Made by a program: the position numbers and the translations under genes
The notes under the pieces: generated by a model
What the model saw: only the letters and a program-made list of their open reading frames with translations
Database searches by the model: none
Told to the model about the DNA's origin: nothing
NCBI RefSeq assembly: GCF_002278925.1
Contig: NZ_NCJH01000013.1
Location: 1-64,000 of the forward strand
DNA: 64,000 bases
Source of the DNA: Polaromonas sp. 39-63-25
GTDB taxonomy: Bacteria; Pseudomonadota; Gammaproteobacteria; Burkholderiales; Burkholderiaceae_C
Direction of reading: 5' to 3'
In this document: one piece after another, positions 1 to 64,000 of the stretch
Numbering within the stretch: the first letter of the stretch is position 1
How the letters are laid out: each line of letters opens with the position of its first letter

Positions 1-604
<604 letters not shown>

Positions 605-869
605 AATCACTGCAATAATTTTCAACTCCCCACATTTGACTGCGGGAAGAAACTCATAAAAACGGAATTGATGAGAAATCTTGACGATTTCACATTTTCT
701 ATCTCCATGAGCGTTTAAGGTCAGAAGACCTGGCTGATCAGCTTTCACTGACTTCGCCTGGCAATCGCCTTCAAACGCCCATACTTATCGGCTGTAAATT
801 TTTAATGATCCTGACTACTTTCGTCACCGCTTGGCGGCTTCGCTTTCGTCGTTAGCTGTAATCAGCTGA
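605..869 (-). other. rrn operon leader
   Basis: Transcribed spacer between the rrn promoter and the 16S 5' end. It is AT-richer than the surrounding coding DNA. It includes an A-rich stretch, GGATCATTAAAAATTT on the minus strand (811-796), that I read as a possible boxA-like antitermination element of Burkholderiales rrn leaders. That assignment is by resemblance only. No ORF of substance is present. Confidence 0.6.
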
Positions 870-876
870 GCCTCAA

Positions 877-927
877 ATTATATACCGGATTTTTCATCAC
901 AGTCAAACTTTTTTGAAGCTTTTTTTC
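877..927 (-). promoter_or_regulatory. rrn promoter with UP-like element
   Basis: On the minus strand TTGACT (906-901) and TATAAT (882-877) are separated by 18 bp, a near-consensus sigma-70 promoter. Directly upstream (927-907) are phased A and T tracts flanking AAGCTT, as in UP elements of rRNA promoters. Transcription should begin near 870 and run into the leader and 16S gene. Confidence 0.8.
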
Positions 928-1095
928 TGCCTTCTGACTGGAGCCGCCTTTGGCGATTCGCTGTTTCATCAGCAGAGCCATCGACTATAGCACTGTTTTC
1001 TGGGGGTTGCGAGAAAAGATGTTGAAAAACGCGTCTTGATCCCCCCTGGCTTCACACCACCGCAACCCGACCGCCTGCCGCTACGCCGGATAAAA
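928..1095. other. Intergenic, nothing further recognised
   Basis: This stretch lies between the rrn promoter region and the stop codon of the molybdoenzyme large subunit gene. I see no convincing ORF, tRNA or strong terminator hairpin with a T-run. Confidence 0.5.
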
Positions 1096-3357
1096 CTAGA
1101 GAACCAGCGGCAGGGACCGCAACCTCGTTCCTGTCAGTGCAAACAAGGCGTTAGCCACGGCGGGCGCGAGCGGCGGCACGCCCGGTTCACCCACACCGCC
1201 AGGAGGCCGCGTACTGGCCACCAGATGGGTCTCAACCAGGGGCGCCTGCGCCAGCAGCAACATCGGGTAGTCGGGGAAGTTCCTCTGTTGCACCACGCCA
1301 TCGTGGATGTCCACCTTGCCGTACAAGGCGGCCGTCAGCGCAAACACCACGGCACTTTCCATTTGCTGGGCGACGATGCCGGGGTTAACCACGGTGCCGC
1401 AGTCGATCGCACAGACCACCCGGTGTACACGCGGCTGGCCATCGAGCAGCGAGACCTCGACCACCTGCGCCACGATGGAGCCAAAAGATTCATGCAATGC
1501 GATGCCCCTGGCACGCCCCGTGGGCAATTTCCCACCCCATCCGGACTGCTTCGCGGCCAGTTCCAGCACGGCCAGGTAGCGCGGCGCATCCCTGAGCAGC
1601 TGCCGGCGCAGGGCCAGCGGGTCCTGCTGCACCGCCAAAGCCAGTTCGTCGATGAAACATTCCGAAAAAAAGGCATTGTGCGAATGCCCCACGGAGCGCC
1701 AGAAACCCACAGGGACACTTTTTCGGGTGGCCACATGCGACATGTGCTGGTGGGCAAAGCCGTAAGGCAGGTCAAACAGGCCCTCCGCCGTGGTTTTGTC
1801 GGGCGTATCGACGGGGCCGGCCAGCATGGGTACGCCACGTTCCAGCCAGCGCGGACTGATGGCATCGCCGGCCGACCGGATACGCAGGCTGACGGGTTGG
1901 CCCTGGGCGTCGACTGCCGCGACCAGCCTGGCCACATGCATGGGCCGGTAAAAGTCGTGGGTGGTGTCTTCTTCCCGGGACCAGATCAGCTGCACCGGAC
2001 GGCCACCACATTCCAGGGCCACCCGGACCGCCTGGGCGATGTAATCCACCTCCAGCCGGCGGCCAAAACCGCCACCCAGCAAGGTGACGGTGACGCTGAC
2101 ATCTTCCACCGCCACGCCGGCCACGCGCGCTGCGATCGCCGCACCCATCTGCGGCACCTGGGTCGGCACCCAGAGAAACACCTTGCCGTCCCTGACCTGG
2201 GCCGTGCAGTTCATGGGCTCCAGCGCGGCGTGCGCCAGATAGGGCGCGCGGTACAAGGCCTCCAGCTTGCGGGCGGCGCCCGCCTCGGCCTGTGCCACGG
2301 ACCCCTTTTCGTAAAAGGTGAAGCCATCTTCCCCCTGTAACGCAGCTTCCAGCTCGCGCGCGATCTGGCGCGAGTCGAGAGCGCCGGCGGGGCGCTGGCG
2401 CCAGTCCACCGGCACCGCCTGCGCCGCCTGCTGGCACTGCCACCAGCTTTTCCCCACGACGGCAAAGCCCGCGGTGGATCCGGCATAGGCAGCCAGGCGC
2501 ACCAAGCGCTCCACACCCGGCATGGCCAGCGCCGCGTTCACATCAATCGTCCCGGGGGAGCCGCCCAGCATGGGACACAGCCGGATCGCCGCGTAAAGCA
2601 TGCCGGGCAAACGCACATCGAGCCCGAAACGGGCCGTGCCATCAACCTTGGCGGGAACATCCTTGCGCGGCGCGTTCCGGCCAATGACCTGCCAGTCCTC
2701 GCGCGCCTTGAGTGTCACGCTGCCCGGCGGGGTGGCGGCGGCAAAACGGGCCAGTTCACCGTAATGCGCGGATTTGCCCGACGGGTGCGAAATCACGCCG
2801 TTGCTAACGGTGAACTCGGCCACCGGCAGGCGCCACTGCAGCGACGCCGCCCCCAGCAGGGAGGCGCGCGCCGTGGCGGCCGCGGCGCGCAGCACCTGCC
2901 AGGCGTCGGCCACACTGCTCGAGCCGCCGGTGGCGTTGATGCCCAGCTCACGCGCCAGCTTGCGGACCACCCATTCGCCCGCCCTGACCTTGAACGGTCG
3001 CTCCTCGAGCTCGAAGGGGTGAAAAGGCAGGCCGGCGACCAGCATCGCGACATTGCCGTAGATGCTGTCGGCACCGGCCTGCTCAAGGTGGACGCGCGAC
3101 AGCGGCACATCCAGCTCTTCGGCCACCAGCATGGGCAAGGCCGTGTGGACGCCCTGCCCCATCTCGCTGCGCGCCATGGCCAGCACCACCGAGCCGTCGG
3201 CGGTGATCTTGATCCAGCCGTTGAGCGCCACCTGGTCCTCGGCCGGCGGCCAGAGCCGGCCGGAACCGGTGCGCGAGCGCGGCGGCAACGCGCCCCAGCC
3301 CACGATCAGGGCACCGGCAGCGCCCGCCGCGCTGAGCAGCCAGGTCCTTCTTTTCAT
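1096..3357 (-). CDS. Molybdopterin-binding oxidoreductase large subunit (IorB-like, xanthine dehydrogenase family)
   Basis: This 753-residue protein resembles the large subunit of isoquinoline 1-oxidoreductase/aldehyde oxidases of the xanthine dehydrogenase family, which hydroxylate N-heterocycles or oxidise aldehydes. The N-terminus ([15 protein letters not shown]) has a twin-arginine followed by a hydrophobic run, suggesting Tat export of the folded cofactor-loaded enzyme. Typical segments are visible: [15 protein letters not shown] near residue 65, [12 protein letters not shown] around 430, and [18 protein letters not shown] near the C-terminus, where the active-site Glu of the family sits. 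Its ATG overlaps the stop of the upstream 2Fe-2S subunit by 4 bp, so the two are translationally coupled. No partner cytochrome or molybdenum-cofactor gene is adjacent. The substrate cannot be read from sequence. Confidence 0.9.
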
Positions 3358-3833
3358 GAACGCTTCTTCACCGGTGCCCGGGCGGCACCCATGCCTGCGG
3401 CGCGCTTGATCGCCAGGCGGACGCGCTGATAGGTTCCGCAGCGGCAGATGTTGGTCATGGCGGCATCAATGTCGGCGTCGGTCGGTTTCGGCGTCTTTTC
3501 GAGCAGGGCCGCCGCCGCCATCAACATGCCGGACTGGCAGTAGCCGCATTGCGGCACCTGTTCGGCGATCCAGGCGCGCTGCAGCGCATGCGGCCTGGCG
3601 GGTGTGCCCAGCGCCTCGATGGTCTGGATGCGCCTGCCGGCCAGGGTGGCCACGGGGGTGACACAGGCGCGCACCGCCTGCCCGTCCACCCGCACGGTGC
3701 AGGCACCGCAGGCCGCCACACCGCAGCCGAACTTGGTGCCCGTCATGTTGAGCAGGTCGCGCAGCACCCACAGCAAAGGCATGGCCGGGTCGGCGTCCAC
3801 CTGCACGGCCTGGCCGTTGATTTGTAGTTCCAT
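3354..3833 (-). CDS. (2Fe-2S)-binding small subunit (IorA-like)
   Basis: A 159-residue small subunit that carries electrons for the molybdoenzyme encoded next. The N-terminal plant-ferredoxin-like domain has [12 protein letters not shown], and the C-terminal four-helix domain has CGYCQSGM and ICRCGTY, so all eight Cys for two 2Fe-2S clusters are present. I chose the ATG at 3833 (MELQINGQ), which gives the usual family N-terminus; an in-frame ATG at 3893 would add 20 residues not typical of the family. The stop overlaps the start of the large subunit by 4 bp. It has no signal peptide, consistent with co-export on the Tat signal of the partner. Confidence 0.92.
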
Positions 3834-3896
3834 AAAACGTCCGGTGGTACCGGGCTGGCCCGGCGCGAGCGGCTGCCCGCCGCTGATGTCCATTGC

Positions 3897-3925
3897 ACTA
3901 TAGCCATCCGGCCTTCATCTCCCAA
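3897..3925 (-). promoter_or_regulatory. Possible promoter of the molybdoenzyme pair
   Basis: On the minus strand TTGGGA (3925-3920) and TATAGT (3902-3897) are spaced by 17 bp, upstream of the small-subunit gene and in the divergent region with uup. The match to sigma-70 is moderate. Confidence 0.3.
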
Positions 3926-3975
3926 AGCCCGGAAACCAGCATGCGAAATGGCGCACCCGGATAATCCCTGACAAC

Positions 3976-5904
<1,929 letters not shown>

Positions 5905-6035
5905 CAGTCGGGTTGCGCGAGGTCGCCGGCGGATCGGGTAAAACACCTACAGGATTTCGCGCCGGTGTCGGGGCGTGTAACCCCCTTTGAAACAGCGGCC
6001 TGCGCTACAGTGGCAGCATTGTCCAAAACCACTTC

Positions 6036-7736
6036 ATGCCCCCACGTACGCCGCCTCCTGCCCGCCTGTTTCTTGCCCCCTGGCGCTGGTTGGCTGCGCT
6101 GATGCTGGGTCTGTGGCTGACCGGTTGCGCGTCCCTGCCCAGCGAAGTGGACCGGCCGGTCTCGTCGGCCCTGGCCGACCCGACGGAAACCCGCATCGGT
6201 CGGGCCGTGCAAGCCCGCGCTGCCCAGGCGGAAACCCACAACGATTCCGGCTTTGCGCTGGTCAACAGCGCCGAACTGGCCTTCACCAGCCGCATGGCGC
6301 TGATCAATGCCGCGCAGAAAACACTGGACATCCAGTACTACGCGATCCATGCCGACGAGACCACGCTGCGGATGTTTGACGCCCTGCGCGCCGCCGCCGC
6401 CCGCGGCGTGCGCATCCGCATCCTGCTCGACGACTTCAACACCGCCGGCAAAAACGCCCAGGTGCTCAAACTCGCCTTTGGGAAAAACATCGAGCTGCGC
6501 CTGTTCAATCCCCTGCCCGGCGGGCGCGGGTCGCTGTTTTTCCGCATCCTCGGGGCGCTGAAAGACATGGACCGCCTCCAGCGGCGCATGCACAACAAGA
6601 TTTTTGTCGCCGACAACGCGGTCGCCATCACCGGCGGGCGCAACCTCGGCGAAACCTACTTCGGCCAGGGCGAGTCCACCAACTTCATCGACGCCGACGT
6701 GCTGGCGGCCGGGCGGATCGTGCGCGAACTCTCGCGCAGCTTTGACCTGTACTGGAACAACCCGCTGGCCTACCCGGTGCAGTCCCTGATGACCGCAGAA
6801 CAGCTGGAAGCCATGAAACCGCCGCCGGCAGCGGGCTCGCCGGCAGGCCAGGCCGGGCCGGTCACCAGCGAAGCCAGCGCCTCCGCCGGCGGCAATGCCA
6901 CCGGCGCCGCCCGGGCCCCAACCGCGAAATCCGCCGTGCGCAAGGTCACCGCGCTGGACGGCTCGGTCAGCGTGGTCGAACCCCTGCCCGACAGCACCAA
7001 CCTGGCGCTGCTCGAATGGATCTGGGCGCCGTCAACGCTGCTGGTCGACAAGGCTTCCAAGATCGCCGCCGACGCCGACGCGGTGGAAGCGTCGCAGGAC
7101 ACCACGGTCGATGGCCTGCTGCAACTGATGGCAGAGGCCAAAAGCGACCTGCTGATCGTCTCGCCCTACTTTGTACCGGGCCGGCGCATGATGGACCAGC
7201 TCGCGGCCATCCGGCGCAAGGACGTGCGCATCCGGGTGCTGACCAACTCCCTGGCGTCCAACGATGCGCCTGCCGCCCATGTGGGGTACGCCCGTTACCG
7301 CAAGGAACTGCTGGGCCTGGGCATTGAACTGTATGAAATGCGCGCCGAGCAGGAAGGCACGCTGAGCGGCTTCAGCTCTCTCGGCAGTACCGGCTCGGCA
7401 GGCGGCTCACGCGCCAGTCTGCATGCCAAGATCGTGGTGCTCGACGATACCCTGCTGGTGATCGGGTCCATGAATCTGGACCTGCGCTCCCAGTTGCAGA
7501 ACAGCGAGGTCGCGCTGGTGATCCGCAGCCGCAAACTCTCGGCCGACACCACCCGGCTGATTGAACCGGCGCTCGCCAAGGGCGCCTACAAGGTCGAGCT
7601 GGAAAACGACCAGCTGATCTGGCGCGCGCCTCAAGGCTCGCAGCTGAAGGACTCCCGCACGGAGCCGGACGCGAGCCTGGGGCTCAAGCTCATGCTCATG
7701 CTGATTGGCCCGCTGGCGCCTGACGAGATGCTCTGA
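6036..7736 (+). CDS. Phospholipase D family lipoprotein (cardiolipin synthase C-like)
   Basis: A 566-residue protein with two HKD motifs: HNKIFVAD near residue 185, followed by GGRN, and HAKIVVLD near 462, followed by GSMN. This is the complete phospholipase D/cardiolipin synthase active site. The N-terminus has a hydrophobic signal ending in LTGC (about residue 30), a lipobox, so the protein is probably an envelope lipoprotein. Length and lipobox fit the ClsC/YmdC-like group that makes or remodels phospholipids. An Ala/Pro/Ser-rich linker (~265-305) separates the two halves. The gene stands alone, 131 bp after uup. Confidence 0.88.
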   Translation: MPPRTPPPARLFLAPWRWLAALMLGLWLTGCASLPSEVDRPVSSALADPTETRIGRAVQARAAQAETHNDSGFALVNSAELAFTSRMALINAAQKTLDIQYYAIHADETTLRMFDALRAAAARGVRIRILLDDFNTAGKNAQVLKLAFGKNIELRLFNPLPGGRGSLFFRILGALKDMDRLQRRMHNKIFVADNAVAITGGRNLGETYFGQGESTNFIDADVLAAGRIVRELSRSFDLYWNNPLAYPVQSLMTAEQLEAMKPPPAAGSPAGQAGPVTSEASASAGGNATGAARAPTAKSAVRKVTALDGSVSVVEPLPDSTNLALLEWIWAPSTLLVDKASKIAADADAVEASQDTTVDGLLQLMAEAKSDLLIVSPYFVPGRRMMDQLAAIRRKDVRIRVLTNSLASNDAPAAHVGYARYRKELLGLGIELYEMRAEQEGTLSGFSSLGSTGSAGGSRASLHAKIVVLDDTLLVIGSMNLDLRSQLQNSEVALVIRSRKLSADTTRLIEPALAKGAYKVELENDQLIWRAPQGSQLKDSRTEPDASLGLKLMLMLIGPLAPDEML

Positions 7737-7793
7737 GCGGCCACGCGGCTTTTTCGGGGGCACGGACGGCCGGTCGCCAGGCGGCAAGCGTCG

Positions 7794-8303
7794 TCAGTAA
7801 TGCAGGCCGACCGTCATCTCCAGGTTTTCCCCGCCATAGGGAAAGCTGGCGGCCGCAAACGAGGGAGCCCCCAGCAGGGCGCTGGCGTCATTTGAAAACC
7901 CGTAGCCCTCCACCGGGATGCCCAGCCAGTTCACATCCAGTTTGCCGTTCATGTTTTCATCATGCACGACGGCCAGGGCATAACTGCCCGGCGCGATGTC
8001 TTCAAAGTCGCAGCGTGCCTGCCTGTCCCGGACCTTGATGACCATGATCTGGGTGGCAGCGTGCAAGTATTCCGTCGGAAACCCCACCGACGACTCGAAC
8101 AGCGCGCAGGCCACGGCGCCTGTGCTGCTCCGGATGTCCAGAATCTTCACGTGAATGCCGGGGCAGGCGGTCTGGGCCAGGGCGGCGGCGGGAAGATTCC
8201 CCGCCAGCAGCATGACGCACCCCGCAGCGCAGCGGACGGCCTGCGTCCTCGCATTCTCGATGGTGGCCGTCAGCGCAGACTTTCGAACGTCTGAATCAAT
8301 CAT
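7794..8303 (-). CDS. DUF2141 domain-containing secreted protein
   Basis: A protein of about 169 residues. The C-terminal ~125 residues match the DUF2141 family: a beta-rich fold with PGSYALAVVHDENMNGKLD near the middle and a final FPYGGENLEMTVGL segment. A hydrophobic N-terminal region ending near AAALAQ suggests a signal peptide, so the product is probably periplasmic. I chose the ATG at 8303 because GAGG lies 6 nt upstream; ATGs at 8309 and 8330 are also in frame. Function of the family is unknown. Confidence 0.8.
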   Translation of the reverse strand: MIDSDVRKSALTATIENARTQAVRCAAGCVMLLAGNLPAAALAQTACPGIHVKILDIRSSTGAVACALFESSVGFPTEYLHAATQIMVIKVRDRQARCDFEDIAPGSYALAVVHDENMNGKLDVNWLGIPVEGYGFSNDASALLGAPSFAAASFPYGGENLEMTVGLHY

Positions 8304-8391
8304 GATCATCCTCGCAGTTCCGGACCGCATGTCTGGGTCGATCGCAGCAGGACCCGGGGCCGGCTGTCCGGGTCCGTCGCCAGGTGACGGT

Positions 8392-8802
8392 TCAGGGTTC
8401 TGGCGTTCCGGTGTCCCGGAAGCCGCGCTTCAACTCCGCTCTTGCGGCGCTGGCAAGAGCCTGGTATTTGGTCCGGAATGCATCGAGGCTCCCTTCTTCG
8501 AGCTCTTCCAGATCGAGCAAGGCGTTGTGTGCGCCCTGTGTTGCGCGAATCAGTTCATCGAGTTTCACCTGGATGGCTTCGGTGTCCCTATTCTGCGTGT
8601 TCTGGATCAGAAAAACCATCAGGAAGGTCACGATGGTGGTGCCAGTGTTGATGACCAGTTGCCAGGTGTCACTGAAGCCGAACAGGGGGCCGGTGACGAT
8701 CCACGCCGCGATCACACCCACCGCGAGCACGAACACCCTGGGGCGGCCGCAGAAGTGCGCCGCCTGTTTCGCGAACCGGGAGTACCAGACGGTGTTATTC
8801 AT
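8392..8802 (-). CDS. Low-affinity iron permease family protein
   Basis: A 136-residue membrane protein with two hydrophobic segments (about 24-42 and 50-66) and a charged C-terminal helix. It matches the small bacterial members of the low-affinity iron permease family; the segment WQLVINTGTTIVTFLMVFLI followed by QNTQNRD is characteristic. GAGG sits 8 nt before the ATG. Iron transport by the short bacterial homologues is inferred from the family name only. Confidence 0.85.
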   Translation of the reverse strand: MNNTVWYSRFAKQAAHFCGRPRVFVLAVGVIAAWIVTGPLFGFSDTWQLVINTGTTIVTFLMVFLIQNTQNRDTEAIQVKLDELIRATQGAHNALLDLEELEEGSLDAFRTKYQALASAARAELKRGFRDTGTPEP

Positions 8803-8896
8803 TTAAAACCTCATTGTTTGAAAGGAGTCGGACAACAGCTGCAACGACGGGCCCTCCGGTGCGTCGTCCGCGCCAACGACCCGCTCCGGCGATCAC

Positions 8897-10075
8897 TCAT
8901 GCAAACACCGCCACGCGCAAAGGCTCGCGCTTGCCTTTGGCCAGGATGTCGCGCTGCTGCATGGGCGCAAGGCCTGCGGCGTCGCAGGCGACGATGCTCA
9001 CCAGCAATTCGCCGGGCGCGGCGGCATCACACAGGCGTTGCGCGGTATTCACCGTGTCGCCTATGAAATCATAGGCCTTGGCGCCCTCGCCGCCGAGCAC
9101 CCCTTCGACGACCTGGCCACAATGCACGCCGGCACCGGCCGCCAGATTCGAAGCTGCCAGCAGCTTGCGCGTCGAGGCCAGCATGCGCGAGCCCGCGGTC
9201 ACGGCCTGGGCCGCATCCGCAAACACGGCCATGACTTCATCGGCGGTGTATTTGAGCTTGATCGGAGGGTGCTCGTTCAGCGCCTCTTCCGCCGTCCGGT
9301 AATAGGCATTGAGCATGCGGACCACGGCCTCGGGCGTCTGCGATTCGCTCCAGGCGGTAAAGCCGCGAATGTCCATGAACAAGATGGCGCGACCCACGCG
9401 CTGCAGCGACAGGCTGCGCTCGTCAGCAATCGCACGGTCAAGAATGCCACGCCCAAGCGACCACTCCGAATACTGGCGCAGGCGCGCCGTCAGCGAGCGC
9501 ACCGTGGCCAGTGAGCGGCGCAGATTGATGTCGGCAAAGCCCAGCAGCACCCCGAGCAAGAGCAGCACCACGGCAAGAAAGTCATGCGCGCGGTCGGCAA
9601 AGAAGACGTCGAACGACAGCGCTGTGTTCTTGCTGCGGGCCTCGAACAGCGCATACATCACCAGCGGGATCGCCGAGCGCAGTACGTTCTCTGCCAACAC
9701 CAGAGGGGCCGCGCCCCCCGCTTGCCTGGCCTGCGCCGATTGCAGCAGGGCGAAGCCGAGCGCAAAAGCCCAGTAGGCCTGGTGATGCCACTGCTGGAAG
9801 AAAGCGGCGCCCTCAAGGCCCGTCTCGACCAGGGAATAAAGCAGCGGGCCGGCCAGATTGGCGAGAAAAGGCCGCGGCCGGCCGCGCAGGGCCAACCACT
9901 CCATCAGCCAGGCCTGCCCGATGCCCGAGGCCAGCAACAGATAGGGGTCGGCGCCGGCAAAATAACCGGGGCGCGCCAGCAGCGCCTCGAGAATCAGCAA
10001 TACCAGTGGCACATGACCACTGTGGGTGAAGAAGTTGCGCGCAGCGCGTGCGAAAAGCGTTTCAGCAGCGTTCAT
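8897..10075 (-). CDS. Membrane-bound class III adenylate/guanylate cyclase
   Basis: A 392-residue protein. The first ~170 residues contain several hydrophobic helices. They are followed by a short helical linker (about 175-215) and a class III nucleotide cyclase domain to the end. Visible cyclase motifs are FMDIRGFTAWSE near 230, with the first metal-binding Asp, then KYTADEVMAVF with the second acidic residue, and DFIGDTVNTAQRLCDAA near 345, with the transition-state Asn/Arg region. It should make a cyclic nucleotide in response to a membrane signal. Whether ATP or GTP is used cannot be settled here. No clear Shine-Dalgarno precedes the ATG. Confidence 0.85.
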   Translation of the reverse strand: MNAAETLFARAARNFFTHSGHVPLVLLILEALLARPGYFAGADPYLLLASGIGQAWLMEWLALRGRPRPFLANLAGPLLYSLVETGLEGAAFFQQWHHQAYWAFALGFALLQSAQARQAGGAAPLVLAENVLRSAIPLVMYALFEARSKNTALSFDVFFADRAHDFLAVVLLLLGVLLGFADINLRRSLATVRSLTARLRQYSEWSLGRGILDRAIADERSLSLQRVGRAILFMDIRGFTAWSESQTPEAVVRMLNAYYRTAEEALNEHPPIKLKYTADEVMAVFADAAQAVTAGSRMLASTRKLLAASNLAAGAGVHCGQVVEGVLGGEGAKAYDFIGDTVNTAQRLCDAAAPGELLVSIVACDAAGLAPMQQRDILAKGKREPLRVAVFA

Positions 10076-10117
10076 TCGGAAATACCTGGGCTCCTGCCTG
10101 CCATGGTGTGTCCCGGG

Positions 10118-10648
10118 TCAGGAGAGGCTGGCATCGGGAAGCCCGATGTTGCACCACATGTGGATCTTGGAGACGTAGGCCGGACCTGTGGCGACGGCAA
10201 AGGGCTCGACACCATAGGCAACAAAGCCGCAGCTTTCATACAAGGCCCGGGCAGCGTCGTTCCCCTGCGTCACCGTGAGCTGGACCAGCCGGACCCCGGG
10301 ACGGGCGCCCGCCTGAACCAGCACGGCCTGCACCAGACTGCGCCCCAGCCCCTGCTGGCGACACCGGGCGGGCACATACATGCCGAAGAGGGCGGCCTTG
10401 TGGCGCAGCTTCTCGCGCGTCTCGAACGACAGGCCGGCCACACCGGCGAGCCGGTCGTCCTGAAAGACACCGAGCACCCGCTCTGCGGCCAGCGGCGCTT
10501 CGCTGAGCCGCGACTGCCACCACGACGGCGGCAGGGCGGCGCGCTCGGCGACGCTGGAAGTGAAAGCGTCGGGATGCAGGGCATAGGCCTCGAGCATGAG
10601 CGCCCGGTAGTCGGGCGCGTGGGCAGGCCGGAGTTGCTCGATCAGCAT
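10118..10648 (-). CDS. GNAT family N-acetyltransferase
   Basis: A 176-residue single-domain GNAT acetyltransferase. The acetyl-CoA-binding motif A is seen as RQQGLGRSLVQAVL near residue 93, followed by the typical NDAARALYESCGF segment near 135. AAGGGG lies 8 nt before the ATG. The acceptor substrate is unknown. The gene is 42 bp upstream of the cyclase gene on the same strand, so the two may be co-transcribed. Confidence 0.88.
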   Translation of the reverse strand: MLIEQLRPAHAPDYRALMLEAYALHPDAFTSSVAERAALPPSWWQSRLSEAPLAAERVLGVFQDDRLAGVAGLSFETREKLRHKAALFGMYVPARCRQQGLGRSLVQAVLVQAGARPGVRLVQLTVTQGNDAARALYESCGFVAYGVEPFAVATGPAYVSKIHMWCNIGLPDASLS

Positions 10649-10697
10649 GAAGAGACCCCTTTTTCCTCGCCGGCCCGGGGGACCGCGTTTGCTATTA

Positions 10698-10740
10698 ATT
10701 CAATAGCTGCTTGCACCCGCCCATCAAGGGCTGGTGTCCA
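10698..10740 (+). repeat. Dispersed short repeat (type A), intergenic copy
   Basis: CAATAGCTGCTTGCACCCGC followed by CCATCAAGGGCTGG, between the GNAT gene and the MocR gene. It is one of the most complete copies and shows the second half (CATCAAGGGCT) shared in variant form with the copies at 16744 and 42224. Confidence 0.6.
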
Positions 10741-10766
10741 AAAACACATAAAAACTTGAAGGCAGC

Positions 10767-12263
10767 TCACTTCATGCTGTCCCGCAGCCGCGCAAACACC
10801 TTCCAGAACGCCGCCTCCTGCGTCGTCGCAAAGTTGATGCGCATCAGGGTGCTGGGTTTGCGCACCGCGTGAAACAGCGCACCCGGCGCGATCAGGTAAC
10901 CCTCGTCGAGCATGCGCTGCGCCAGCGCGTCGGTGTCCACGCCGGTCTCCACCCAGCCGAACAGGCCGGCGGGCTCCGCCGCAAAACTGCAGCCGTGCGC
11001 CAGCGCCAGCTTGACGCTGCGCGCGCGCGCCGCGTCCAGCCGTGTGCGAATGCGTTCGGCATGGCGGCGCAGCTGGCCCTGGTCGATGCACCAGGCCAGC
11101 GCTTTTTCCAGCAGCGAGGGCGTGGTCAGCGTGCCCAGCAGCTTGGTGTCGAGCAGGCGCTCCACCAGGTCGGGCGGCGCGGCCATGAAACCGACGCGCC
11201 AGCCGGGAGCGAGGATCTTGGCAAAACCGCTGACATAAATCGTGCGCTGCAGGCCGTCGAGCGCACACAGCCGCGTCGCATGTTCGGGCGCCAGGTGGCT
11301 GTAGGTGTCGTCCTCGACGATGTGGAAGTTGTGCTGGTTGGCCAGCTGCAGCACGCGGTGCGCGCTGCCCGGGGTCAGGCAATAACCGGTCGGGTTGTGG
11401 AACACGCTGACGCTGACAAACAGCTTCGGGCTGTGCAGCGCGCAGTACTGCGCCATCACTTCCAGGTCCGGCCCGTCGGCGCGCCGCGGCACCGGCAGGA
11501 TGCGCATGCCCAGCGCATCGAGCCGGGCAAACTCCACGGCCCAGCCGGGCTCCTCGACCATCACGCAGTCGCCGGCGCGCAGCAGCGTGCGGCTCACGAT
11601 GTCCAGGGCATGGGTGGCGCCCACGCTGGTGATGATCTGTTCGGGCAGCGCATGCACATTGAGCGCGCTGAGTTTTTGCGAGAGCGCGCGGCGCAGGCCG
11701 CTGTCACCCATGGGTTCGCCATAACTGAGTGAAAACTCGCGCAGCGCGCTGCCGCTGGTGACCCTGCGCACCGCCGCCGGCATGAAGCTGGTCTCCAGCC
11801 ACTCGGTCGGAAACACACCCATGCCCGGTTGCGGCTTGTTGCTGACCTTGTGGAACATGCCGCGGATCAGCGCGGTGGCATCCACCGGCGCCTGCCGGCT
11901 CGCCATCCAGGTCGCGGTGCTCCAGCTGCTCAGCGGCGCCGGGGTGTCGGGCGCACTTGCCTCCAGCGCCCCGGTTGCTCCGTTTTTTGTAGCGACACGC
12001 GCTGAATGGGCGGGCGCCAGGACTGCATTGAACGATGCATCGCGGACAAAAAACCCGCGGTTCCTGCGCGCCACCACCAGGCCCTGCGCCTGCAACTGGT
12101 CATAAGCCGCGACGACGGTGGACACGCTGACGCCCTGCTGCTCGGCACACAGGCGCACCGAGGGCAGGCGCGCGCCGGGCGCCAGCAAGCGGCTGCGAAT
12201 ACGCTCGGCAAACCGGGCGCTGAGCTGCTCGGTCAGGGACTGGGAGGCGGTTTTCATCAACAT
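10767..12263 (-). CDS. MocR-type regulator (GntR wHTH fused to aminotransferase-like domain)
   Basis: A 498-residue transcription factor of the MocR/PdxR class. Residues ~1-75 form a GntR-like winged helix (SRLLAPGARLPSVRLCAEQQ). Residues ~150-498 form a fold-type I aminotransferase domain that binds PLP, with the Schiff-base Lys in VSGFAKILAPGWRVGF near 348. Such proteins sense PLP adducts and usually control a divergent operon. Here they face nine genes starting at 12396. GGAG lies 8 nt before the chosen ATG. The linker between the domains includes a variant of the dispersed short repeat (11983-12018, antisense). Confidence 0.93.
   Translation of the reverse strand: MLMKTASQSLTEQLSARFAERIRSRLLAPGARLPSVRLCAEQQGVSVSTVVAAYDQLQAQGLVVARRNRGFFVRDASFNAVLAPAHSARVATKNGATGALEASAPDTPAPLSSWSTATWMASRQAPVDATALIRGMFHKVSNKPQPGMGVFPTEWLETSFMPAAVRRVTSGSALREFSLSYGEPMGDSGLRRALSQKLSALNVHALPEQIITSVGATHALDIVSRTLLRAGDCVMVEEPGWAVEFARLDALGMRILPVPRRADGPDLEVMAQYCALHSPKLFVSVSVFHNPTGYCLTPGSAHRVLQLANQHNFHIVEDDTYSHLAPEHATRLCALDGLQRTIYVSGFAKILAPGWRVGFMAAPPDLVERLLDTKLLGTLTTPSLLEKALAWCIDQGQLRRHAERIRTRLDAARARSVKLALAHGCSFAAEPAGLFGWVETGVDTDALAQRMLDEGYLIAPGALFHAVRKPSTLMRINFATTQEAAFWKVFARLRDSMK
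11983..12018 (+). repeat. Possible type A repeat variant in the MocR linker
   Basis: TTTTTTGTAGCGACACGCGC followed by GAATGGGCGGGCGCC resembles the type A element, but with GTAGCG in place of ATAGCT. It falls exactly in the interdomain linker of the regulator, in reverse orientation to that gene. Confidence 0.35.
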
Positions 12264-12323
12264 GGCGGACTCCGGCGGCCCCGGTGCAACGCTGCACCAG
12301 CGACCTGTGTGCTGATAATTTGA

Positions 12324-12386
12324 CCAGCACAGTTTGAAAATTTGTCACTACAACTGTATTGGTAGTGTGCTGGCTTGAACTATAAA
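12324..12386 (+). promoter_or_regulatory. Divergent regulatory region with nested dyads and promoter for the operon
   Basis: Between the MocR gene and the operon there are two nested inverted repeats: CCAGCAC (12324-12330) with GTGCTGG (12367-12373), and CACTAC (12346-12351) with GTAGTG (12362-12367). A promoter for the plus-strand operon can be read as TTGGTA (12359-12364), a 16-bp spacer and TATAAA (12381-12386), 9 nt before the LysE start codon. The dyads cover the -35 region, as expected for a regulator site. The assignment to MocR is inference. Confidence 0.45.
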
Positions 12387-12395
12387 GTCTGAGTC

Positions 12396-13016
12396 ATGAA
12401 TTGGCAAGAATTTACAGCCCTGCTGGTGCTGGCGACGGCGATGAGCTTTTCGCCTGGCCCCAACACCACCCTGTCCACCGCCCTTGCGGCCAACCACGGC
12501 CTGCGCCGCGCCATGCCTTTTGTCTGCGCGGTGCCGGTCGGCTGGGGCGTGTTGCTGAGCCTGTGCGCGCTGGGTTTGGGCGCGCTGCTGCTGGCGATTC
12601 CGCTGCTGGGCCTGGCGATCAAACTCATCGGCGTGGTTTACCTGCTCTGGCTGGCCTCGAAAATCGCGCGCACCCGGCAGTTGGGCCAGCTCAGCGAAGC
12701 CGACGCGGAACGCATGAACGTCGGCTTCTGGCAGGGCGCGGCACTGCAGTTCGTCAACATCAAGGCCTGGATGCTGGCGCTGGCGATCGTCAGCGGCTGG
12801 ATCGCCGGGCGCAGCGACCCCGGCCTGCGTTTTGCCGTGGTGTTGCCGGTGATGCTGGCCTATGCCTTTGCCAGCAACCTGACCTACGCGCTGGTCGGCT
12901 CGCTGCTGCGCGAGTGGCTGTCCGGCCCCGCAGGCAGCGGTCGGCGTTTGGTCTGGTTCAACCGCGCCATGGCGGCCGTGCTGGTGGCCACCGCGATCTG
13001 GATGCTCTTTTTATGA
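12396..13016 (+). CDS. LysE/RhtB family amino-acid exporter
   Basis: A 206-residue inner-membrane protein with about six hydrophobic segments. The N-terminal MSFSPGPNTTLSTA motif is typical of LysE/RhtB exporters, which extrude amino acids or derivatives by proton exchange. It is the first gene of the operon divergent from the MocR regulator. Its stop overlaps the start of the next gene by 4 bp. Confidence 0.9.
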   Translation: MNWQEFTALLVLATAMSFSPGPNTTLSTALAANHGLRRAMPFVCAVPVGWGVLLSLCALGLGALLLAIPLLGLAIKLIGVVYLLWLASKIARTRQLGQLSEADAERMNVGFWQGAALQFVNIKAWMLALAIVSGWIAGRSDPGLRFAVVLPVMLAYAFASNLTYALVGSLLREWLSGPAGSGRRLVWFNRAMAAVLVATAIWMLFL

Positions 13017-13930
13017 CGCAACAACAGATCAACAAGGGCCTGTGGCTGGGTCTGCTGGGCATCGTGATTTTTGCGGTGACCCTGCCGATGACGCGACTGG
13101 CCGTGGGCACGCCCGAGGCGCCGCAGATGTCGGGCGTGTTCATCGCGCTGGGCCGGGCCGTGGTCGCAGCCGCGTTGTCGGCCGTGTTTTTGCTCGCCAC
13201 GCGCGCACCGCTGCCGCAGCGGCAGGACTGGCTGCCGCTGGCCATCACCGCCGGCGGCGTGGTGTTCGGCTTCCCGCTGTTCACCTCGATCGCCATGCGT
13301 TATGTCGAGGCCATGCATGCCAGCGTGATCGTCGGTGTGTTGCCGCTGGCCACTGCCGCCGTCGGCGCCCTGCTGCACCGCCAGCGGCCCTCGGCCGGTT
13401 TCTGGCTGTGCGCGGCCCTCGGCAGCGCCCTGGTGGTGGTGTTTGCCGTGCTGCGCTCCGGCGGCGGCGCCGGCCTGTCCATCCATTTCGCAGACCTTCT
13501 GCTGCTGGCCGGCATGTTGTGCGCGGCCGTCGGTTACGGCTACGGCGCGCGGCTGTCGCAGCACATGCAGGCCGAACATGTGATCTGCTGGGCGCTGCTG
13601 ATCTCCCTGCCCCTGACGCTGCCTCTGGCGCTGCTGAGCTGGCCCCAGGCGGCGATCAAGACCAGCGCCTGGGCCGGCTTTGCCTATCTCGGTGTGTTTT
13701 CGATGTGGCTGGGCTTTTTTGCCTGGTACCGCGGCCTGGCGCTGGGCGGCACGGTACGTGTCAGCCAGGTGCAGCTGGTCCAGCCCTTTTTGTCCATGCT
13801 GTTTGCGGTGCCGCTGCTCGGCGAGCGCCTGGACGCGGTCACCGTGGGTTTTGCCCTGGCCGTGATCGCCACCGTGTTTGCCGGCAAAAAAATGCCCGTC
13901 CACACCGTCACCTTGAAGGCCGCCACATGA
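13013..13930 (+). CDS. EamA/DMT superfamily transporter
   Basis: A 305-residue protein with about ten transmembrane helices in two EamA repeats; AWYRGLALGG and VQLVQPFLSMLFAVPLLGE in the second half are typical. I chose the ATG at 13013, which overlaps the LysE stop (ATGA); a longer frame upstream is a shadow of LysE. It is probably a metabolite exporter. Its stop again overlaps the next start by 4 bp. Confidence 0.9.
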   Translation: MTQQQINKGLWLGLLGIVIFAVTLPMTRLAVGTPEAPQMSGVFIALGRAVVAAALSAVFLLATRAPLPQRQDWLPLAITAGGVVFGFPLFTSIAMRYVEAMHASVIVGVLPLATAAVGALLHRQRPSAGFWLCAALGSALVVVFAVLRSGGGAGLSIHFADLLLLAGMLCAAVGYGYGARLSQHMQAEHVICWALLISLPLTLPLALLSWPQAAIKTSAWAGFAYLGVFSMWLGFFAWYRGLALGGTVRVSQVQLVQPFLSMLFAVPLLGERLDAVTVGFALAVIATVFAGKKMPVHTVTLKAAT

Positions 13931-14256
13931 AGATGAGCCACATTCCTTTCGGCACGACCGACTGGTCCACCGTGGCGCGTACCGAGCATTCGGCACAAAG
14001 CGGCCAGGCCTTCTGGCGTACGCAGCAGTTTGGCGAGGTGCGTGTGCGCATGGTCGAGTACACGCCCGGTTACGTGTCCGACCACTGGTGCAGCAAGGGC
14101 CATGTCCTGCTGTGCCTGGCGGGTGAACTGCACACCGAACTGAACAACGGCAGTGTGCATGTGCTGCTGCCAGGCATGAGTTACCAGGTGGCCGATGGGG
14201 CCGAGGCGCACCGGTCCAGCGCCCCCAAAGGTGCGACACTGTTTATCGTGGATTGA
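13927..14256 (+). CDS. DHCW-motif-like cupin-fold protein
   Basis: A small 109-residue cupin-like protein with VSDHWCSKGHVLLCLAGEL in the centre, followed by LPGMSYQVADGAEAHRS. The His residues at the cupin metal positions are visible. It resembles the 'DHCW motif cupin fold' family of unknown function. It starts inside the stop of the transporter gene (4-bp overlap). Confidence 0.78.
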   Translation: MKMSHIPFGTTDWSTVARTEHSAQSGQAFWRTQQFGEVRVRMVEYTPGYVSDHWCSKGHVLLCLAGELHTELNNGSVHVLLPGMSYQVADGAEAHRSSAPKGATLFIVD

Positions 14257-14276
14257 CGACAGAAAAGAGAACAACC

Positions 14277-15515
14277 ATGGAAAGAAGCAATATGCACTGG
14301 ACCCTGGCCGCACGCGCCGAAAAAATGAACCCCTCGGTGATCCGCGAGATCCTCAAGGTCACCGAAAAGCCCGGCATCATCAGTTTTGCCGGTGGCCTGC
14401 CTTCGCCCAAGACTTTTCCGGTCAGCGCGTTTGCCGAGGCCTGCGCCAAGGTGCTGCGCGAAGACGGGCCGGCGGCCCTGCAATACGCCGCCAGCGAAGG
14501 TTACGCCCCGCTGCGCGAGATGGTGGCGGCCATGCTGCCGTGGAACGTGGACCCCGCGCAGGTGCTGATCACCACCGGCTCGCAGCAGGGCCTGGATCTG
14601 CTGGCCAAGATCCTGATCGACAAGGACAGCCCCATCCTGGTGGAAACGCCGACCTACCTCGGCGCGCTGCAGGCCTTCACGCCGATGGAGCCACAGGTGG
14701 TGAGTGTGGCCAGCGACGACGAAGGCATTGATGTGGACGACCTCGCACGCAAGGCCAAAGGTGCGCGCTTTCTTTATGTGTTGCCCAATTTCCAGAACCC
14801 GACCGGCCGCACCATGAGCGAAGCGCGCCGCGCCGCGCTGTCGGCCCGCGCCGCCGAACTGGGTTTGCCGATTGTGGAAGACAACCCCTACGGCGACCTG
14901 TGGTTCGACACGCCGCCGCCGCTGCCGCTGAGCGCCCGCAACCCGGATGGCTGCCTGTATCTCGGTTCGTTTTCCAAGGTGCTGGCGCCCGGTCTGCGTC
15001 TGGGTTTTCTGGTCGCACCGAAAGCGCTGTACCCCAAGCTGCTGCAGGCCAAGCAGGCGGCCGACCTGCACAGCCCCGGCTTCAACCAGCGCATGGTGGC
15101 CGAGGTGATGAAGGACGGCTTCCTGGACCGCCATGTGCCGACCATTCGCGCGCTGTACAAGTCGCAGCGTGATGCCATGCTGGCCGCGCTGCAGCGCGAG
15201 ATGCCGGCTGACGTGAGCTGGAACACACCCGACGGCGGCATGTTCCTGTGGGCGCGGTTGCCGGCCGGCATGAACGCGGTGGCGCTGCTGCCCAAAGCCG
15301 TCGACAAAAACGTGGCTTTTGTGCCGGGCGCCGCGTTTTACGCCGACAACGCCGACGAACGCACCCTGCGCCTGTCCTTTGTCACGGCCAGCATCGCGCA
15401 GATCAACACGGGTATTGCTGCGCTCGCGGCAGCGATCCGGGAGAGCCGTCCCGGCACGGCCATCCTTCGACAGGCTCAGGACGAACGGACTGCGACGAGC
15501 GTGGGGGCCAACTAG
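14277..15515 (+). CDS. PLP-dependent aminotransferase (2-aminoadipate/LysN-like)
   Basis: A 412-residue fold-type I aminotransferase. The Schiff-base Lys is in LGSFSKVLAPGLRLGF near residue 234, and the segments FAGGLPSP near the N-terminus and NFQNPTGR near 175 are typical of the 2-aminoadipate/aromatic aminotransferase group. I used the ATG at 14277, which has a purine-rich AGAAAAGAGA upstream. The TTG at 14253 also keeps the frame. The last ~20 residues (from AILRQAQDER on) are encoded by a dispersed REP-like element, so the natural C-terminus has been replaced or extended. Confidence 0.9.
   Translation: MERSNMHWTLAARAEKMNPSVIREILKVTEKPGIISFAGGLPSPKTFPVSAFAEACAKVLREDGPAALQYAASEGYAPLREMVAAMLPWNVDPAQVLITTGSQQGLDLLAKILIDKDSPILVETPTYLGALQAFTPMEPQVVSVASDDEGIDVDDLARKAKGARFLYVLPNFQNPTGRTMSEARRAALSARAAELGLPIVEDNPYGDLWFDTPPPLPLSARNPDGCLYLGSFSKVLAPGLRLGFLVAPKALYPKLLQAKQAADLHSPGFNQRMVAEVMKDGFLDRHVPTIRALYKSQRDAMLAALQREMPADVSWNTPDGGMFLWARLPAGMNAVALLPKAVDKNVAFVPGAAFYADNADERTLRLSFVTASIAQINTGIAALAAAIRESRPGTAILRQAQDERTATSVGAN
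15463..15488 (+). repeat. REP-like element (type C), inside the aminotransferase C-terminus
   Basis: CCTTCGACAGGCTCAGGACG followed by AACGG. The inverse orientation occurs at 34994-35019. This short sequence is a widespread dispersed repeat in many proteobacterial genomes. Here it is read in frame as LRQAQDER. Confidence 0.75.
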
Positions 15516-16136
15516 ATGCTGAAGATCTGGGGGCGCATGAGCTCCATCAACGTCAAGAAAGTCGTCTGGACCGCGCAGGAGCTTGCGCTGGATATCCAGC
15601 GCACGGAAGCCGGCGGCCTGTTCGGCGTGGTGAAGACCCCTGAGTACATGGCGCTGAACCCCAACTCGCTGGTGCCGGTGATCGAGGACGGGGACTACGT
15701 GCTGTGGGAGTCGAATGTCATCGTGCGTTACCTCGCCGCCAAACATTCTTCCGGCCAGATGTATCCGACCGACCTGCGCGAGCGTTTTGACGCCGAGCGC
15801 TGGATGGACTGGCAGCAGACCACGCTGAACCCGGCCAGCCGCCCCGGCTTCTGGCAGCTGGTGCGCACGCCGCCCGAGCAGCGCGACGCCGCGCTGCTTG
15901 ACGAGTCCAACGCCGCGGTCGAGGCGCTGATGGCGATGCTGGACGCCCACCTCGCGCGGCGCAGCTTCATGGTCGGCGAGCGGTTCACCGTGGCCGACAT
16001 TCCCGTGGCCTGCGAGGTGCATCGCTGGTTCGGCCTGCCGCAACCGCGCCAGAGCCGGCCCCACATCGAACGCTGGTACGACAGCCTTTGCGCCCGGCAG
16101 GCCAGCAAGGGCGTGCTGGATCTGGCACTGTCCTGA
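15516..16136 (+). CDS. Glutathione S-transferase family protein
   Basis: A 206-residue two-domain GST: a thioredoxin-like N-terminal domain with NSLVPVIEDGDYVLWESNVI (cis-Pro and glutathione gamma-Glu binding Glu-Ser) and an all-helical C-terminal domain with GERFTVADIPVACEVHRW. It starts immediately after the stop of the aminotransferase. The specific substrate is unknown. Confidence 0.92.
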   Translation: MLKIWGRMSSINVKKVVWTAQELALDIQRTEAGGLFGVVKTPEYMALNPNSLVPVIEDGDYVLWESNVIVRYLAAKHSSGQMYPTDLRERFDAERWMDWQQTTLNPASRPGFWQLVRTPPEQRDAALLDESNAAVEALMAMLDAHLARRSFMVGERFTVADIPVACEVHRWFGLPQPRQSRPHIERWYDSLCARQASKGVLDLALS

Positions 16137-16177
16137 CAACTTCCACCTTTCACCCTTTCACCTTCTGATCCAGCACC

Positions 16178-17113
16178 ATGAAAACCAGGCCCTTCAAACA
16201 AGTCGACGTCTTCACCGACCAGCCCTACTTCGGCAACCCGCTCGCCGTGGTGCTGGACGGCAGCGGCCTGGACGACGAAGCCATGCAGCGTTTTGCACGC
16301 TGGACCAACCTCTCGGAAACCACCTTTGTGCTGCCGCCCGCCGATCCCGCGGCCGACTACCGCGTGCGTATCTTCACGCCGGGCGGCGAATTGCCTTTTG
16401 CCGGCCACCCCACGCTAGGCAGTTGCCACGCCTGGCTGCAGGCCGGCGGCACGCCCAAGCGCCAGGACTTCATCGTGCAGGAGTGTCAGGTCGGCCTGGT
16501 GAACATCCGGCGCGAAGGAGCCCGGCTGGCTTTTGCCGCGCCGCCCCTGCAGCGCTCGGCGCCCAGCCCGGCGGTGCTGGCACAGGTGGCCGCCGCCCTC
16601 GGCCTGAAAGCGCAGCACATCCTGGCCGCGCAACTGCTCGACAATGGACCAGTCTGGCTGGGCCTGCTGCTGGACAGCGCCGACACCGTGCTGCAGTTGC
16701 AACCGGATCACGCCGTACTCAAGAAACATGGCCTGAAAGTAGGTATAGCCGGCGCCCATCAAGCGCAGACAGCTCCTGTTTTGATAGCACGCGCCAACCG
16801 CGAGGCGCGCGCTTTTTCCGGCAGCACGCCCACCGGCCCCGCAGAAACAGCCACGGCAGACTTTGAGGTGCGGGCTTTTGCAGCGCCCATCGGCATCGAG
16901 GAAGACCCGGTCACCGGCAGCCTGAACGCCAGCCTGGCGCAATGGCTGATCGCCGAAGGCCACGCGCCCGAGCGTTATGTGGCCGCGCAAGGCACTTGCC
17001 TGGGCCGCGCCGGCCGCGTCTACCTGACGCGCGAGACGGATACCCGGGGGTCCGCCCAGGTCTGGGTCGGTGGTCCATCGGTCACCTGTATCAACGGCAC
17101 GGTGACGCTGTGA
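16178..17113 (+). CDS. PhzF family isomerase/epimerase-like protein
   Basis: A 311-residue PhzF-family protein. The N-terminal VDVFTDQPYFGNPLAVVLDG, the catalytic-Glu segment NLSETTFVLPP (Glu near 47), FTPGGELPFAGHPTLGS and the second-domain DPVTGSLNASLAQWL are all present. The insert at ~189-203 is encoded by the type A repeat. The family isomerises small amino-acid-derived molecules. Phenazine synthesis is not implied, since no other phz genes are present. The next gene starts inside this stop codon. Confidence 0.92.
   Translation: MKTRPFKQVDVFTDQPYFGNPLAVVLDGSGLDDEAMQRFARWTNLSETTFVLPPADPAADYRVRIFTPGGELPFAGHPTLGSCHAWLQAGGTPKRQDFIVQECQVGLVNIRREGARLAFAAPPLQRSAPSPAVLAQVAAALGLKAQHILAAQLLDNGPVWLGLLLDSADTVLQLQPDHAVLKKHGLKVGIAGAHQAQTAPVLIARANREARAFSGSTPTGPAETATADFEVRAFAAPIGIEEDPVTGSLNASLAQWLIAEGHAPERYVAAQGTCLGRAGRVYLTRETDTRGSAQVWVGGPSVTCINGTVTL
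16744..16788 (+). repeat. Dispersed short repeat (type A), copy inside the PhzF gene
   Basis: TATAGCCGGCGCCCATCAAG at one end and GTTTTGATAGC at the other, read as GIAGAHQAQTAPVLIA. The ATA codon of the GATAGC core is in the same reading frame as in the other coding copies. Confidence 0.6.
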
Positions 17114-17823
17114 GCCGCGCCCAGGTCGATCACCTGGTCGTCGTGGCCGACAGCCTGGCGCAGGGCGTGGTCTGGTGCGAAGAGACTCTGGGCATCACGC
17201 CCGGCCCCGGCGGCGAACACCCGCTGATGGGCACACACAACCGCCTGTTCAGCGTGGCCGGCCCCGCCTTCCCGCGCGCCTACTTCGAAATCATTGCGAT
17301 CCAGCCCGGCGTCACACCCCTCAGGGCGGCCGGCACGCAGCGCTGGTTCGACATGGACGACCGCGAACTGCAGGCGCGTGTGGCCAGTGAAGGCCCGCAG
17401 CTGGTGCATTTTGTCGCCAGCGTGCCCGGCGTGGTCTCGGCCGTCAAGGCACTGGCCGCCCTCGGGCTGGACCGCGGCAGCGTCCTGGAAGTCGCGCGCC
17501 AGACCGCGACGGCCCTGCTCCAGTGGCGCATCACCGTGCGCGACGATGGCCAGCGACTGCTCTACGGCGGCCTGCCAACCCTGATCCAGTGGGGTGAAGC
17601 CGGCGAGGACCCGGCCCGCGCCGCCCACCCACTGGACGCGATGCCGGCGTCTGGCGTCACGCTGCAGGCGCTGCAGGTCAGCCACCCGCAGCCCGACAAG
17701 TTGCAGGCCGCCCATGCCGCCATCGGGCTGGCCGGTGTGACGGTGACCCAGGGTGCGCCCAATCTTCTGGCCACGCTGCAGACGCCGCGCGGCCTCGTCA
17801 CGCTCGAATCGAAAGGTGTCTAG
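17110..17823 (+). CDS. VOC (glyoxalase-like) family protein
   Basis: A 237-residue protein with the glyoxalase-like fold: VDHLVVVADSLAQGVVWCEE at the N-terminus, an HPLMGTHNRLF segment, and the ITPGPGGEHP loop. It resembles the Glyoxalase_3 type. I chose the GTG at 17110, which overlaps the PhzF stop by 4 bp, because no ATG precedes the conserved N-terminus. The substrate is unknown. Confidence 0.85.
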   Translation: MSRAQVDHLVVVADSLAQGVVWCEETLGITPGPGGEHPLMGTHNRLFSVAGPAFPRAYFEIIAIQPGVTPLRAAGTQRWFDMDDRELQARVASEGPQLVHFVASVPGVVSAVKALAALGLDRGSVLEVARQTATALLQWRITVRDDGQRLLYGGLPTLIQWGEAGEDPARAAHPLDAMPASGVTLQALQVSHPQPDKLQAAHAAIGLAGVTVTQGAPNLLATLQTPRGLVTLESKGV

Positions 17824-18462
17824 ATGTTGACAACACAGGAACTCGCCTGGTTCGCCCTCGTCGCGCTGGCGCTGGTGCTCACACCCGGGCCCAACATGAT
17901 TTACTGCATCTCGCGCACCTTGTGCCAGGGACGCGCTGCCGGCATGGTCTCGCTGGGCGGTGTGGCCCTCGGTTTTGTGGTGCATCTGCTGGGCGCGTCC
18001 TTCGGCCTGAGCGCCTTGCTTCTGGCGGCGCCGCTGGCGTTCACCGCGATCAAGGTCGCCGGCGCGCTCTACCTGCTGTGGCTGGCCTGGCAGGCCGTCA
18101 AACCCGGCGGGCTGTCGCCGTTTGAAACCCGTAGCCTGCCGCACGACCCGCCGCGCAAGTTGTTCCTGATGGGCTTCATGACCAATTTGCTGAACCCCAA
18201 GGTCGCGATGTTTTACCTGTCCTTCTTCCCGCAGTTTTTGCACCCCGAGCGCGGTCAGGTCCTGCTGCAAAGCCTGAGCCTGGGCGCCGTGCAGATTGCC
18301 GTGAGCCTGGCCATCAACACCGTGATCATCTTTTTCGCCGCCGGCCTGGCGGTTTTTCTCAACCGCAACATCGCCTGGATGCGCGTGCAGCGTTATGTCA
18401 TGGGCAGCGTGCTGGGCCTGCTGGCGCTGCGCCTGCTGAGCGAAAAACGGACAAGCACATGA
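17824..18462 (+). CDS. Second LysE/RhtB family exporter
   Basis: A 212-residue membrane protein with the LysE-family signature ALVLTPGPNMIYCISRT and about six hydrophobic helices. It directly follows the VOC gene stop (no gap) and overlaps the dehydratase start by 4 bp. With the LysE gene at 12396, this operon encodes two exporters of the same family, implying export of amino-acid-like compounds. Confidence 0.92.
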   Translation: MLTTQELAWFALVALALVLTPGPNMIYCISRTLCQGRAAGMVSLGGVALGFVVHLLGASFGLSALLLAAPLAFTAIKVAGALYLLWLAWQAVKPGGLSPFETRSLPHDPPRKLFLMGFMTNLLNPKVAMFYLSFFPQFLHPERGQVLLQSLSLGAVQIAVSLAINTVIIFFAAGLAVFLNRNIAWMRVQRYVMGSVLGLLALRLLSEKRTST

Positions 18463-19466
18463 ACGCCATTCTGAAAGACCTGCGCAGCAGCCCGCTGCCT
18501 TCACTCGCAGACATCGAAGCCGCGGCCCGCGTGGTTTACCGCGAGTTCCAGGCCACGCCGCAATACCGCTGGGGCCTGTCGAGCCAGCGGCTGGGCACCG
18601 ACTGCTGGATCAAACACGAGAACCACACGCCGGTCGGCGCTTTCAAGATACGCGGCGGGCTGACTTATTTCGATGCCTTGAGCCAGGCCGGCACGCTACC
18701 GAAGGAAGTCATCAGCGCCACCCGGGGCAACCACGGCCAGAGCATAGGCTGGGCGGCACGCGCGCATGGCGTGGCCTGCACCATCGTGGTTCCGCACGGC
18801 AACTCGCTGGAGAAAAACGCCGCCATGCGCGCGCTTGGCGTCACGCTGATCGAACACGGCGAAGACTTCCAGGAAAGCCGCGAGTACGCGATGCGCCTGG
18901 CGACCGAACGCGGCGCACACATGGTGCCGAGTTTTCATGCCGACCTGCTCAGCGGCGTGAGCACCTACTGGTGGGAGTTCATGCTGGCGGTGCCGCAACT
19001 CGATGTGGTCTATGTGCCGATCGGCCAGGGCTCGGGCGCATGTTCGGCCATTGCCGCCAAGCTGGCACTGGGCCGCAAGCTGCGCATCGTCGGTGTGGTC
19101 AGCGCCCATGCCACCACCTATGCCGACTCACTGGCCGCGGGCCGCGTCGTCGAAGCGCCGGTCAGCACCCAGCTGGCCGACGGCATGGCCTGCCGCATCG
19201 CGGACCCGGCCGCACTCGACATCCTGCTGCCGCACCTGGACCACATCGTGAAGGTCACCGATGCCGAGGTCGCGCAGGCCATGCGCGACCTGTATGCCGA
19301 CACCCACAACATTGCCGAGGGTGCGGGCGCCGCGAGTTTTGCAGCCGCCATGCAGGAACGCGCGCAACTCAAGGGCCAGGTGGTGGGCACCACGCTGTGC
19401 GGCGGCAACGTGGACAGCGCCACTGTCGCCAAGATATTGAGCCCCCACGCTTCTCGCTTCGCGTAG
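18459..19466 (+). CDS. PLP-dependent threonine/serine dehydratase family protein
   Basis: A 335-residue fold-type II PLP enzyme of the threonine dehydratase group, lacking an ACT domain. The PLP Lys is in TPVGAFKIRGGL near 63, SATRGNHGQSIGWAARAHG holds the cofactor Asn loop, and PIGQGSGACSAI is the phosphate-binding Gly loop. The last seven codons (PHASRFA) and the TAG stop lie in the type B GC-rich repeat that begins at 19441. It is the last gene of the MocR-linked operon. Confidence 0.9.
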   Translation: MNAILKDLRSSPLPSLADIEAAARVVYREFQATPQYRWGLSSQRLGTDCWIKHENHTPVGAFKIRGGLTYFDALSQAGTLPKEVISATRGNHGQSIGWAARAHGVACTIVVPHGNSLEKNAAMRALGVTLIEHGEDFQESREYAMRLATERGAHMVPSFHADLLSGVSTYWWEFMLAVPQLDVVYVPIGQGSGACSAIAAKLALGRKLRIVGVVSAHATTYADSLAAGRVVEAPVSTQLADGMACRIADPAALDILLPHLDHIVKVTDAEVAQAMRDLYADTHNIAEGAGAASFAAAMQERAQLKGQVVGTTLCGGNVDSATVAKILSPHASRFA

Positions 19467-19535
19467 TGCGCTGCCCCCCAGGGGGGCGCTGCGCCTGCGG
19501 CCCGGCGAAGCCGGTTCCGCGGCCCCGGCTGGACT
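19441..19535 (+). repeat. GC-rich dispersed repeat (type B), copy 1
   Basis: Begins with GCCCCCACGCTTCTCGCTTC, contains CTGCCCCCCAGGGGGG and GCGCTGCGCCTGCGG, and ends with CGCGGCCCCGGCTGG. Related copies are at 34868-34960, 37435-37526 (inverted, within priA) and 38741-38918. This copy overlaps the 3' end of the dehydratase gene. Confidence 0.85.
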
Positions 19536-19588
19536 GACTACTTTTAACGGTGGTCACACGCGTGACTGGGTGTGGCTTCGGTGGGCGC

Positions 19589-19594
19589 CACAAT
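19589..19594 (+). promoter_or_regulatory. -10-like box 6 nt before a start codon
   Basis: CACAAT ends 6 nt before the ATG at 19601 and no Shine-Dalgarno is visible, so the transcript may be leaderless. Confidence 0.4.
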
Positions 19595-19600
19595 TTGCCC

Positions 19601-20269
19601 ATGGGAACCCTTTACCTCGTGCGCCACGGCCAGGCCTCGTTTGGCGCTGAAAACTACGATGTGCTGAGCAGCATGGGGCATCGTCAAAGCGTGCGGCTGG
19701 GGGAGTACTTCAAATCCAAGGGCCTGACCTTCGATGCGGCGCTGACCGGCACGCTGAACCGCCAGATCCAGACCTTTGCCGGCATCTGCGAAGGCATGGG
19801 CACGGCGCCCGATGCCTTGAGGCAAACCGGGCTCAATGAATACGATGCGGAAGCCGTGATCGCAGCCATCCATCCGGCCAAACTCGAAAAACCGACCTCG
19901 CCCGAAATGGTCCGCAGCCACTTCCGCCTGCTCAAGGACGGCCTGGCGCAGTGGATGGCCGGCGTGGTCAGCCCGCGCGGCATGCCCAGTTACACCGATT
20001 TTGTGGCGGGCATCACCGGGGTGCTCGACCACGTCAAGACCAGCTACACCGGCAACGTGCTGCTGGTCTCCAGCGGCGGCCCGATTGCCACGGCCGTGGG
20101 CCATGTGCTGGGCACCAGCCCCGAGGCCACCATCGACCTGAACCTGCGCATCCGCAACTGCTCGCTGACCGAGTTTGCCTTCACCCCCAAACGCCACATG
20201 CTGGTGACCTACAACACGCTGCCACACCTGGACGCACCGGAACACGCGGACTGGATCACCTACTCCTGA
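19601..20269 (+). CDS. Histidine phosphatase family protein
   Basis: A 222-residue phosphatase with the RHG motif at the N-terminus (LYLVRHGQASFG), so the phospho-accepting His is near residue 8. A second His-region candidate near the middle (SSGGPIATAVGHVL) takes the place of the usual GHG/SHG element. The start ATG at 19601 places the RHG motif at the usual position; longer frames upstream lie in the repeat. The 3' end overlaps the convergent cutA gene by 10 bp. Confidence 0.88.
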   Translation: MGTLYLVRHGQASFGAENYDVLSSMGHRQSVRLGEYFKSKGLTFDAALTGTLNRQIQTFAGICEGMGTAPDALRQTGLNEYDAEAVIAAIHPAKLEKPTSPEMVRSHFRLLKDGLAQWMAGVVSPRGMPSYTDFVAGITGVLDHVKTSYTGNVLLVSSGGPIATAVGHVLGTSPEATIDLNLRIRNCSLTEFAFTPKRHMLVTYNTLPHLDAPEHADWITYS

Positions 20270-20616
20270 ACCGGGGCAGGCGGCAGGGGCGCCGCCCGCG
20301 TGCCTTCGCGCAGCCAGGCCAGATACCCGACCGACCCGGCCGCAACCGGCAACTGCAGCAGCTCGGGAATTTCATACGGGTGATGGGCGCGGATGAAGTC
20401 CTCCAGCGCAGGCACCCGGGCCGTGCGCGTCTTGGCCAGCAGCAGGTATTCCGCCTCGCGGCGGCTGTCACCCTTCCAGACATAAAAGCTGGTCGTCGGG
20501 ACCACCTGAACACAGGCGGCCAGCCCGGCCTCGACCATGCCGCCGGCCAGCGCCTGCGCGGCGGCCTCGCTGTCCACACTGGTCATCAGCAGGCAAAAAT
20601 CGTTCGATGTTTCCAT
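20260..20616 (-). CDS. cutA: Divalent-cation tolerance protein CutA
   Basis: A 118-residue CutA1-type protein, a ferredoxin-like trimer: LLMTSVDSEAAAQALAGGMV, AACVQVVPTTSFYVWKGD and LLLAKTRTARVPALEDFIRA, followed by HPYEIPELLQLPV. GGAGG lies 9 nt before the ATG at 20616; the longer frame upstream is a shadow of the oxidase gene. The role in copper tolerance is from the family name. It lies 23 bp downstream of the cytochrome oxidase operon and overlaps the convergent phosphatase gene. Confidence 0.93.
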   Translation of the reverse strand: METSNDFCLLMTSVDSEAAAQALAGGMVEAGLAACVQVVPTTSFYVWKGDSRREAEYLLLAKTRTARVPALEDFIRAHHPYEIPELLQLPVAAGSVGYLAWLREGTRAAPLPPAPVQE

Positions 20617-20639
20617 GGCCCGTCCCTCCGTGAAAAGAA

Positions 20640-23159
20640 TCAGCCGAAAAGCGGCATCAGGTGGATGATGCCCATGCCTGCCAGGCCCTGCATCGTCACG
20701 TAATGCCAGAGCAGAGCGGTGTTGTCCAGCGAGGCGCGGGCGTCGCTGTGCAGCTTGGCACTCCAGGCGCGTGCACAGACATACAAGCCCATGATGAGCA
20801 GCACCGCCACATGAAAGCCCTGCCAGGCCAGCATGGCCGCGACCGTCGCGCTCCAGGCATCGGCCGTCGGACTCAGAACGGCGAGCTGCTGGCCCCGGCC
20901 GTCCAGGCCGAATGCCGCCAGCACACACAGCACGGCCAGCAGCACCAGCGCCCAGACCGGCGCGCGGCGGCCACGCGCCAGCAGTACCTGCGCGCCCAGC
21001 ATCGCAGCCGAACCAGCCAGCAGCAAGGCGGCGGATGCCAGCGGCCAGAAGGCGCCCGGCAGGCTGGCGCCGGGCGGCGGGCAGACGTCGGCGGCCATGG
21101 CCACATGCACATGCGCAAACACCAGCGAGGCAAACACGGTGGCATCGACACACAGCAGGATGATCATGGCCCACCAGGAATGCGAGGCCATGCCGCGCGC
21201 GCCCACCGGCAGGAAGATGCCGTCGGCCACCTCGGCCGTCGCCGCATGCGGCGGCTGGTCGGTTTGCCACAGCCAGGCCACGATGGCGACGATGGCGGTG
21301 ATGCCACAGGCAAAGGCCAACACCACCTGCGCCACCGTCAGCAGCAAAAAGAAACCGGCCGTGCCCGCCGCCGCGATGAACGGCCACCAGCTGTCGCCGG
21401 GCAGCACCAGCAAATGTTGCGGCACGGCGTCGCGCCAGCTGGTCACCAGGGTCTCCCTCCCGCCCGAACGGGTGCCGGGCAGCCAGTGCCGGCCGGCCAC
21501 CACCTCGGCGGCCAGGGTGGGCCGGTCCCACAGCGGCTCGCGCGAAGCGATCTGCGGAATGCTGCGCATGCCGTAGTCCTCCTGCGGCAGCCATTCCAGC
21601 GTGGGCGCGTTCCACGGGTTGTCGTGGTCGATTTTTTTCCTGAACAACACGCGCGCCGCATCGATGAAAAACAGCAGCACGCCCAGCGCCAGGATGAAGG
21701 AGCCCAGGCTCGACAGCAGGTTCAGCAAGTTCCAGCCGAGGTCGCCCGCATAGGTATAGACGCGCCGCGGCATGCCCAGCAGGCCGCTGATGTGCATGGG
21801 GAAAAACGCCAGGTTGAAGCCGCCGAACATCAAGCCGAAGACCCAGCGCGCGCAGCGTTCGGACAGGCGGTGCCCGTTGAACACCGGCGCCCAGTAGTAA
21901 AGACCCGCAAACACCGGGAACACCATGCCGCCTATCAGCACGTAATGCAGGTGCGCGACGATGAAGTAGGTGTCGTGCACCTGCCAATCGAAAGGCAGCA
22001 CCGCCACCATGATGCCGGTCAGCCCGCCCAGCACGAAAATGAAATGAAAGCCCAGCAAAAACAGCGTGGGCGCCGTCATCTGCACGCGGCCTTTCCAGAA
22101 AGTCGCGATCCAGGAGAACACCTGCACCGCGCTCGGGATCGCCACCGCAAAACTCGCGGCCGAGACAAACAGCATGGCATGCCGGCTGAGGCCCGCGGTG
22201 AACATGTGGTGGGCCCACAGCGCAAAACTGATGAAGCCGACCGCCACCAGCGCGACCACGATGGCGCGGTGACCGACCAGCGGCGTGCGCGCCATCGCCG
22301 GCACCATCATGGAGACCATGCCGGCGGCCGGCAGGAAGATGATGTAGACCTCGGGGTGGCCGAAGAACCAGAACAGGTGCTGCCAGAGCACCGGGTCGCC
22401 GCCGCGCGCGGCGATGAAGAAAGGCCAGTCGAAGGCGCGCTCCAGTTCCAGCAGCAGGGTGCCGGCAATAATGGCCGGAAAGGCGAACACAATCATGAAG
22501 GCGCTGACCAGCATGGCCCAGGCGTAGACCGGCATCTTGCCCAATGTCATGCCCGGCGCTCGCGTGAACAAAATGCCGATGATCAGTTCGATCGCGCCGG
22601 CAATCGCCGAGATTTCGATGAAGCCTATGCCCAGCAGCCAGAAGTCGGCGCCCAGGCCCGGAGAATGCTCCTTGCCGGTCAGCGGCGGGTACATGAACCA
22701 GCCGCCGTCGGGCGAGACGCCGAAAAAAATCGTGCAGAAAAACGCGATGCCGCCTATCGCATAGGCCCAGAAGGCGTAGGCGCTCAGGCGCGGGAATGGC
22801 AGGTCGCGCGCGCCCAGCATGCCCGGCAGCAGATAAACCGCAATCGCCTCGACCACCGGCACGGCAAACAGAAACATCATCACCGTGCCGTGCATGGTGA
22901 AAACCTGGTTGTAGGTCTGCGCGCTGAGCAGGGTGTTGTCGGGCAGCGCCAGCTGGGCGCGCATCATCAGCCCCAGCACGCCGGCCAGCACGAAGAACAG
23001 CAGCGCGGTGGCGATGTAGAAGACACCGATCTGGCTGTTGTTGACGGCCGACAGCAGGCGCCAGCCTTTCGGCGCTTCCCAAGCGCGTTCCAGCCGTTCG
23101 AGTTCACCCGGCGGGCGCGGCAGGCTGGAAGGCAGGCCGTCGGCCGTGTGGAAGGTCAT
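20640..23159 (-). CDS. ctaD: Cytochrome c oxidase subunit I fused to subunit III
   Basis: An 839-residue membrane protein. Residues ~1-560 are a heme-copper oxidase subunit I with all ligands visible: HGTVMMF (low-spin heme His), FWFFGHPEVYIIFLP (CuB His and cross-linked Tyr), AHHMFTAG (two CuB His) and HDTYFIVAHLHYVLIGG (high- and low-spin heme His). After a linker, residues ~645-839 are a COX3-like domain, seen in SHSWWAMIILLCVDATVF and a closing HYVTMQGLAGMGIIH. It is the catalytic subunit of an aa3-type terminal oxidase. Its ATG overlaps the subunit II stop by 4 bp. Confidence 0.93.
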   Translation of the reverse strand: MTFHTADGLPSSLPRPPGELERLERAWEAPKGWRLLSAVNNSQIGVFYIATALLFFVLAGVLGLMMRAQLALPDNTLLSAQTYNQVFTMHGTVMMFLFAVPVVEAIAVYLLPGMLGARDLPFPRLSAYAFWAYAIGGIAFFCTIFFGVSPDGGWFMYPPLTGKEHSPGLGADFWLLGIGFIEISAIAGAIELIIGILFTRAPGMTLGKMPVYAWAMLVSAFMIVFAFPAIIAGTLLLELERAFDWPFFIAARGGDPVLWQHLFWFFGHPEVYIIFLPAAGMVSMMVPAMARTPLVGHRAIVVALVAVGFISFALWAHHMFTAGLSRHAMLFVSAASFAVAIPSAVQVFSWIATFWKGRVQMTAPTLFLLGFHFIFVLGGLTGIMVAVLPFDWQVHDTYFIVAHLHYVLIGGMVFPVFAGLYYWAPVFNGHRLSERCARWVFGLMFGGFNLAFFPMHISGLLGMPRRVYTYAGDLGWNLLNLLSSLGSFILALGVLLFFIDAARVLFRKKIDHDNPWNAPTLEWLPQEDYGMRSIPQIASREPLWDRPTLAAEVVAGRHWLPGTRSGGRETLVTSWRDAVPQHLLVLPGDSWWPFIAAAGTAGFFLLLTVAQVVLAFACGITAIVAIVAWLWQTDQPPHAATAEVADGIFLPVGARGMASHSWWAMIILLCVDATVFASLVFAHVHVAMAADVCPPPGASLPGAFWPLASAALLLAGSAAMLGAQVLLARGRRAPVWALVLLAVLCVLAAFGLDGRGQQLAVLSPTADAWSATVAAMLAWQGFHVAVLLIMGLYVCARAWSAKLHSDARASLDNTALLWHYVTMQGLAGMGIIHLMPLFG

Positions 23160-24112
23160 TTCAGGTGCTCCAGCCAGGCCGCCAGGGCCGCGAGGGTGTC
23201 GGCATCCATGTCGGTGGATGAAGGCATGCGCGCGCCCGGCTTCACGTCCTGCGTGTGCGCGACCCAGTGCGCCATCGCGCCGGGCTGGTTGAGCAAGGTG
23301 CCGGCACCCAGGTAGAGCCGGCTGCCGACATGTGTGAGATCGGGCCCGAGACGGCTTTCGTCGGCCACGCCACGCACCGTGTGGCAGGCATTGCAGCGCT
23401 GCGCCAGAAAGGCCGCGCGGCCGCGTTCGAGCAGCGCATCATCCGGCGCCGCCGCCGGCCGTGCCTGCCCGGCCAGCCAGGCATCGAAGTCGGCGGGCGC
23501 ATGCGCCACCACATGCAGGGCCATGCGCGCATGCTGCTCGCCGCAATATTCGGCGCACTGGCCGCGCCAGCTGCCGGGCTGGTCCACCTGCACCATCAGG
23601 TGATCGACCCGCCCCGGCACCATGTCCATCTTGCCGCCCAGTGCCGGCACCCAGAAGCTGTGGATCACATTGGGACTGCTCAGGCCCAGCCACGCAGGCC
23701 GGCCTGCGGGCAGATGCAGCTCGTTGGCCAGCGCCACGTCCTGCCCGGTGGCGGGGTCGCGGTAACGCACTTCCCACCACCACATGTGGGCCGTGATGCC
23801 GACAATCAGCGCGCCCGGCGGCGGGCGCTCCATCCAGCCGGGGGTGCGCGCCATCGTCCAGACCAGCAGGGCCGTAAGCACCACCAGCGGGAACACCACG
23901 CCTCCGCCCAGGATCCACAGCCGGGAGGACACCGGTCGCGCGCCATCGCGTCTGCGGAGAGACCCGGCCAGCAGCGCCATGACAAAAACAAAAATCAGCG
24001 TCGCACCGATGATCAGCAGCCAGCTCAGGCTGGTGATGCGGGCGGCGGCCTCGCCGGCCGGCGCCAGCACCGACTGGAGTTGCGGCGCAAGCGGCAGCAA
24101 GGGCGCGCTCAC
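23156..24112 (-). CDS. ctaC: Cytochrome c oxidase subunit II with C-terminal cytochrome c domain
   Basis: A 318-residue subunit II. Two N-terminal transmembrane helices are followed by the CuA domain with WWWEVRY, NVIHSFWVPALG and CAEYCGEQHARM (the Cys/His/Met CuA ligands). A C-terminal c-type cytochrome with CNACH near residue 235 and a Met in ARMPSS follows, making this a caa3-type oxidase. I chose the GTG at 24112, which overlaps the stop of the upstream cytochrome gene (GTGA); longer frames are shadows. Confidence 0.9.
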   Translation of the reverse strand: MSAPLLPLAPQLQSVLAPAGEAAARITSLSWLLIIGATLIFVFVMALLAGSLRRRDGARPVSSRLWILGGGVVFPLVVLTALLVWTMARTPGWMERPPPGALIVGITAHMWWWEVRYRDPATGQDVALANELHLPAGRPAWLGLSSPNVIHSFWVPALGGKMDMVPGRVDHLMVQVDQPGSWRGQCAEYCGEQHARMALHVVAHAPADFDAWLAGQARPAAAPDDALLERGRAAFLAQRCNACHTVRGVADESRLGPDLTHVGSRLYLGAGTLLNQPGAMAHWVAHTQDVKPGARMPSSTDMDADTLAALAAWLEHLK

Positions 24113-24513
24113 TCGAGCTGCCCCAGGTAAGCCGCCATGTGGCGCGCATCCTCGGGCGAGACACCCATGCTGGGCATGGGCGTGTCCGGCACCAGCGACG
24201 CCGGCGCAACCATCCACTGCGCCAGTGTTTCGGGGAAATTCGGCACGCGGCCGGCGATGTAGCTGCGTTTGCCGAAGGCCTGCAGGGTCGGTCCGTGGAT
24301 GCCGCGCGCCGCCGGCACGCCGGGAATCGCATGGCAACTGCCGCACTGGTACTGCGTGAGCAGGCGCAGACCCCGGGCGGCGTCACCGGCCGCCACCGGC
24401 TTGAGCGGGGGTGCGGGATCGGCGGCATCGGCGCCGCAGGCGGCCAGGCCCGCAAGCCCCAGCGCCAACAGCGTCAGCGAGGTGGCACGGGACAGCGGGT
24501 CAAAAATCGGCAT
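24109..24513 (-). CDS. Monoheme cytochrome c lipoprotein
   Basis: A 134-residue protein with a signal sequence ending in the lipobox LAAC (near residue 26) and one heme site CGSCH near 59, with the distal Met in PMPSMGVS. It is the first gene of the oxidase operon and overlaps the subunit II start. It probably delivers electrons to the oxidase from a membrane-anchored position. Confidence 0.88.
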   Translation of the reverse strand: MPIFDPLSRATSLTLLALGLAGLAACGADAADPAPPLKPVAAGDAARGLRLLTQYQCGSCHAIPGVPAARGIHGPTLQAFGKRSYIAGRVPNFPETLAQWMVAPASLVPDTPMPSMGVSPEDARHMAAYLGQLE

Positions 24514-24603
24514 GCCCGATTCTTCTCCACGCGCGCGCAAATCCTTGCAGGACAGCGCCGACACTTGCCATCTCCCATACGCGGTCAACGCAAAATAGTA
24601 GCG

Positions 24604-25440
24604 ATGAAAAACACCACGCTGGTGCTCACCACCGTCACCGCCCTGCTGGGCGCTGCGCTGGCCGGCGCGGGCTTCGTGGTCTACAGCGGCGTGTACAACG
24701 TGGGGGCTACAGCGCAACACCTGCAACCTGTGCATTCGCTGCTTGAAACCACCATGCGCAACTCGGTACGCTGGCGCGCCCGCCACATCGAGACGCCGGC
24801 GCTGGACGATGCGCCGCGGCGGCAGCGCGGCGCCGCGCTGTACCGCGACCACTGTGTGCAGTGCCACGGTGCGCCAGGTGTGGCGCAGTCGGACATCGGC
24901 AAAAGCATGCAGCCGGTGCCGGGTCCGCTGGTGGACGCGCTGCAGCGCTGGCGCCCGCGCGAGATCTACTGGATCACGCGCCACGGCATCAAGATGAGCG
25001 GAATGCCGGCCTGGCAGTTCCGGCTGGACGATGAAGCGCTATGGGACGTGGTGGCCTTTGTGGCCACCTTGCCCACCCTGAGCCCGCAGGCCTATGCGCA
25101 GATGACCCAGGCCGCTGGTGCCGCGCCGCAGCGCTCGCCTGCCGCCGCACCCCTGCGCGCCGGCGATGTGGAACGCGGCAAGCTGGCGCTGGGCCAATAC
25201 GCCTGCCAGGCTTGCCACACCATCCCCGGCATCACCAGCGCCTTGCCGAATGTCGGGCCGCCGCTGCAGGGTCTGGCCAGCCGCAGCCTGATCGCCGGCA
25301 AGCTGGTCAACACGCCCGACAACCTGGTGTTGTGGGTCCGTGACCCGAAAGCGGTCAAGCCGCAGACGGCCATGCCCGACATGGGCGTGAGCGAGCTTGA
25401 CGCGCGCGACATGGCGGCCTATCTGGCCACGTTGCGATAA
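24604..25440 (+). CDS. Diheme cytochrome c
   Basis: A 278-residue protein with an N-terminal hydrophobic anchor (about 6-28) and two heme-binding sites, CVQCH near 82 and CQACH near 202, in two cytochrome c domains joined by an Ala/Pro-rich linker near 180. The second domain resembles the monoheme lipoprotein encoded divergently 90 bp away, including the final MPDMGVSELDARDMAAYL, so one probably arose from the other. A CAAAAT box ends 7 nt before the ATG. Confidence 0.88.
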   Translation: MKNTTLVLTTVTALLGAALAGAGFVVYSGVYNVGATAQHLQPVHSLLETTMRNSVRWRARHIETPALDDAPRRQRGAALYRDHCVQCHGAPGVAQSDIGKSMQPVPGPLVDALQRWRPREIYWITRHGIKMSGMPAWQFRLDDEALWDVVAFVATLPTLSPQAYAQMTQAAGAAPQRSPAAAPLRAGDVERGKLALGQYACQACHTIPGITSALPNVGPPLQGLASRSLIAGKLVNTPDNLVLWVRDPKAVKPQTAMPDMGVSELDARDMAAYLATLR

Positions 25441-25457
25441 ACCGGCGCCGGCAATCT

Positions 25458-25500
25458 GCTATCAAGTAAAGAGCTGATCGCGCTTTTCCAGCGTGGGCCG
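25458..25500 (-). repeat. Dispersed short repeat (type A), intergenic copy
   Basis: GCTATCAAGTAAAGAGCTGA followed by TCGCGC. It lies between the diheme cytochrome and the convergent sorbosone-dehydrogenase-like gene. Confidence 0.5.
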
Positions 25501-25550
25501 AAGGTCGATTTTATGCAACATCACTGGCGCAGACCGGGATCGCCCCTGGA

Positions 25551-26903
25551 CTAGCGCACCGGCGTTCCAGCCACCCGCCAGATCACATTGCCGACGTCGT
25601 CGGCCACCAGCAGCGCGCCGCGTTTGTCGAGGGCGACACCCACGGGCCGGCCATAGGCCTTTCCGTCGGGGCTGACAAAACCGGTCAATACATCAATGGG
25701 TTTGTCCGAGGGTTTGCTGCCGATGAAGGGCACAAACACCACCTTGTAGCCGCTCAGCGGCTTGCGGTTCCACGAGCCGTGCTGGCCGACAAACACGCCG
25801 CTGGCCAGCGACGTAGGCAGCGTGTTGCCTTCGGCAAACACCATGCCCAGCGGCGCGACGTGGGAGCCCAGCGCGTAATCGGGTGCAATCGCCCTGGCCA
25901 CCAGGTCCGGCCGCTGCGGCGTCACGCGCACATCAACCGTCTGCCCGTAATAGCTGTAGGGCCAGCCGTAAAACGCGCCGTCCTTCACCGAGGTCAGGTA
26001 GTCGGGCACCAGGTCACTGCCGATCTCGTCGCGCTCGTTGACCACGGTCCAGAGCGTGCCGTCGGGCGCCCAGCCCATCCCGTTGGGATTGCGCAGGCCG
26101 GAAGCAAACAGCCGGCGCGTGTTGGTTGTGGGGTCGACCTCGTGGATGGCCGCCCGGTCCACCTCGATGTCCATGCCGTTTTCACCGACATTGCTGTTGG
26201 ACCCGACAGTGACATACAGCTTGCTGCCGTCGCGGCTGGCGATGACGTTTTTGGTCCAGTGGTGGTTCAGGCCCGCCGGCAGGTCCACCACCTTGACCGG
26301 CGTGGCCGTGATCGCGGTCTGGCCCTCTTCATACGGCACCTTGACCAGCGCGTCCGCATTGGCAATGAACAGCTCCTTGCCGACCAGCGCCATGCCAAAT
26401 GGCGAGTTCAGGCCCTGCATGAACACCGCGCGGGTTTCTGCCTTGCCGTCGCCGTCCACATCGCGCAGCAGCGTGATGCGGTTGGCACTCGGCACGCCGG
26501 CGCCGGCCCGCTTCATGACCACCCCCATGATCCAGCCCTTGATGCTGAAACCGGCGTCGGGCTGGGGCGGCTTGTTGCTCTCGGCCACCAGCACGTCACC
26601 GTTGGGCAGGGTGTAGACCCAGCGCGGATGGTCCAGGCCGGTGGCCAGGGCTGTCACCGTGGTTCCGGCCATGGGCTGTGGCATCACGCCTTGGGGCCAG
26701 CCCTGGGCCGGAGCGATGTTCACGGTGGGGATCAGCGACTTGACCGGCTGGGGCAGTGTGGGTGTGATGCCCACATCGGCGCCGGCAGGCAGCTTGGTCG
26801 TGTCGCCACAGGCGCTCAGGCCCAGCGCCAGCGCTGCGCACAGCGGCAACAGCACGAAACGGGAAACACGGGAGGCGGGGCGGGCAACAGGCAGGGCGGG
26901 CAT
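25551..26903 (-). CDS. PQQ-type sorbosone/glucose dehydrogenase-like lipoprotein
   Basis: A 450-residue protein predicted to be exported and lipid-anchored (lipobox LSAC near residue 32). The remainder is a beta-propeller resembling soluble glucose/L-sorbosone dehydrogenases: [50 protein letters not shown] and [25 protein letters not shown] is 8 nt upstream of the ATG. PQQ use and the sugar substrate are inferences from the family. Confidence 0.85.
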
Positions 26904-27029
26904 GGTCGATCCTTGTTCGGTGATGGGCGGCGCTTGTGGGTCGCGCGTCCTGCTGATTGTTGACCCTTCAGGCTACTGTGCTCTGTCAGCTGATGTCCCC
27001 AGTTTTTGTCAGGACGGCCGCGCGTCGCT

Positions 27030-27848
27030 TCAGGCCAGCGGCGGGAGTTGGCGGACCTCGTGCAGCAGCTGCGCCAGCGCCTGCCCGCTGGCCTGCAACA
27101 CCGCCAGGCCTTTTTCGGCCGTGGCCGCCGCCGCATTGCCGGCCGCGCCCAGCGGGTTCAGGTCCTGCGCGGCCCAGGCCAGTTTGGTGCTGCTACCGTT
27201 GCCAAGGATGGCGTGTTGCTGCGCCCGGTCCTGGCTGCTGGAGTGAAAGTTCTGCGCCAGCGCCAGGTCCACCTTGTGCGGATGCAAGGCCAGCATCATG
27301 GAGGTTTCCACGTCGCCGCCATGCACGCCGAAGCGTTCCTCGTCAGGGCCGAACAGCTGCTTCACGGCAGCCGGCAGCGGCAGGCTGAAGGTGTTGACGG
27401 TGAACACCGTCATGCCGAAACGCGCGCGCAGCTCGCGGCCCACGATGTCCAGCGTGGAGACATTGCCGCCGTGCGCGTTGAGAAATACCAGCTTTTTGAT
27501 GCCGGTGCGCGCGACCGATTCACCGAGGTCGATCCAGCTCTGGATCAGCGTGGCCGCGCCCAGGGTCAGGGTGCCGGGAAAGGCGATGTGTTCGATGCTG
27601 CGGCCCACGGTCTGGGTCGGCAGGAAGAGCACCGGGCCACCTTGTTCCAGATGCGGCAGGCAGTGTGCAATCACGCCATTGACCAGGTCGGTGTCCACAC
27701 TGAGCGGCAGGTGCGGACCATGCTGCTCGATCGCGGCGACCGGCAACACGGCGATGGTCGCGGCGACATCGAGGCGGGCGAAGTCGGGGCTTTTGAGGTC
27801 GGCCCAGAAATGGGGAAAGGATGCCGGGGAGGGGGGCGCGGGGTTCAT
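27030..27848 (-). CDS. Creatininase family amidohydrolase
   Basis: A 272-residue member of the creatininase/MftE family. The metal-binding motifs are visible: AAIEQHGPHLPLSVDTD (Glu, His, Asp) near residue 40, FLNAHGGN near 115 and VHGGDVETSMMLAL near 168. I chose the ATG at 27848. A CAGAAT box ends exactly 6 nt before it and no Shine-Dalgarno is seen. An ATG at 27866 would add six residues. The natural substrate is unknown. Confidence 0.88.
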   Translation of the reverse strand: MNPAPPSPASFPHFWADLKSPDFARLDVAATIAVLPVAAIEQHGPHLPLSVDTDLVNGVIAHCLPHLEQGGPVLFLPTQTVGRSIEHIAFPGTLTLGAATLIQSWIDLGESVARTGIKKLVFLNAHGGNVSTLDIVGRELRARFGMTVFTVNTFSLPLPAAVKQLFGPDEERFGVHGGDVETSMMLALHPHKVDLALAQNFHSSSQDRAQQHAILGNGSSTKLAWAAQDLNPLGAAGNAAAATAEKGLAVLQASGQALAQLLHEVRQLPPLA

Positions 27849-27904
27849 GGGCGTATTCTGGGCCATTCTGCGCTGGGGGTGTTCTGCCGTTCGAAGGTTC
27901 AAAA

Positions 27905-29554
27905 CTAAGCCGCCGCCGCTGCCTTCTGAATCTCCACCCGCAAATTCTGCTGCTGGCTCAGATGCCGACCCTGCCGCCGAGCCCCGTGTAGCTCCGCCGC
28001 TGCCGAAAGCGCTTTCTGCGGACCGCCCAGCAACGCCGCCAGACACTGCGGCCGCCCGCGCGCACCGCTGGCCTGGTAATCCGCCAGCAAGGCAGCGCAC
28101 ACAGCCTGCGGGTCGAGCAAACGCACTTGCGTCAAATGCCCATACAACAGGTCCACCAGTTTTTCCAGCGCAAACTCATGGGTCTTGCCCGTGGTCTGCC
28201 AGAGCCAGTCGCTGAAGGCCAGGAAATGCCCGAAGGCCGAGCCGGGCGCCAGCAGCAGATCGAGGCTCAAGGCAAACCGCCCCGAATTGGCCACCATCTC
28301 CCAGTAGCGCGCAAAACGCTTGATGCGCTGCATGGCCGCAAAATCCACCGTCGAGTTTTGCAAGATGGTGTAGGGCGTGTGCGGGTCATAGATCATCGCA
28401 AAGTTCAGCGTGTGCCGCGTGATCGGGGTGCCGCGCAGGCGCTTGAGCACGCCGAACTGGATCTCGTGCGGCGCGAGAGCGTGCAGGCGGTCGAAGCCCT
28501 CGGCAAAACTCTGCAGCGTCTCACCGGGCAGGCCGAAGATCAGGTCGGCATGCACGTGGGCACGGCTTTGCGTGACCAGCCAGCGCAGGTTGTCGGCGGT
28601 CTTGTCATTGTCCTGCTTGCGCGAGATGCGTTGCTGCACCTCGGGGTTGAAACTCTGGATACCGACCTCGAACTGCAGCGCGCCGTCGGGGAACTGCGCA
28701 ATCAGTTCTTTCAGGCGATCCGGCAGGCTGTCGGGCACCACTTCGAAATGCACGAACACATCGGGTGCTTCGGCGATGCGGTCCAGGAAAAACTGCAGGA
28801 TGCGCACCGAGTTGTCGATTTTCAGGTTGAAGGTGCGGTCCACAAACTTGAAGTTGCGCGCGCCACGGCGGTACAGCGCGTCCATTTCCGCCATGAAGCT
28901 GTCCAGGTCAAAGGCCCAAGCGGTTTTGTCGAGCGAGCTCAGGCAGAACTCGCACTTGAACGGGCAGCCGCGCGAGGCCTCGACATACAGCAGGCGCTGC
29001 GCCAGGTCCTCGGCCGTGTACTCCTTGTAGGGCAGGGCCAGTTCATCGAGCGGCGGTTGCTCGCCGGCGATGACCTTCATCAGCGGCTTCGGGCCCCCAC
29101 CTGGCAATTTAAGCAGCGCTCGGCAGAGTTTAGGAAAACTCACGTCGCCCCAGCCGGTCACCACATGGTCGGCCAGGCGGCAGATCTCCTGCTCCCCCAC
29201 CTCATGGCTGACCTCGGGTCCGCCCAGCACAATCTTGATGTCGGGCCTCAGGGTTTTCAGCAGGCGCACCAGCTGCGTGGTTTCCACCACGTTCCAGATG
29301 TACACGCCCAGGCCGATCACCTCGGGCTGCAGCGCCAGCAGCTCTTCCACCATGCGGGTCTCGGGCTGGCCGATGACAAACTCGCGCAGCTGTGTCTGCG
29401 CGCGCAGGCCCGCGCCGCCATGCTTGTCCATGTTCGCCAGCAGGTAACGCAGGCCCAGCGAGGCGTGGATGTATTTGGCGTTGAGCGTGGCCAGGACAAT
29501 ACGCGCCCCGCCCCGGGGCTCAGGGGGAAGGGGCGAAGGCGCGAGGGAGTTCAT
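27905..29554 (-). CDS. B12-binding-domain radical SAM protein (DUF4080 type)
   Basis: A 549-residue protein. It has an N-terminal cobalamin-binding-like domain (LATLNAKYIHASLGLRYL, then GLGVYIWN and LGGPEVSHE), a radical SAM domain with the cluster motif CPFKCEFC near residue 200, and a C-terminal region of the DUF4080 type. Such proteins are probably methylases or other radical enzymes of unknown substrate. I chose the ATG at 29554. A GATAAT box (29566-29561 on the minus strand) ends 6 nt before it, suggesting a leaderless mRNA. It is divergent from the AlaX gene, 17 bp away. Confidence 0.87.
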   Translation of the reverse strand: MNSLAPSPLPPEPRGGARIVLATLNAKYIHASLGLRYLLANMDKHGGAGLRAQTQLREFVIGQPETRMVEELLALQPEVIGLGVYIWNVVETTQLVRLLKTLRPDIKIVLGGPEVSHEVGEQEICRLADHVVTGWGDVSFPKLCRALLKLPGGGPKPLMKVIAGEQPPLDELALPYKEYTAEDLAQRLLYVEASRGCPFKCEFCLSSLDKTAWAFDLDSFMAEMDALYRRGARNFKFVDRTFNLKIDNSVRILQFFLDRIAEAPDVFVHFEVVPDSLPDRLKELIAQFPDGALQFEVGIQSFNPEVQQRISRKQDNDKTADNLRWLVTQSRAHVHADLIFGLPGETLQSFAEGFDRLHALAPHEIQFGVLKRLRGTPITRHTLNFAMIYDPHTPYTILQNSTVDFAAMQRIKRFARYWEMVANSGRFALSLDLLLAPGSAFGHFLAFSDWLWQTTGKTHEFALEKLVDLLYGHLTQVRLLDPQAVCAALLADYQASGARGRPQCLAALLGGPQKALSAAAELHGARRQGRHLSQQQNLRVEIQKAAAAA

Positions 29555-29571
29555 GCCGGTATTATCAAACC
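29555..29571. promoter_or_regulatory. Symmetric overlapping -10 serving two divergent genes
   Basis: The 17-bp intergenic sequence GCCGGTATTATCAAACC contains TATTAT on the plus strand (29560-29565) and GATAAT on the minus strand (29566-29561). Each ends 6 nt before the start codon of its gene, so both transcripts could start at the A of the ATG, 18 bp apart. Confidence 0.5.
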
Positions 29572-30345
29572 ATGACACAAACAATGTTTCGTGATGACGC
29601 TTATCTGGCTGAATGCAGCGCAACCGTGACCGCGGTGACCGAACAAGGCCTGGTGCTGGACCGCACGGTGTTTTACCCGCTGGGCGGCGGCCAGGCCGGC
29701 GACACCGGTGTGCTGGTGCTGGCCGATGGGCGTGAAATCCCCATCGCCGACACGCGCAAGGGCAAAAACGCAGAAGGCCAGTTCACCGCGGACATCTGCC
29801 ACCTGCCGGCCTTGCCCGACCCGGCCACGTCGGTGCTCGACCACCTTTTGCGCATGGGCGTGAAACCCGGTGATGTGGTGACCGCCCGCGTCGACTGGGC
29901 GCGCCGGCACCGGCTCATGCGTTTTCACACCACCACCCACCTGCTGTGCCACCTGGTGCCGCAGCTCGTCAACGGCTGCTCGATCACGCCCGACTATGCG
30001 CGGCTGGACTTCAACATGACCGACCCGCTGGACAAGGACGTCCTGAGCGCCGGCATTGCCCGCCTGGTGGCGGCCGCGCACCCGGTGGCCGTGGGCAGCA
30101 TCAGCGACGCGGAACTCGACGCGAACCCGGCCCTGGTCAAAAGCATGAGTGTGCAGCCGCCGCGCGGCAGCGGCCAGGTGCGCACCATCCGCATAGGCGG
30201 CGCCGGGGCAGACGCCATGATCGACTTCCAGCCCTGCGGCGGCACCCATGTGGCCAACACGTCCGAGATCGGCGCGGTGGTGGTCACCAAAATCGAGAAA
30301 AAAAGCGCCACCACGCGCCGCGTGGTGCTGGGCTTCGCCGCCTGA
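29572..30345 (+). CDS. Alanyl-tRNA editing protein (AlaX family)
   Basis: A 257-residue trans-editing protein related to the AlaRS editing domain, which hydrolyses Ser- or Gly-mischarged tRNA-Ala. The zinc site is complete: HTTTHLL at 119-123 and CGGTH at 222-226. The N-terminal FYPLGGGQAGDTG is typical. The next gene (DUF167) begins 10 bp downstream. Confidence 0.92.
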   Translation: MTQTMFRDDAYLAECSATVTAVTEQGLVLDRTVFYPLGGGQAGDTGVLVLADGREIPIADTRKGKNAEGQFTADICHLPALPDPATSVLDHLLRMGVKPGDVVTARVDWARRHRLMRFHTTTHLLCHLVPQLVNGCSITPDYARLDFNMTDPLDKDVLSAGIARLVAAAHPVAVGSISDAELDANPALVKSMSVQPPRGSGQVRTIRIGGAGADAMIDFQPCGGTHVANTSEIGAVVVTKIEKKSATTRRVVLGFAA

Positions 30346-30355
30346 TCTTTCTCCG

Positions 30356-30685
30356 ATGCGACCGAGAAACATCACCGGCGACTCCTTTTTTGCCTGGGAC
30401 GGCGAGGTGCTGGTGGTCAACATCCTGGGCAAACCGTCGGCCAGCCGTGACGCGATCGGCAAACCCAAGGGCACCCAGCTCAAGGTCAGCGTGACCGCGG
30501 CGCCGCAGGCCGGCAAGGCCACCGACCACATGCTGCGTTTCCTGGCGCCGCTGTTCGGCGTGGCGGTCAGCGACATCGAAGTGGTTTTCGGCCGGGAAAA
30601 CGTCAACAAGCAGCTGCGCATCCGTGCGCCGAAAAAGCTGCCGGCGGTGTTTGCGCAGCCCTCGCTGCTGCCCGGGCCGGATTGA
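30356..30685 (+). CDS. DUF167 (YggU-like) protein
   Basis: A 109-residue protein of the DUF167 family: an alpha/beta fold with KVSVTAAPQAGKATDHMLRF and LAPLFGVAVSDIEVVFG. The start ATG at 30356 is 10 bp after the AlaX gene stop, and the two are probably co-transcribed. Function is unknown. Confidence 0.85.
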   Translation: MRPRNITGDSFFAWDGEVLVVNILGKPSASRDAIGKPKGTQLKVSVTAAPQAGKATDHMLRFLAPLFGVAVSDIEVVFGRENVNKQLRIRAPKKLPAVFAQPSLLPGPD

Positions 30686-30775
30686 ACCCTGTTCAGGCCT
30701 GCCCACGGGCTCTGCCGGACAATAAGGCCTGCGGGCACCGTCCCAGGAACTAAAGGCCAGCGTGCCGCTCACACC

Positions 30776-32935
30776 ATGACCATGATTTTTCACCGCTTCG
30801 CGTCCGCTCTGTTTTTGATAGCTGCTTGCGCAGTAACGACGGGCGCCGCCGCCCAAATCAACTTCACCAACAAGGCCGCGGCGAATGCCGTGGTCAGCAC
30901 CGACCAGGTGCGTGCCGAACTGCTGGCCTGGGCGCCCGATGGCGTGGAGCCGGGAAAACCGGTCTGGGTGGGCCTGCAGCTGGCGCACATCCCCGAGTGG
31001 CACACCTATTGGAAAAACTCCGGCGATTCCGGCCTGCCGACCCAGCTCGAATGGACGCTGCCGGCCGGCGTCACGGCTGGCGACATCGCCTGGCCCACGC
31101 CGAAAAAGATACCGATTGGCACCCTCGCCAACTACGGCTACGAAAGCACGGTGCTGCTGCCGGTGCCGCTGACCGTGGCGCCCGGCTTCAATGCCTCCAA
31201 CCTGGACATCCGGCTCAAGGCCAGCTGGCTGGTCTGCAAAAAGGAATGTATTCCGCAGGAAGGTGATTTTTCCCTGCAGATCCCGGTCCGGAGTTCGACC
31301 GGCAGCAGCAGCGGCCTGTTTGCCGCCGCCTTTGCCGCCAGCCCCCAGCCGCTGGCCGCCACCGGCAGCCAGGTGCAGGTCAGCGCCAACACCCTCCAGG
31401 TGACGCTCGCAGGCCTGCCCGTGCGTCTGCAGGGCAAGACCCTGGACTTTTTCCCTGAGACCGGCAGCGTGATCGAGCCCGCCGGCGCCTGGCAGCAGAA
31501 ATGGCAGGGCGCGCTGTGGACCGCGCAGCTGCCGCTCTCGAGCCAGCGCAGCGAAAGCCCGCGCGTGATGCCGGTGGTGGTGGCGCTGGACAAGACCGCC
31601 TACCGCATCGAGCTGCCGGTCCAGGGCGACTGGCCGGCCGTGGCCGCCGCGGCCACGGTGTCGCCCGCGCTGGAAGCAGCGCTCAAGGCCAATGCGGCGC
31701 TGGGCGCAGTGCCCACCGGCAACAGCGCGCCGCCGCTCACGCTGGTCGCCGCCCTGCTCGGTGCGCTGCTGGGCGGGCTGATTCTCAACCTCATGCCCTG
31801 CGTGTTTCCGGTGCTGGCCATCAAGGTGATGAGTTTCGCCAAGGAAAAAAACCGCGCGGCACGCCTCGCCGGCGGGCTGGCCTACACGGCCGGCGTGGTG
31901 TTGTCCTTCCTGGCGCTGGGCGCCCTGCTGCTGGGCCTGCGCGCCACCGGCGAACAGCTCGGCTGGGGCTTTCAGCTGCAAAGCCCGGCCGTGGTGGCCG
32001 GACTGGCCGTGTTGTTCACGTTGATCGGCCTGAACCTCGCGGGCCTGTTTGAATTTGGCAGCTTTGTGCCCGGCAAGGTCGCCGGCCTGCAGGCCAAAAA
32101 CCCGACGCTCAATGCCTTTCTGACCGGCGTGCTGGCCACCGCGATTGCCTCCCCCTGCACCGCGCCTTTCATGGGGGCGTCGCTCGGTTACGCCGTGGGC
32201 CTGCCGGCCGTCCAGGCGCTGGCGGTGTTTGGTGCCATCGGCCTGGGCATGGCCCTGCCCTACCTGGCGGCCAGTGCGGTGCCGGCGGTGGCGCGCGCCC
32301 TGCCGCGACCGGGCGCGTGGATGGTGACCTTCAAGCAGCTGATGGCGTTTCCGATGTTTGCCACCGTCGCCTGGCTGGTCTGGGTACTGGGCCAGCAAAG
32401 CGGCATCGACGGTGCCGGCGCCCTGCTGGCGCTGCTGGTGCTGATGGCGCTGGTGTTGTGGTCGCTGACACTGCGGGGCCGGACCCGGACTGTGGCCGCC
32501 ACGCTTTCGATAGCGCTTGGCGCTTTCGGGGCGTGGACTGTGGGCCAAAATGTCATCAAACCGCTGGAGGCATCCAGCGTCGCCGCAACAGCCTCGGGCC
32601 GCTGGCAGGCCTGGGAACCGGGCCGCGTGGACCAGCTCGCAGCCCAAGGCCAGAACGTGTTTGTCGATTTCACCGCCGCCTGGTGCGTGACCTGCCAGTA
32701 CAACAAGAAAACCACGCTGGCCGATGCCGATGTGCTGGCCGACATGGATGCCAAAAACGTCGCCCTGCTGCGCGCCGACTGGACGCGCCGCGACCCGGCC
32801 GTGACCGCCGCGCTGGCGCAACTGGGCCGCAACGGCGTGCCGGTGTATGTGATCTACAAGCCCGGCCGGGCGCCTGTGGTGCTGTCGGAAATTCTGTCGG
32901 TTGCCGATGTGCGGGCCGAACTGGCCAAGCTGTAG
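30776..32935 (+). CDS. DsbD/ScsB-like protein-disulfide reductase
   Basis: A 719-residue inner-membrane thiol reductase. It has a signal peptide with core FLIAACAV, an N-terminal periplasmic domain (Cys pair in WLVCKKECIPQ near 157), a central transporter domain of about eight helices with MPCVFPVLAIKVMSF and ASPCTAPFMGASLGYA (redox Cys pair), and a C-terminal thioredoxin-like domain with AWCVTCQ near 637. The large N-terminal domain resembles ScsB/DsbC-corrector type rather than E. coli DsbD. It should carry electrons from cytoplasmic thioredoxin to the periplasm. Its likely partner is the redoxin gene 51 bp downstream. Both the signal-peptide core and part of a membrane helix (about 577-583) are encoded by type A repeats. 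Confidence 0.9.
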   Translation: MTMIFHRFASALFLIAACAVTTGAAAQINFTNKAAANAVVSTDQVRAELLAWAPDGVEPGKPVWVGLQLAHIPEWHTYWKNSGDSGLPTQLEWTLPAGVTAGDIAWPTPKKIPIGTLANYGYESTVLLPVPLTVAPGFNASNLDIRLKASWLVCKKECIPQEGDFSLQIPVRSSTGSSSGLFAAAFAASPQPLAATGSQVQVSANTLQVTLAGLPVRLQGKTLDFFPETGSVIEPAGAWQQKWQGALWTAQLPLSSQRSESPRVMPVVVALDKTAYRIELPVQGDWPAVAAAATVSPALEAALKANAALGAVPTGNSAPPLTLVAALLGALLGGLILNLMPCVFPVLAIKVMSFAKEKNRAARLAGGLAYTAGVVLSFLALGALLLGLRATGEQLGWGFQLQSPAVVAGLAVLFTLIGLNLAGLFEFGSFVPGKVAGLQAKNPTLNAFLTGVLATAIASPCTAPFMGASLGYAVGLPAVQALAVFGAIGLGMALPYLAASAVPAVARALPRPGAWMVTFKQLMAFPMFATVAWLVWVLGQQSGIDGAGALLALLVLMALVLWSLTLRGRTRTVAATLSIALGAFGAWTVGQNVIKPLEASSVAATASGRWQAWEPGRVDQLAAQGQNVFVDFTAAWCVTCQYNKKTTLADADVLADMDAKNVALLRADWTRRDPAVTAALAQLGRNGVPVYVIYKPGRAPVVLSEILSVADVRAELAKL
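30812..30835 (+). repeat. Dispersed short repeat (type A), copy in a signal peptide
   Basis: TTTTTGATAGCTGCTTGCGC, read as FLIAACA in the hydrophobic core of the DsbD-like signal peptide. Same frame as the copies in uup, the gene at 42192, priA and the PhzF gene. Confidence 0.65.
32505..32530 (+). repeat. Possible type A repeat in a membrane helix of the DsbD-like gene
   Basis: TTTCGATAGCGCTTGGCGC, read as LSIALGA, same frame. The match is shorter and looser than the others. Confidence 0.4.
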
Positions 32936-32986
32936 TACTGCCTGTCACTTCATCTGTCACTTCATTTTTCTGAAGGAGATCAAGCC

Positions 32987-33613
32987 ATGATGAATCACCG
33001 CGTCAATCGCCGGATCTTTTCCAGCGCTCTGCTCACCGCCCCGTGGGCTGCGACCCTCACGCAGACCGCCCATGCGGCCGTTGGCCAGGCCGCGCCGGAC
33101 TTTTCTGCGGTGGATACCGCCGGAAAACCCCATAGACTCAGCGACTACAAGGGCAAGCTCGTGGTGCTGGAATGGACCAACCCCGGCTGCCCGTTTGTGC
33201 AAAAACACTACAGCGGCAACATGCAGGGCCTGCAGAAAGAGGCGGTCGGCAAAGGGGTGGTCTGGCTGGCCATCAACTCGACCGAAACCGGCAGCGGCGA
33301 CTACCTGGCGCCCGCCCAGCTTGCCGGCTGGATGCGCAACAAGCAGGCGGCGGCCAGCGCCACCCTGATGGACGAGTCCGGCAGCATCGGCCAGCTCTAC
33401 AGCGCCCGGACCACGCCGCACATGTACATCATCAGCCCGCAGGGCCAGCTGGTGTATGCCGGGGCCATCGACAGCGTGCCCTCCGCCCGTGTGGACGACA
33501 TACGGACCGCAACCAATTATGTGCGCCAGGGCCTGAACGAAGCGCTGGCCGGCAAGGCCCTCAGCGTGGCAAGCAGCCGCGCCTATGGCTGCTCGATCAA
33601 GTACAAGGCATGA
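32987..33613 (+). CDS. Exported redoxin/thioredoxin-fold protein
   Basis: A 208-residue exported protein with a signal sequence containing paired Arg (NRRIFSS), ending near HAAV. A thioredoxin-like domain follows: LVVLEWTNPGCPFVQKHY, with one active-site Cys near residue 68 and no CxxC partner, and a cis-Pro region TTPHMYIISPQG. It resembles TlpA/AhpC-like redoxins that take electrons from DsbD-type reductases. A good AAGGAG Shine-Dalgarno is present. The next gene starts within its stop codon. Confidence 0.85.
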   Translation: MMNHRVNRRIFSSALLTAPWAATLTQTAHAAVGQAAPDFSAVDTAGKPHRLSDYKGKLVVLEWTNPGCPFVQKHYSGNMQGLQKEAVGKGVVWLAINSTETGSGDYLAPAQLAGWMRNKQAAASATLMDESGSIGQLYSARTTPHMYIISPQGQLVYAGAIDSVPSARVDDIRTATNYVRQGLNEALAGKALSVASSRAYGCSIKYKA

Positions 33614-34062
33614 GTCCCTCCGTGAACGCCCTCCCGCCGGCCGAACGCCTGCCCTACATCCTCACCCACTGCCGCACGATTGCGGTGGTGGGCCTGTCGC
33701 CCAAACCGCATCGCGCCAGTTTCGACGTGGCGCGTTACATGCAGGGCCAGGGTTACCGCATCATCCCGGTCAACCCCAATGCCACCGAAGTGCTCGGGGA
33801 AAAAGCCTATGCCAGCCTGACGGAAGCCGCGCAGCACGAACCCATCGACTTGGTGAACTGCTTTCGCAACAGCGAGGACATTCCGCCCATCGTCGACGAG
33901 GCCATCGCGATTGGCGCCAAGGCCGTCTGGATGCAGCTCGGCATCCGCCACCCGGCGGCCACCGCCCAGGCCGAAGCGGCGGGCCTGCTGGTGGTGCAGG
34001 ACCACTGCCTCATGGTTGACCACAGGGTGCTGAAGTCGCGCGGCCTGCTGCCGGGGGGCTGA
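33610..34062 (+). CDS. CoA-binding domain protein
   Basis: A 150-residue Rossmann-fold protein of the YccU-like CoA-binding family: TIAVVGLSPKPHRASFDVAR, GYRIIPVNPNATEVLGEKAY and VNCFRNSEDIPPIVDEAI. Its ATG overlaps the upstream redoxin stop by 4 bp. Its function is not defined. Confidence 0.88.
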   Translation: MSPSVNALPPAERLPYILTHCRTIAVVGLSPKPHRASFDVARYMQGQGYRIIPVNPNATEVLGEKAYASLTEAAQHEPIDLVNCFRNSEDIPPIVDEAIAIGAKAVWMQLGIRHPAATAQAEAAGLLVVQDHCLMVDHRVLKSRGLLPGG

Positions 34063-34098
34063 CGGGTCCGCGGCGCTTGCGCCCTGCGGCGGCTCCGG

Positions 34099-34104
34099 GA
34101 TAAT
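34099..34104 (+). promoter_or_regulatory. -10-like box 6 nt before a start codon
   Basis: GATAAT with TTGCGC (34077-34082) 16 bp upstream. It ends 6 nt before the ATG at 34111, with no Shine-Dalgarno, so the transcript is probably leaderless. Confidence 0.5.
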
Positions 34105-34110
34105 CGCCGC

Positions 34111-34863
34111 ATGCCCTCCCCGCGCCGGCCTCTGCTGTTGTCCTTGTTGTCCCTGTTCTGTCTGCCGGCCTTGCTGCTGCTGGGCGGCTGCCTCCAGACG
34201 GCCCCGACCCACCGCGGCGAGACGCCGGTGGCGCCGCTGACCTCGGGCGAGCTGGCGCAATCGGACGTGAACCGCATGGCCACCCTGGGCATGCGCGACA
34301 ACCTGGGCAGCCTGTACCGCCTGCTCGACAAGCTTTACCGGCGCAACCCCGCCGAATGGCGCAAGACCGGCAGCACCAGCCGCGAGGCGGCGGTCCAGCG
34401 CGTGCGCAGCGCCATCGACAGCCGCACGCCCTGGCCAGAGCTGCAGGGCAAACGCGACATCGCCGCCCTGTCGCTGGCCCTGAGCCCCGACTTCCGGGGC
34501 GACCGGGTGGCCGCTTTTGTGTACGCCAGCGCCGACATGCTCATCGTGGCGCACAACGGCAAGACCGACTTCTACCTGGTCGACAGCCTGGATGCGCAAT
34601 ACATCTACAACGCCGCGCGCAACATCGAGTCCGCCGTCTGGCTGCTGGCCTCGCGGCGCAACCCGGCCGGCCAGCCCCTGCTGCTGGCAGACGAGATCTC
34701 CGAGCGCGAGCGCAACCTCAGTTTCGAGCGCGAGTTCGGCAAGGTGATAGGCCGGCTCGACCTGCTCTCCGAAGTCCTGACCGAGAAATACCGCCGCGCC
34801 GTGATCACCTATGTGCAGAGCCTGGCGGGCGCTTCCTTTCTGCAGTTCCTGCCGGTCCGTTAG
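34111..34863 (+). CDS. Hypothetical lipoprotein
   Basis: A 250-residue protein I cannot assign to a functional family. It has a signal peptide ending in the lipobox LGGC near residue 27. The mature part is largely helical with many charged residues, including LYRLLDKLYRRNPAEWRK and LSFEREFGKVIGRLDLLSEV. It is probably a conserved Burkholderiales envelope lipoprotein. Confidence 0.7.
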   Translation: MPSPRRPLLLSLLSLFCLPALLLLGGCLQTAPTHRGETPVAPLTSGELAQSDVNRMATLGMRDNLGSLYRLLDKLYRRNPAEWRKTGSTSREAAVQRVRSAIDSRTPWPELQGKRDIAALSLALSPDFRGDRVAAFVYASADMLIVAHNGKTDFYLVDSLDAQYIYNAARNIESAVWLLASRRNPAGQPLLLADEISERERNLSFEREFGKVIGRLDLLSEVLTEKYRRAVITYVQSLAGASFLQFLPVR

Positions 34864-34867
34864 ATAG

Positions 34868-34960
34868 GCCCCCACGCTCCCCACTTCGTGTGGTTCGCTG
34901 CCCCCCGAGGGGGCCGCTGCGCCTGCGGGCCGGCGAAGCCGGACCCGCGGCCCCTGCTTG
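34868..34960 (+). repeat. GC-rich dispersed repeat (type B), copy 2
   Basis: Begins GCCCCCACGC, contains CTGCCCCCCGAGGGGGCC and GCGCCTGCGGGCCGGCGAAG, and ends with CGCGGCCCC. It fills the gap between the lipoprotein gene and hemE. Confidence 0.85.
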
Positions 34961-34993
34961 AAAAGACATCGCCGCGCGATCGCTCACTGAATA

Positions 34994-35019
34994 CCGTTCG
35001 TCCTGAGCTTGTCGAAGGA
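34994..35019 (-). repeat. REP-like element (type C), upstream of hemE
   Basis: CCGTTCGTCCTGAGCTTGTC followed by GAAGGA, in inverse orientation to the copy at 15463-15488. Confidence 0.75.
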
Positions 35020-35035
35020 TGCCCTCCCGACCTGA

Positions 35036-35041
35036 GACAAT
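35036..35041 (+). promoter_or_regulatory. -10-like box 6 nt before the hemE start
   Basis: GACAAT ends 6 nt before the ATG at 35048, and no Shine-Dalgarno is visible. The transcript may be leaderless. Confidence 0.45.
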
Positions 35042-35047
35042 ACAAGC

Positions 35048-36148
35048 ATGTTTGCTCCCCTCCAAAACGACACCTTTTTACGCGCCTGCCTGCGTCAGGC
35101 CACCGATTACACCCCCGTCTGGCTGATGCGCCAGGCCGGACGCTACCTGCCGGAGTACCGCGCCAGCCGCGCCAAGGCCGGCAGTTTCATGGGCCTGGCG
35201 ACCTCGCCCGACTACGCCACCGAAGTCACGCTGCAGCCGCTGGAGCGTTACCCGCTGGACGCGGCCATCCTGTTTTCCGACATCCTGACCGTGCCCGACG
35301 CCATGGGCCTGGGCCTGTCGTTTGCGCTCGGCGAAGGTCCGCGTTTTGCCACCCCGGTGCGTGACGAAGCGGCCGTGGCAAAACTCGAAGTGCCGGACAT
35401 GGAAAAACTGCGTTATGTCTTTGACGCCGTCACCTCCATCCGCAAGGCGCTGAACGGCCGGGTGCCGCTGATCGGTTTTTCCGGCAGCCCCTGGACGCTG
35501 GCCTGCTACATGGTCGAAGGCGCCGGCTCGGACGACTACCGGCTGGTCAAGACCATGCTGTACCAGCGCCCCGACCTGATGCACAGGATGCTCGCCATCA
35601 ATGCCGATGCGGTGGCGGCCTACCTGAACGCCCAGATCGAGGCCGGCGCGCAGGCAGTGATGATTTTCGACAGCTGGGGCGGCGTACTGGCCGACGCGGC
35701 CTTCCAGACCTTTAGCCTGGCCTACACCCAGCGCGTGCTGAGCCAGCTCAAGCGTAGCCATGACGGCGTGGTCATTCCGCGCCTGGTGTTCACCAAGGGC
35801 GGCGGCCTGTGGCTGGAACAGATGGCCGGACTCGACTGCGAGGTGCTCGGCCTGGACTGGACCGTGAACCTGGCCCAGGCCCGGGCACGCGTGGGCGATC
35901 GCAAGGCGCTGCAGGGCAACCTGGACCCGAACGTGCTGTTTGCCCAGCCGGCGCAGATCGAGCAGGAAGTGGCCGCGGTCCTGGAGAGTTTCGGTACCCC
36001 GCATGCGGACACGCGCAGCAGCGGCCCGACCCACATCTTCAACCTGGGCCACGGCATCAGCCAGCACACCCCGCCCGAAAACGTGGAGGTGCTGGTCCGC
36101 GCCGTGCATGCCTATTCGCGCCGCATGCGCACGGGTACCCCGCATTGA
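35048..36148 (+). CDS. hemE: Uroporphyrinogen decarboxylase
   Basis: A 366-residue enzyme that decarboxylates uroporphyrinogen III to coproporphyrinogen III in heme synthesis. The diagnostic N-terminal [16 protein letters not shown] and the second signature [16 protein letters not shown] are present, as is the catalytic Asp region [15 protein letters not shown]. Length is typical. The stop codon lies in the loop of a rho-independent terminator. The promoter-like box suggests a leaderless mRNA. Confidence 0.97.
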
Positions 36149-36158
36149 TGCGGGTTTT
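36139..36158 (+). terminator. Rho-independent terminator overlapping the hemE stop
   Basis: CCCGCA (36139-36144), loop TTGA, TGCGGG (36149-36154), then TTTT. The TGA stop of hemE lies in the loop. Confidence 0.75.
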
Positions 36159-36513
36159 GCCGTCTGATAGCACAAATTCCAGCTCCGCAGACCCGACTTA
36201 TTCACAAAATTTGTGCTGCGGTGCCGCATGAAGCTGTAACAAGTCGGTCTCCCGCTATCAAAGCCATAGCGCTTCTAAGTGCTTGATTCATATAGGATCT
36301 TTAAACTGCTTTTTTTGCGGGCAATTTAAGAAAAGCCTTGATTTATAAGGCCCGGACGCGTGCCGGGGCAATCTATCAACAAAGTTATCCACAGAAACCT
36401 TGGAAGACCGTCAAAGCTTTTTTAAATCAAGCACTTACAGCGATGTTCGCAAATGTATCTGAGGACTATCTGCTTAACTATCCCCTCTGTTCTTCCAATC
36501 GATCCACCCGAAA
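36159..36513. other. AT-rich intergenic region with DnaA box and inverted repeat, upstream of priA
   Basis: This 355-bp gap is richer in A and T than its surroundings. It holds a perfect DnaA box TTATCCACA (36385-36393) and a 13-bp perfect inverted repeat, TAAGTGCTTGATT (36276-36288) with AATCAAGCACTTA (36425-36437). It also holds a type A repeat fragment (GCTATCAAAGCCATAGCGC, 36254-36272) and a small hairpin GCCTT/AAGGC (36335-36351). No gene was found. Confidence 0.6.
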
Positions 36514-38739
36514 ATGAGGTATTGGCTCAGCATCGTTGTCGCCACACCCGCCCACAGCAGCGTGGCCGGACCGCTGACCTATCGGAGCGAGTGGCCGCTT
36601 CCGCCGGGAAGCCTGGTGCGCGTTCCGCTGGGCAAACGCGAGGTCCTGGGCGTGGTGTGGGAGGTCTTGCCGGACAGCGGCGACCTGCCGGAAAGCCAGT
36701 CCAAAGCGGTGCTGGGCGCGCTGGACGGCCTGGCGCCCCTGTCGGCCACCTGGCGGCGGCTGGTCGGTTTCACCGCCAGCTACTACCAGCGTTCCATTGG
36801 CGAAGTGGCCCTGGCCGCCCTGCCGCCGCAATTGCGCGAACTGAGCACCGTGCAGCTGGCACGCCGGCTCAAGCGGCCGGTGGCCCCCGCGCCGGACACC
36901 CCGGACACTACAGATTTAATAGCACTCAGCGCAGAGCAGGAAAGGGCTATCGCCGAATTTGATGCAGATACCCGGCCGGCCCTGCTGTTTGGCGCGACCG
37001 GCAGCGGCAAGACCGAGGTGTATCTGCGTGCCGCCGCCAAGGTGCTGGCCGGCGACGCCAGCGCCCAGGTGCTGGTGATGGTGCCCGAAATCAACCTGAC
37101 GCCGCAGCTGCAGGCGCGTTTCGAGGAACGTTTTGCCCACCTCGGCAAGGCCCAGGTGGTGGCGCTGCACAGCGGCCTGACACCCGCACAGCGGCTCAAC
37201 AGCTGGCTCGTCGCCCACGCCGGCCAAGCGCGGCTGGTGCTGGGCACCCGCATGGCAATTTTTGCCTCGCTGCCGAATCTGCGCCTGATCGTCGTCGACG
37301 AGGAACACGACCCCAGCTACAAGCAGCAGGAAGGCGCGCGTTATTCGGCGCGCGATCTGGCGGTTTACCGCGCGATGCTGGAAAGCGCACGATCACAGGC
37401 AGGCGACAGTGAGAGCGCGGAGGCTTTTCCCTTGCCAGCCGGGGCCGCGGAACCGGCTTTGCCGGGCCGCAGGCGCAGCGCCCCCCCGGGGGGCAGCGCA
37501 GTACACGAAGCGACAAGCGTGGGGGCCTGTCGCGTCCTGCTGGGTTCTGCCACGCCTTCGCTGGAAAGCTGGCAGGCCACCGTGGTGGGCCGCTACCAGC
37601 GCCTGACCATGAACGAACGGATAGGCGGCGCGGAACAACAGGGCAGCCTGCCGGCCGTCCGGCTGGTCGACATGAACCACCAGCCCAAACACTGCACGAT
37701 CGCGCCGCCGCTGCTGGACGCGATAGCCCAGCGCATCGCGCGCGGCGAGCAGTCGCTGATCTTCCTGAACCGGCGCGGTTACGCCCCGGTGCTGGCCTGC
37801 CACGACTGCGGCTGGAAAAGCGAGTGCCCGCACTGCAGCGCCTTCCGGGTCTTCCACAAGATAGACCGCACCTTGCGCTGCCACCACTGCGGCTTCACCG
37901 AACGCGTGCCGCGCGCCTGCCCGGCCTGCGGCAACATCGACATCGCGCCTGTGGGCAAGGGCACGGAGCGGCTGGAAGAACACATCGCCGAGTTGCTGGC
38001 GGGGGTGACTCGCCCCGACGGCAGCCCCCTGCGCATCGCCCGCATCGACGCCGACACCACCCGCCTGAAGGGCGCGCTCGAATCGCAGCTGGCCAGCGTG
38101 CATGCGCGCGAGGTCGATGTGCTGGTCGGCACGCAGATGATTGCCAAGGGCCATGACTTTCGCCACATCACGCTGGTCGCGGCGATCAACCCTGACGGCG
38201 CCTTGTTCTCCAGCGATTTCCGCGCGCCCGAGCGCCTGTTCGGCCTGCTCATGCAGGCCGCCGGGCGCGCCGGGCGTGATGCCGACCATGGTGAGGCCAG
38301 CGAGATGTGGGTGCAGACTTTCCATCCGCAACACCCGCTGTTCGCTGCGCTGAAAAAACACGACTACCCGGCGTTTGCGGCGCAGGAACTCAAGGAGCGC
38401 GAAGCGGCCGGCATGTCGCCCTTCGGCTTTTCAGCCCTGGTACGCGCCGAGGCCCGGGACCAGGCCGTGGCCCAGGGTTTTCTGAATGCCGCGGCAGCGG
38501 CCGCGCAGACGCAGCAACTGCCCGGCCACGATGCCGTCACGCCTTACCCGGCCGTGCCCATGACCATCCAGCGGGTGGCCAACATCGAGCGCGCGCAGAT
38601 GCTGGTCGAAAGCCCCTCGCGCGCGGCGCTGCAGCGTTTCCTGGCGGCCTGGCAGCCGCTGCTGCACCAGACCCGGCAACAGGGCGACTTCAAAAGCCTG
38701 GTGCGCTGGGCCATCGACGTGGACCCCCTGGCCATATAA
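36514..38739 (+). CDS. priA: Primosomal replication protein N' (PriA helicase)
   Basis: A 741-residue replication-restart helicase. The Walker A motif GATGSGKTEVYLRA is near residue 159, DEEHD (Walker B) near 266, GSATPSLESW follows, and zinc-binding Cys clusters lie at about 428-470 (CHDCGWKSECPHC and CHHCGFTERVPRACPACG). Between the DEEHD segment and GSATPS there is an in-frame insert of about 33 residues (about 305-338) derived from an inverted type B repeat. Residues ~134-145 (LIALSAEQERAI) are encoded by a type A repeat copy that merges with the conserved EQ segment. Confidence 0.95.
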   Translation: MRYWLSIVVATPAHSSVAGPLTYRSEWPLPPGSLVRVPLGKREVLGVVWEVLPDSGDLPESQSKAVLGALDGLAPLSATWRRLVGFTASYYQRSIGEVALAALPPQLRELSTVQLARRLKRPVAPAPDTPDTTDLIALSAEQERAIAEFDADTRPALLFGATGSGKTEVYLRAAAKVLAGDASAQVLVMVPEINLTPQLQARFEERFAHLGKAQVVALHSGLTPAQRLNSWLVAHAGQARLVLGTRMAIFASLPNLRLIVVDEEHDPSYKQQEGARYSARDLAVYRAMLESARSQAGDSESAEAFPLPAGAAEPALPGRRRSAPPGGSAVHEATSVGACRVLLGSATPSLESWQATVVGRYQRLTMNERIGGAEQQGSLPAVRLVDMNHQPKHCTIAPPLLDAIAQRIARGEQSLIFLNRRGYAPVLACHDCGWKSECPHCSAFRVFHKIDRTLRCHHCGFTERVPRACPACGNIDIAPVGKGTERLEEHIAELLAGVTRPDGSPLRIARIDADTTRLKGALESQLASVHAREVDVLVGTQMIAKGHDFRHITLVAAINPDGALFSSDFRAPERLFGLLMQAAGRAGRDADHGEASEMWVQTFHPQHPLFAALKKHDYPAFAAQELKEREAAGMSPFGFSALVRAEARDQAVAQGFLNAAAAAAQTQQLPGHDAVTPYPAVPMTIQRVANIERAQMLVESPSRAALQRFLAAWQPLLHQTRQQGDFKSLVRWAIDVDPLAI
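36914..36951 (+). repeat. Dispersed short repeat (type A), copy inside priA
   Basis: TTTAATAGCACTCAGCGCAG followed by AGCAGGAAAGGGCTATC, read as LIALSAEQERAI in the same frame as the other copies. Because the EQ of PriA is conserved, part of the similarity may be coincidental. Confidence 0.45.
37435..37526 (-). repeat. GC-rich dispersed repeat (type B), inverted copy inside priA
   Basis: Reads on the minus strand from GCCCCCACGCTTGTCGCTTC, through CTGCCCCCCGGGGGG, to CGCGGCCCCGGCTGG. It is the same order as the intergenic copies, but lies in the priA coding frame without a stop. Confidence 0.85.
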
Positions 38740-38740
38740 C

Positions 38741-38918
38741 GCCCCCACGCTTGTCGCTTCGCGTACTGCGCGAGGCCTTGCAGGCCGCCGCTCGCCGGAG
38801 GCTTCGCTTCTGTCGCCTGTCCAAACCTGCGCCGGCAGGTTTGGAGCCGCAGGCTCCAGCCCCTCGGGGGCGCTGCGCCTGCGGGCCGGCGGAGCCGGAC
38901 CCGCGGCCCCGGCTGGTC
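38741..38918 (+). repeat. GC-rich dispersed repeat (type B), expanded copy with hairpins
   Basis: Starts GCCCCCACGCTTGTCGCTTC two bases after the priA stop and ends with CGCGGCCCCGGCTGG. The middle is expanded and includes two strong hairpins: CCAAACCTGC/GCAGGTTTGG (38821-38844) and GGAGCC/GGCTCC (38843-38857). It separates the convergent genes priA and the AEC transporter. Confidence 0.85.
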
Positions 38919-38940
38919 TGAAGAGGCTTCTGCGGGAGCC

Positions 38941-39894
38941 TCAGGTCAGCAGTGCGACGGCGCCTGAAAAAGTGAAAAACGCCAGCACCGTCGACACCAG
39001 AATGATGCGCGCGATGCGCCCGTTGTTGGCGCCGAAACGTTCGGCCAGCAGCGACACGTTGCTGGCGCTTGGCAGGGCGGCCACCAGCACGATCACCGTC
39101 AGGGCAAAAGGCTGCAGCGGCACGCCGAGCTGGATGGCGCCCAGGCCCATCAAGCCGACCAGCAGCGGGTGCAGGATCAGCTTGATCAGCGCCACCGGCA
39201 CATAGTCTCTCAGGGGAATGGTTTCCACGCTGGTCATCTGGGAGCGCGCCAGCACCGCGCCTATGGTGAACAGCGCGACCGGCGAGGCGGCGTCGGCCAG
39301 CAGGACCACCGTCTGCATGACCGGTGCCGGCAGTGCCAGTCCCAAGCCGGACGACACGGCGCCCAGCAGGATCGCCCAGGGCATGGGGTTGAGGGCCACG
39401 CCCTTGAGCGCGTTTTTTGCCGCCACCTCCGCGCCATGGATGTCGGCCGAGTCCAGCCGGGACAGGGCGATACACAGCGAACTCGTCACCAGCAGGTCCA
39501 CCACGATGGTGACGATGGCCGGCCCCGCCGCCTGCGCGCCCAGCAGCGCCACCAGCAGGGGCACGCCCATGAAACCGGTGTTCGGGAAAGCCGCGACCAG
39601 CGCGCCGAAGGACGCATCGTTCCAGCCGATGCGCCGGTTGCGCGTCACGGCAATCGTGAACGCCACCATGATCAGCGCGCACAGCAGGTAGACCGCCACC
39701 AGCCCGCCGTCGAGCAGTTGCGCCACCGGCGTGTTCGCGCCAAAGCGGTACAACATGCAGGGCAGCGCGAAATACAGCACAAAGGTGTTGAGGCCGGGAA
39801 TTGCGGCCTGCGGCAGCAGCCCGCGCCGCGCCGCCAGGTAGCCACACAGCACCAGCGCGAAGAAGGGAAAGGTGACCAGGAGAATGCTTAACAC
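38941..39894 (-). CDS. AEC family transporter (auxin efflux carrier-like)
   Basis: A protein of about 317 residues with roughly ten transmembrane helices and the AEC-family halves separated by a cytoplasmic loop. Segments such as AAFPNTGFMGVPLLVALLG and LPSASNVSLLAERFGAN are typical of bacterial AEC permeases, which often carry malate or other organic acids. I chose the GTG at 39894, because a GACAAT box (39907-39902) ends 7 nt before it; a TTG at 39915 would add seven residues. Confidence 0.85.
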   Translation of the reverse strand: MLSILLVTFPFFALVLCGYLAARRGLLPQAAIPGLNTFVLYFALPCMLYRFGANTPVAQLLDGGLVAVYLLCALIMVAFTIAVTRNRRIGWNDASFGALVAAFPNTGFMGVPLLVALLGAQAAGPAIVTIVVDLLVTSSLCIALSRLDSADIHGAEVAAKNALKGVALNPMPWAILLGAVSSGLGLALPAPVMQTVVLLADAASPVALFTIGAVLARSQMTSVETIPLRDYVPVALIKLILHPLLVGLMGLGAIQLGVPLQPFALTVIVLVAALPSASNVSLLAERFGANNGRIARIILVSTVLAFFTFSGAVALLT

Positions 39895-39901
39895 AGGCCG
39901 T

Positions 39902-39907
39902 ATTGTC
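39902..39907 (-). promoter_or_regulatory. -10-like box close to the AEC transporter start
   Basis: GACAAT on the minus strand ends 7 nt before the GTG at 39894. No Shine-Dalgarno is seen. Confidence 0.4.
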
Positions 39908-40029
39908 ACCGCCAACGGGGCCGCCCCGCTGACTGGCTATGATGGCCCGCTTGCGTCCACCTTTTCAGCCGGCCCCGTGGCGGACGGCTGCACCTGCTTG
40001 GTCCTTCCCTGCCCGCCCCTCTTCACTGC

Positions 40030-42171
40030 ATGTCGTCCACCCCACCCTCCGCATCGCCCCCGGCCCACGGCCTCAACCTCGCCCAGCAGGAAGCCGTCAA
40101 CTACATGCACGGCCCCTGTCTGGTGCTGGCGGGCGCGGGTTCCGGCAAGACACGGGTGATCACGCACAAGATTGGCCGCCTGATCCAGGCCGGCTTGCCG
40201 CCGCAGGAGATTGCGGCCATCACCTTTACCAACAAGGCCGCGGCAGAAATGCGCGAACGCGCCAAAAAGCTGATCGGCCAGCCCGCCCGGGGCGTGCTGA
40301 TCTGCACCTTCCACGCGCTGGGTGTACGCATGTTGCGCCAGGACGGCGAGGTGCTGGGGCTGAAAAAGCAGTTTTCCATCCTGGACAGCGACGACGTGAC
40401 CAGCATCCTCAAGGACGCCGGCGGCAGCACCGACGCCGCCACGGCGCGTCAATGGCAGTGGACCATCAGCGCCTGGAAAAACAGCGGCCTGAACGCGGCC
40501 CAGGCCGAAGCCCAGGCGGCCACCGACGAGGACCGCCTGGTGGCCCGCGTCATGGCGCGTTACGAAGAGCGCCTGACGGCCTACCAGAGCGTGGACTTTG
40601 ACGACCTGATCGGGCTGCCGCTCAAGCTGCTGCGCGAGCATGACGCCGTGCGCGACAAATGGCAGGCCTCGATGGGCCATGTGCTGGTCGATGAATACCA
40701 GGACACCAACGCCACGCAGTACGAGGTGCTCAAGCTGCTGGTTGGCGCGCGCGGCCGCTTCACCGCCGTGGGCGACGACGACCAGTCGATTTATGGCTGG
40801 CGCGGCGCCACGCTGGACAACCTGAAAAAGCTGCCGCTGGACTACCCTCAGCTCAAGGTGGTCAAGCTCGAGCAGAACTACCGCTCCACCAGCGCCATCC
40901 TGCGCGCGGCCAACAACGTGATTGCGCCCAACCCCAAGCTGTTTCCGAAGACGCTGTTCAGCGAACTGGGTGAAGGTGAACCGGTGCGCGTGGTCGATTG
41001 CGACAGCGAGGAGCACGAAGCCGAACGTGTGGTGGCACGCATCCAGAGCCTGCGCGCCGAAGGCACGCTGCAGGCCGTAGGCGGCCAGCACAAGGAGTGG
41101 GGCGACTTCTGCGTGCTGTACCGCGCCAACCACATGGCCAAGCCGTTTGAAAAGGCCTTTCGCAAGGCCAACATTCCCTACAAGGTCTCGGGCGGCCAAA
41201 GCTTTTTCGACCGCGCCGAGATCAAGGACCTGTGCAGCTGGATGGTGCTGATGGTCAACAACGACAACAACGCGGCCTTCATCCGCGCCATCAAGACGCC
41301 CAAGCGCGGCATTGGCCACACCACGCTGGGTGCGCTGAGCACCTTTGCCGAGCAGTACAAGCTGAGCCTGTTCGAGTCGCTGTTCAGCAGCTCCCTGGGG
41401 GCGGTGCTGCCGGCCAAGGCGGTCGGCTCGCTGCATGAATTCGGCCGCTACCTCAACGACCTGGAATACCGCGCCAGACGCACGGTGGGCGCCGAGGATG
41501 CACGCGCTTTCCTCACCACCTGGCTCAAGGAAATCGACTACGAAAAACACATCTACGACAGCGAGGACAGCGAGAAAGTCGCCGCCGCGCGCTGGACCAA
41601 CGTGATGGATTTCTGCGACTGGATGGCGCAGCGTTGCGGCGGGCAGATCGACGACAGCTCCGGCGCGGTGGTGGCTGCCGAAACCAAGACCATGCTGGAG
41701 GTCGTGCAGACGATTGCCCTGCTGTCGACCATCAGCGAACGCGAAGGCGACCAGAACGTGGTGACACTGTCCACGCTGCACGCGGCCAAGGGGCTGGAGT
41801 GGCCGCATGTGGTGCTGGCCGGCGTGAACGAGGGCCTGCTGCCTTTCAAGCTCGATGACGACGACGGCACAGATGCGGCCAGGACCGAGAACATCGCGCA
41901 GCGCCTCGAGGAAGAGCGCCGCCTGATGTACGTGGGCATCACCCGGGCCCAGTACACGCTGGCGGTCAACTGGCTGCGCCGGCGCAAAAAAGGACGCGAC
42001 ACCGTCGCCGGCATCCCCAGCCGTTTTATTGCCGAGATGGGTCTGGACAAGGCCACGGTCCGGGAAGACCCGCGTGAAAAAATCAGGGCCCTGCGCGCCG
42101 AATTCGCCAAACGCGCCGCCGACAGCGCCGAAGCGAACCAGCTCGCCGAGGCGGCCCGGGACGCTGGTTAA
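40030..42171 (+). CDS. rep: Rep-type UvrD-family DNA helicase
   Basis: A 713-residue superfamily 1A helicase. The motifs appear in order: Q motif (LNLAQQEAV), Walker A AGAGSGKTRVITHKI near 35, ITFTNKAAAEMRER, Walker B/motif II VDEYQDTN near 220, motif III GDDDQSIYGWRGA, motif IV EQNYRSTSAILRAAN, motif V TLHAAKGLEWPHV and motif VI EERRLMYVGITRAQ. The motif arrangement fits Rep better than UvrD or RecB. A TATGAT box lies at 39938-39943. The downstream gene begins 20 bp after the stop. Confidence 0.9.
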   Translation: MSSTPPSASPPAHGLNLAQQEAVNYMHGPCLVLAGAGSGKTRVITHKIGRLIQAGLPPQEIAAITFTNKAAAEMRERAKKLIGQPARGVLICTFHALGVRMLRQDGEVLGLKKQFSILDSDDVTSILKDAGGSTDAATARQWQWTISAWKNSGLNAAQAEAQAATDEDRLVARVMARYEERLTAYQSVDFDDLIGLPLKLLREHDAVRDKWQASMGHVLVDEYQDTNATQYEVLKLLVGARGRFTAVGDDDQSIYGWRGATLDNLKKLPLDYPQLKVVKLEQNYRSTSAILRAANNVIAPNPKLFPKTLFSELGEGEPVRVVDCDSEEHEAERVVARIQSLRAEGTLQAVGGQHKEWGDFCVLYRANHMAKPFEKAFRKANIPYKVSGGQSFFDRAEIKDLCSWMVLMVNNDNNAAFIRAIKTPKRGIGHTTLGALSTFAEQYKLSLFESLFSSSLGAVLPAKAVGSLHEFGRYLNDLEYRARRTVGAEDARAFLTTWLKEIDYEKHIYDSEDSEKVAAARWTNVMDFCDWMAQRCGGQIDDSSGAVVAAETKTMLEVVQTIALLSTISEREGDQNVVTLSTLHAAKGLEWPHVVLAGVNEGLLPFKLDDDDGTDAARTENIAQRLEEERRLMYVGITRAQYTLAVNWLRRRKKGRDTVAGIPSRFIAEMGLDKATVREDPREKIRALRAEFAKRAADSAEANQLAEAARDAG

Positions 42172-42191
42172 GCCCTTCTATTGCACACCCG

Positions 42192-42731
42192 ATGAAAAAA
42201 TCACCTTCGCTCACATTTGCTCTGTTTTTTATAGCTGTCAGCGCCCTGTCCATGAGGGCCTATGGCCAAAATGATACGCGACAACAGTCTGGACCGGCCA
42301 GTCCGGCGGTTGCGGCCTCCTGCCCACCCGTCCAACAATTCAAGCCCGCGCAAATCCATGGGACATGGCGGGCCCGGTTCACGCCTGCACCGGCGGGTCT
42401 GCCCGCTGACGCCACCCTGCAACTCCAGCGGCACGCCGAATTCAGCGAGAGCGTGGCCGGCTTCGTCAACCGCGAGCTGGCCCCCACAGCCGGCAAACCC
42501 GCCCAGGGCGGCCACGCCGCCAGGGCGCAGCTGGCCGGCGATCTGGAAGACGGGTACCTGACCCTCGACGAGTCCTCCAACGGCATCAGCATCACCGGAG
42601 CCTGGAACGGCAAAATGGTGGAAGGCACATGCGGAAGAAAAATCACGGGTACCTGGAAAGACATGAGCAGCAGCGCGCCGCCCGACGCGCCCGATGTGCC
42701 GTTCACACTGGAAAGGTTGTCCGGATGGTAG
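42192..42731 (+). CDS. Hypothetical secreted protein
   Basis: A 179-residue protein I do not recognise. It has a signal peptide (MKKSPSLTFALFFIAVSALS, cleavage probably near AYGQ). The mature part has a possible lipocalin-like beta pattern: IHGTWRARF, then DATLQLQ, then ITGAWNGKMVEGTCGRKITG, with two Cys. The hydrophobic core of the signal peptide and the following ~8 residues are encoded by a type A repeat. Its stop overlaps the phospholipase A start by 7 bp, so the two genes are coupled. Confidence 0.65.
   Translation: MKKSPSLTFALFFIAVSALSMRAYGQNDTRQQSGPASPAVAASCPPVQQFKPAQIHGTWRARFTPAPAGLPADATLQLQRHAEFSESVAGFVNRELAPTAGKPAQGGHAARAQLAGDLEDGYLTLDESSNGISITGAWNGKMVEGTCGRKITGTWKDMSSSAPPDAPDVPFTLERLSGW
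42224..42275 (+). repeat. Dispersed short repeat (type A), copy in a signal peptide
   Basis: TTTTTTATAGCTGTCAGCGC followed by CCATGAGGGCCTATGGCCAA, read as FFIAVSALSMRAYGQ. This is one of the longest copies. Confidence 0.65.
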
Positions 42732-43939
42732 TCATCATCACACCCGAACGCAGGCGCCTTGCCGCACCGTGGCTGTATGCCGCGCTGCTGGTCGCGGGCG
42801 CGGCGCAGGCCCAGACCGGCAGCACCGGCCCCACCGTGCAGGAGCGCAACAACCGCCAGGGCTGGCAGGCCTGCCACGCCATGAGCGGTGATGCCGCTGC
42901 GCAACTGGCCTGTTTCAAGAACTGGGCAGTCTCGCAATTGCCGGCGGACACGCCGCCGCCCAGCCTGACCACCGCACCGGCCAATGCCGACACCGGGCAA
43001 AAGTCTGCCGAGGTCCTGCTGCTGCCGGCCATGAACACCGAAGCCCCGGATGGCAAGAAAATCGGCTGCCGCAACACCAAGTACTCCGAGTTGTCCCGCT
43101 TCTGGGAGCTGCAGCGCGGCAGCGACTGCGACACCTTCGGCCTGCGCGGCTACCGCCCCATCAGCGTGATGTGGTCGGGATCGAACAGCATCAACAACCA
43201 GCCGAGCTCGGAGGCACCGGGCTACTCGGCGAGCACGCCCTCCAACTACAGACGCAACGAGACCCGGCTTCAGCTGTCAGTCCGCACAAAACTCGCCAAG
43301 GGCATGCTGGCCTCGGGCGGCGACGATGAATCCGGCATCGATTCGCTGTGGTTCGGCTATACGCAGCAAAGCTACTGGCAGCTGTTCAACAGCGCGGCTT
43401 CGCGGCCGTTCCGGACCACCGACCACGAGCCCGAGCTGGTGTACATCTATCCACACCAGATCGATCTGGCCGGCGGCTGGAAGTACCGGCTCAGCGGCCT
43501 CGGCCTGAACCACCAGTCCAACGGCCAGGGTCTGCCGCAGTCACGCAGCTGGAACCGGGTCTACCTGATGGGCGCAGCCGAAAAGGAACTGGGCGGCGAC
43601 AGCCGGCTGGACCTGCAGGCACGCGTCTGGCAACGCGTGCGCGAACGCTCGGGGCAGGACGAAAACCCCGGCATCTCCGACTACATCGGCCGGGCCGAGC
43701 TGGCCGGGCACTGGCAAATCAACCGCACGCACACCCTGGGCCTGACGCTGCGCCATTCGCTCAAATCCGAAGCGCGCGGATCGGCCCGGCTGGAATGGAT
43801 GAAGGCGTCCACCTCGATTGCCGACAGCGCCGCCCTGCGTTACCACGTGCAACTGTTCAGCGGCTACGGCGACAGCCTGGTCGACTACAACCGCCGCCGC
43901 ACGGTGCTCAGCGTCGGGCTGAGCCTGGTGGACTGGTAG
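42725..43939 (+). CDS. pldA: Outer-membrane phospholipase A (PldA/OMPLA)
   Basis: A 404-residue protein with a signal peptide ending near AAQAQ and an OMPLA beta-barrel domain. The catalytic His/Ser are in GLNHQSNGQG near residues 262-264, and the Asn follows in SWNRVYL. The barrel ends in the aromatic SLVDW expected for BAM recognition. An N-terminal ~90-residue extension with paired Cys precedes the barrel. I used the ATG at 42725, which overlaps the upstream stop; the longer frame is a shadow. Confidence 0.9.
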   Translation: MVVIITPERRRLAAPWLYAALLVAGAAQAQTGSTGPTVQERNNRQGWQACHAMSGDAAAQLACFKNWAVSQLPADTPPPSLTTAPANADTGQKSAEVLLLPAMNTEAPDGKKIGCRNTKYSELSRFWELQRGSDCDTFGLRGYRPISVMWSGSNSINNQPSSEAPGYSASTPSNYRRNETRLQLSVRTKLAKGMLASGGDDESGIDSLWFGYTQQSYWQLFNSAASRPFRTTDHEPELVYIYPHQIDLAGGWKYRLSGLGLNHQSNGQGLPQSRSWNRVYLMGAAEKELGGDSRLDLQARVWQRVRERSGQDENPGISDYIGRAELAGHWQINRTHTLGLTLRHSLKSEARGSARLEWMKASTSIADSAALRYHVQLFSGYGDSLVDYNRRRTVLSVGLSLVDW

Positions 43940-44046
43940 CGGGCTGACAGGCGCGCGGGGTGTCGGGCAAGCGCAAGCTGTTTGAACCTGCCGACCTGCC
44001 GGCCTGAGTCGGCACTGCGTCGCACCGGCACGCCGTATCCGCTACA

Positions 44047-44100
44047 GTTTTGATAGCCTCCTGCGCCCGCCAACAAAGGGCCAGTGGCCTGTTTTATATA
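44047..44100 (+). repeat. Dispersed short repeat (type A), intergenic copy
   Basis: GTTTTGATAGCCTCCTGCGC followed by CCGCCAACAAAGGGCC. It lies between pldA and the T6SS operon end. The GGCC-AGT-GGCC hairpin followed by TGTTTTAT could also act as a weak terminator for pldA. Confidence 0.55.
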
Positions 44101-44101
44101 T

Positions 44102-44133
44102 AAAAACCGGGTCCCACCGGAAGCAGATCCCGG
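44102..44133 (-). terminator. Possible terminator of the T6SS operon
   Basis: On the minus strand CCGGG (44133-44129), a 17-nt loop and CCCGG (44111-44107), followed by TTTTT. The stem is short. Confidence 0.4.
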
Positions 44134-44145
44134 GACGCGTTGACA

Positions 44146-45741
44146 TCACTCGATACGCGGTGGGAGCGCTGCCCTGCTCGCTGCCGAAAATTCCGGCAGA
44201 GCCACACCCATCCTCTGCGCCGCAGCGAGAGCCGCCGGCTTCACAGGACGGGGTGGCAAGGGCGGGGCAGCCCGCACCGGCAGCGGCGCAGCAGGACGGG
44301 GCGGCAGGGGCGGCGGCACCACACGCCCGCCCGAGCGCAGCAAAGTGGGCGGCGGCGGGTTGTCACTGCCAAAACCCACAATGCGCGAGCGGTCCACCTG
44401 CGGCAGCGGCGTCTTCGAGGCGTCCGTGGTGACCATGTCGATCATGCCGTCCGTCACATGCTGCTTGAGGTTGCTGGCTTTTTCGCTGGCGCTCATTTTT
44501 TCCCAGGCAGCCAGCTTGATGCCCTTGTGGTTTTGCATGCCTGGAATTTCAAACCGGGAGCCCCGGACAAACTGGCCGGCCTTGGCGATCACGGGTTTGA
44601 CAGCGGCGACCAGGCGGTCTGCATCAACCACGAAGTTGGGCGTGCCGAAGTCGGCGACAGCCATGTTGATGAGTGTGCTGTGATCCTGCACGGCCACGTA
44701 ATAGCAGCCCAGCAGCGGGCAGCTGCGGAACAGGCTCAGGTCCAGCGTGCCCTGGGCCAGCAGCCGGTTGGCCCTCTGGACCTCTTCACAATCCTGCACA
44801 AACTCGACGATGTGCTGGATCGCCTTGGCGATGGTCTCGGCGAGTCCAATCGCCGGGCCGCTGGCCGCGCCCAGGTCCAGCGCGCTGCACAGGGTCTTGG
44901 CGGTGAAGGCCGCGCCTGCAATCGCGGTCGTTGCCATGGTGGAGTTGATTTCCCGATCGATCAGCACCTCGAGCGCCTGAAAAGCAGCCAGCGGGTCGCC
45001 CGCCGCAATCGCGTAGGTGCCGACTTCATGCATTTGCGCGGCCTGCCACTTGCCGTACACGATCTTGCCCACGCCCACCGCCGTGTCGCTCGCCGAGGCA
45101 ATGATGCCCAGCGCAGGGGCCATGCTCTTGGCAAAGTCGGCGACGCTTCCCAGACCCAGTTCGCGCATGATCATCGCGGGGTCCAGGGCGCCGCAAACCG
45201 CCTTGACCATCTCGTCGAATTTTTGTGTGATGGCCGTTCCGGCCACGACGTTGACCCCCTGCGCCGTCCGGGTGCCGGACCGGGTCACATTGATGTCGCG
45301 GATATTGGCAGCCGCGCCCTGGGTTTTGGAGAGCAGGGTTTTGATTTCGCTCGCGTGTTTTTTCTTGTTGAAACTTTTCAGGCTCAGCTCTTTGCCGACG
45401 AACATCTCCTTCAGGGCGAGCTGCTGCAGCGTCACCATTTCGCGCATCGCCAGCAGGTCGGTCTCGGTGAGCCGTCGCTGGTCCACGTTGTTGACTGCCC
45501 GGTGCAGGTTGGTGAGCGCGCCTTTCTTGTTGCGCACGCTTTGGGTCCAGTCCTTGCCGCGGCGGCTGTGGTCGAACCGGTAGTCGTCCAGTGCCTGCTT
45601 GATCCTCTGCCGCGACTGCTCCGACTTGTCGCTGTCGTAGACGAATATCGCGAGGTCGACCGCCTTGAGTTTGTCGCTGCGCGCGTCGGACCACGAGTAG
45701 GTGTCCCGCATCCATGTTTCATGCCAAGGAATTGTTGCCAT
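44146..45741 (-). CDS. Unknown protein with proline-rich tail at the end of the T6SS operon
   Basis: A 531-residue protein I cannot assign to a family. The N-terminal ~160 residues are charged and helical. The middle (about 165-330) has Ala/Gly-rich hydrophobic stretches (APALGIIASASDTAVGVG and TTAIAGAAFTAKTL) that could be amphipathic or membrane-active. The C-terminal ~70 residues are proline-rich with VPPPLPPRP, APPLPPRPVKP and ALPPRIE, which match PxxPxR SH3-ligand patterns. I chose the ATG at 45741 because AAGGGG lies about 10 nt upstream; an ATG at 45801 would add 20 residues. Its place after tssA on the same strand suggests a T6SS cargo or accessory protein. That is inference. Confidence 0.6.
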   Translation of the reverse strand: MATIPWHETWMRDTYSWSDARSDKLKAVDLAIFVYDSDKSEQSRQRIKQALDDYRFDHSRRGKDWTQSVRNKKGALTNLHRAVNNVDQRRLTETDLLAMREMVTLQQLALKEMFVGKELSLKSFNKKKHASEIKTLLSKTQGAAANIRDINVTRSGTRTAQGVNVVAGTAITQKFDEMVKAVCGALDPAMIMRELGLGSVADFAKSMAPALGIIASASDTAVGVGKIVYGKWQAAQMHEVGTYAIAAGDPLAAFQALEVLIDREINSTMATTAIAGAAFTAKTLCSALDLGAASGPAIGLAETIAKAIQHIVEFVQDCEEVQRANRLLAQGTLDLSLFRSCPLLGCYYVAVQDHSTLINMAVADFGTPNFVVDADRLVAAVKPVIAKAGQFVRGSRFEIPGMQNHKGIKLAAWEKMSASEKASNLKQHVTDGMIDMVTTDASKTPLPQVDRSRIVGFGSDNPPPPTLLRSGGRVVPPPLPPRPAAPLPVRAAPPLPPRPVKPAALAAAQRMGVALPEFSAASRAALPPRIE

Positions 45742-45909
45742 ATGACCGGGTTCCCCTTCTGGCCGCCCCAGTTCAAACCATCCCGCCACGGGATGATTCA
45801 CCGAACGACTGAAATTTATCCAGGCAGAGCGCGACGTGGCCCGACCGAGGACGTTTTATAAAAAATCGAGCTCAACTTGCCGGCGCAGACGGGCTGCGCC
45901 CGACTCACC

Positions 45910-47055
45910 TTATTCGCGCGATTCCTTGATGCCGAGCAGCGAAAAATACCGTGCAATATCGCCCTCTTCGCGCACCACTTCCTGCATCAGGTCGGCCAGC
46001 GACATGCGCCCCCAAGAGACGGCACGCTTGACCAGGTACGGGGTCGGACTGTGCGGCTCGGTTTTTTCCAGAAAAGCCGCGACCGCCTCCAGCATGCGGT
46101 AAGCATCCTCGCGGCTCGAAATGGAACCGGAACGCAGCAGCGCCTCGTGTGCAGCGGGAACTGCGTCGGTGTTCGGAGTTGCAGCAGCCATGATGTCGTC
46201 CTGGTTGATGGGGGGAGGCATTGTTTCGTCCTGCGCGGGCGATGCAACCGGTTGCGGCCGCGGGTCGCGCCCGTCGATCAGGCTGTCGACGGCCCGTCCA
46301 AGGCGCCGCAACATGTCGCCGACACGCGCCACACTCGGGGGGTTGGCGCTCATTCTTTCGTCGAGCATTCCGGTCAGGGCATCCCATTTTCCGGTCGCTG
46401 CCTGAATCTGGTCCCTGATGACTGCCAGGGCCAGCAGGTTGTTCCCGCTGGCGGCGGCGTTCATCTCCTCGCGCGTCAAGGCACCGGCACCTGACGGGCC
46501 TGCCGGTTTTTTTGCAACGCCCTTTTGGTTATCCGCAATCAGGGCCTGGTCCCAATCTGCCAGGCTGACCGCTGAGGGCATGCGGTCAGGCAGCTGGAGC
46601 AGGGCGATATGCAGCTTCAGGACCAGCGGCATGTTTTCATTGAGCCAGACAAAGGGTGCCGCGCGGGCATCGTCGTCACCGTCCTCGATCAGGGGATGGG
46701 CCGTGTCCCAAAACCGTTCGACCAACCCCGTCAGCAGGTCCACCGAAGCGTTGAAACCCTCGAGCTGGTGCTGGCGTGTCCAGGACTCGCACAGCCAGGC
46801 CGCCACCTGGAAATCCTTGGAGCGGCTGCCCAGCAGCTCGGTGCACCTGGCCGAGACGGCCTTCCAGTCGGCCTTTTTGAGAGGCCGCTCCCACTCGCCC
46901 ATGGGCAGGCTGGCGTCGTCTTCCTCGCGCGCCTGGCGAATGCCGAGGTACAGCGGGTCATACCGCATGGACGGCCCGGCCGGGTCTGCCCCGGGAACAG
47001 GTGCCAGCAGGGCTTCGATGTCAGGCTGAAAGCCTGCAGATGAATGGTTGGTCAT
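45910..47055 (-). CDS. tssA: Type VI secretion protein TssA
   Basis: A 381-residue TssA. The N-terminal ImpA-type domain (IEALLAPVPGADPAGPSMRYDPLYLGIRQ at the start, with KKADWKAVSARCTELLG near 67) is followed by a central variable helical region and the short conserved C-terminus (EPHSPTPYLVKRAVSWGRMSL). TssA caps or primes the assembling T6SS baseplate and sheath. The ATG at 47055 is 7 bp after the tssM stop. Longer frames upstream are shadows. Confidence 0.92.
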   Translation of the reverse strand: MTNHSSAGFQPDIEALLAPVPGADPAGPSMRYDPLYLGIRQAREEDDASLPMGEWERPLKKADWKAVSARCTELLGSRSKDFQVAAWLCESWTRQHQLEGFNASVDLLTGLVERFWDTAHPLIEDGDDDARAAPFVWLNENMPLVLKLHIALLQLPDRMPSAVSLADWDQALIADNQKGVAKKPAGPSGAGALTREEMNAAASGNNLLALAVIRDQIQAATGKWDALTGMLDERMSANPPSVARVGDMLRRLGRAVDSLIDGRDPRPQPVASPAQDETMPPPINQDDIMAAATPNTDAVPAAHEALLRSGSISSREDAYRMLEAVAAFLEKTEPHSPTPYLVKRAVSWGRMSLADLMQEVVREEGDIARYFSLLGIKESRE

Positions 47056-47062
47056 GCGTGTC

Positions 47063-50000
47063 TCACTGCCCGCCAAATTCGGGTGCCCGGGTCGGGAACA
47101 CGCCGGGCCAGAACACCGGGGTGCGCTTGCCGACCGGCGACAGGGCCAGCCGCAGGTAGACCCGGGCGCGAACCTCCTGCGGGGCCACCCTCGGGTTGTC
47201 CGGCGTGAAGCTGAGCGGGAACTCCATACGCAGCAGTTGCGCGCGGCCGTCGGCCCGACCCGCCGCATCGGGTTCGCGCTGGCGCTGGATCATGCGCACC
47301 AGGGACCAGGTGTCCGTGAACCGGTAAGAAACCGTTTTGCCATCGGCAGACATATGGGGCTGCTGGGGATCATTGACGGCGTTCACCGGGGAGTCTTTGG
47401 CAAGCCGCAAGGTCAGGGTGATCGGCGTGCCCGGCTCCCAGCGCAGCGGACGCCGTGCATCACGCAGCTTGAGAGTTTGCGAGCCCACCTCCAGGGTCCA
47501 GTCGATCACCTTGTTGCCTTCAATTTCGGCCGACTGGTTGGTCCTGAACTCCACCGCCATGTCATAACCCGCAACCGCTCCTTCTTCCACCGGATACAGC
47601 GGGGCCATGAAGGCCCTGACACGGTCGAACTGATCGGCAAAGCGCCGGGCAGGCAGCCCGACCAAGGCACCGCGGCTTGCGGCGGATGTTTCCTTCAGGG
47701 TGCGGGACATCCGCTCGGAGTTTTTGAGGATCTGGCCAACGTCATCAAAGTCCGCATCCGGCGCGTCCTTGGCGCCAGGCACCGCAAAGGGCTGGCGACC
47801 CGCCAGCAGGCGGTTGAAATTGCCCGAGAAAGCCGCCCACTGCTCCTGCTGCTCGCCGACACGCAATTCGTTGCAGCGTTTGAGCAGCGCGCTGTAGACC
47901 TGCAGGTGTTTTTCGGCAAAATAGTCGGCCGGTCGCCCGCCCGGTGCCTTGCCCGCCAGTTTCTCCGAGCAGTTCGCCCTGTCGAGGTCGGCTCCGGTGG
48001 TGACAAGGAACTGCTCGTAAACGACCAGGCTGCTGTTCGGGTTTTTCAGGCGGTAACGTTCCAGTTCACGGTTGATGGCCTGCCAGCGCCGCGCCAGCTG
48101 CGATTCGGCCGCAGCACTGTCGAGCGAGGCAAGATAGATTTCTGATTGCCGGCCCAGTGTTTCCGCGCGGCTGAACTGCAGCGCCAGGGTCTGCAGCAGG
48201 CTGGGGCCGTCTGGCACACCGAACGCCTGCAGCAGCGGACCGCGATCACCCAGCCAATAACTGAAGTCCCGCCCACGGATGGCATACAGGTCGGACTGGG
48301 TCAAGCTGTCGTCGACCTGCCGCAGGCGCGTCACGGCATCCTGCGAAATCAGGCCGCGCAAGTTGTCCGCCTTGCCTTTGGCGCCAAGTTCGGTGAGCAG
48401 TCCCTGGACCTTGACCAGGCGGCTTCGCGATGCGTCAAACGCCACGGCATCGGCCACCGCACCGGGATCGGTCCTGCTGCTGATCGACAAGGCTTCAACC
48501 GCGTGGTCACCAACCAGGCGTGCAAACTGGAAGTTGACGAAGGCCGCAACGCTGGGCCGGGTCGCAGGCGGGAACTTGACCAGGCCTTCACCCATGAAGC
48601 GCTTGTGCGCTTCACTGAGCGCCAAGGCCTGGTCCAGCCTGGTGCTGTCCCATACCAGAATGCTCTGCGCCACGATCTCGGGAATCTCGCGGTCGCTGGG
48701 CGGCGTCATGAACGGCTGTGCCAGCAGCCCTGTAAGCGCATCGCGCAGGGCAAGCCTGTCGGCGGACAGCGCAAAACGCGCGTCTTTTTCCTGCCAGACC
48801 ACACCCGCTTGTCCTTCGGCCCCGAGGAGTGCTTCAAACTCGGTCCTGAATTTCTGGAATTCGGTGACCGCATGCTGGCGCACCTGATCCGAAGCTTCCG
48901 GCCCGAGCAGACGCCTGGACTGGGTGATACGCATCAGGGCGGCGTCATAGGCCGAACCCAGGTTCAGGTCGGGCAGTCTCATCCAGCCGCCTTTGCCGGT
49001 GGCCAGCAAACCTTCCTGCTCCTTGATCGCCCTCAGGATTTCCTTGTAGCCGCCGACGGTCTGGGTGTAGCCGCCAATACGGGCATCGGTGGCAAACAGC
49101 CGCGCACCCTGCGCCACAAGCTGCCGTTCGGAGACCAGCAAGTCGTTGTTCACGAACAGGCGTCTGTCCAGGGCATTCATTCCCCTGTCCAGCGAACAGC
49201 GCACCGCCTGCTGGATGTGCATCACGCTGATGGCTGCCGGCGAGAGGCTCCCGGGAATATCGCTGCCCCTGAAGAAGCGGATGCTCTGCGACATGTTGCC
49301 CGGCAATTCGGCGCCCAGGGTGTACTTGACCAGCAACCGGAGGTCGTTGGCTTCGTTCTGATTGGGCTTTTGCAGGCGAACCATGGCCACAATCGCCTGG
49401 TCCAGCCGCTCGACGGCTGTCAGGTATTGCAGCATGGCCGCGAACTCCGGCAGATCTTCCACGGCCAGGCTGAACCTGTGTGGCGTACCCGAGATCGCCG
49501 CAAACCCGGCAGGCGCAGCGCACTCGCCGCCAATGATGAGTTCCGAGGTGCTGGCATCCTGGGATACGCCGGTCATGTCAGCAGCCCGCGCATACAGTTC
49601 GCGCCGCAGGGTGTTGATGGCAATCTCGCCGAACTCGCGCTCTATGCGCGCGGCCACACGATCATCGAGGTTGTCGAAAACCTCCCACGAGCCGGGCATG
49701 AAAAACGTCCAGGCCTTGTCGGTTCCCAGCTTCTCGATGGCAGCCAGCAGGGAAAGGGTTTTCGCCCGGTACCAGTCGGAGGCGATAGGTTCACCGCGCT
49801 CGCTGGCCCGGGCCCGGTAGTTGGCATCGGCTTCGATTTGCGACAGGGCCCTGGCCAGTTCGGGGTTGCGTTTGCTCAGTTGCACCGTGGCCACCAGCAG
49901 GCCCACACTCCAGCCGCCCAGAACCACCAGTGCAGCCCAGCGCGCCGCGCGGCTCAGCACCGGCCGCGCCAGCTGTTGGCGGGACGGCCTGGCCACGCCG

Positions 50001-51130
50001 TACTCCATGAAAATTTTCTTCTCGAAAAGATCCCGCAGGAAGGCCGGTTCGCGCATCAGCTGCGACACCAGGTCGGCCTGCTCTTCCTTGGCTTCACCAT
50101 TCAGCGCCGCCGCGACATCAAGGGCGCCGGCCTTTTGCGCCGATTCGCTGCTGTCACCGGTCAGGTAAATGCCGCGAAAGAAAAACGGCTCATGGTAGGC
50201 ACTGGGCCGCATGAGTTCGTCCACGTAAACCTGCAGTTGCGCCCGAACCGCATCGATCCGGGAGGGAAGCAGAAAAAATTTCCCTGTTTCTGCACTGACC
50301 GAATCGAGCGCAAAGAGTTCGGCCGAGGTGTCCGAGACCGTTTTCACGACGCTGTCGAGCGCCTCGCCGACCCAGCCGTCCTGGTAGGTGGTGGACAGAT
50401 CGTAAGGCGATGACCAACCGAGAATGCCGGCGCGCATGGGCTCGGGCAGCGCCCTGGCGAAGGGCGAAAACCCTTCGATCTGGTCGCACCCGGAAACCAC
50501 GACGTAGACGGCAAACCGCATGGCAAAGCGGTTTTGCGCGAGCCAGAGCCGGCGGTGCGCGAGGCGGGCCAGCTTGCCGAGTTCCAGCAGGGCATCCGGG
50601 CTGTTGTCCAGCAGCAAGGCGGCCGGCACAGTGATGACGACGGAGTCAAAGGGTCTCTGGGGCCGGTATTTACGGCACAGGCCGAGGAACTCGTCCCACG
50701 GTTTTTCCGTTGCATCTTCGTCGTCGGGCGAGCCCAGGTAGGCGCCCTGCATGTCAATGACAATGCCCTTGTCAAAGAAGTGCCAGGCGATGCCCTGGGT
50801 TGCAGCGGCGGAAGCGGCCTCGGAGCTGAGCGCACTGGCCACGCCCGACTGTTCAATGGGCAGTTGCCGGTTGTCCATGCCTTCATTGAGTACCAGCACC
50901 CAGGGAATGCTGTAGCGCTCGCTCCGGGAAGCAATATTGCCCTCGATCAGTTCAACCGCCTGCCTGAAGGAGTTGCGCAGCGAGTCAAACCGGAGCTTGA
51001 CGATCTTGGGATCGCTGCCGGGCTTGGCAGCCGATCGGCGCACGGCGAAATACAGTACCAGGCCCAGAACAACCAGCACCAGGACAATCAGAACGCCCAG
51101 AGACGCCAGAAACAGGTTGTCTTTCAGCAT
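47063..51130 (-). CDS. tssM: Type VI secretion membrane-complex protein TssM (IcmF family)
   Basis: A 1355-residue inner-membrane protein of the IcmF/TssM family, the large trans-envelope component that joins TssL to TssJ. One N-terminal helix (about 6-29) and a second near 395-415 are visible; the rest is the periplasmic part, ending in a DUF1215-like beta domain. In the cytoplasmic domain the position of Walker A (after IPWVLVLNEG) reads MDNRQLPIEQSG. The usual GxxGxGK(T/S) is therefore absent and ATP binding is unlikely. I used the ATG at 51130, because the 48 residues upstream are a shadow of tssL. Confidence 0.92.
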   Translation of the reverse strand: MLKDNLFLASLGVLIVLVLVVLGLVLYFAVRRSAAKPGSDPKIVKLRFDSLRNSFRQAVELIEGNIASRSERYSIPWVLVLNEGMDNRQLPIEQSGVASALSSEAASAAATQGIAWHFFDKGIVIDMQGAYLGSPDDEDATEKPWDEFLGLCRKYRPQRPFDSVVITVPAALLLDNSPDALLELGKLARLAHRRLWLAQNRFAMRFAVYVVVSGCDQIEGFSPFARALPEPMRAGILGWSSPYDLSTTYQDGWVGEALDSVVKTVSDTSAELFALDSVSAETGKFFLLPSRIDAVRAQLQVYVDELMRPSAYHEPFFFRGIYLTGDSSESAQKAGALDVAAALNGEAKEEQADLVSQLMREPAFLRDLFEKKIFMEYGVARPSRQQLARPVLSRAARWAALVVLGGWSVGLLVATVQLSKRNPELARALSQIEADANYRARASERGEPIASDWYRAKTLSLLAAIEKLGTDKAWTFFMPGSWEVFDNLDDRVAARIEREFGEIAINTLRRELYARAADMTGVSQDASTSELIIGGECAAPAGFAAISGTPHRFSLAVEDLPEFAAMLQYLTAVERLDQAIVAMVRLQKPNQNEANDLRLLVKYTLGAELPGNMSQSIRFFRGSDIPGSLSPAAISVMHIQQAVRCSLDRGMNALDRRLFVNNDLLVSERQLVAQGARLFATDARIGGYTQTVGGYKEILRAIKEQEGLLATGKGGWMRLPDLNLGSAYDAALMRITQSRRLLGPEASDQVRQHAVTEFQKFRTEFEALLGAEGQAGVVWQEKDARFALSADRLALRDALTGLLAQPFMTPPSDREIPEIVAQSILVWDSTRLDQALALSEAHKRFMGEGLVKFPPATRPSVAAFVNFQFARLVGDHAVEALSISSRTDPGAVADAVAFDASRSRLVKVQGLLTELGAKGKADNLRGLISQDAVTRLRQVDDSLTQSDLYAIRGRDFSYWLGDRGPLLQAFGVPDGPSLLQTLALQFSRAETLGRQSEIYLASLDSAAAESQLARRWQAINRELERYRLKNPNSSLVVYEQFLVTTGADLDRANCSEKLAGKAPGGRPADYFAEKHLQVYSALLKRCNELRVGEQQEQWAAFSGNFNRLLAGRQPFAVPGAKDAPDADFDDVGQILKNSERMSRTLKETSAASRGALVGLPARRFADQFDRVRAFMAPLYPVEEGAVAGYDMAVEFRTNQSAEIEGNKVIDWTLEVGSQTLKLRDARRPLRWEPGTPITLTLRLAKDSPVNAVNDPQQPHMSADGKTVSYRFTDTWSLVRMIQRQREPDAAGRADGRAQLLRMEFPLSFTPDNPRVAPQEVRARVYLRLALSPVGKRTPVFWPGVFPTRAPEFGGQ

Positions 51131-51164
51131 CGTCGGCCCCCCGGTTGCAGTGGAGAAGGCGCTT

Positions 51165-51923
51165 TCATTGGCTGCCCCCCGTTCCGGTCGTGCTGCCGGT
51201 CTGCAGGACCTGACGCACCGGCCAGGACTGCCACAGCCAGAGCATTTCAGAGATGGCCAGCAATCCCACAACACCGAGAAGGAAGACCACCGTCCAACGG
51301 CTCAATGTCGGCATCTTTTTCGGCGCAATATGCGACAGCGTGCTGGCATAAGCGCGTTCGGACAGGACACGGTCACGGCCGGAGAGATCGGGCCGCCGCT
51401 GGTAGACAAACTGGAACAGCTCCTCCCGGTAGCCTGCAAAACGATCCGTGTCGGCTGCTCCGCGGTATTTGCCCTGGAAACCCAGCGCCAGCGCCGAGAG
51501 GTAAAGGCTGGCGATCGGCCGCAAGGACGGCTCGCGGCTGGACAGCAGTTCTTCTATGCGTTCGAAAATCCGCTCGCCGGCAATGCTGGTTCTGAAGAGG
51601 GAGGCTTCCAGCAAATGGGTGGTCCAGCAATCGCGACCTATCCAGGCCGTGTTGAGCAGGATTTCATCGGCCAGCGCGGCCTTGAGGTAACGCGCGTCGG
51701 CAATGCTCTCAAGTTCAAACCGGTTGCCCTCCCGTTTGGACTCCAGCGTCTGCAGCTCGATAAGGTTTTCCAGATGTTTGCTGACATGCTGGGCAGCCAG
51801 GTCCGGGTCGGTTTCGCGCATCTCGATCGCGCGGGTCTGGGCCTTCGAAACTTCGTCGAAGAAAGAGCGGAACTGCGTGATCAGGTGGTTGTCGTCCTGT
51901 TTGTCTCGGGTTTGGCGTGCCAT
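51165..51923 (-). CDS. tssL: Type VI secretion protein TssL (DotU family)
   Basis: A 252-residue DotU/TssL protein: a cytoplasmic helical domain (ESIADARYLKAALADEILLN, then CWTTHLLEASLFRTSIAGER and SLYLSALALGFQGKYRG) and a single C-terminal transmembrane helix near 205-227, ending in a short Gly/Thr tail. It has no peptidoglycan-binding (OmpA-like) extension, so another protein would anchor the complex to the cell wall. It starts 24 bp after the tssK stop. Confidence 0.93.
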   Translation of the reverse strand: MARQTRDKQDDNHLITQFRSFFDEVSKAQTRAIEMRETDPDLAAQHVSKHLENLIELQTLESKREGNRFELESIADARYLKAALADEILLNTAWIGRDCWTTHLLEASLFRTSIAGERIFERIEELLSSREPSLRPIASLYLSALALGFQGKYRGAADTDRFAGYREELFQFVYQRRPDLSGRDRVLSERAYASTLSHIAPKKMPTLSRWTVVFLLGVVGLLAISEMLWLWQSWPVRQVLQTGSTTGTGGSQ

Positions 51924-51947
51924 TGTTCGCTGCTTTCTGTTGGAGCG

Positions 51948-53276
51948 TCAGCCCTTGACGAAGAGAACCATTTCCTGCGGGCGTTGCGCAGACGCACTTT
52001 CCGTGGAGTTGCTGACAATCAGGGGCTCATTGGCCAGGGTCAGGGCGGCGCTGGCCTGAATGGAAAACAGGGTGTATCCCGAGCTGGCCCGCACGCCGAG
52101 CTCCTGGGCAACTTCAATGTGCGAGCGCATGGCACCGAGTACGCGTCTTTCCCTGAGCGACGCATAAGCCGACTGGGACCCGACAATGGCGCCGTTCATC
52201 CAGGCGACCAGGTCTTTTTCGGGTTGCCCGCGCAAGCCCACCACCAGCTGCTTGTCGACCCATTCCGGCAGCAGGTTGATTTCAAACGCACCATGGCGGT
52301 ACTCGAACTTGTGTTCCCGGTATTCCTGGCTGATTTCCATCAGGGAGTCCTGCAAAGCCTCGAGCACCGGGTTGAGCACCGCCAGCGGATCGGCATGATC
52401 GTACTCGGGCGGTACCGGCGGCAGGGCCCCGGGCTTGAGCATGCTCAGAGGCCCGAGCAGGGCGCATAGCGCCAGATACAGGGGATAAGGGTGCAGACTG
52501 GGTGTGCGCAAGACGGCTTCGACTTGCGGCAGGCCAGTCATCAGGTTGCGAAGCCGCTCCCTTTGCTCCAGGTAGGCCAGCCTGTCCTCGGTTTTGGAGG
52601 ACGGCACAGCCGTCTGCTTCGCCACAAATGCAGCCTTGCCGCGCAATTGGCCGACGAAGGCAGACACCCGCTCCCACAAGACGCCGTCTTTCGGCATCTC
52701 GATCAGCGCGGGCAGGGTCTCGCCCATCTTGATGAGTTCGTTGTCCTTGAACACCGTGCCCAGGCGCAGCCAGGTATAAATTCCCGAGGGCACATCACCT
52801 GCAACCAGCGAGAGGTTGGGCAGCAACCGCGGAAGGTCGGCAGGCAGTGCCTCCGACACCTCGTCTTCCACCTGGCCCATGGCAACCGAACGGAACCGCG
52901 AGGGCGAGCCTTTGTCGCGCATGCTTTTGGTCAGCGGCAGGACCAGGTAGAAATCCAGAGGGGCGTTGCCCAGCGCTTCAGCAAACGGGGCCAGTTTGAG
53001 CTCGAGCGTGCCATGCTGGGCATTGTCTGCCGAGAAGCTGACCGAGGTACCGTCCGGCATGATCGCTTCCAGCTGCTGGACCCTGACAATGCCGGCCGGC
53101 AACAACCCCATGTCGATTTTCAGGCTGCGCACACCCCATGAAAAAGGTGCGGCCAGCAATGTGTGCAAGGCCACCAGGGAGTCGAGCCGGGCCGATGCCT
53201 GCTGGAAATGCTGCGGCGACAACAGCATGCCCTCATGCCACTGGATGCGCTCTTCAACCGGGAGGGACTTAACCAT
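51948..53276 (-). CDS. tssK: Type VI secretion baseplate protein TssK
   Basis: A 442-residue baseplate protein. The TssK signature near the N-terminus is clear: IQWHEGMLLSPQHFQQ, followed by WGVRSLKIDMGLLPAG. TssK links the TssEFG baseplate wedge to the membrane complex. I chose the ATG at 53276 (MVKSLPVEE) because GAGGGAG lies 6 nt upstream. It overlaps the stop of a possible 23-codon reading frame. Confidence 0.95.
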   Translation of the reverse strand: MVKSLPVEERIQWHEGMLLSPQHFQQASARLDSLVALHTLLAAPFSWGVRSLKIDMGLLPAGIVRVQQLEAIMPDGTSVSFSADNAQHGTLELKLAPFAEALGNAPLDFYLVLPLTKSMRDKGSPSRFRSVAMGQVEDEVSEALPADLPRLLPNLSLVAGDVPSGIYTWLRLGTVFKDNELIKMGETLPALIEMPKDGVLWERVSAFVGQLRGKAAFVAKQTAVPSSKTEDRLAYLEQRERLRNLMTGLPQVEAVLRTPSLHPYPLYLALCALLGPLSMLKPGALPPVPPEYDHADPLAVLNPVLEALQDSLMEISQEYREHKFEYRHGAFEINLLPEWVDKQLVVGLRGQPEKDLVAWMNGAIVGSQSAYASLRERRVLGAMRSHIEVAQELGVRASSGYTLFSIQASAALTLANEPLIVSNSTESASAQRPQEMVLFVKG

Positions 53277-53340
53277 GGATGGCTCCCTCATCTGTCGTGC
53301 GCCCTTCCGGGATACGGAGCGTCTTGGCGTTTTTCTTCAT
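53269..53340 (-). CDS. Possible 23-residue peptide between tssJ and tssK
   Basis: The frame MKKNAKTLRIPEGRTTDEGA plus three residues, ending at TAA, has a strong Shine-Dalgarno (GAGGAG, ~8 nt before ATG) and overlaps the tssK start by 8 bp. The sequence is basic then acidic and matches nothing I know. It may be a translated leader that couples tssK expression, or chance. Confidence 0.35.
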   Translation of the reverse strand: MKKNAKTLRIPEGRTTDEGAIHG

Positions 53341-53354
53341 AGGAACTCCTCGGC

Positions 53355-53843
53355 TTATTCGGTCTTCAGGGCTGACACGGAAAATGAGCGCGCCCCCAGC
53401 TGCACGAGTATTTCCCCCTGCATCTGGTCCACCCGTACGCGATGCTCTCCAGGCGTCAGATAATCCGCAAAAAGCAGGACGCCAACCACCCGAGACGCCC
53501 CGAAGGTGTCGGCGGGAAGTTTGAGGGTCTGTCCGGGCACGATCTCCATGCTGCGGTAGCTCAACCCCTCCGGAAAGGTCTTGGCCAGATCGGCGCGGGA
53601 CGAAAACCATTTGGATGCCGGCAATGTCGACACCATGCCCAGCGTTGCCTCGTCCCGAAGCAGCACCACGTCCAGCGCAACCGGGGTATTCAGGTTGGCG
53701 CCCTCGCTCGCGATGACAGTCATGCCGTTCCAGTCCAGGCGGCTTCCTTTCGCCGTGAAGAACCCGGCGACACTGCTGATGGTGCTGCAGGCCGACAAGC
53801 TCCCCAGGACAAGAATAATCAGGCAAATTTTTAGAAATTTCAT
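53355..53843 (-). CDS. tssJ: Type VI secretion lipoprotein TssJ
   Basis: A 162-residue outer-membrane lipoprotein: signal ending in LSAC (near residue 19), then a small transthyretin-like beta domain with LNTPVALDVVLLRDEATLG and PGEHRVRVDQMQGEI. It anchors TssM to the outer membrane. I used the ATG at 53843, which is followed by a normal lipoprotein signal. It starts 7 bp after the stop of the symporter gene, so structural and metabolic genes are in one transcript. Confidence 0.9.
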   Translation of the reverse strand: MKFLKICLIILVLGSLSACSTISSVAGFFTAKGSRLDWNGMTVIASEGANLNTPVALDVVLLRDEATLGMVSTLPASKWFSSRADLAKTFPEGLSYRSMEIVPGQTLKLPADTFGASRVVGVLLFADYLTPGEHRVRVDQMQGEILVQLGARSFSVSALKTE

Positions 53844-53850
53844 TTTTTTC

Positions 53851-55335
53851 TTAACCAGGGCTGTTCCCTGCAACGGCCATGGGCCCCGATGCATACGGCT
53901 GAGGCAGGCCCGCGCCCGTCTTTCGCATCCCGACGCCGATACCCGCAATCGTAATCAATAACGCCGCCAGCAAGACACAAGCCAGCGCCATTGCAACACT
54001 GGCCCGGGAAAAAACAAAGCGGACAGGCTCCAGCGCGCGCAGGTTCGATGATGCGGCGGTTTCAATACGCTCCGAAGGCAGTCCGCGGGAAACCAGCACG
54101 ATCAGGACACAGGCAAACAGCAGCGTGAGCAGGTTGCGCGGGCCTTCGCAGACCAGGTCGATCGCCAGGAAAAGTGCCAGTGCAGCTTCAATGGGAAGAT
54201 TCAGTATGGACAGCACCACACCGGCGAACCCTACCGCGGCCAGGCTGTTGTTGCCCGCCGATGCAAACGCCGCCAGCGAGGCACCGACGCAAATCAGCAG
54301 GAACTCTTGAGGCGTGATGGAGCGCCCATAGATATTGGCCACAAACACTGCCAGCAGCGAGAAATAAAGTGCTGCACCGGAACGCATGAACACCGACGCA
54401 ACCGGAATCACCAGTTCGACAATGCCCCGGCTGAACCCCAACCGGGAACTCATGGCCTCTATCGTGTCGGGAATGCTTGCCGTGGTGCTGGCGGAGGTCA
54501 GGCTGATGAGAACAGGCGCCTTCAGCGCCGACATCACACTGGCTGGAGAAAGCCCTGACTTTTTCCAGATCAACAGAATGGCCGCTCCAGAGAGGGAAAA
54601 AGCGAACAGATAGAAGGAGCCCAGAAAACTGCCCATCGCATGAAGCGTCCGGGCGTCGGTCCTGGCCACAAAATAGGCTGCCATGCCAAAAGCCAGCACC
54701 GGAATAAAAACGTTGACGCGGGAAATGATCAACTCAAGGGTGCGATAAATCGCCTCGAAAATGCCCATCAGTGCATTGGTTTGCGGCCTGAGCAGCGCAG
54801 CAAAAGCCAGCCCGAACAGGATGGCGCACAGCAGGATGGCCAGCGACTGGCCTTCCGCAAGCACCCGGAAAAAGTTGTCCGGCACCGCAGCCATCCACAA
54901 ATCGGGCGCCGCTGTTACTTCGGAAGCCCCGGCACCATACAGGGAAACTTCGGCGTTTGCGGCATCTCCGCCGGCGTTTTGCACCAGGGCACCGAGGTAT
55001 TCACGGTCGGCAGAGCTCAGATCCTGACCGGTGCCGGCGAGCACGCCGAACATTGCCCCCAGCACTGCACACAGCACCACCAGGCCTACCGCCAGACCCA
55101 CAATCATCAATGCGCGTTTTCCAGGTTGCGGCAAGGCCAATGTCTGACGCAGGCCGAAAAAAGTGGCCACAACCAGCAACGGAAGCGCAGCCATATTGAC
55201 CAGGGCCAGGTAGATCTGCCCAAGAACAAAGGCCTCGCCACCCACGGCAGGTGCAAGCCAGCCCAGCAGTGCTCCCCCCATCACGCAAAGCAGGAGAGCC
55301 AAGGGACTGTTCGACAGGCGCTTCAGGAGTCCCAT
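53851..55335 (-). CDS. Dicarboxylate/amino acid:cation symporter family protein, diverged (DAACS 2)
   Basis: A 494-residue membrane protein of the glutamate/aspartate transporter (DAACS/SLC1) fold with about eight helices and two hairpins. The substrate region is strongly altered. The TM7 NMDGT motif reads FMRSGAAL, and TM8 reads AIDLVCEGPRNLLTLLFACV: the second Asp is Glu, Arg is kept, and the Na+-site Asp is lost. HP1 has LTSASTTASIP in place of TRSS. Transport with different coupling, or a different ligand, is likely. The start at 55335 overlaps the upstream racemase stop by 13 bp. A charged, flexible C-terminal tail follows the last helix. Confidence 0.82.
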   Translation of the reverse strand: MGLLKRLSNSPLALLLCVMGGALLGWLAPAVGGEAFVLGQIYLALVNMAALPLLVVATFFGLRQTLALPQPGKRALMIVGLAVGLVVLCAVLGAMFGVLAGTGQDLSSADREYLGALVQNAGGDAANAEVSLYGAGASEVTAAPDLWMAAVPDNFFRVLAEGQSLAILLCAILFGLAFAALLRPQTNALMGIFEAIYRTLELIISRVNVFIPVLAFGMAAYFVARTDARTLHAMGSFLGSFYLFAFSLSGAAILLIWKKSGLSPASVMSALKAPVLISLTSASTTASIPDTIEAMSSRLGFSRGIVELVIPVASVFMRSGAALYFSLLAVFVANIYGRSITPQEFLLICVGASLAAFASAGNNSLAAVGFAGVVLSILNLPIEAALALFLAIDLVCEGPRNLLTLLFACVLIVLVSRGLPSERIETAASSNLRALEPVRFVFSRASVAMALACVLLAALLITIAGIGVGMRKTGAGLPQPYASGPMAVAGNSPG

Positions 55336-56039
55336 CCCGGCCTGTTCCAGCCTCGTGCGAGGGCAAAAGCAACACTGGCTCGCGCCAGTTCCAGTGAGCT
55401 GTCGATCAACCCCAAGCCCGATACATCTGCATACCTGGAAGCAATGGGAATTTCGGTGCAGCCCATGATGATGGTGGTCGCACCTTGCCGCGCGGCCTCC
55501 CGACAGGCTTCGGTCAGATGTTGCCCGCCGGCAGCCAGGTCGCCAGCCTTGATTTCGCGTATGCAACCGTCCACATTGTTCTGGCCATCCTCGGGATCCG
55601 GGAGCATGAAGTCGATGCCGCGCGACCGCAGTTCCCGCTGGTAGAAGCCTGAGGCCAAAGCGCCCCGTGTGGCAAAAACGGCCACCCGCGAGACACCCGT
55701 GGGGGAAATTGCCTCGACGCAGGCCTTGGCGATATGCAGCAACGGCACCTTGCTGCTCGAACTCATTTCATCAAACCAGTGATGCGACGAATTGCAGGGA
55801 ATGGCGATGACGCCAACGGCAGCCTGGTTAAGTACTTCGATGCCCGCCAGCAGCTGCGGCAAGGGATCCCGCCCATGCCCCAAAATAGCGCTGGAGCGGT
55901 CATGGGTATGCGGCAAGCTCGCCACGATGACCGGCAGATGGTCCTGATCGCGCGCCGCAGGGGTGAGCTTGACCAGCTTGTCGAGAAAGTCGACCGTTGC
56001 TGATGGCCCCATTCCTCCAAATACGCCGATTCGGGACAT
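55323..56039 (-). CDS. Aspartate/glutamate racemase family protein
   Basis: A 238-residue cofactor-independent racemase of the YgeA-like group. Both catalytic Cys are present: PCNSSHHW (Cys82) and MGCTEIPIA (Cys194). The N-terminal IGVFGGMGPSATVDFLDKLV is typical. It should interconvert L/D acidic or related amino acids. It has no signal peptide, so it acts in the cytoplasm unless secreted by the T6SS. It lies between two diverged DAACS transporters in the T6SS operon. Confidence 0.9.
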   Translation of the reverse strand: MSRIGVFGGMGPSATVDFLDKLVKLTPAARDQDHLPVIVASLPHTHDRSSAILGHGRDPLPQLLAGIEVLNQAAVGVIAIPCNSSHHWFDEMSSSSKVPLLHIAKACVEAISPTGVSRVAVFATRGALASGFYQRELRSRGIDFMLPDPEDGQNNVDGCIREIKAGDLAAGGQHLTEACREAARQGATTIIMGCTEIPIASRYADVSGLGLIDSSLELARASVAFALARGWNRPGWDS

Positions 56040-56048
56040 CCTGGCCTC

Positions 56049-57329
56049 CTATATTTTCAGGGGCCTGGGGCAGATCAGGGACACCGCGGCGTTGTTGCCA
56101 ATCACCAGCACCAGGGTCCTGAGCATGTCGCAAATCGGATCCACCGCCAGGAACAGGATGAAAGCCGCCTCAAAAGGAAGACCGAGGTAGCTGCATGTCA
56201 GTCCGACCAGCGACACCGTGAGCAAGCCCGTCATGCCCGCCGACGCAAAGCCGGCGAGTATCGATGCCGAGAGGATGACGATCAACTCTGTCGGACCAAT
56301 CGGTTTTGCATACAACTGGGCAATGAACACGGTAGCGGCCACGTAATAGATCACCGGCCCGATACGCAGCAGCGACACGCTCAGGGGCACCATCAGCTCG
56401 ACCCTTGAACGCGCAAAACCCAGGCGGTCCGCCAGACTTTCGATCATGATGGGCATGCATGTCGCACTGCTGCGGGTGGCCAACGCGAGGGCAAAGGGGC
56501 CCCTCAAGGCATTGAGAGTCTGGCCCAGCGTCGAGTTGGAACGCTTCCAGATAATGATTGTTGCAATGACCAGGGCCAGCACGGAAGCAACAAAAAACGC
56601 CAGGACAAACTGGGCCATGGCCTGCAAGGGGCCGATGCCGGTTTTGGCCATCTGCGCAGCGCTCATGCAGAAAAGAACGATGGGCAGCGGATAGTTCAAC
56701 CAGCGCATCAGGGTCTGGCAGGAGTGGTAAATGGTTTCCAGGGACTGGGTCAGCCCGTCGGAAACCCGCGACGGAACCTGACCCACCGCAAAACCGAAAA
56801 GCAACGCGAAGACGAGTGCCTTGAGCGTGTCGCCGCTGGCCAGCGCGGCAAAAATATTCGATGGCACCAAGCTGACCAGTACTTCGGTGAAGCTCACCGA
56901 CTTGACCGGCGCATCGACGCCCCCAAGGCTCATGACCGTGTCGCTGGAATTGAGATCGTTGCCGACAATCTTTCCGAAAGTCTGCATGGTTTCACTTGAC
57001 AGGTTGGAACCCGGTTTCATCACCAGCAGTGTTGTCGCCCCCAACAACGCGACAACAATAGAAAACACGACGAACACCACCGCCACGCGAGCCATCAGCC
57101 CGCCGGCCCCACCCTCGCGGAACAGGCGCTGCAAACTGAAAATCACGGCCGACACCATGAAGGGCAAGGCAATCATCTTGAGGAGATCGACATACACATC
57201 GCCCACAAAACCGAGCTTCAGCCCGACGGCAGGCATGTACATGCCCAGCGCGAAACCCGCCGACAGGCTGGCCACCACCACCCAGGGGTTGAGCGCAAAT
57301 GCATAGAGTTTTTTCAGGTTGATCATCAC
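56049..57329 (-). CDS. Dicarboxylate/amino acid:cation symporter family protein, diverged (DAACS 1)
   Basis: A 426-residue member of the DAACS/SLC1 fold. HP1 keeps LATRSSATCMPI. TM8 keeps the substrate-binding Asp and Arg (VDPICDMLRTLVLVIGNN, about 396-413) but has Leu for the conserved Asn and Asn for the Na+-binding Asp. In TM7 the NMDGT motif is replaced by LLRIGPVIYY (about 318). Acidic substrates are likely still recognised, while sodium coupling looks changed. It starts 17 bp after the solute-binding protein gene; a second in-frame ATG follows directly. Confidence 0.82.
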   Translation of the reverse strand: MMINLKKLYAFALNPWVVVASLSAGFALGMYMPAVGLKLGFVGDVYVDLLKMIALPFMVSAVIFSLQRLFREGGAGGLMARVAVVFVVFSIVVALLGATTLLVMKPGSNLSSETMQTFGKIVGNDLNSSDTVMSLGGVDAPVKSVSFTEVLVSLVPSNIFAALASGDTLKALVFALLFGFAVGQVPSRVSDGLTQSLETIYHSCQTLMRWLNYPLPIVLFCMSAAQMAKTGIGPLQAMAQFVLAFFVASVLALVIATIIIWKRSNSTLGQTLNALRGPFALALATRSSATCMPIMIESLADRLGFARSRVELMVPLSVSLLRIGPVIYYVAATVFIAQLYAKPIGPTELIVILSASILAGFASAGMTGLLTVSLVGLTCSYLGLPFEAAFILFLAVDPICDMLRTLVLVIGNNAAVSLICPRPLKI

Positions 57330-57346
57330 ACGCCTTAGTTAATCGA

Positions 57347-58315
57347 TTACCGGTCCAGGGCCTTCAGCACCTTGTCAATCGTCAGCTTTTCGGTGCTCTC
57401 TGCCAAAAACTGGTTCACAAAGGCCAGGAGCGTCGGATCCTGAATGCCCACGGCAATGCCAAGGGTGTCTTCGAGGTCCTTGAATGTGACCGTGCGCAGC
57501 GTCAAGGACGCCGTCGGGTCACTTTTCAAAATCCGCTTGATCTCAAACTCATCACGGTAGGCCGCCATGATCTGGCCTTTTTCAAGCGCCTTGAGGACAG
57601 CCTCCCAGGTCGGAAATTCGCGAAGCTCCGAAAGCGGAAAGTTTTTGCTGGCGTAGTCTGAGAAAGACGATTTCGCAATGACCCCGATGGATCCCTTGAA
57701 TTCGCGAACAACAACGGGGAGGGGCCGCTCCCGAGCCAGTTCGGCAAACTTCACCCGGTTCAGGATGAAGGCGTGGTTCAGGCGGATATAAGGCTCGGTG
57801 AAGCTGATCATCTGGGCCCGCGCCAGTGTCCGCGACAGCTTGCTGATGCCGAGGTCGGCCTCCTGGCGGGCAACCACATCAACCACCTCATTGAAAGTGC
57901 GGGCGCTGCGGTCAAACCTGACGGTGACCTTGAGCTCCTTCGCAATCGCTTTGGCCAGGTCCACCTCCAGACCGACCAGCTCACCCTTCTTCATGTAAAA
58001 GAACGGGGGCGTGTCCACGCCGAGCATCGCAACGACGAGTTCTCCCCGATTGACGATGCGGGCAATGCTGGGCGCCAGCAGTCGGCCATCGGCCACCTTG
58101 ACCAGGCTCGGAGCAGGCAACGGAGAGGGTACCAGCGCCACCTCCGCCAATGGAGCGGCAGGGGCCGGCGCGCTGGCGGTAGGGGGCGCCGCGAAGGCTG
58201 CACCGGCACAACCCCAGAGCCCGAGAACAAACAAGCAGGCTTTCCACCAGGAAGTTGACTGGCTGTGCAAGGGCTGTCCGGACTGTGTTTTTGACATCAT
58301 CAAATCCTGATTCAT
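57347..58315 (-). CDS. Orphan periplasmic solute-binding protein (family 3)
   Basis: A 322-residue protein with a signal peptide (core ACLFVLGLWGCAGAAFA) and an Ala/Pro-rich segment, followed by a type 2 periplasmic-binding domain: RIVNRGELVVAMLGVDTPPF, GLEVDLAKAIAKELKVTVRF, and ISFTEPYIRLNHAFILNR. This fold binds polar amino acids. No ABC permease or ATPase is nearby, so it is either orphaned, scavenging, or linked to the adjacent symporters. The ATG at 58315 overlaps the upstream stop by 4 bp (ATGA). Confidence 0.85.
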   Translation of the reverse strand: MNQDLMMSKTQSGQPLHSQSTSWWKACLFVLGLWGCAGAAFAAPPTASAPAPAAPLAEVALVPSPLPAPSLVKVADGRLLAPSIARIVNRGELVVAMLGVDTPPFFYMKKGELVGLEVDLAKAIAKELKVTVRFDRSARTFNEVVDVVARQEADLGISKLSRTLARAQMISFTEPYIRLNHAFILNRVKFAELARERPLPVVVREFKGSIGVIAKSSFSDYASKNFPLSELREFPTWEAVLKALEKGQIMAAYRDEFEIKRILKSDPTASLTLRTVTFKDLEDTLGIAVGIQDPTLLAFVNQFLAESTEKLTIDKVLKALDR

Positions 58316-58527
58316 GGCTTGGCAACGGAGGGCGAAGGCGCGTCCCCGACGGGTGCTGATGAAGGCGGGGTTACGGTTAACACCGCTGCGGGCGCAGTTC
58401 CTTCTGCGGGTGAAGAAATCTTCTTGCCGATTTCCACCCCGAGCAAGAACAGGAGCACACAAAGCAGCAACAGGCAAAGCCCGGCAATGGTCATCATCCG
58501 GGTCGTCAGCGACAAAGTGTATTGCAT
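58312..58527 (-). CDS. Small single-pass membrane protein
   Basis: A 71-residue protein with one strong hydrophobic helix (MMTIAGLCLLLLCVLLFLLG, about 11-30) and a Pro/Ala/Ser-rich periplasmic or cytoplasmic tail. No family recognised. Its stop overlaps the start of the solute-binding protein gene. It may help assemble or retain the neighbouring transport proteins. Confidence 0.65.
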   Translation of the reverse strand: MQYTLSLTTRMMTIAGLCLLLLCVLLFLLGVEIGKKISSPAEGTAPAAVLTVTPPSSAPVGDAPSPSVAKP

Positions 58528-58546
58528 TTGTTACCTATCTTCACGT

Positions 58547-58933
58547 TCAAGGAACCATCACGGTGAACTGCCCCGGGACAAGAATCTGGATGACGCCACC
58601 CCACTGGCACATCAGCTTGGAAGAGTTCTGCAAGGCAGGCATCCCGCCCAGCAATACCGTCGCAGAACCGGGCATCCAGGGTGCGGCAGTCATGGGAATG
58701 CAGGGCATGGGCGTCAACACGCCGAGAGCGGCAGCCGTAGCGGCAGCCACCATCGGGTTGGAGGGGCAATTGCACATGCCAAAGGGCAGCACATTGACAA
58801 ACGGAACATGGTCCATGATGTTCGCGGCCGGTCCACCCGTGAGCACACGGTTCGCGGGAAGCACGGTCAGCACGCTGGGGGCCACGCCAAAACTGCACTG
58901 AAGGGTTGCGCCCACGGCGACCTGAATGCCCAT
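58547..58933 (-). CDS. PAAR-like protein (DUF4280)
   Basis: A 128-residue DUF4280-type PAAR-like tip protein: VAVGATLQCSFGVAPS at the N-terminus, MCNCPSNPMV, and LMCQWGGVIQI at the end. Cys are at 13, 54, 56, 78 and 109. Such proteins cap the VgrG spike. It lies two genes after vgrG in the operon. No toxin domain is attached. Confidence 0.85.
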   Translation of the reverse strand: MGIQVAVGATLQCSFGVAPSVLTVLPANRVLTGGPAANIMDHVPFVNVLPFGMCNCPSNPMVAAATAAALGVLTPMPCIPMTAAPWMPGSATVLLGGMPALQNSSKLMCQWGGVIQILVPGQFTVMVP

Positions 58934-58935
58934 GC

Positions 58936-59676
58936 TCAGCCTTTCACCAGTTTTTCGAGACGTTTCATGAGGCTGGTTTTGGCGTCGTCACGCAACTCCA
59001 CCCCTTTACTGTCGAAACGCCTGGGTTTGCCAACCGGTTTTCCTGCGCGGTACAACAGCACCTCCATCACCTGCCCGTCCGGCCAGTACCGCGTCAGCGG
59101 CCCCTCAAGCAGGTTGTTTCTGTAGCTGGCTTTCTGCACCACCGCACCGTCGCGGTCGTAGTCCAGCGTTTCCCCTTCCAGCAGGCCCTTGCGGTACTGC
59201 GACCGGCGGACCACCTCACCCTCGTTCATGAACAAGACCTCGCCTTCCACCTCACCTCTGAAAAAATTCTGTTTCATGGCGACCTCTCCGGCTTCCGAAT
59301 AGGAGACCGACTCGCCATGAAGACTCCCATTCGAAAACCGCTGCTCGGACAACAGGCGCCCTTTCACGAAAACGCGGGTCAAGCCATGCTGCAAGCCGCG
59401 GCTGTAATTCGCCTCCTGCACCGGATTGCCATGCTCATCAAAAAGCCTGAGGACACCATGGAGCACACCCGCATCGTATTGGGCGCTGGCAAGCAGCTTG
59501 CCGTCTGGGCCAAAAGAGCTCATTTCGCCGTGAAGCACACCGTCCATCAAACCGGCGCGGTTGGACAGCCCGCCGGCGTCATTGAACTGCTCGCGCTCGA
59601 CAAAGCCGCGCGGCATCTCGCCAGCGGGCGTGTCCGCGGGTACCGCAGCAGTGGCAGAGGTTTTTTGGGCCGTCAT
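58936..59676 (-). CDS. MORN/YwqK-type repeat protein
   Basis: A 246-residue cytoplasmic protein composed of MORN-like repeats (G.L.G...Y...G variants), such as DGVLHGEMSSFGPDGKLLAS, AGVLHGVLRLFDEHGN, NGSLHGESVSYSEAGEV and LLEGETLDYDRDGA, as in proteins called YwqK antitoxins. It lies between vgrG and the PAAR-like gene, starting 1 bp after the vgrG stop. It could be a chaperone/adaptor or an immunity protein. No enzymatic motif is seen. Confidence 0.75.
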   Translation of the reverse strand: MTAQKTSATAAVPADTPAGEMPRGFVEREQFNDAGGLSNRAGLMDGVLHGEMSSFGPDGKLLASAQYDAGVLHGVLRLFDEHGNPVQEANYSRGLQHGLTRVFVKGRLLSEQRFSNGSLHGESVSYSEAGEVAMKQNFFRGEVEGEVLFMNEGEVVRRSQYRKGLLEGETLDYDRDGAVVQKASYRNNLLEGPLTRYWPDGQVMEVLLYRAGKPVGKPRRFDSKGVELRDDAKTSLMKRLEKLVKG

Positions 59677-59677
59677 C

Positions 59678-61669
59678 TCAGTTGATCTTTACCAGGCCAC
59701 CCTTGAGGGTCAGCATCCCGCCGCCGTCCACCGTTTGCATGGCTGACGCCTTGTTGGTCACCATCGCACCCTCGTTGTCCAGCGTGGTCCCGGCCTTGTT
59801 CTTTAATCCGGTGCCAGCCTGGTTCGTCAGGTCCAGTCCGGCCTTGTTGGTCAGGGACGTGCCGGCCTCGTTGGTCAGCGCTGTGCCTGCCTTGCTGGTC
59901 AGGGACGTGCCGGCCTCGGCAGCGAAAGTGGTTCCAGACTTGATCGTGATGGAGCCTGTCACATCAATCACCAGGTTGCCCGTAACCTTCAGTTCGTAGT
60001 TCCCGGTGACGGCCTGACTGAAATCAGCCTTGTTGGTATGGGTCTCATTGCCGGTGATCGTGAGCTCGCGTGTGCCTTTGACCTTGTGCACTTCCTTGCC
60101 CGTCTGGACATCAACAGTGCGGTCACCCTTTTCCAGCGTGTGTGTCTCGGAACCCTTGACCAGCTTGGTGCTCAGGTCGTTCTCGATCTCGATCTTCATG
60201 TCTTTCTGCGCATGGAAATAGAACTCTTCCGAATCCTTTTTGTCTTCCATCCGCATCTCATTGCCGGCGGTGCCCTGCTTGGAAGCGCGGGATTTGATGG
60301 TGCTCTGGGTTTGCATGCCCGGCAGCGTCACCGGCGTGGTGTTCTCGGCGTTGTAGACGCAGCCAGTGACAATAGGCCGGTCGGGATCGCCATCGACATA
60401 ACTGACCACCACTTCCTGTCCAATCCGCGGCAGGAACAGGCTCCCCCAGCCGAGCCCGGCCCAGGACTGGGAAACGCGCACCCAGCACGAACTGTTTTCG
60501 TCCTTGACGCCAATCCGGTCCCAATGGAACTGCACCTTGATCCGCCCATGCGTGTCGGTCCATATTTCCTCGCCGCTGGGTCCCACCACCAGAGCCGTCT
60601 GGCTGCCCGAAACCCGCGGAAGCGGCGACAGGCGCGGCGGACGGAAGGGCACGGTGGCGGCAAACGCCTCAAAGCTGTTGCTGTACTGCGCGTTGCTGGC
60701 CGTATGCGTCACTGCCCGCAGCACCAGCGTCGTGTTCAAGGCTGTTCTCGAATGACCCGAGAGCGTGAATTTCCTGCCTGCGGAAAGCGGGTAGCAATAA
60801 CTCGTGCCGCGGCATACCGCGCCGTCGACCTGGCTGGCTTCCGAGCGGACCTTGGCGCGCTGCGTGCCATCGGCCAGCACTGCATGTTTGCCTGGAAATT
60901 CGAACTGCTTTCCCTTGCCCGTCGCCCCCGCGGATTCGGTCAGCAATGCGGTGCTGGGCGTGAGGTAGTTGTAGTCACTGTATTCAAATTTCTGCGCCAC
61001 CAGGCGGCTTTCGTACTCCAGCTGGTTGACGGTATCCATCATGCGGCGCCCACCAGGGTCGGGGAAGTAACGCAAAGCGGCTCCATCAACACAATCGATG
61101 TGGGCGGCCGAACTGTCGCCCAGCACCATGGTGTGCCCGCCATCGGTGAAGGTGAAGAAATAGAAGATGCCTTCCTCCTCCATCAACCGGGAGATGAACT
61201 CCAGTGCAGTCTCGTCGTACTGGACGCAGTATTCGCGGCTTCCATAAGTCCCCGTCAGCTGCGCATCAAAAGTCACGCCAAACTCGCCCAGGACCGCCTT
61301 GATGATGTCGGCCGCCGTCTTGTTCTGGTAGATGGCCCTGTCTCTGCTGAGTGTCAGGAGCCAGAGGCTGGGCACCAACTCCGCCGAATAGGACGAGAAA
61401 GAGCGGTCACCGCCCGCGTGCATGAAACGCGACACGATGCCGTTGAAAAACCGGGCAGGTCCAGCCGGCAAGGCGAGCTTGACCGTGACCGAAGCGCCCA
61501 CAATCAGGGCCGGATCCAGGCCTGTGTCGGACGAACGCATCGCCAGCGAAAACCTGAAAGGCTGCGAGATGGCCTCCACGCCCTGGAAGGAGTCGAGCAA
61601 CAACACATCTGCGCCGAACGGTGTGGTCACCGTCAACGCGGAGTTTGTCTGTTTGAAGCCAGTCCGCAT
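59678..61669 (-). CDS. vgrG: Type VI secretion spike protein VgrG
   Basis: A 663-residue VgrG: a gp27-like N-terminal part (FRFSLAMRSSDTGLDPALIVG and YCVQYDETALEFISRLMEEE), the OB-fold gp5 part (RIKVQFHWDRIGVKDENSSC, then GDPDRPIVTGCVYNAEN), and a needle. The C-terminus (about 600-645) carries many short TSLTNKAG-like repeats (TxLxNxAG), probably a beta-helix extension, with no attached toxin domain. It lies 6 bp after the tssH stop. Confidence 0.95.
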   Translation of the reverse strand: MRTGFKQTNSALTVTTPFGADVLLLDSFQGVEAISQPFRFSLAMRSSDTGLDPALIVGASVTVKLALPAGPARFFNGIVSRFMHAGGDRSFSSYSAELVPSLWLLTLSRDRAIYQNKTAADIIKAVLGEFGVTFDAQLTGTYGSREYCVQYDETALEFISRLMEEEGIFYFFTFTDGGHTMVLGDSSAAHIDCVDGAALRYFPDPGGRRMMDTVNQLEYESRLVAQKFEYSDYNYLTPSTALLTESAGATGKGKQFEFPGKHAVLADGTQRAKVRSEASQVDGAVCRGTSYCYPLSAGRKFTLSGHSRTALNTTLVLRAVTHTASNAQYSNSFEAFAATVPFRPPRLSPLPRVSGSQTALVVGPSGEEIWTDTHGRIKVQFHWDRIGVKDENSSCWVRVSQSWAGLGWGSLFLPRIGQEVVVSYVDGDPDRPIVTGCVYNAENTTPVTLPGMQTQSTIKSRASKQGTAGNEMRMEDKKDSEEFYFHAQKDMKIEIENDLSTKLVKGSETHTLEKGDRTVDVQTGKEVHKVKGTRELTITGNETHTNKADFSQAVTGNYELKVTGNLVIDVTGSITIKSGTTFAAEAGTSLTSKAGTALTNEAGTSLTNKAGLDLTNQAGTGLKNKAGTTLDNEGAMVTNKASAMQTVDGGGMLTLKGGLVKIN

Positions 61670-61675
61670 GCGCCT

Positions 61676-64000
61676 CTATACCTGTTTCGGCGGGCCGAAA
61701 GTAAAGGAAAAATCGTCACGTGCATCCACGCCCATATGCACCTCGTCAAAGGCGTCGGACATGGAAATCCGCTCCAGTACCTGGCGTGAAAGCTCAGGCA
61801 GAACGGCATGCGACAGGATGTGGTCAACGTTACGCGCACCACTGTCGACTTCCGTACACCGGGCCGTGATGGTTTGCGCCACGGCGTCGTCCCAGGTGAA
61901 CTCGGCTTTGTGGTTGCGGGAGAAGCGCTGGGCCAGCTTTCCCAGCTTGAGGCTCACAATGGACCGTATCTGCTCGTCGCCAAGCGGGTAATAGGGAACA
62001 ATCGCCAGTCGCCCGAGAAAAGCCGGCGAAAACTGTTGCATCAATACCGGCCGCAGGCGCTCGATCAGGACTTCCGGATCCGGCCGTCGCCCACCTTCGC
62101 AGGCATCGGTGATGACATCCTGGGCGGCATTGGACGTCAGCAGAATCAGCGTGTTCTTGAAATCGATCTGGACACCTTCGCCATCTTCCATGACGCCTTT
62201 GTCGAAAACCTGGAAAAAGAGCTCCAGCACGTCGGGATGCGCCTTTTCCATTTCGTCAAGCAAGACCACGCTGTAAGGCCGGCGCCGGACAGCTTCTGTG
62301 AGGACGCCGCCACGACCGTAGCCGACATAGCCCGGTGGCGCCCCCTTGAGGCTGGACACGGTGTGGGCCTCCTGGAATTCGGACATGTTGACGGTCACCA
62401 TGTTGCGGTCTCCGCCATAAATCATGTCGGCCAGTGCAAACGCAGTCTCGGTCTTGCCTACGCCGCTGGGGCCGACCAGCAGGAAGACCCCGACCGGCTT
62501 GCCCGGGTCATCCAGGTCAGCACGGGAAGTCCGGACGCGTCGCGCAATCGCATCCAGCGCCTGGTCCTGCCCAACCACGCGCTCGGCCAGTTTTTCCTTG
62601 AGGTTGAGGACGGTATGCAACTCGTCGGCCAGCATCTTGCCGACCGGAATGCCGGTCCAGCCGGAAATCACGGAAGCAACAACGCCTGAGTCAACACACA
62701 CAGGAATCATGGGCTCGTCGCTCTGGATCGCATCCAGTCCCTTCTCGAGCCGGTTCAGGGACGCAGACATGTCTTCGCTGTCTTCGCCTTCCAGCTGGCT
62801 GCCGTCCTCCCCCAATCCTTCGGCGATGCGCTTGCGCAATGCCACAATTTCGGCGACCGCACTTTTTTCCTCTTCAAGCTTTTCCTTCAGGCGGCGCCAG
62901 CGTTGCCTGAGGCCTTCGAGTTCCAGAGACAGCGCGGCAATCGCGTGCGCATGGTCGCGCCCGGTTGCAGATTCATGGCGGTAGATCCGCAGCTGGTTTT
63001 CCGCATTGGATATCTCGCGCACCACCGATTCGATTTCCGGCGGCAGTCCGTTCTGCCCAATGGCCACACGCGCGCACGCCGTATCCAGCACGCTGATGGC
63101 CTTGTCGGGAAGCTGGCGCCCCGAGATATAACGGTGCGACAGCTTGACGGCGTCCCTGACTGCATCGTCGATGATCTCGACGCCGTGATGCTTTTCCAGC
63201 GTTTGGACCATGCCGCGCAGCATGTCAATGGCGACCTCCTCGGTAGGCTCGTCAACCTTGACCACCTGGAAGCGTCGCGCCAGGGCCGGGTCGCGCTCGA
63301 CATATTTTTTGTACTCGGCCCAGGTGGTGGCCGCGATCGTGCGCAGCTCACCACGTGCCAGCGCAGGCTTGAGAAGATTGGCAGCGTCGCCCTGGCCTTC
63401 CGCCCCGCCGGCGCCAATCAGCTGGTGCGCCTCGTCGATGAACAGCACGATGGGCACCAGGGAGGCCTTGACTTCGGCAATAACGGATTTCAAGCGGTTC
63501 TCGAACTCGCCCTTGACGCCTGCTCCGGCTTGCAGCAAGGCCAGGTCCAGCGAGCGCACAGATACCTTTTGCAGGGCAGGAGGAACATCGCCCTGCACGA
63601 TGCGCTGCGCAAAACCTTCCACCACTGCGGTTTTGCCGACGCCGGCCTCACCGGTCAGAATGGGATTGTTTTGCCGCCGGCGCAACAAGACATCAATGAT
63701 CTGGCGAATCTCGGCATCGCGCCCACGGATGGGATCAATCAGGCCCTGCCTGGCCTGCTCCGTGATGTCGACGGTGTATTGGTCCAGCGAAGGGTTGGAT
63801 GACGCGCCACGACGCATGGTGGGCATTTGCGGGGAAGACGCTTCCGACACACCCGGTCCGGCTGCCGGGCCCTGCGCCTGCGACATGGCTGCCGGTTTCG
63901 CCGAGCGCACGGCACCACCGGCGTCTTCCGCCGAGTTGGTCAACAAATCGGCCAAATTCTTGCGCAGGCTCTCGCGCGGAATTTGCAGCAAGCCTGGCGC
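61676..64000 (-). CDS. tssH: Type VI secretion ATPase TssH/ClpV (N-terminus cut by window edge)
   Basis: 774 residues of a ClpV AAA+ unfoldase that recycles contracted T6SS sheaths. The first AAA domain has Walker A GEAGVGKTAV, the second has GPSGVGKTET, and between them is a coiled-coil M-domain. DEAHQL and LDEMEKAHPDVLELF are the Walker B segments. The N-terminal Clp_N domain lies beyond position 64000; the frame is open to the edge. A TTG at 63991 should not be taken as the start. Confidence 0.95.
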   Translation of the reverse strand, partial: APGLLQIPRESLRKNLADLLTNSAEDAGGAVRSAKPAAMSQAQGPAAGPGVSEASSPQMPTMRRGASSNPSLDQYTVDITEQARQGLIDPIRGRDAEIRQIIDVLLRRRQNNPILTGEAGVGKTAVVEGFAQRIVQGDVPPALQKVSVRSLDLALLQAGAGVKGEFENRLKSVIAEVKASLVPIVLFIDEAHQLIGAGGAEGQGDAANLLKPALARGELRTIAATTWAEYKKYVERDPALARRFQVVKVDEPTEEVAIDMLRGMVQTLEKHHGVEIIDDAVRDAVKLSHRYISGRQLPDKAISVLDTACARVAIGQNGLPPEIESVVREISNAENQLRIYRHESATGRDHAHAIAALSLELEGLRQRWRRLKEKLEEEKSAVAEIVALRKRIAEGLGEDGSQLEGEDSEDMSASLNRLEKGLDAIQSDEPMIPVCVDSGVVASVISGWTGIPVGKMLADELHTVLNLKEKLAERVVGQDQALDAIARRVRTSRADLDDPGKPVGVFLLVGPSGVGKTETAFALADMIYGGDRNMVTVNMSEFQEAHTVSSLKGAPPGYVGYGRGGVLTEAVRRRPYSVVLLDEMEKAHPDVLELFFQVFDKGVMEDGEGVQIDFKNTLILLTSNAAQDVITDACEGGRRPDPEVLIERLRPVLMQQFSPAFLGRLAIVPYYPLGDEQIRSIVSLKLGKLAQRFSRNHKAEFTWDDAVAQTITARCTEVDSGARNVDHILSHAVLPELSRQVLERISMSDAFDEVHMGVDARDDFSFTFGPPKQV

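Follow-up and report, generated by a model that had tools for sequence, protein, structure and literature searches.

A type VI secretion operon of Polaromonas carries a putative acidic-amino-acid unit without the NMDGT sodium motif and a second carrier linked to the secretion system

Analysis of the window, a stretch of 64,000 nucleotides from Polaromonas sp. 39-63-25, revealed genes encoding an amino-acid binding protein, an SDF-family carrier (DAACS1), an Asp/Glu-type racemase and a second SDF-family carrier (DAACS2) within the operon of a type VI secretion system (T6SS). New here are two observations: this module divides into one part that survives where the T6SS is gone and another never encountered in betaproteobacterial loci lacking T6SS genes, and both supposed symporters lack residues of the sodium sites that would justify such a name. 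The arrangement as such is already known, having been described in 2021 for T6SS-b of Paraburkholderia phymatum (PMC8356804), contrary to the earlier note, which knew of no described T6SS with this module. We tentatively favour, with rather less than even confidence, a reading drawn from sequence comparison in which a sodium-independent unit for acidic amino acids would be joined by a second carrier that is dedicated to the T6SS and has taken on a changed function, perhaps a sensory one.

Table 1. Features of the T6SS operon, with positions in the window
Feature	Position	Strand	Evidence
tssA, true start within ORF	45910..47268	-	PF06812
tssM	47063..51136	-	PF14331
tssL	51165..51923	-	PF09850
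tssK	51948..53291	-	TIGR03353 250 bits
tssJ, T6SS lipoprotein (MKFLKICLIILVLGSLSACS...)	about 53355..53843	-	lipobox-like start and position
DAACS2, SDF-family carrier	53851..55335	-	PF00375 E 2e-47, 162 bits
Asp/Glu-type racemase, 238 aa	55323..56039	-	PF01177 131 bits
DAACS1, SDF-family carrier	56049..57329	-	PF00375 E 3e-59, 201 bits
SBP_bac_3 amino-acid binding protein, periplasmic	57347..58315	-	PF00497 E 1e-19
Small membrane protein, 71 aa, single hydrophobic stretch	58312..58527	-	
PAAR-like protein (DUF4280)	58547..58933	-	PF14107 E 3e-35
MORN-repeat (YwqK-like) protein	58936..59676	-	PF07661
vgrG (tssI)	59678..61669	-	TIGR03361 585 bits
clpV (tssH), start beyond window	61676..63991	-	TIGR03345 1146 bits; 907-aa ORF in L068

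Regarding the layout of the operon, the PAAR-like gene is separated by 19 nt from the gene of the small membrane protein, which overlaps the binding-protein gene by 4 nt; 17 nt (20 if counted from the ATG start) and 9 nt separate the binding-protein gene from DAACS1 and DAACS1 from the racemase gene, the racemase and DAACS2 genes overlap by 13 nt, and tssJ follows after 7 nt. The predicted gene boundaries confirm the earlier description: the module genes share a strand with the PAAR-like gene and tssJ, which flank them, and neighbouring genes either overlap slightly or are no more than 20 nt apart. Promoter-like and terminator-like matches within the operon occurred at chance level in our scan (two against 1.8 expected, and 11 against 8.2 with an sd of 3.0, respectively), so the scan gives no sign of a break in the predicted operon. 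The T6SS is complete, with tssB, tssC, hcp, tssE, tssF and tssG just outside the window; in record L068 these lie upstream of clpV on the same strand. The tssJ product had no Pfam or NCBIfam match at E 0.001, and counterparts were detected by tblastn at the same place in the T6SS loci of relatives. Chance or annotation error as the origin of the arrangement is ruled out by the recurrence of the genes in 43 T6SS-linked loci (window included, some without every module gene).

The binding protein adjoins T6SS genes in 36 of the 44 genomes having it, so the module is not, overall, found mostly away from T6SS loci, the outcome that the earlier note had set against its proposal; within Polaromonas, three lone sets stand against two T6SS-linked sets. 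Of the 27 genomes in the two families sampled that have a close TssK, 25 carry the binding protein (8/9 at E 1e-70 and 17/18 at E 1e-90). Across the T6SS-linked loci, only the binding protein and DAACS2 occur wherever they can be observed: the former in 43/43, partly by construction as the screens mostly targeted it, and the latter, as best tblastn match, in 42/42, record L067 ending within the racemase gene so that DAACS2 and Cys194 are unobservable there. The racemase is absent from 12 of the 43, and the bind-import-racemise set is consequently not "complete" as had been stated. Racemase genes were also found in 15 loci with no T6SS gene in the vicinity, a TssK match being absent in four of the six tested genomes with such loci; in the racemase scan, 5/11 loci had no T6SS gene nearby. 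L072, L118 and L119 have no module at its usual place, which lies between the small membrane protein and tssJ, and in genome G221 the module adjoins tssA/tssM instead of lying between PAAR and tssJ (L052, L075). The T6SS of Ramlibacter albus has the binding protein and DAACS2 only, the set of binding protein, DAACS1 and racemase being located elsewhere in its genome; this genome was counted once per side (L065 lone, L073 T6SS-linked).

For these counts, "lone" denotes no T6SS gene within at most about 10 kb on either side (12 kb for L084). Genomes carried under two labels (L043/L057, L045/L060, L046/L064, L048/L062 and L044/L061) were counted once, and five pairs of binding proteins more than 0.97 alike were kept as separate genomes or records. 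L081, a 3.9-kb contig, and L084, from Gemmobacter, count among the 15 non-T6SS loci but not among the 13 lone betaproteobacterial ones. The racemase of L081 is only 31% identical, and its gene flanks the binding-protein gene on the opposite side. L054-L056 have other racemases and no module, and L054 and L009 (from the genome of L056) served as racemase controls.

The small membrane protein, which the earlier note had listed together with the module genes, is better left out of the module, as similar proteins are encoded between PAAR and tssJ in loci where the module is missing (L072 and L075 by eye, L118 and L119 by tblastn); it is thus a gene of the T6SS lineage. This bears on the lone sets. 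Binding protein, DAACS1 and racemase are present in all 13 lone betaproteobacterial loci and persist in four genomes that gave no TssK match, and DAACS2 is present in none of the 13. The three Polaromonas lone sets have the same uvrD gene in their vicinity, their genomes gave no TssK match, and the initial bases of the small-membrane-protein gene remain in front of them, comprising only 20 bases in L061 (score 35, versus a best score of 24 in the scarless L065). This scar of a T6SS-lineage gene disfavours the lone Polaromonas sets as an ancestral state around which a T6SS was inserted; the retained bases could act as a promoter. Among these three sets dN/dS is low, at 0.05-0.14, although this value is rough, since most pairs have a dS of about 1 or higher. 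A gene for a sensor-domain cyclase precedes the set in L095, an 8.2-kb contig, and, by look, in L096. On a Gemmobacter plasmid (L084), genes for binding protein, SDF carrier and racemase and a distant second SDF carrier were found with no T6SS genes within 12 kb.

Regarding the carriers, the sodium-site residues compared in both were those of the TM7 motif NMDGT and of TM8 (N401 and D405, GltPh numbering); the roles of such residues and of the TM8 Arg in SDF carriers are described in PMC5110648. Both carriers exceed the PF00375 family cut-off of 27.9 bits. In alignment with GltPh/GltTk-type structures, DAACS1 has LRIGP in place of NMDGT, and that of the window has N instead of Asp at D405. All 56 DAACS1 have Arg at the position of the NMDGT Met, none has NMDGT, and only those of L092 and L093 have D in the D405 column; L053, in two pieces, and the T6SS-linked locus of R. 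albus, without DAACS1, are outside this set. The acidic-substrate site is kept (D400 and R403 in TM8, R285 in HP1), the TM8 Asp and HP1 Arg being, like the TM8 Arg, part of that site in SDF carriers; this supports the earlier suggestion of an acidic substrate for DAACS1. GltTk is described as transporting D-Asp and L-Asp alike (PMC6482001). An acidic residue (D/E) is found at the GltPh D394 position in all 45 DAACS1 having a neighbouring racemase, and this residue and the HP1 Arg are lost in nine of the 11 without one. These nine losses may go back to a small number of events; L052 and L080 group as sisters in the tree (99/97), and the other seven loci are outside that tree. Strict coupling of racemase and substrate residues is ruled out by L101 and L106, where the residues are kept although no racemase adjoins.

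DAACS2 has MRSGA for NMDGT in TM7, EGPRN in TM8 and an extra, C-terminal hydrophobic stretch (438-472). NMDGT is missing in 42/42 DAACS2, and that of the window has A for D405; together with its altered substrate site and the residues of DAACS1, this argues against the term "symporters" given to both carriers in the earlier note. In the tree, 18 DAACS2, all T6SS-linked, form one clade with support of 100/100. The HP1 Arg occurs in none of the 42 and the TM8 Arg in all, and the TM8 Asp position is acidic in 35 (Glu in 23, including the window, Asp in 12, other residues in seven). Considering this Arg, the mostly acidic residue and a dN/dS of 0.11-0.14 (rough, with dS about 1 or above in most pairs), DAACS2 may have kept the ability to bind or transport an acidic ligand, and a description as a carrier without substrate site would be too strong.

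The binding protein has a hydrophobic stretch at 25-44 in a signal-peptide-like start, and a Pro/Ala-rich linker. The ligand-type Arg and Asp, aligned with those of solved relatives, are kept in all 58 binding proteins, and presumably serve, as in SBP_bac_3 proteins generally, the carboxylate and the amino group of the ligand; with the PF00497 match, they bear out the predicted amino-acid type. No gene for an ABC permease or ATPase lies next to it in the operon, its neighbours being SDF carriers. The racemase has both Cys82 and Cys194 (aligned with 1jfl and 3s7z) and scores 169 bits against TIGR00035, above cut-off, in keeping with the Asp/Glu racemase with two catalytic Cys predicted earlier. 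It also matches the CuyB profile (NCBIfam equivalog, cysteate racemase) with 219 bits at a cut-off of 190. Since two Polaromonas racemases outside the module (L054, L009) exceed that cut-off as well, the name leaves the substrate unfixed, and CuyB was not accepted as the assigned function; no sulfonate-degradation gene was recognised next to the racemase gene.

The favoured reading, then, is that the cassette would be an accessory of one T6SS lineage, of the P. phymatum T6SS-b type, built in two layers. In the first, self-sufficient layer, the binding protein would capture Asp, Glu or a closely similar acidic compound such as cysteate in the periplasm, DAACS1 would take this ligand through the inner membrane by sodium-independent transport or exchange, its fixed Arg occupying the position of the sodium-site Met in relatives, and a cytoplasmic racemase would interconvert the L and D forms. 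The second layer would be DAACS2, a T6SS-dedicated paralogue with altered substrate site and an additional C-terminal helix, which together with the binding protein would most likely report ligand status to the T6SS or modulate DAACS1, though it might instead transport a related ligand; use of the T6SS might benefit.

It is possible, though doubtful, that the whole cassette is a sensor, with the binding protein and both carriers forming a membrane complex that senses organic acids or amino acids and switches the T6SS on, and the racemase only tuning the signal. Sensing by the two symporters was put forward by the P. phymatum authors (PMC8356804), and the constancy of binding protein and DAACS2 alone, the loss of the racemase in 12/43 loci, the retention of DAACS1 despite two lost substrate-site residues in 9/11 cases and the cyclase adjoining a lone locus are consistent with it; however, four genomes that gave no TssK match still have the first layer, and the available text of PMC8356804 reports promoter fusions and a tssBC deletion and mentions no deletion of a module gene. 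Somewhat less probable is an ordinary nutrient-uptake cassette riding in the T6SS operon with no functional tie, DAACS2 being simply the second carrier, for which the 13 betaproteobacterial loci with the first layer alone, the Gemmobacter plasmid, the TM8 Arg and mostly acidic residue of DAACS2, and the empty usual place in L072, L118 and L119, fitting one insertion followed by vertical descent, can be cited. The absence of DAACS2 from all those 13 loci and the 25/27 retention point the other way, as does G221, where the position beside tssA/tssM means that T6SS linkage was kept or regained.

A bolder variant, which we regard as distinctly unlikely, is a T6SS with its own amino-acid sensor, in which the binding protein would deliver to a sodium-free DAACS1 with Arg as its cation and DAACS2, a paralogue retained with the T6SS and lost along with it, would relay occupancy to the secretion machine through its extra helix, the ligand being acidic and possibly a D-amino acid, for instance one freed from lysed prey; if true, a carrier would have turned sensor within a secretion system and would couple attack with nutrient uptake. 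By analogy with ModA, the binding protein might be exported by the T6SS and return amino acids to DAACS1/2, and the P. aeruginosa H2-T6SS (PMC9769707), RbsB-like proteins that R. leguminosarum secretes and that are linked to a T6SS (cited in PMC8356804), the 43/43 occurrence (in part by construction) and the missing ABC permease would suit this; given the ordinary signal-peptide-like start, the lone loci, four of them in genomes without a TssK match, and a Pfam search that found no T6SS targeting domain, we consider it improbable. The downstream vicinity of vgrG/PAAR is a usual effector place, and a racemase reportedly protects A. baumannii during T6SS warfare. Nevertheless, the racemase or the set as T6SS effector, or as protection of the own wall against T6SS effectors via D-amino acids, is highly improbable: the racemase is missing from 12/43 T6SS-linked loci and present in the 15 non-T6SS loci, no delivery domain was found in Pfam, and genome G000 holds two further racemase-type matches. 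D-Glu for the cell wall normally comes from MurI. Of the roles suggested earlier, a secreted racemase is thus unlikely, the racemase domain being the only one seen in the protein, which also occurs in genomes without a TssK match, and protection of the own cell wall has no direct support.

Among known systems, the P. aeruginosa H2-T6SS with ModA, as far as described, likewise ties a periplasmic binding protein to a T6SS, but the ligand there is molybdate, and SDF carriers and a racemase are found here. ModA works with an ABC system. The window racemase aligns over nearly its full length with the Pyrococcus aspartate racemase 1jfl. Compared with GltPh/GltTk (SDF family, PF00375), DAACS1 shares the HP1 Arg, TM8 Asp and TM8 Arg, whereas NMDGT is replaced in both carriers, as are N401 and D405; in DAACS2 the HP1 Arg is missing as well, Glu stands at the position of the TM8 Asp, and there is the extra C-terminal stretch. 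In the accessible text of PMC11481896, Polaromonas is listed among genera with few to no T6SS core genes, and racemase and symporter go unmentioned; expression of the T6SS is given in PMC5789663. PMC8356804 reports the module in P. phymatum T6SS-b and 15 similar strains, one lacking the racemase, calls it intriguing and treats both carriers as sodium:dicarboxylate symporters; its available portion does not speak of loss of the sodium motif, of lone sets or of the second carrier forming a clade tied to the T6SS. According to the same paper, activity of the T6SS-b promoter peaks with citrate as substrate and is low with glutamate, so an acidic amino acid is not indicated as inducer. PMC5732942 studied the same T6SS-b, with a Ser/Thr kinase gene upstream, and the words racemase and symporter are absent from its available text. 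The vague question of why dicarboxylate symporters occur in a T6SS becomes directly testable in P. phymatum, regarding ligand, sodium need and the effect of DAACS2 on the T6SS: its T6SS-b (strain STM815, Bphy_5978-5997; PMC8356804, PMC5732942) has a gene order identical to that of the window, clpV-vgrG-MORN-PAAR-small protein-binding protein-SDF-racemase-SDF-tssJ-K-L-M-A in one direction, as confirmed on the STM815 record itself (L082), and the window proteins are 43-77% identical to their counterparts there.

Investigation of the minus strand of the Polaromonas sp. 39-63-25 genome revealed one complete row of T6SS genes, the first part of which (tssB, tssC, hcp, tssE, tssF and tssG) lies immediately outside the window. 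The row continues with clpV, vgrG and genes encoding a MORN-repeat protein, a PAAR-like DUF4280 protein, a 71-aa membrane protein, an SBP_bac_3 binding protein, the SDF carrier DAACS1, the racemase and a second SDF carrier, DAACS2, followed by tssJ, tssK, tssL, tssM and tssA. From the PAAR-like gene to tssJ the genes are separated by gaps of 7 to 20 nt or overlap by 4 and 13, and the gene content and arrangement described in the earlier note are thus borne out. A PF00375 profile search of the whole genome detected two carriers, DAACS1 and DAACS2, both in the T6SS operon, and no DctA-like carrier. Neighbouring reading frames and features of related loci are listed in the table.

Coordinates of features at the Polaromonas T6SS row and at related loci
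Feature	Sequence	Position	Strand	Observation
Phospholipase A1 gene (PF02253)	window	42629-43939	+	adjoins the T6SS, opposite strand
551-aa ORF	window	44146-45801	-	directly downstream of tssA, with the phospholipase A1 gene on its other side; no Pfam hit at E 0.001
Region spanning the start of the small-membrane-protein gene	window	about 58500-58545		remnant kept upstream of three sets without T6SS
445-aa ORF	L068 (own genome)	11391-12728		upstream of tssB; no Pfam match at E 0.001
698-aa protein	L095 (lone locus)	1279-3372		before the binding-protein gene, ORFs overlapping; adenylate/guanylate cyclase with PDC/Cache-type sensor domain
698-aa protein	L096 (lone locus)	10185-12278		before the binding-protein gene, ORFs overlapping
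Alphaproteobacterial set	L084 (Gemmobacter aquarius plasmid)	11234-16141		two small hypotheticals, binding protein, SDF, racemase, distant second SDF

Regarding the parts that travel with the T6SS, gene presence per locus was assigned by best tblastn match. Among 43 T6SS-linked loci the binding protein, through which most loci were found, was present in all 43, DAACS1 in 42 and the racemase in 31, and DAACS2 was detected in all 42 loci where it was observable. The 13 lone betaproteobacterial loci, with no T6SS gene in a stretch of at most about 10 kb on each side, each contain the binding protein, DAACS1 and the racemase; DAACS2 is present in none of them (0/13). All 18 DAACS2 sequences in the tree form one clade (support 100/100) in which every member is T6SS-linked, and the second SDF carrier of the Gemmobacter plasmid, where no T6SS gene is annotated within 12 kb of the set, falls outside it. 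The T6SS of Ramlibacter albus contains only the binding protein and DAACS2, with a set of binding protein, DAACS1 and racemase elsewhere, at a ribosomal-protein locus (placed by eye). Mean identity to the window across 15 chosen T6SS loci was 53% for DAACS2, 73.5% for DAACS1 and 50% for tssJ.

In the racemase, Cys82 was found in all 46 sequences and Cys194 in all 45 in which it could be observed. The window racemase scores over the CuyB cut-off, which is also passed by two Polaromonas racemases outside the module; Asp, Glu and cysteate are all candidate substrates. The Arg and Asp with which SBP_bac_3 proteins bind the amino acid are conserved in the binding protein (58/58). Residues of the carriers were read from an alignment with GltPh/GltTk-type structures. 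The position of the NMDGT motif is occupied by LRIGP in DAACS1 and MRSGA in DAACS2 of the window, and the counterparts of GltPh N401 and D405 are substituted in both; according to PMC5110648, these residues contribute to sites Na1 and Na3, with the motif Met sitting between aspartate, Na1 and Na2. The Met position holds Arg in 56/56 DAACS1 and Arg or Lys in 41/42 DAACS2 sequences, and an Arg there could serve as a fixed cation. Compared with GltPh-type carriers, the TM8 Asp, TM8 Arg and HP1 Arg are all retained in the window DAACS1; among DAACS2 sequences the TM8 Arg is present in 42/42 and the HP1 Arg in 0/42, and the Asp position is acidic in 35/42 (Glu 23, Asp 12). Where a racemase is adjacent, the Asp position of DAACS1 is D or E (45/45) and the HP1 Arg is present (44/45), while in its absence both residues are lost in nine of 11 and kept in two (L101 and L106). 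This correspondence weakly suggests a common amino-acid substrate for DAACS1 and the racemase; two of the nine, L052 and L080, group as sisters in the tree, so that the residues may have been lost only a few times.

Screens with the binding protein gave 10 matches in the own family (n=299) and five in the order (n=399), each including the own genome, 10 in the family of genome G416 (n=215) and 22 in that of genome G667 (n=180). The earlier note had considered whether the module is mostly found away from T6SS loci. This does not hold for the four screens combined, in which the binding protein adjoins T6SS genes in 36 of 44 distinct genomes and not in eight, but it is not dispelled by the Polaromonas seen (two T6SS-linked, three without) or by the 11 racemase-scan loci (T6SS genes present in six, absent from five). 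A class-wide sample (n=369) added one genome, with the binding protein on a 3.9-kb contig, and T6SS genes were present in three of four plasmid records and absent from the other. TssK was matched at E 1e-70 or better in 9/299 own-family genomes, eight with the module, and at 1e-90 in 18/160 G667-family genomes, 17 with the module, hence 25/27 for these two families, the ones sampled in this way. An empty site, PAAR-small membrane protein-tssJ, occurs in three close T6SS loci (L072, L118 and L119), one genome (G1345) has two T6SS, one with and one without the module, and in another (G221; L052, L075) the module adjoins tssA/tssM, away from the PAAR-tssJ interval. In L119 (G1359), a same-lineage T6SS without the module, the tssK and tssM matches are each split in two pieces, reflecting either decay or an assembly error.

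Three further Polaromonas (L058, L059 and L061) have the set close to the uvrD gene that also neighbours the window T6SS (tblastn) and close to a phospholipase-A1-like reading frame on the opposite strand, as in the window (by eye), with no T6SS match in these stretches. A remnant of the region spanning the small-membrane-protein gene start is kept upstream of the set (56, 31 and 20 bases, respectively), and because this gene is part of the T6SS lineage, these loci are most simply explained by loss of the T6SS around a retained set. The remnant persists although L059 has ATA where the window has ATG; the retained stretch is possibly a promoter of the set. No TssK match was found in these three genomes, of which G049 alone has a completeness value, 87%; among six lone-set genomes tested, four had none, and R. 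albus and a Rhodocyclaceae have one elsewhere. The dN/dS among the three sets is 0.05-0.14, a rough value given dS of 0.8 to 1.7, and together with persistence without a T6SS it indicates that the set is probably useful in the absence of the system. In another lone set (L053, G074), a peptidase-C39 ABC exporter, a second ABC protein and a Peripla_BP_6 protein lie upstream and the DAACS1 match falls in two overlapping pieces.

The most likely reading, tentatively held, is that the binding protein, DAACS1 and the racemase form a sodium-independent acidic-amino-acid unit, to which this lineage of T6SS has added DAACS2, a second carrier of altered type, perhaps with a sensory or regulatory role. 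Sensing by the whole complex is possible and less probable. Simple hitchhiking of the cassette in a T6SS operon is possible and slightly less probable again, and export of the binding protein is a further possibility of low probability. The T6SS-secreted racemase and the protection of the own cell wall put forward earlier are both judged unlikely.

The earlier note knew of no described T6SS with this module, which is contradicted by PMC8356804. There, in T6SS-b of P. phymatum STM815, vgrG is followed downstream by a YwqK antitoxin, a PAAR-like protein, a hypothetical protein, an amino acid ABC transporter, a sodium:dicarboxylate symporter, an Asp/Glu racemase and a second symporter, with similar clusters in 15 strains, one of them missing the racemase. 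The binding protein of P. phymatum is Bphy_5989. Its authors state that two such symporters within a T6SS were to their knowledge unreported, and propose dicarboxylate sensing. Synteny with this T6SS-b was verified on the sequence record (L082), and the arrangement in the window is thus already known in kind.
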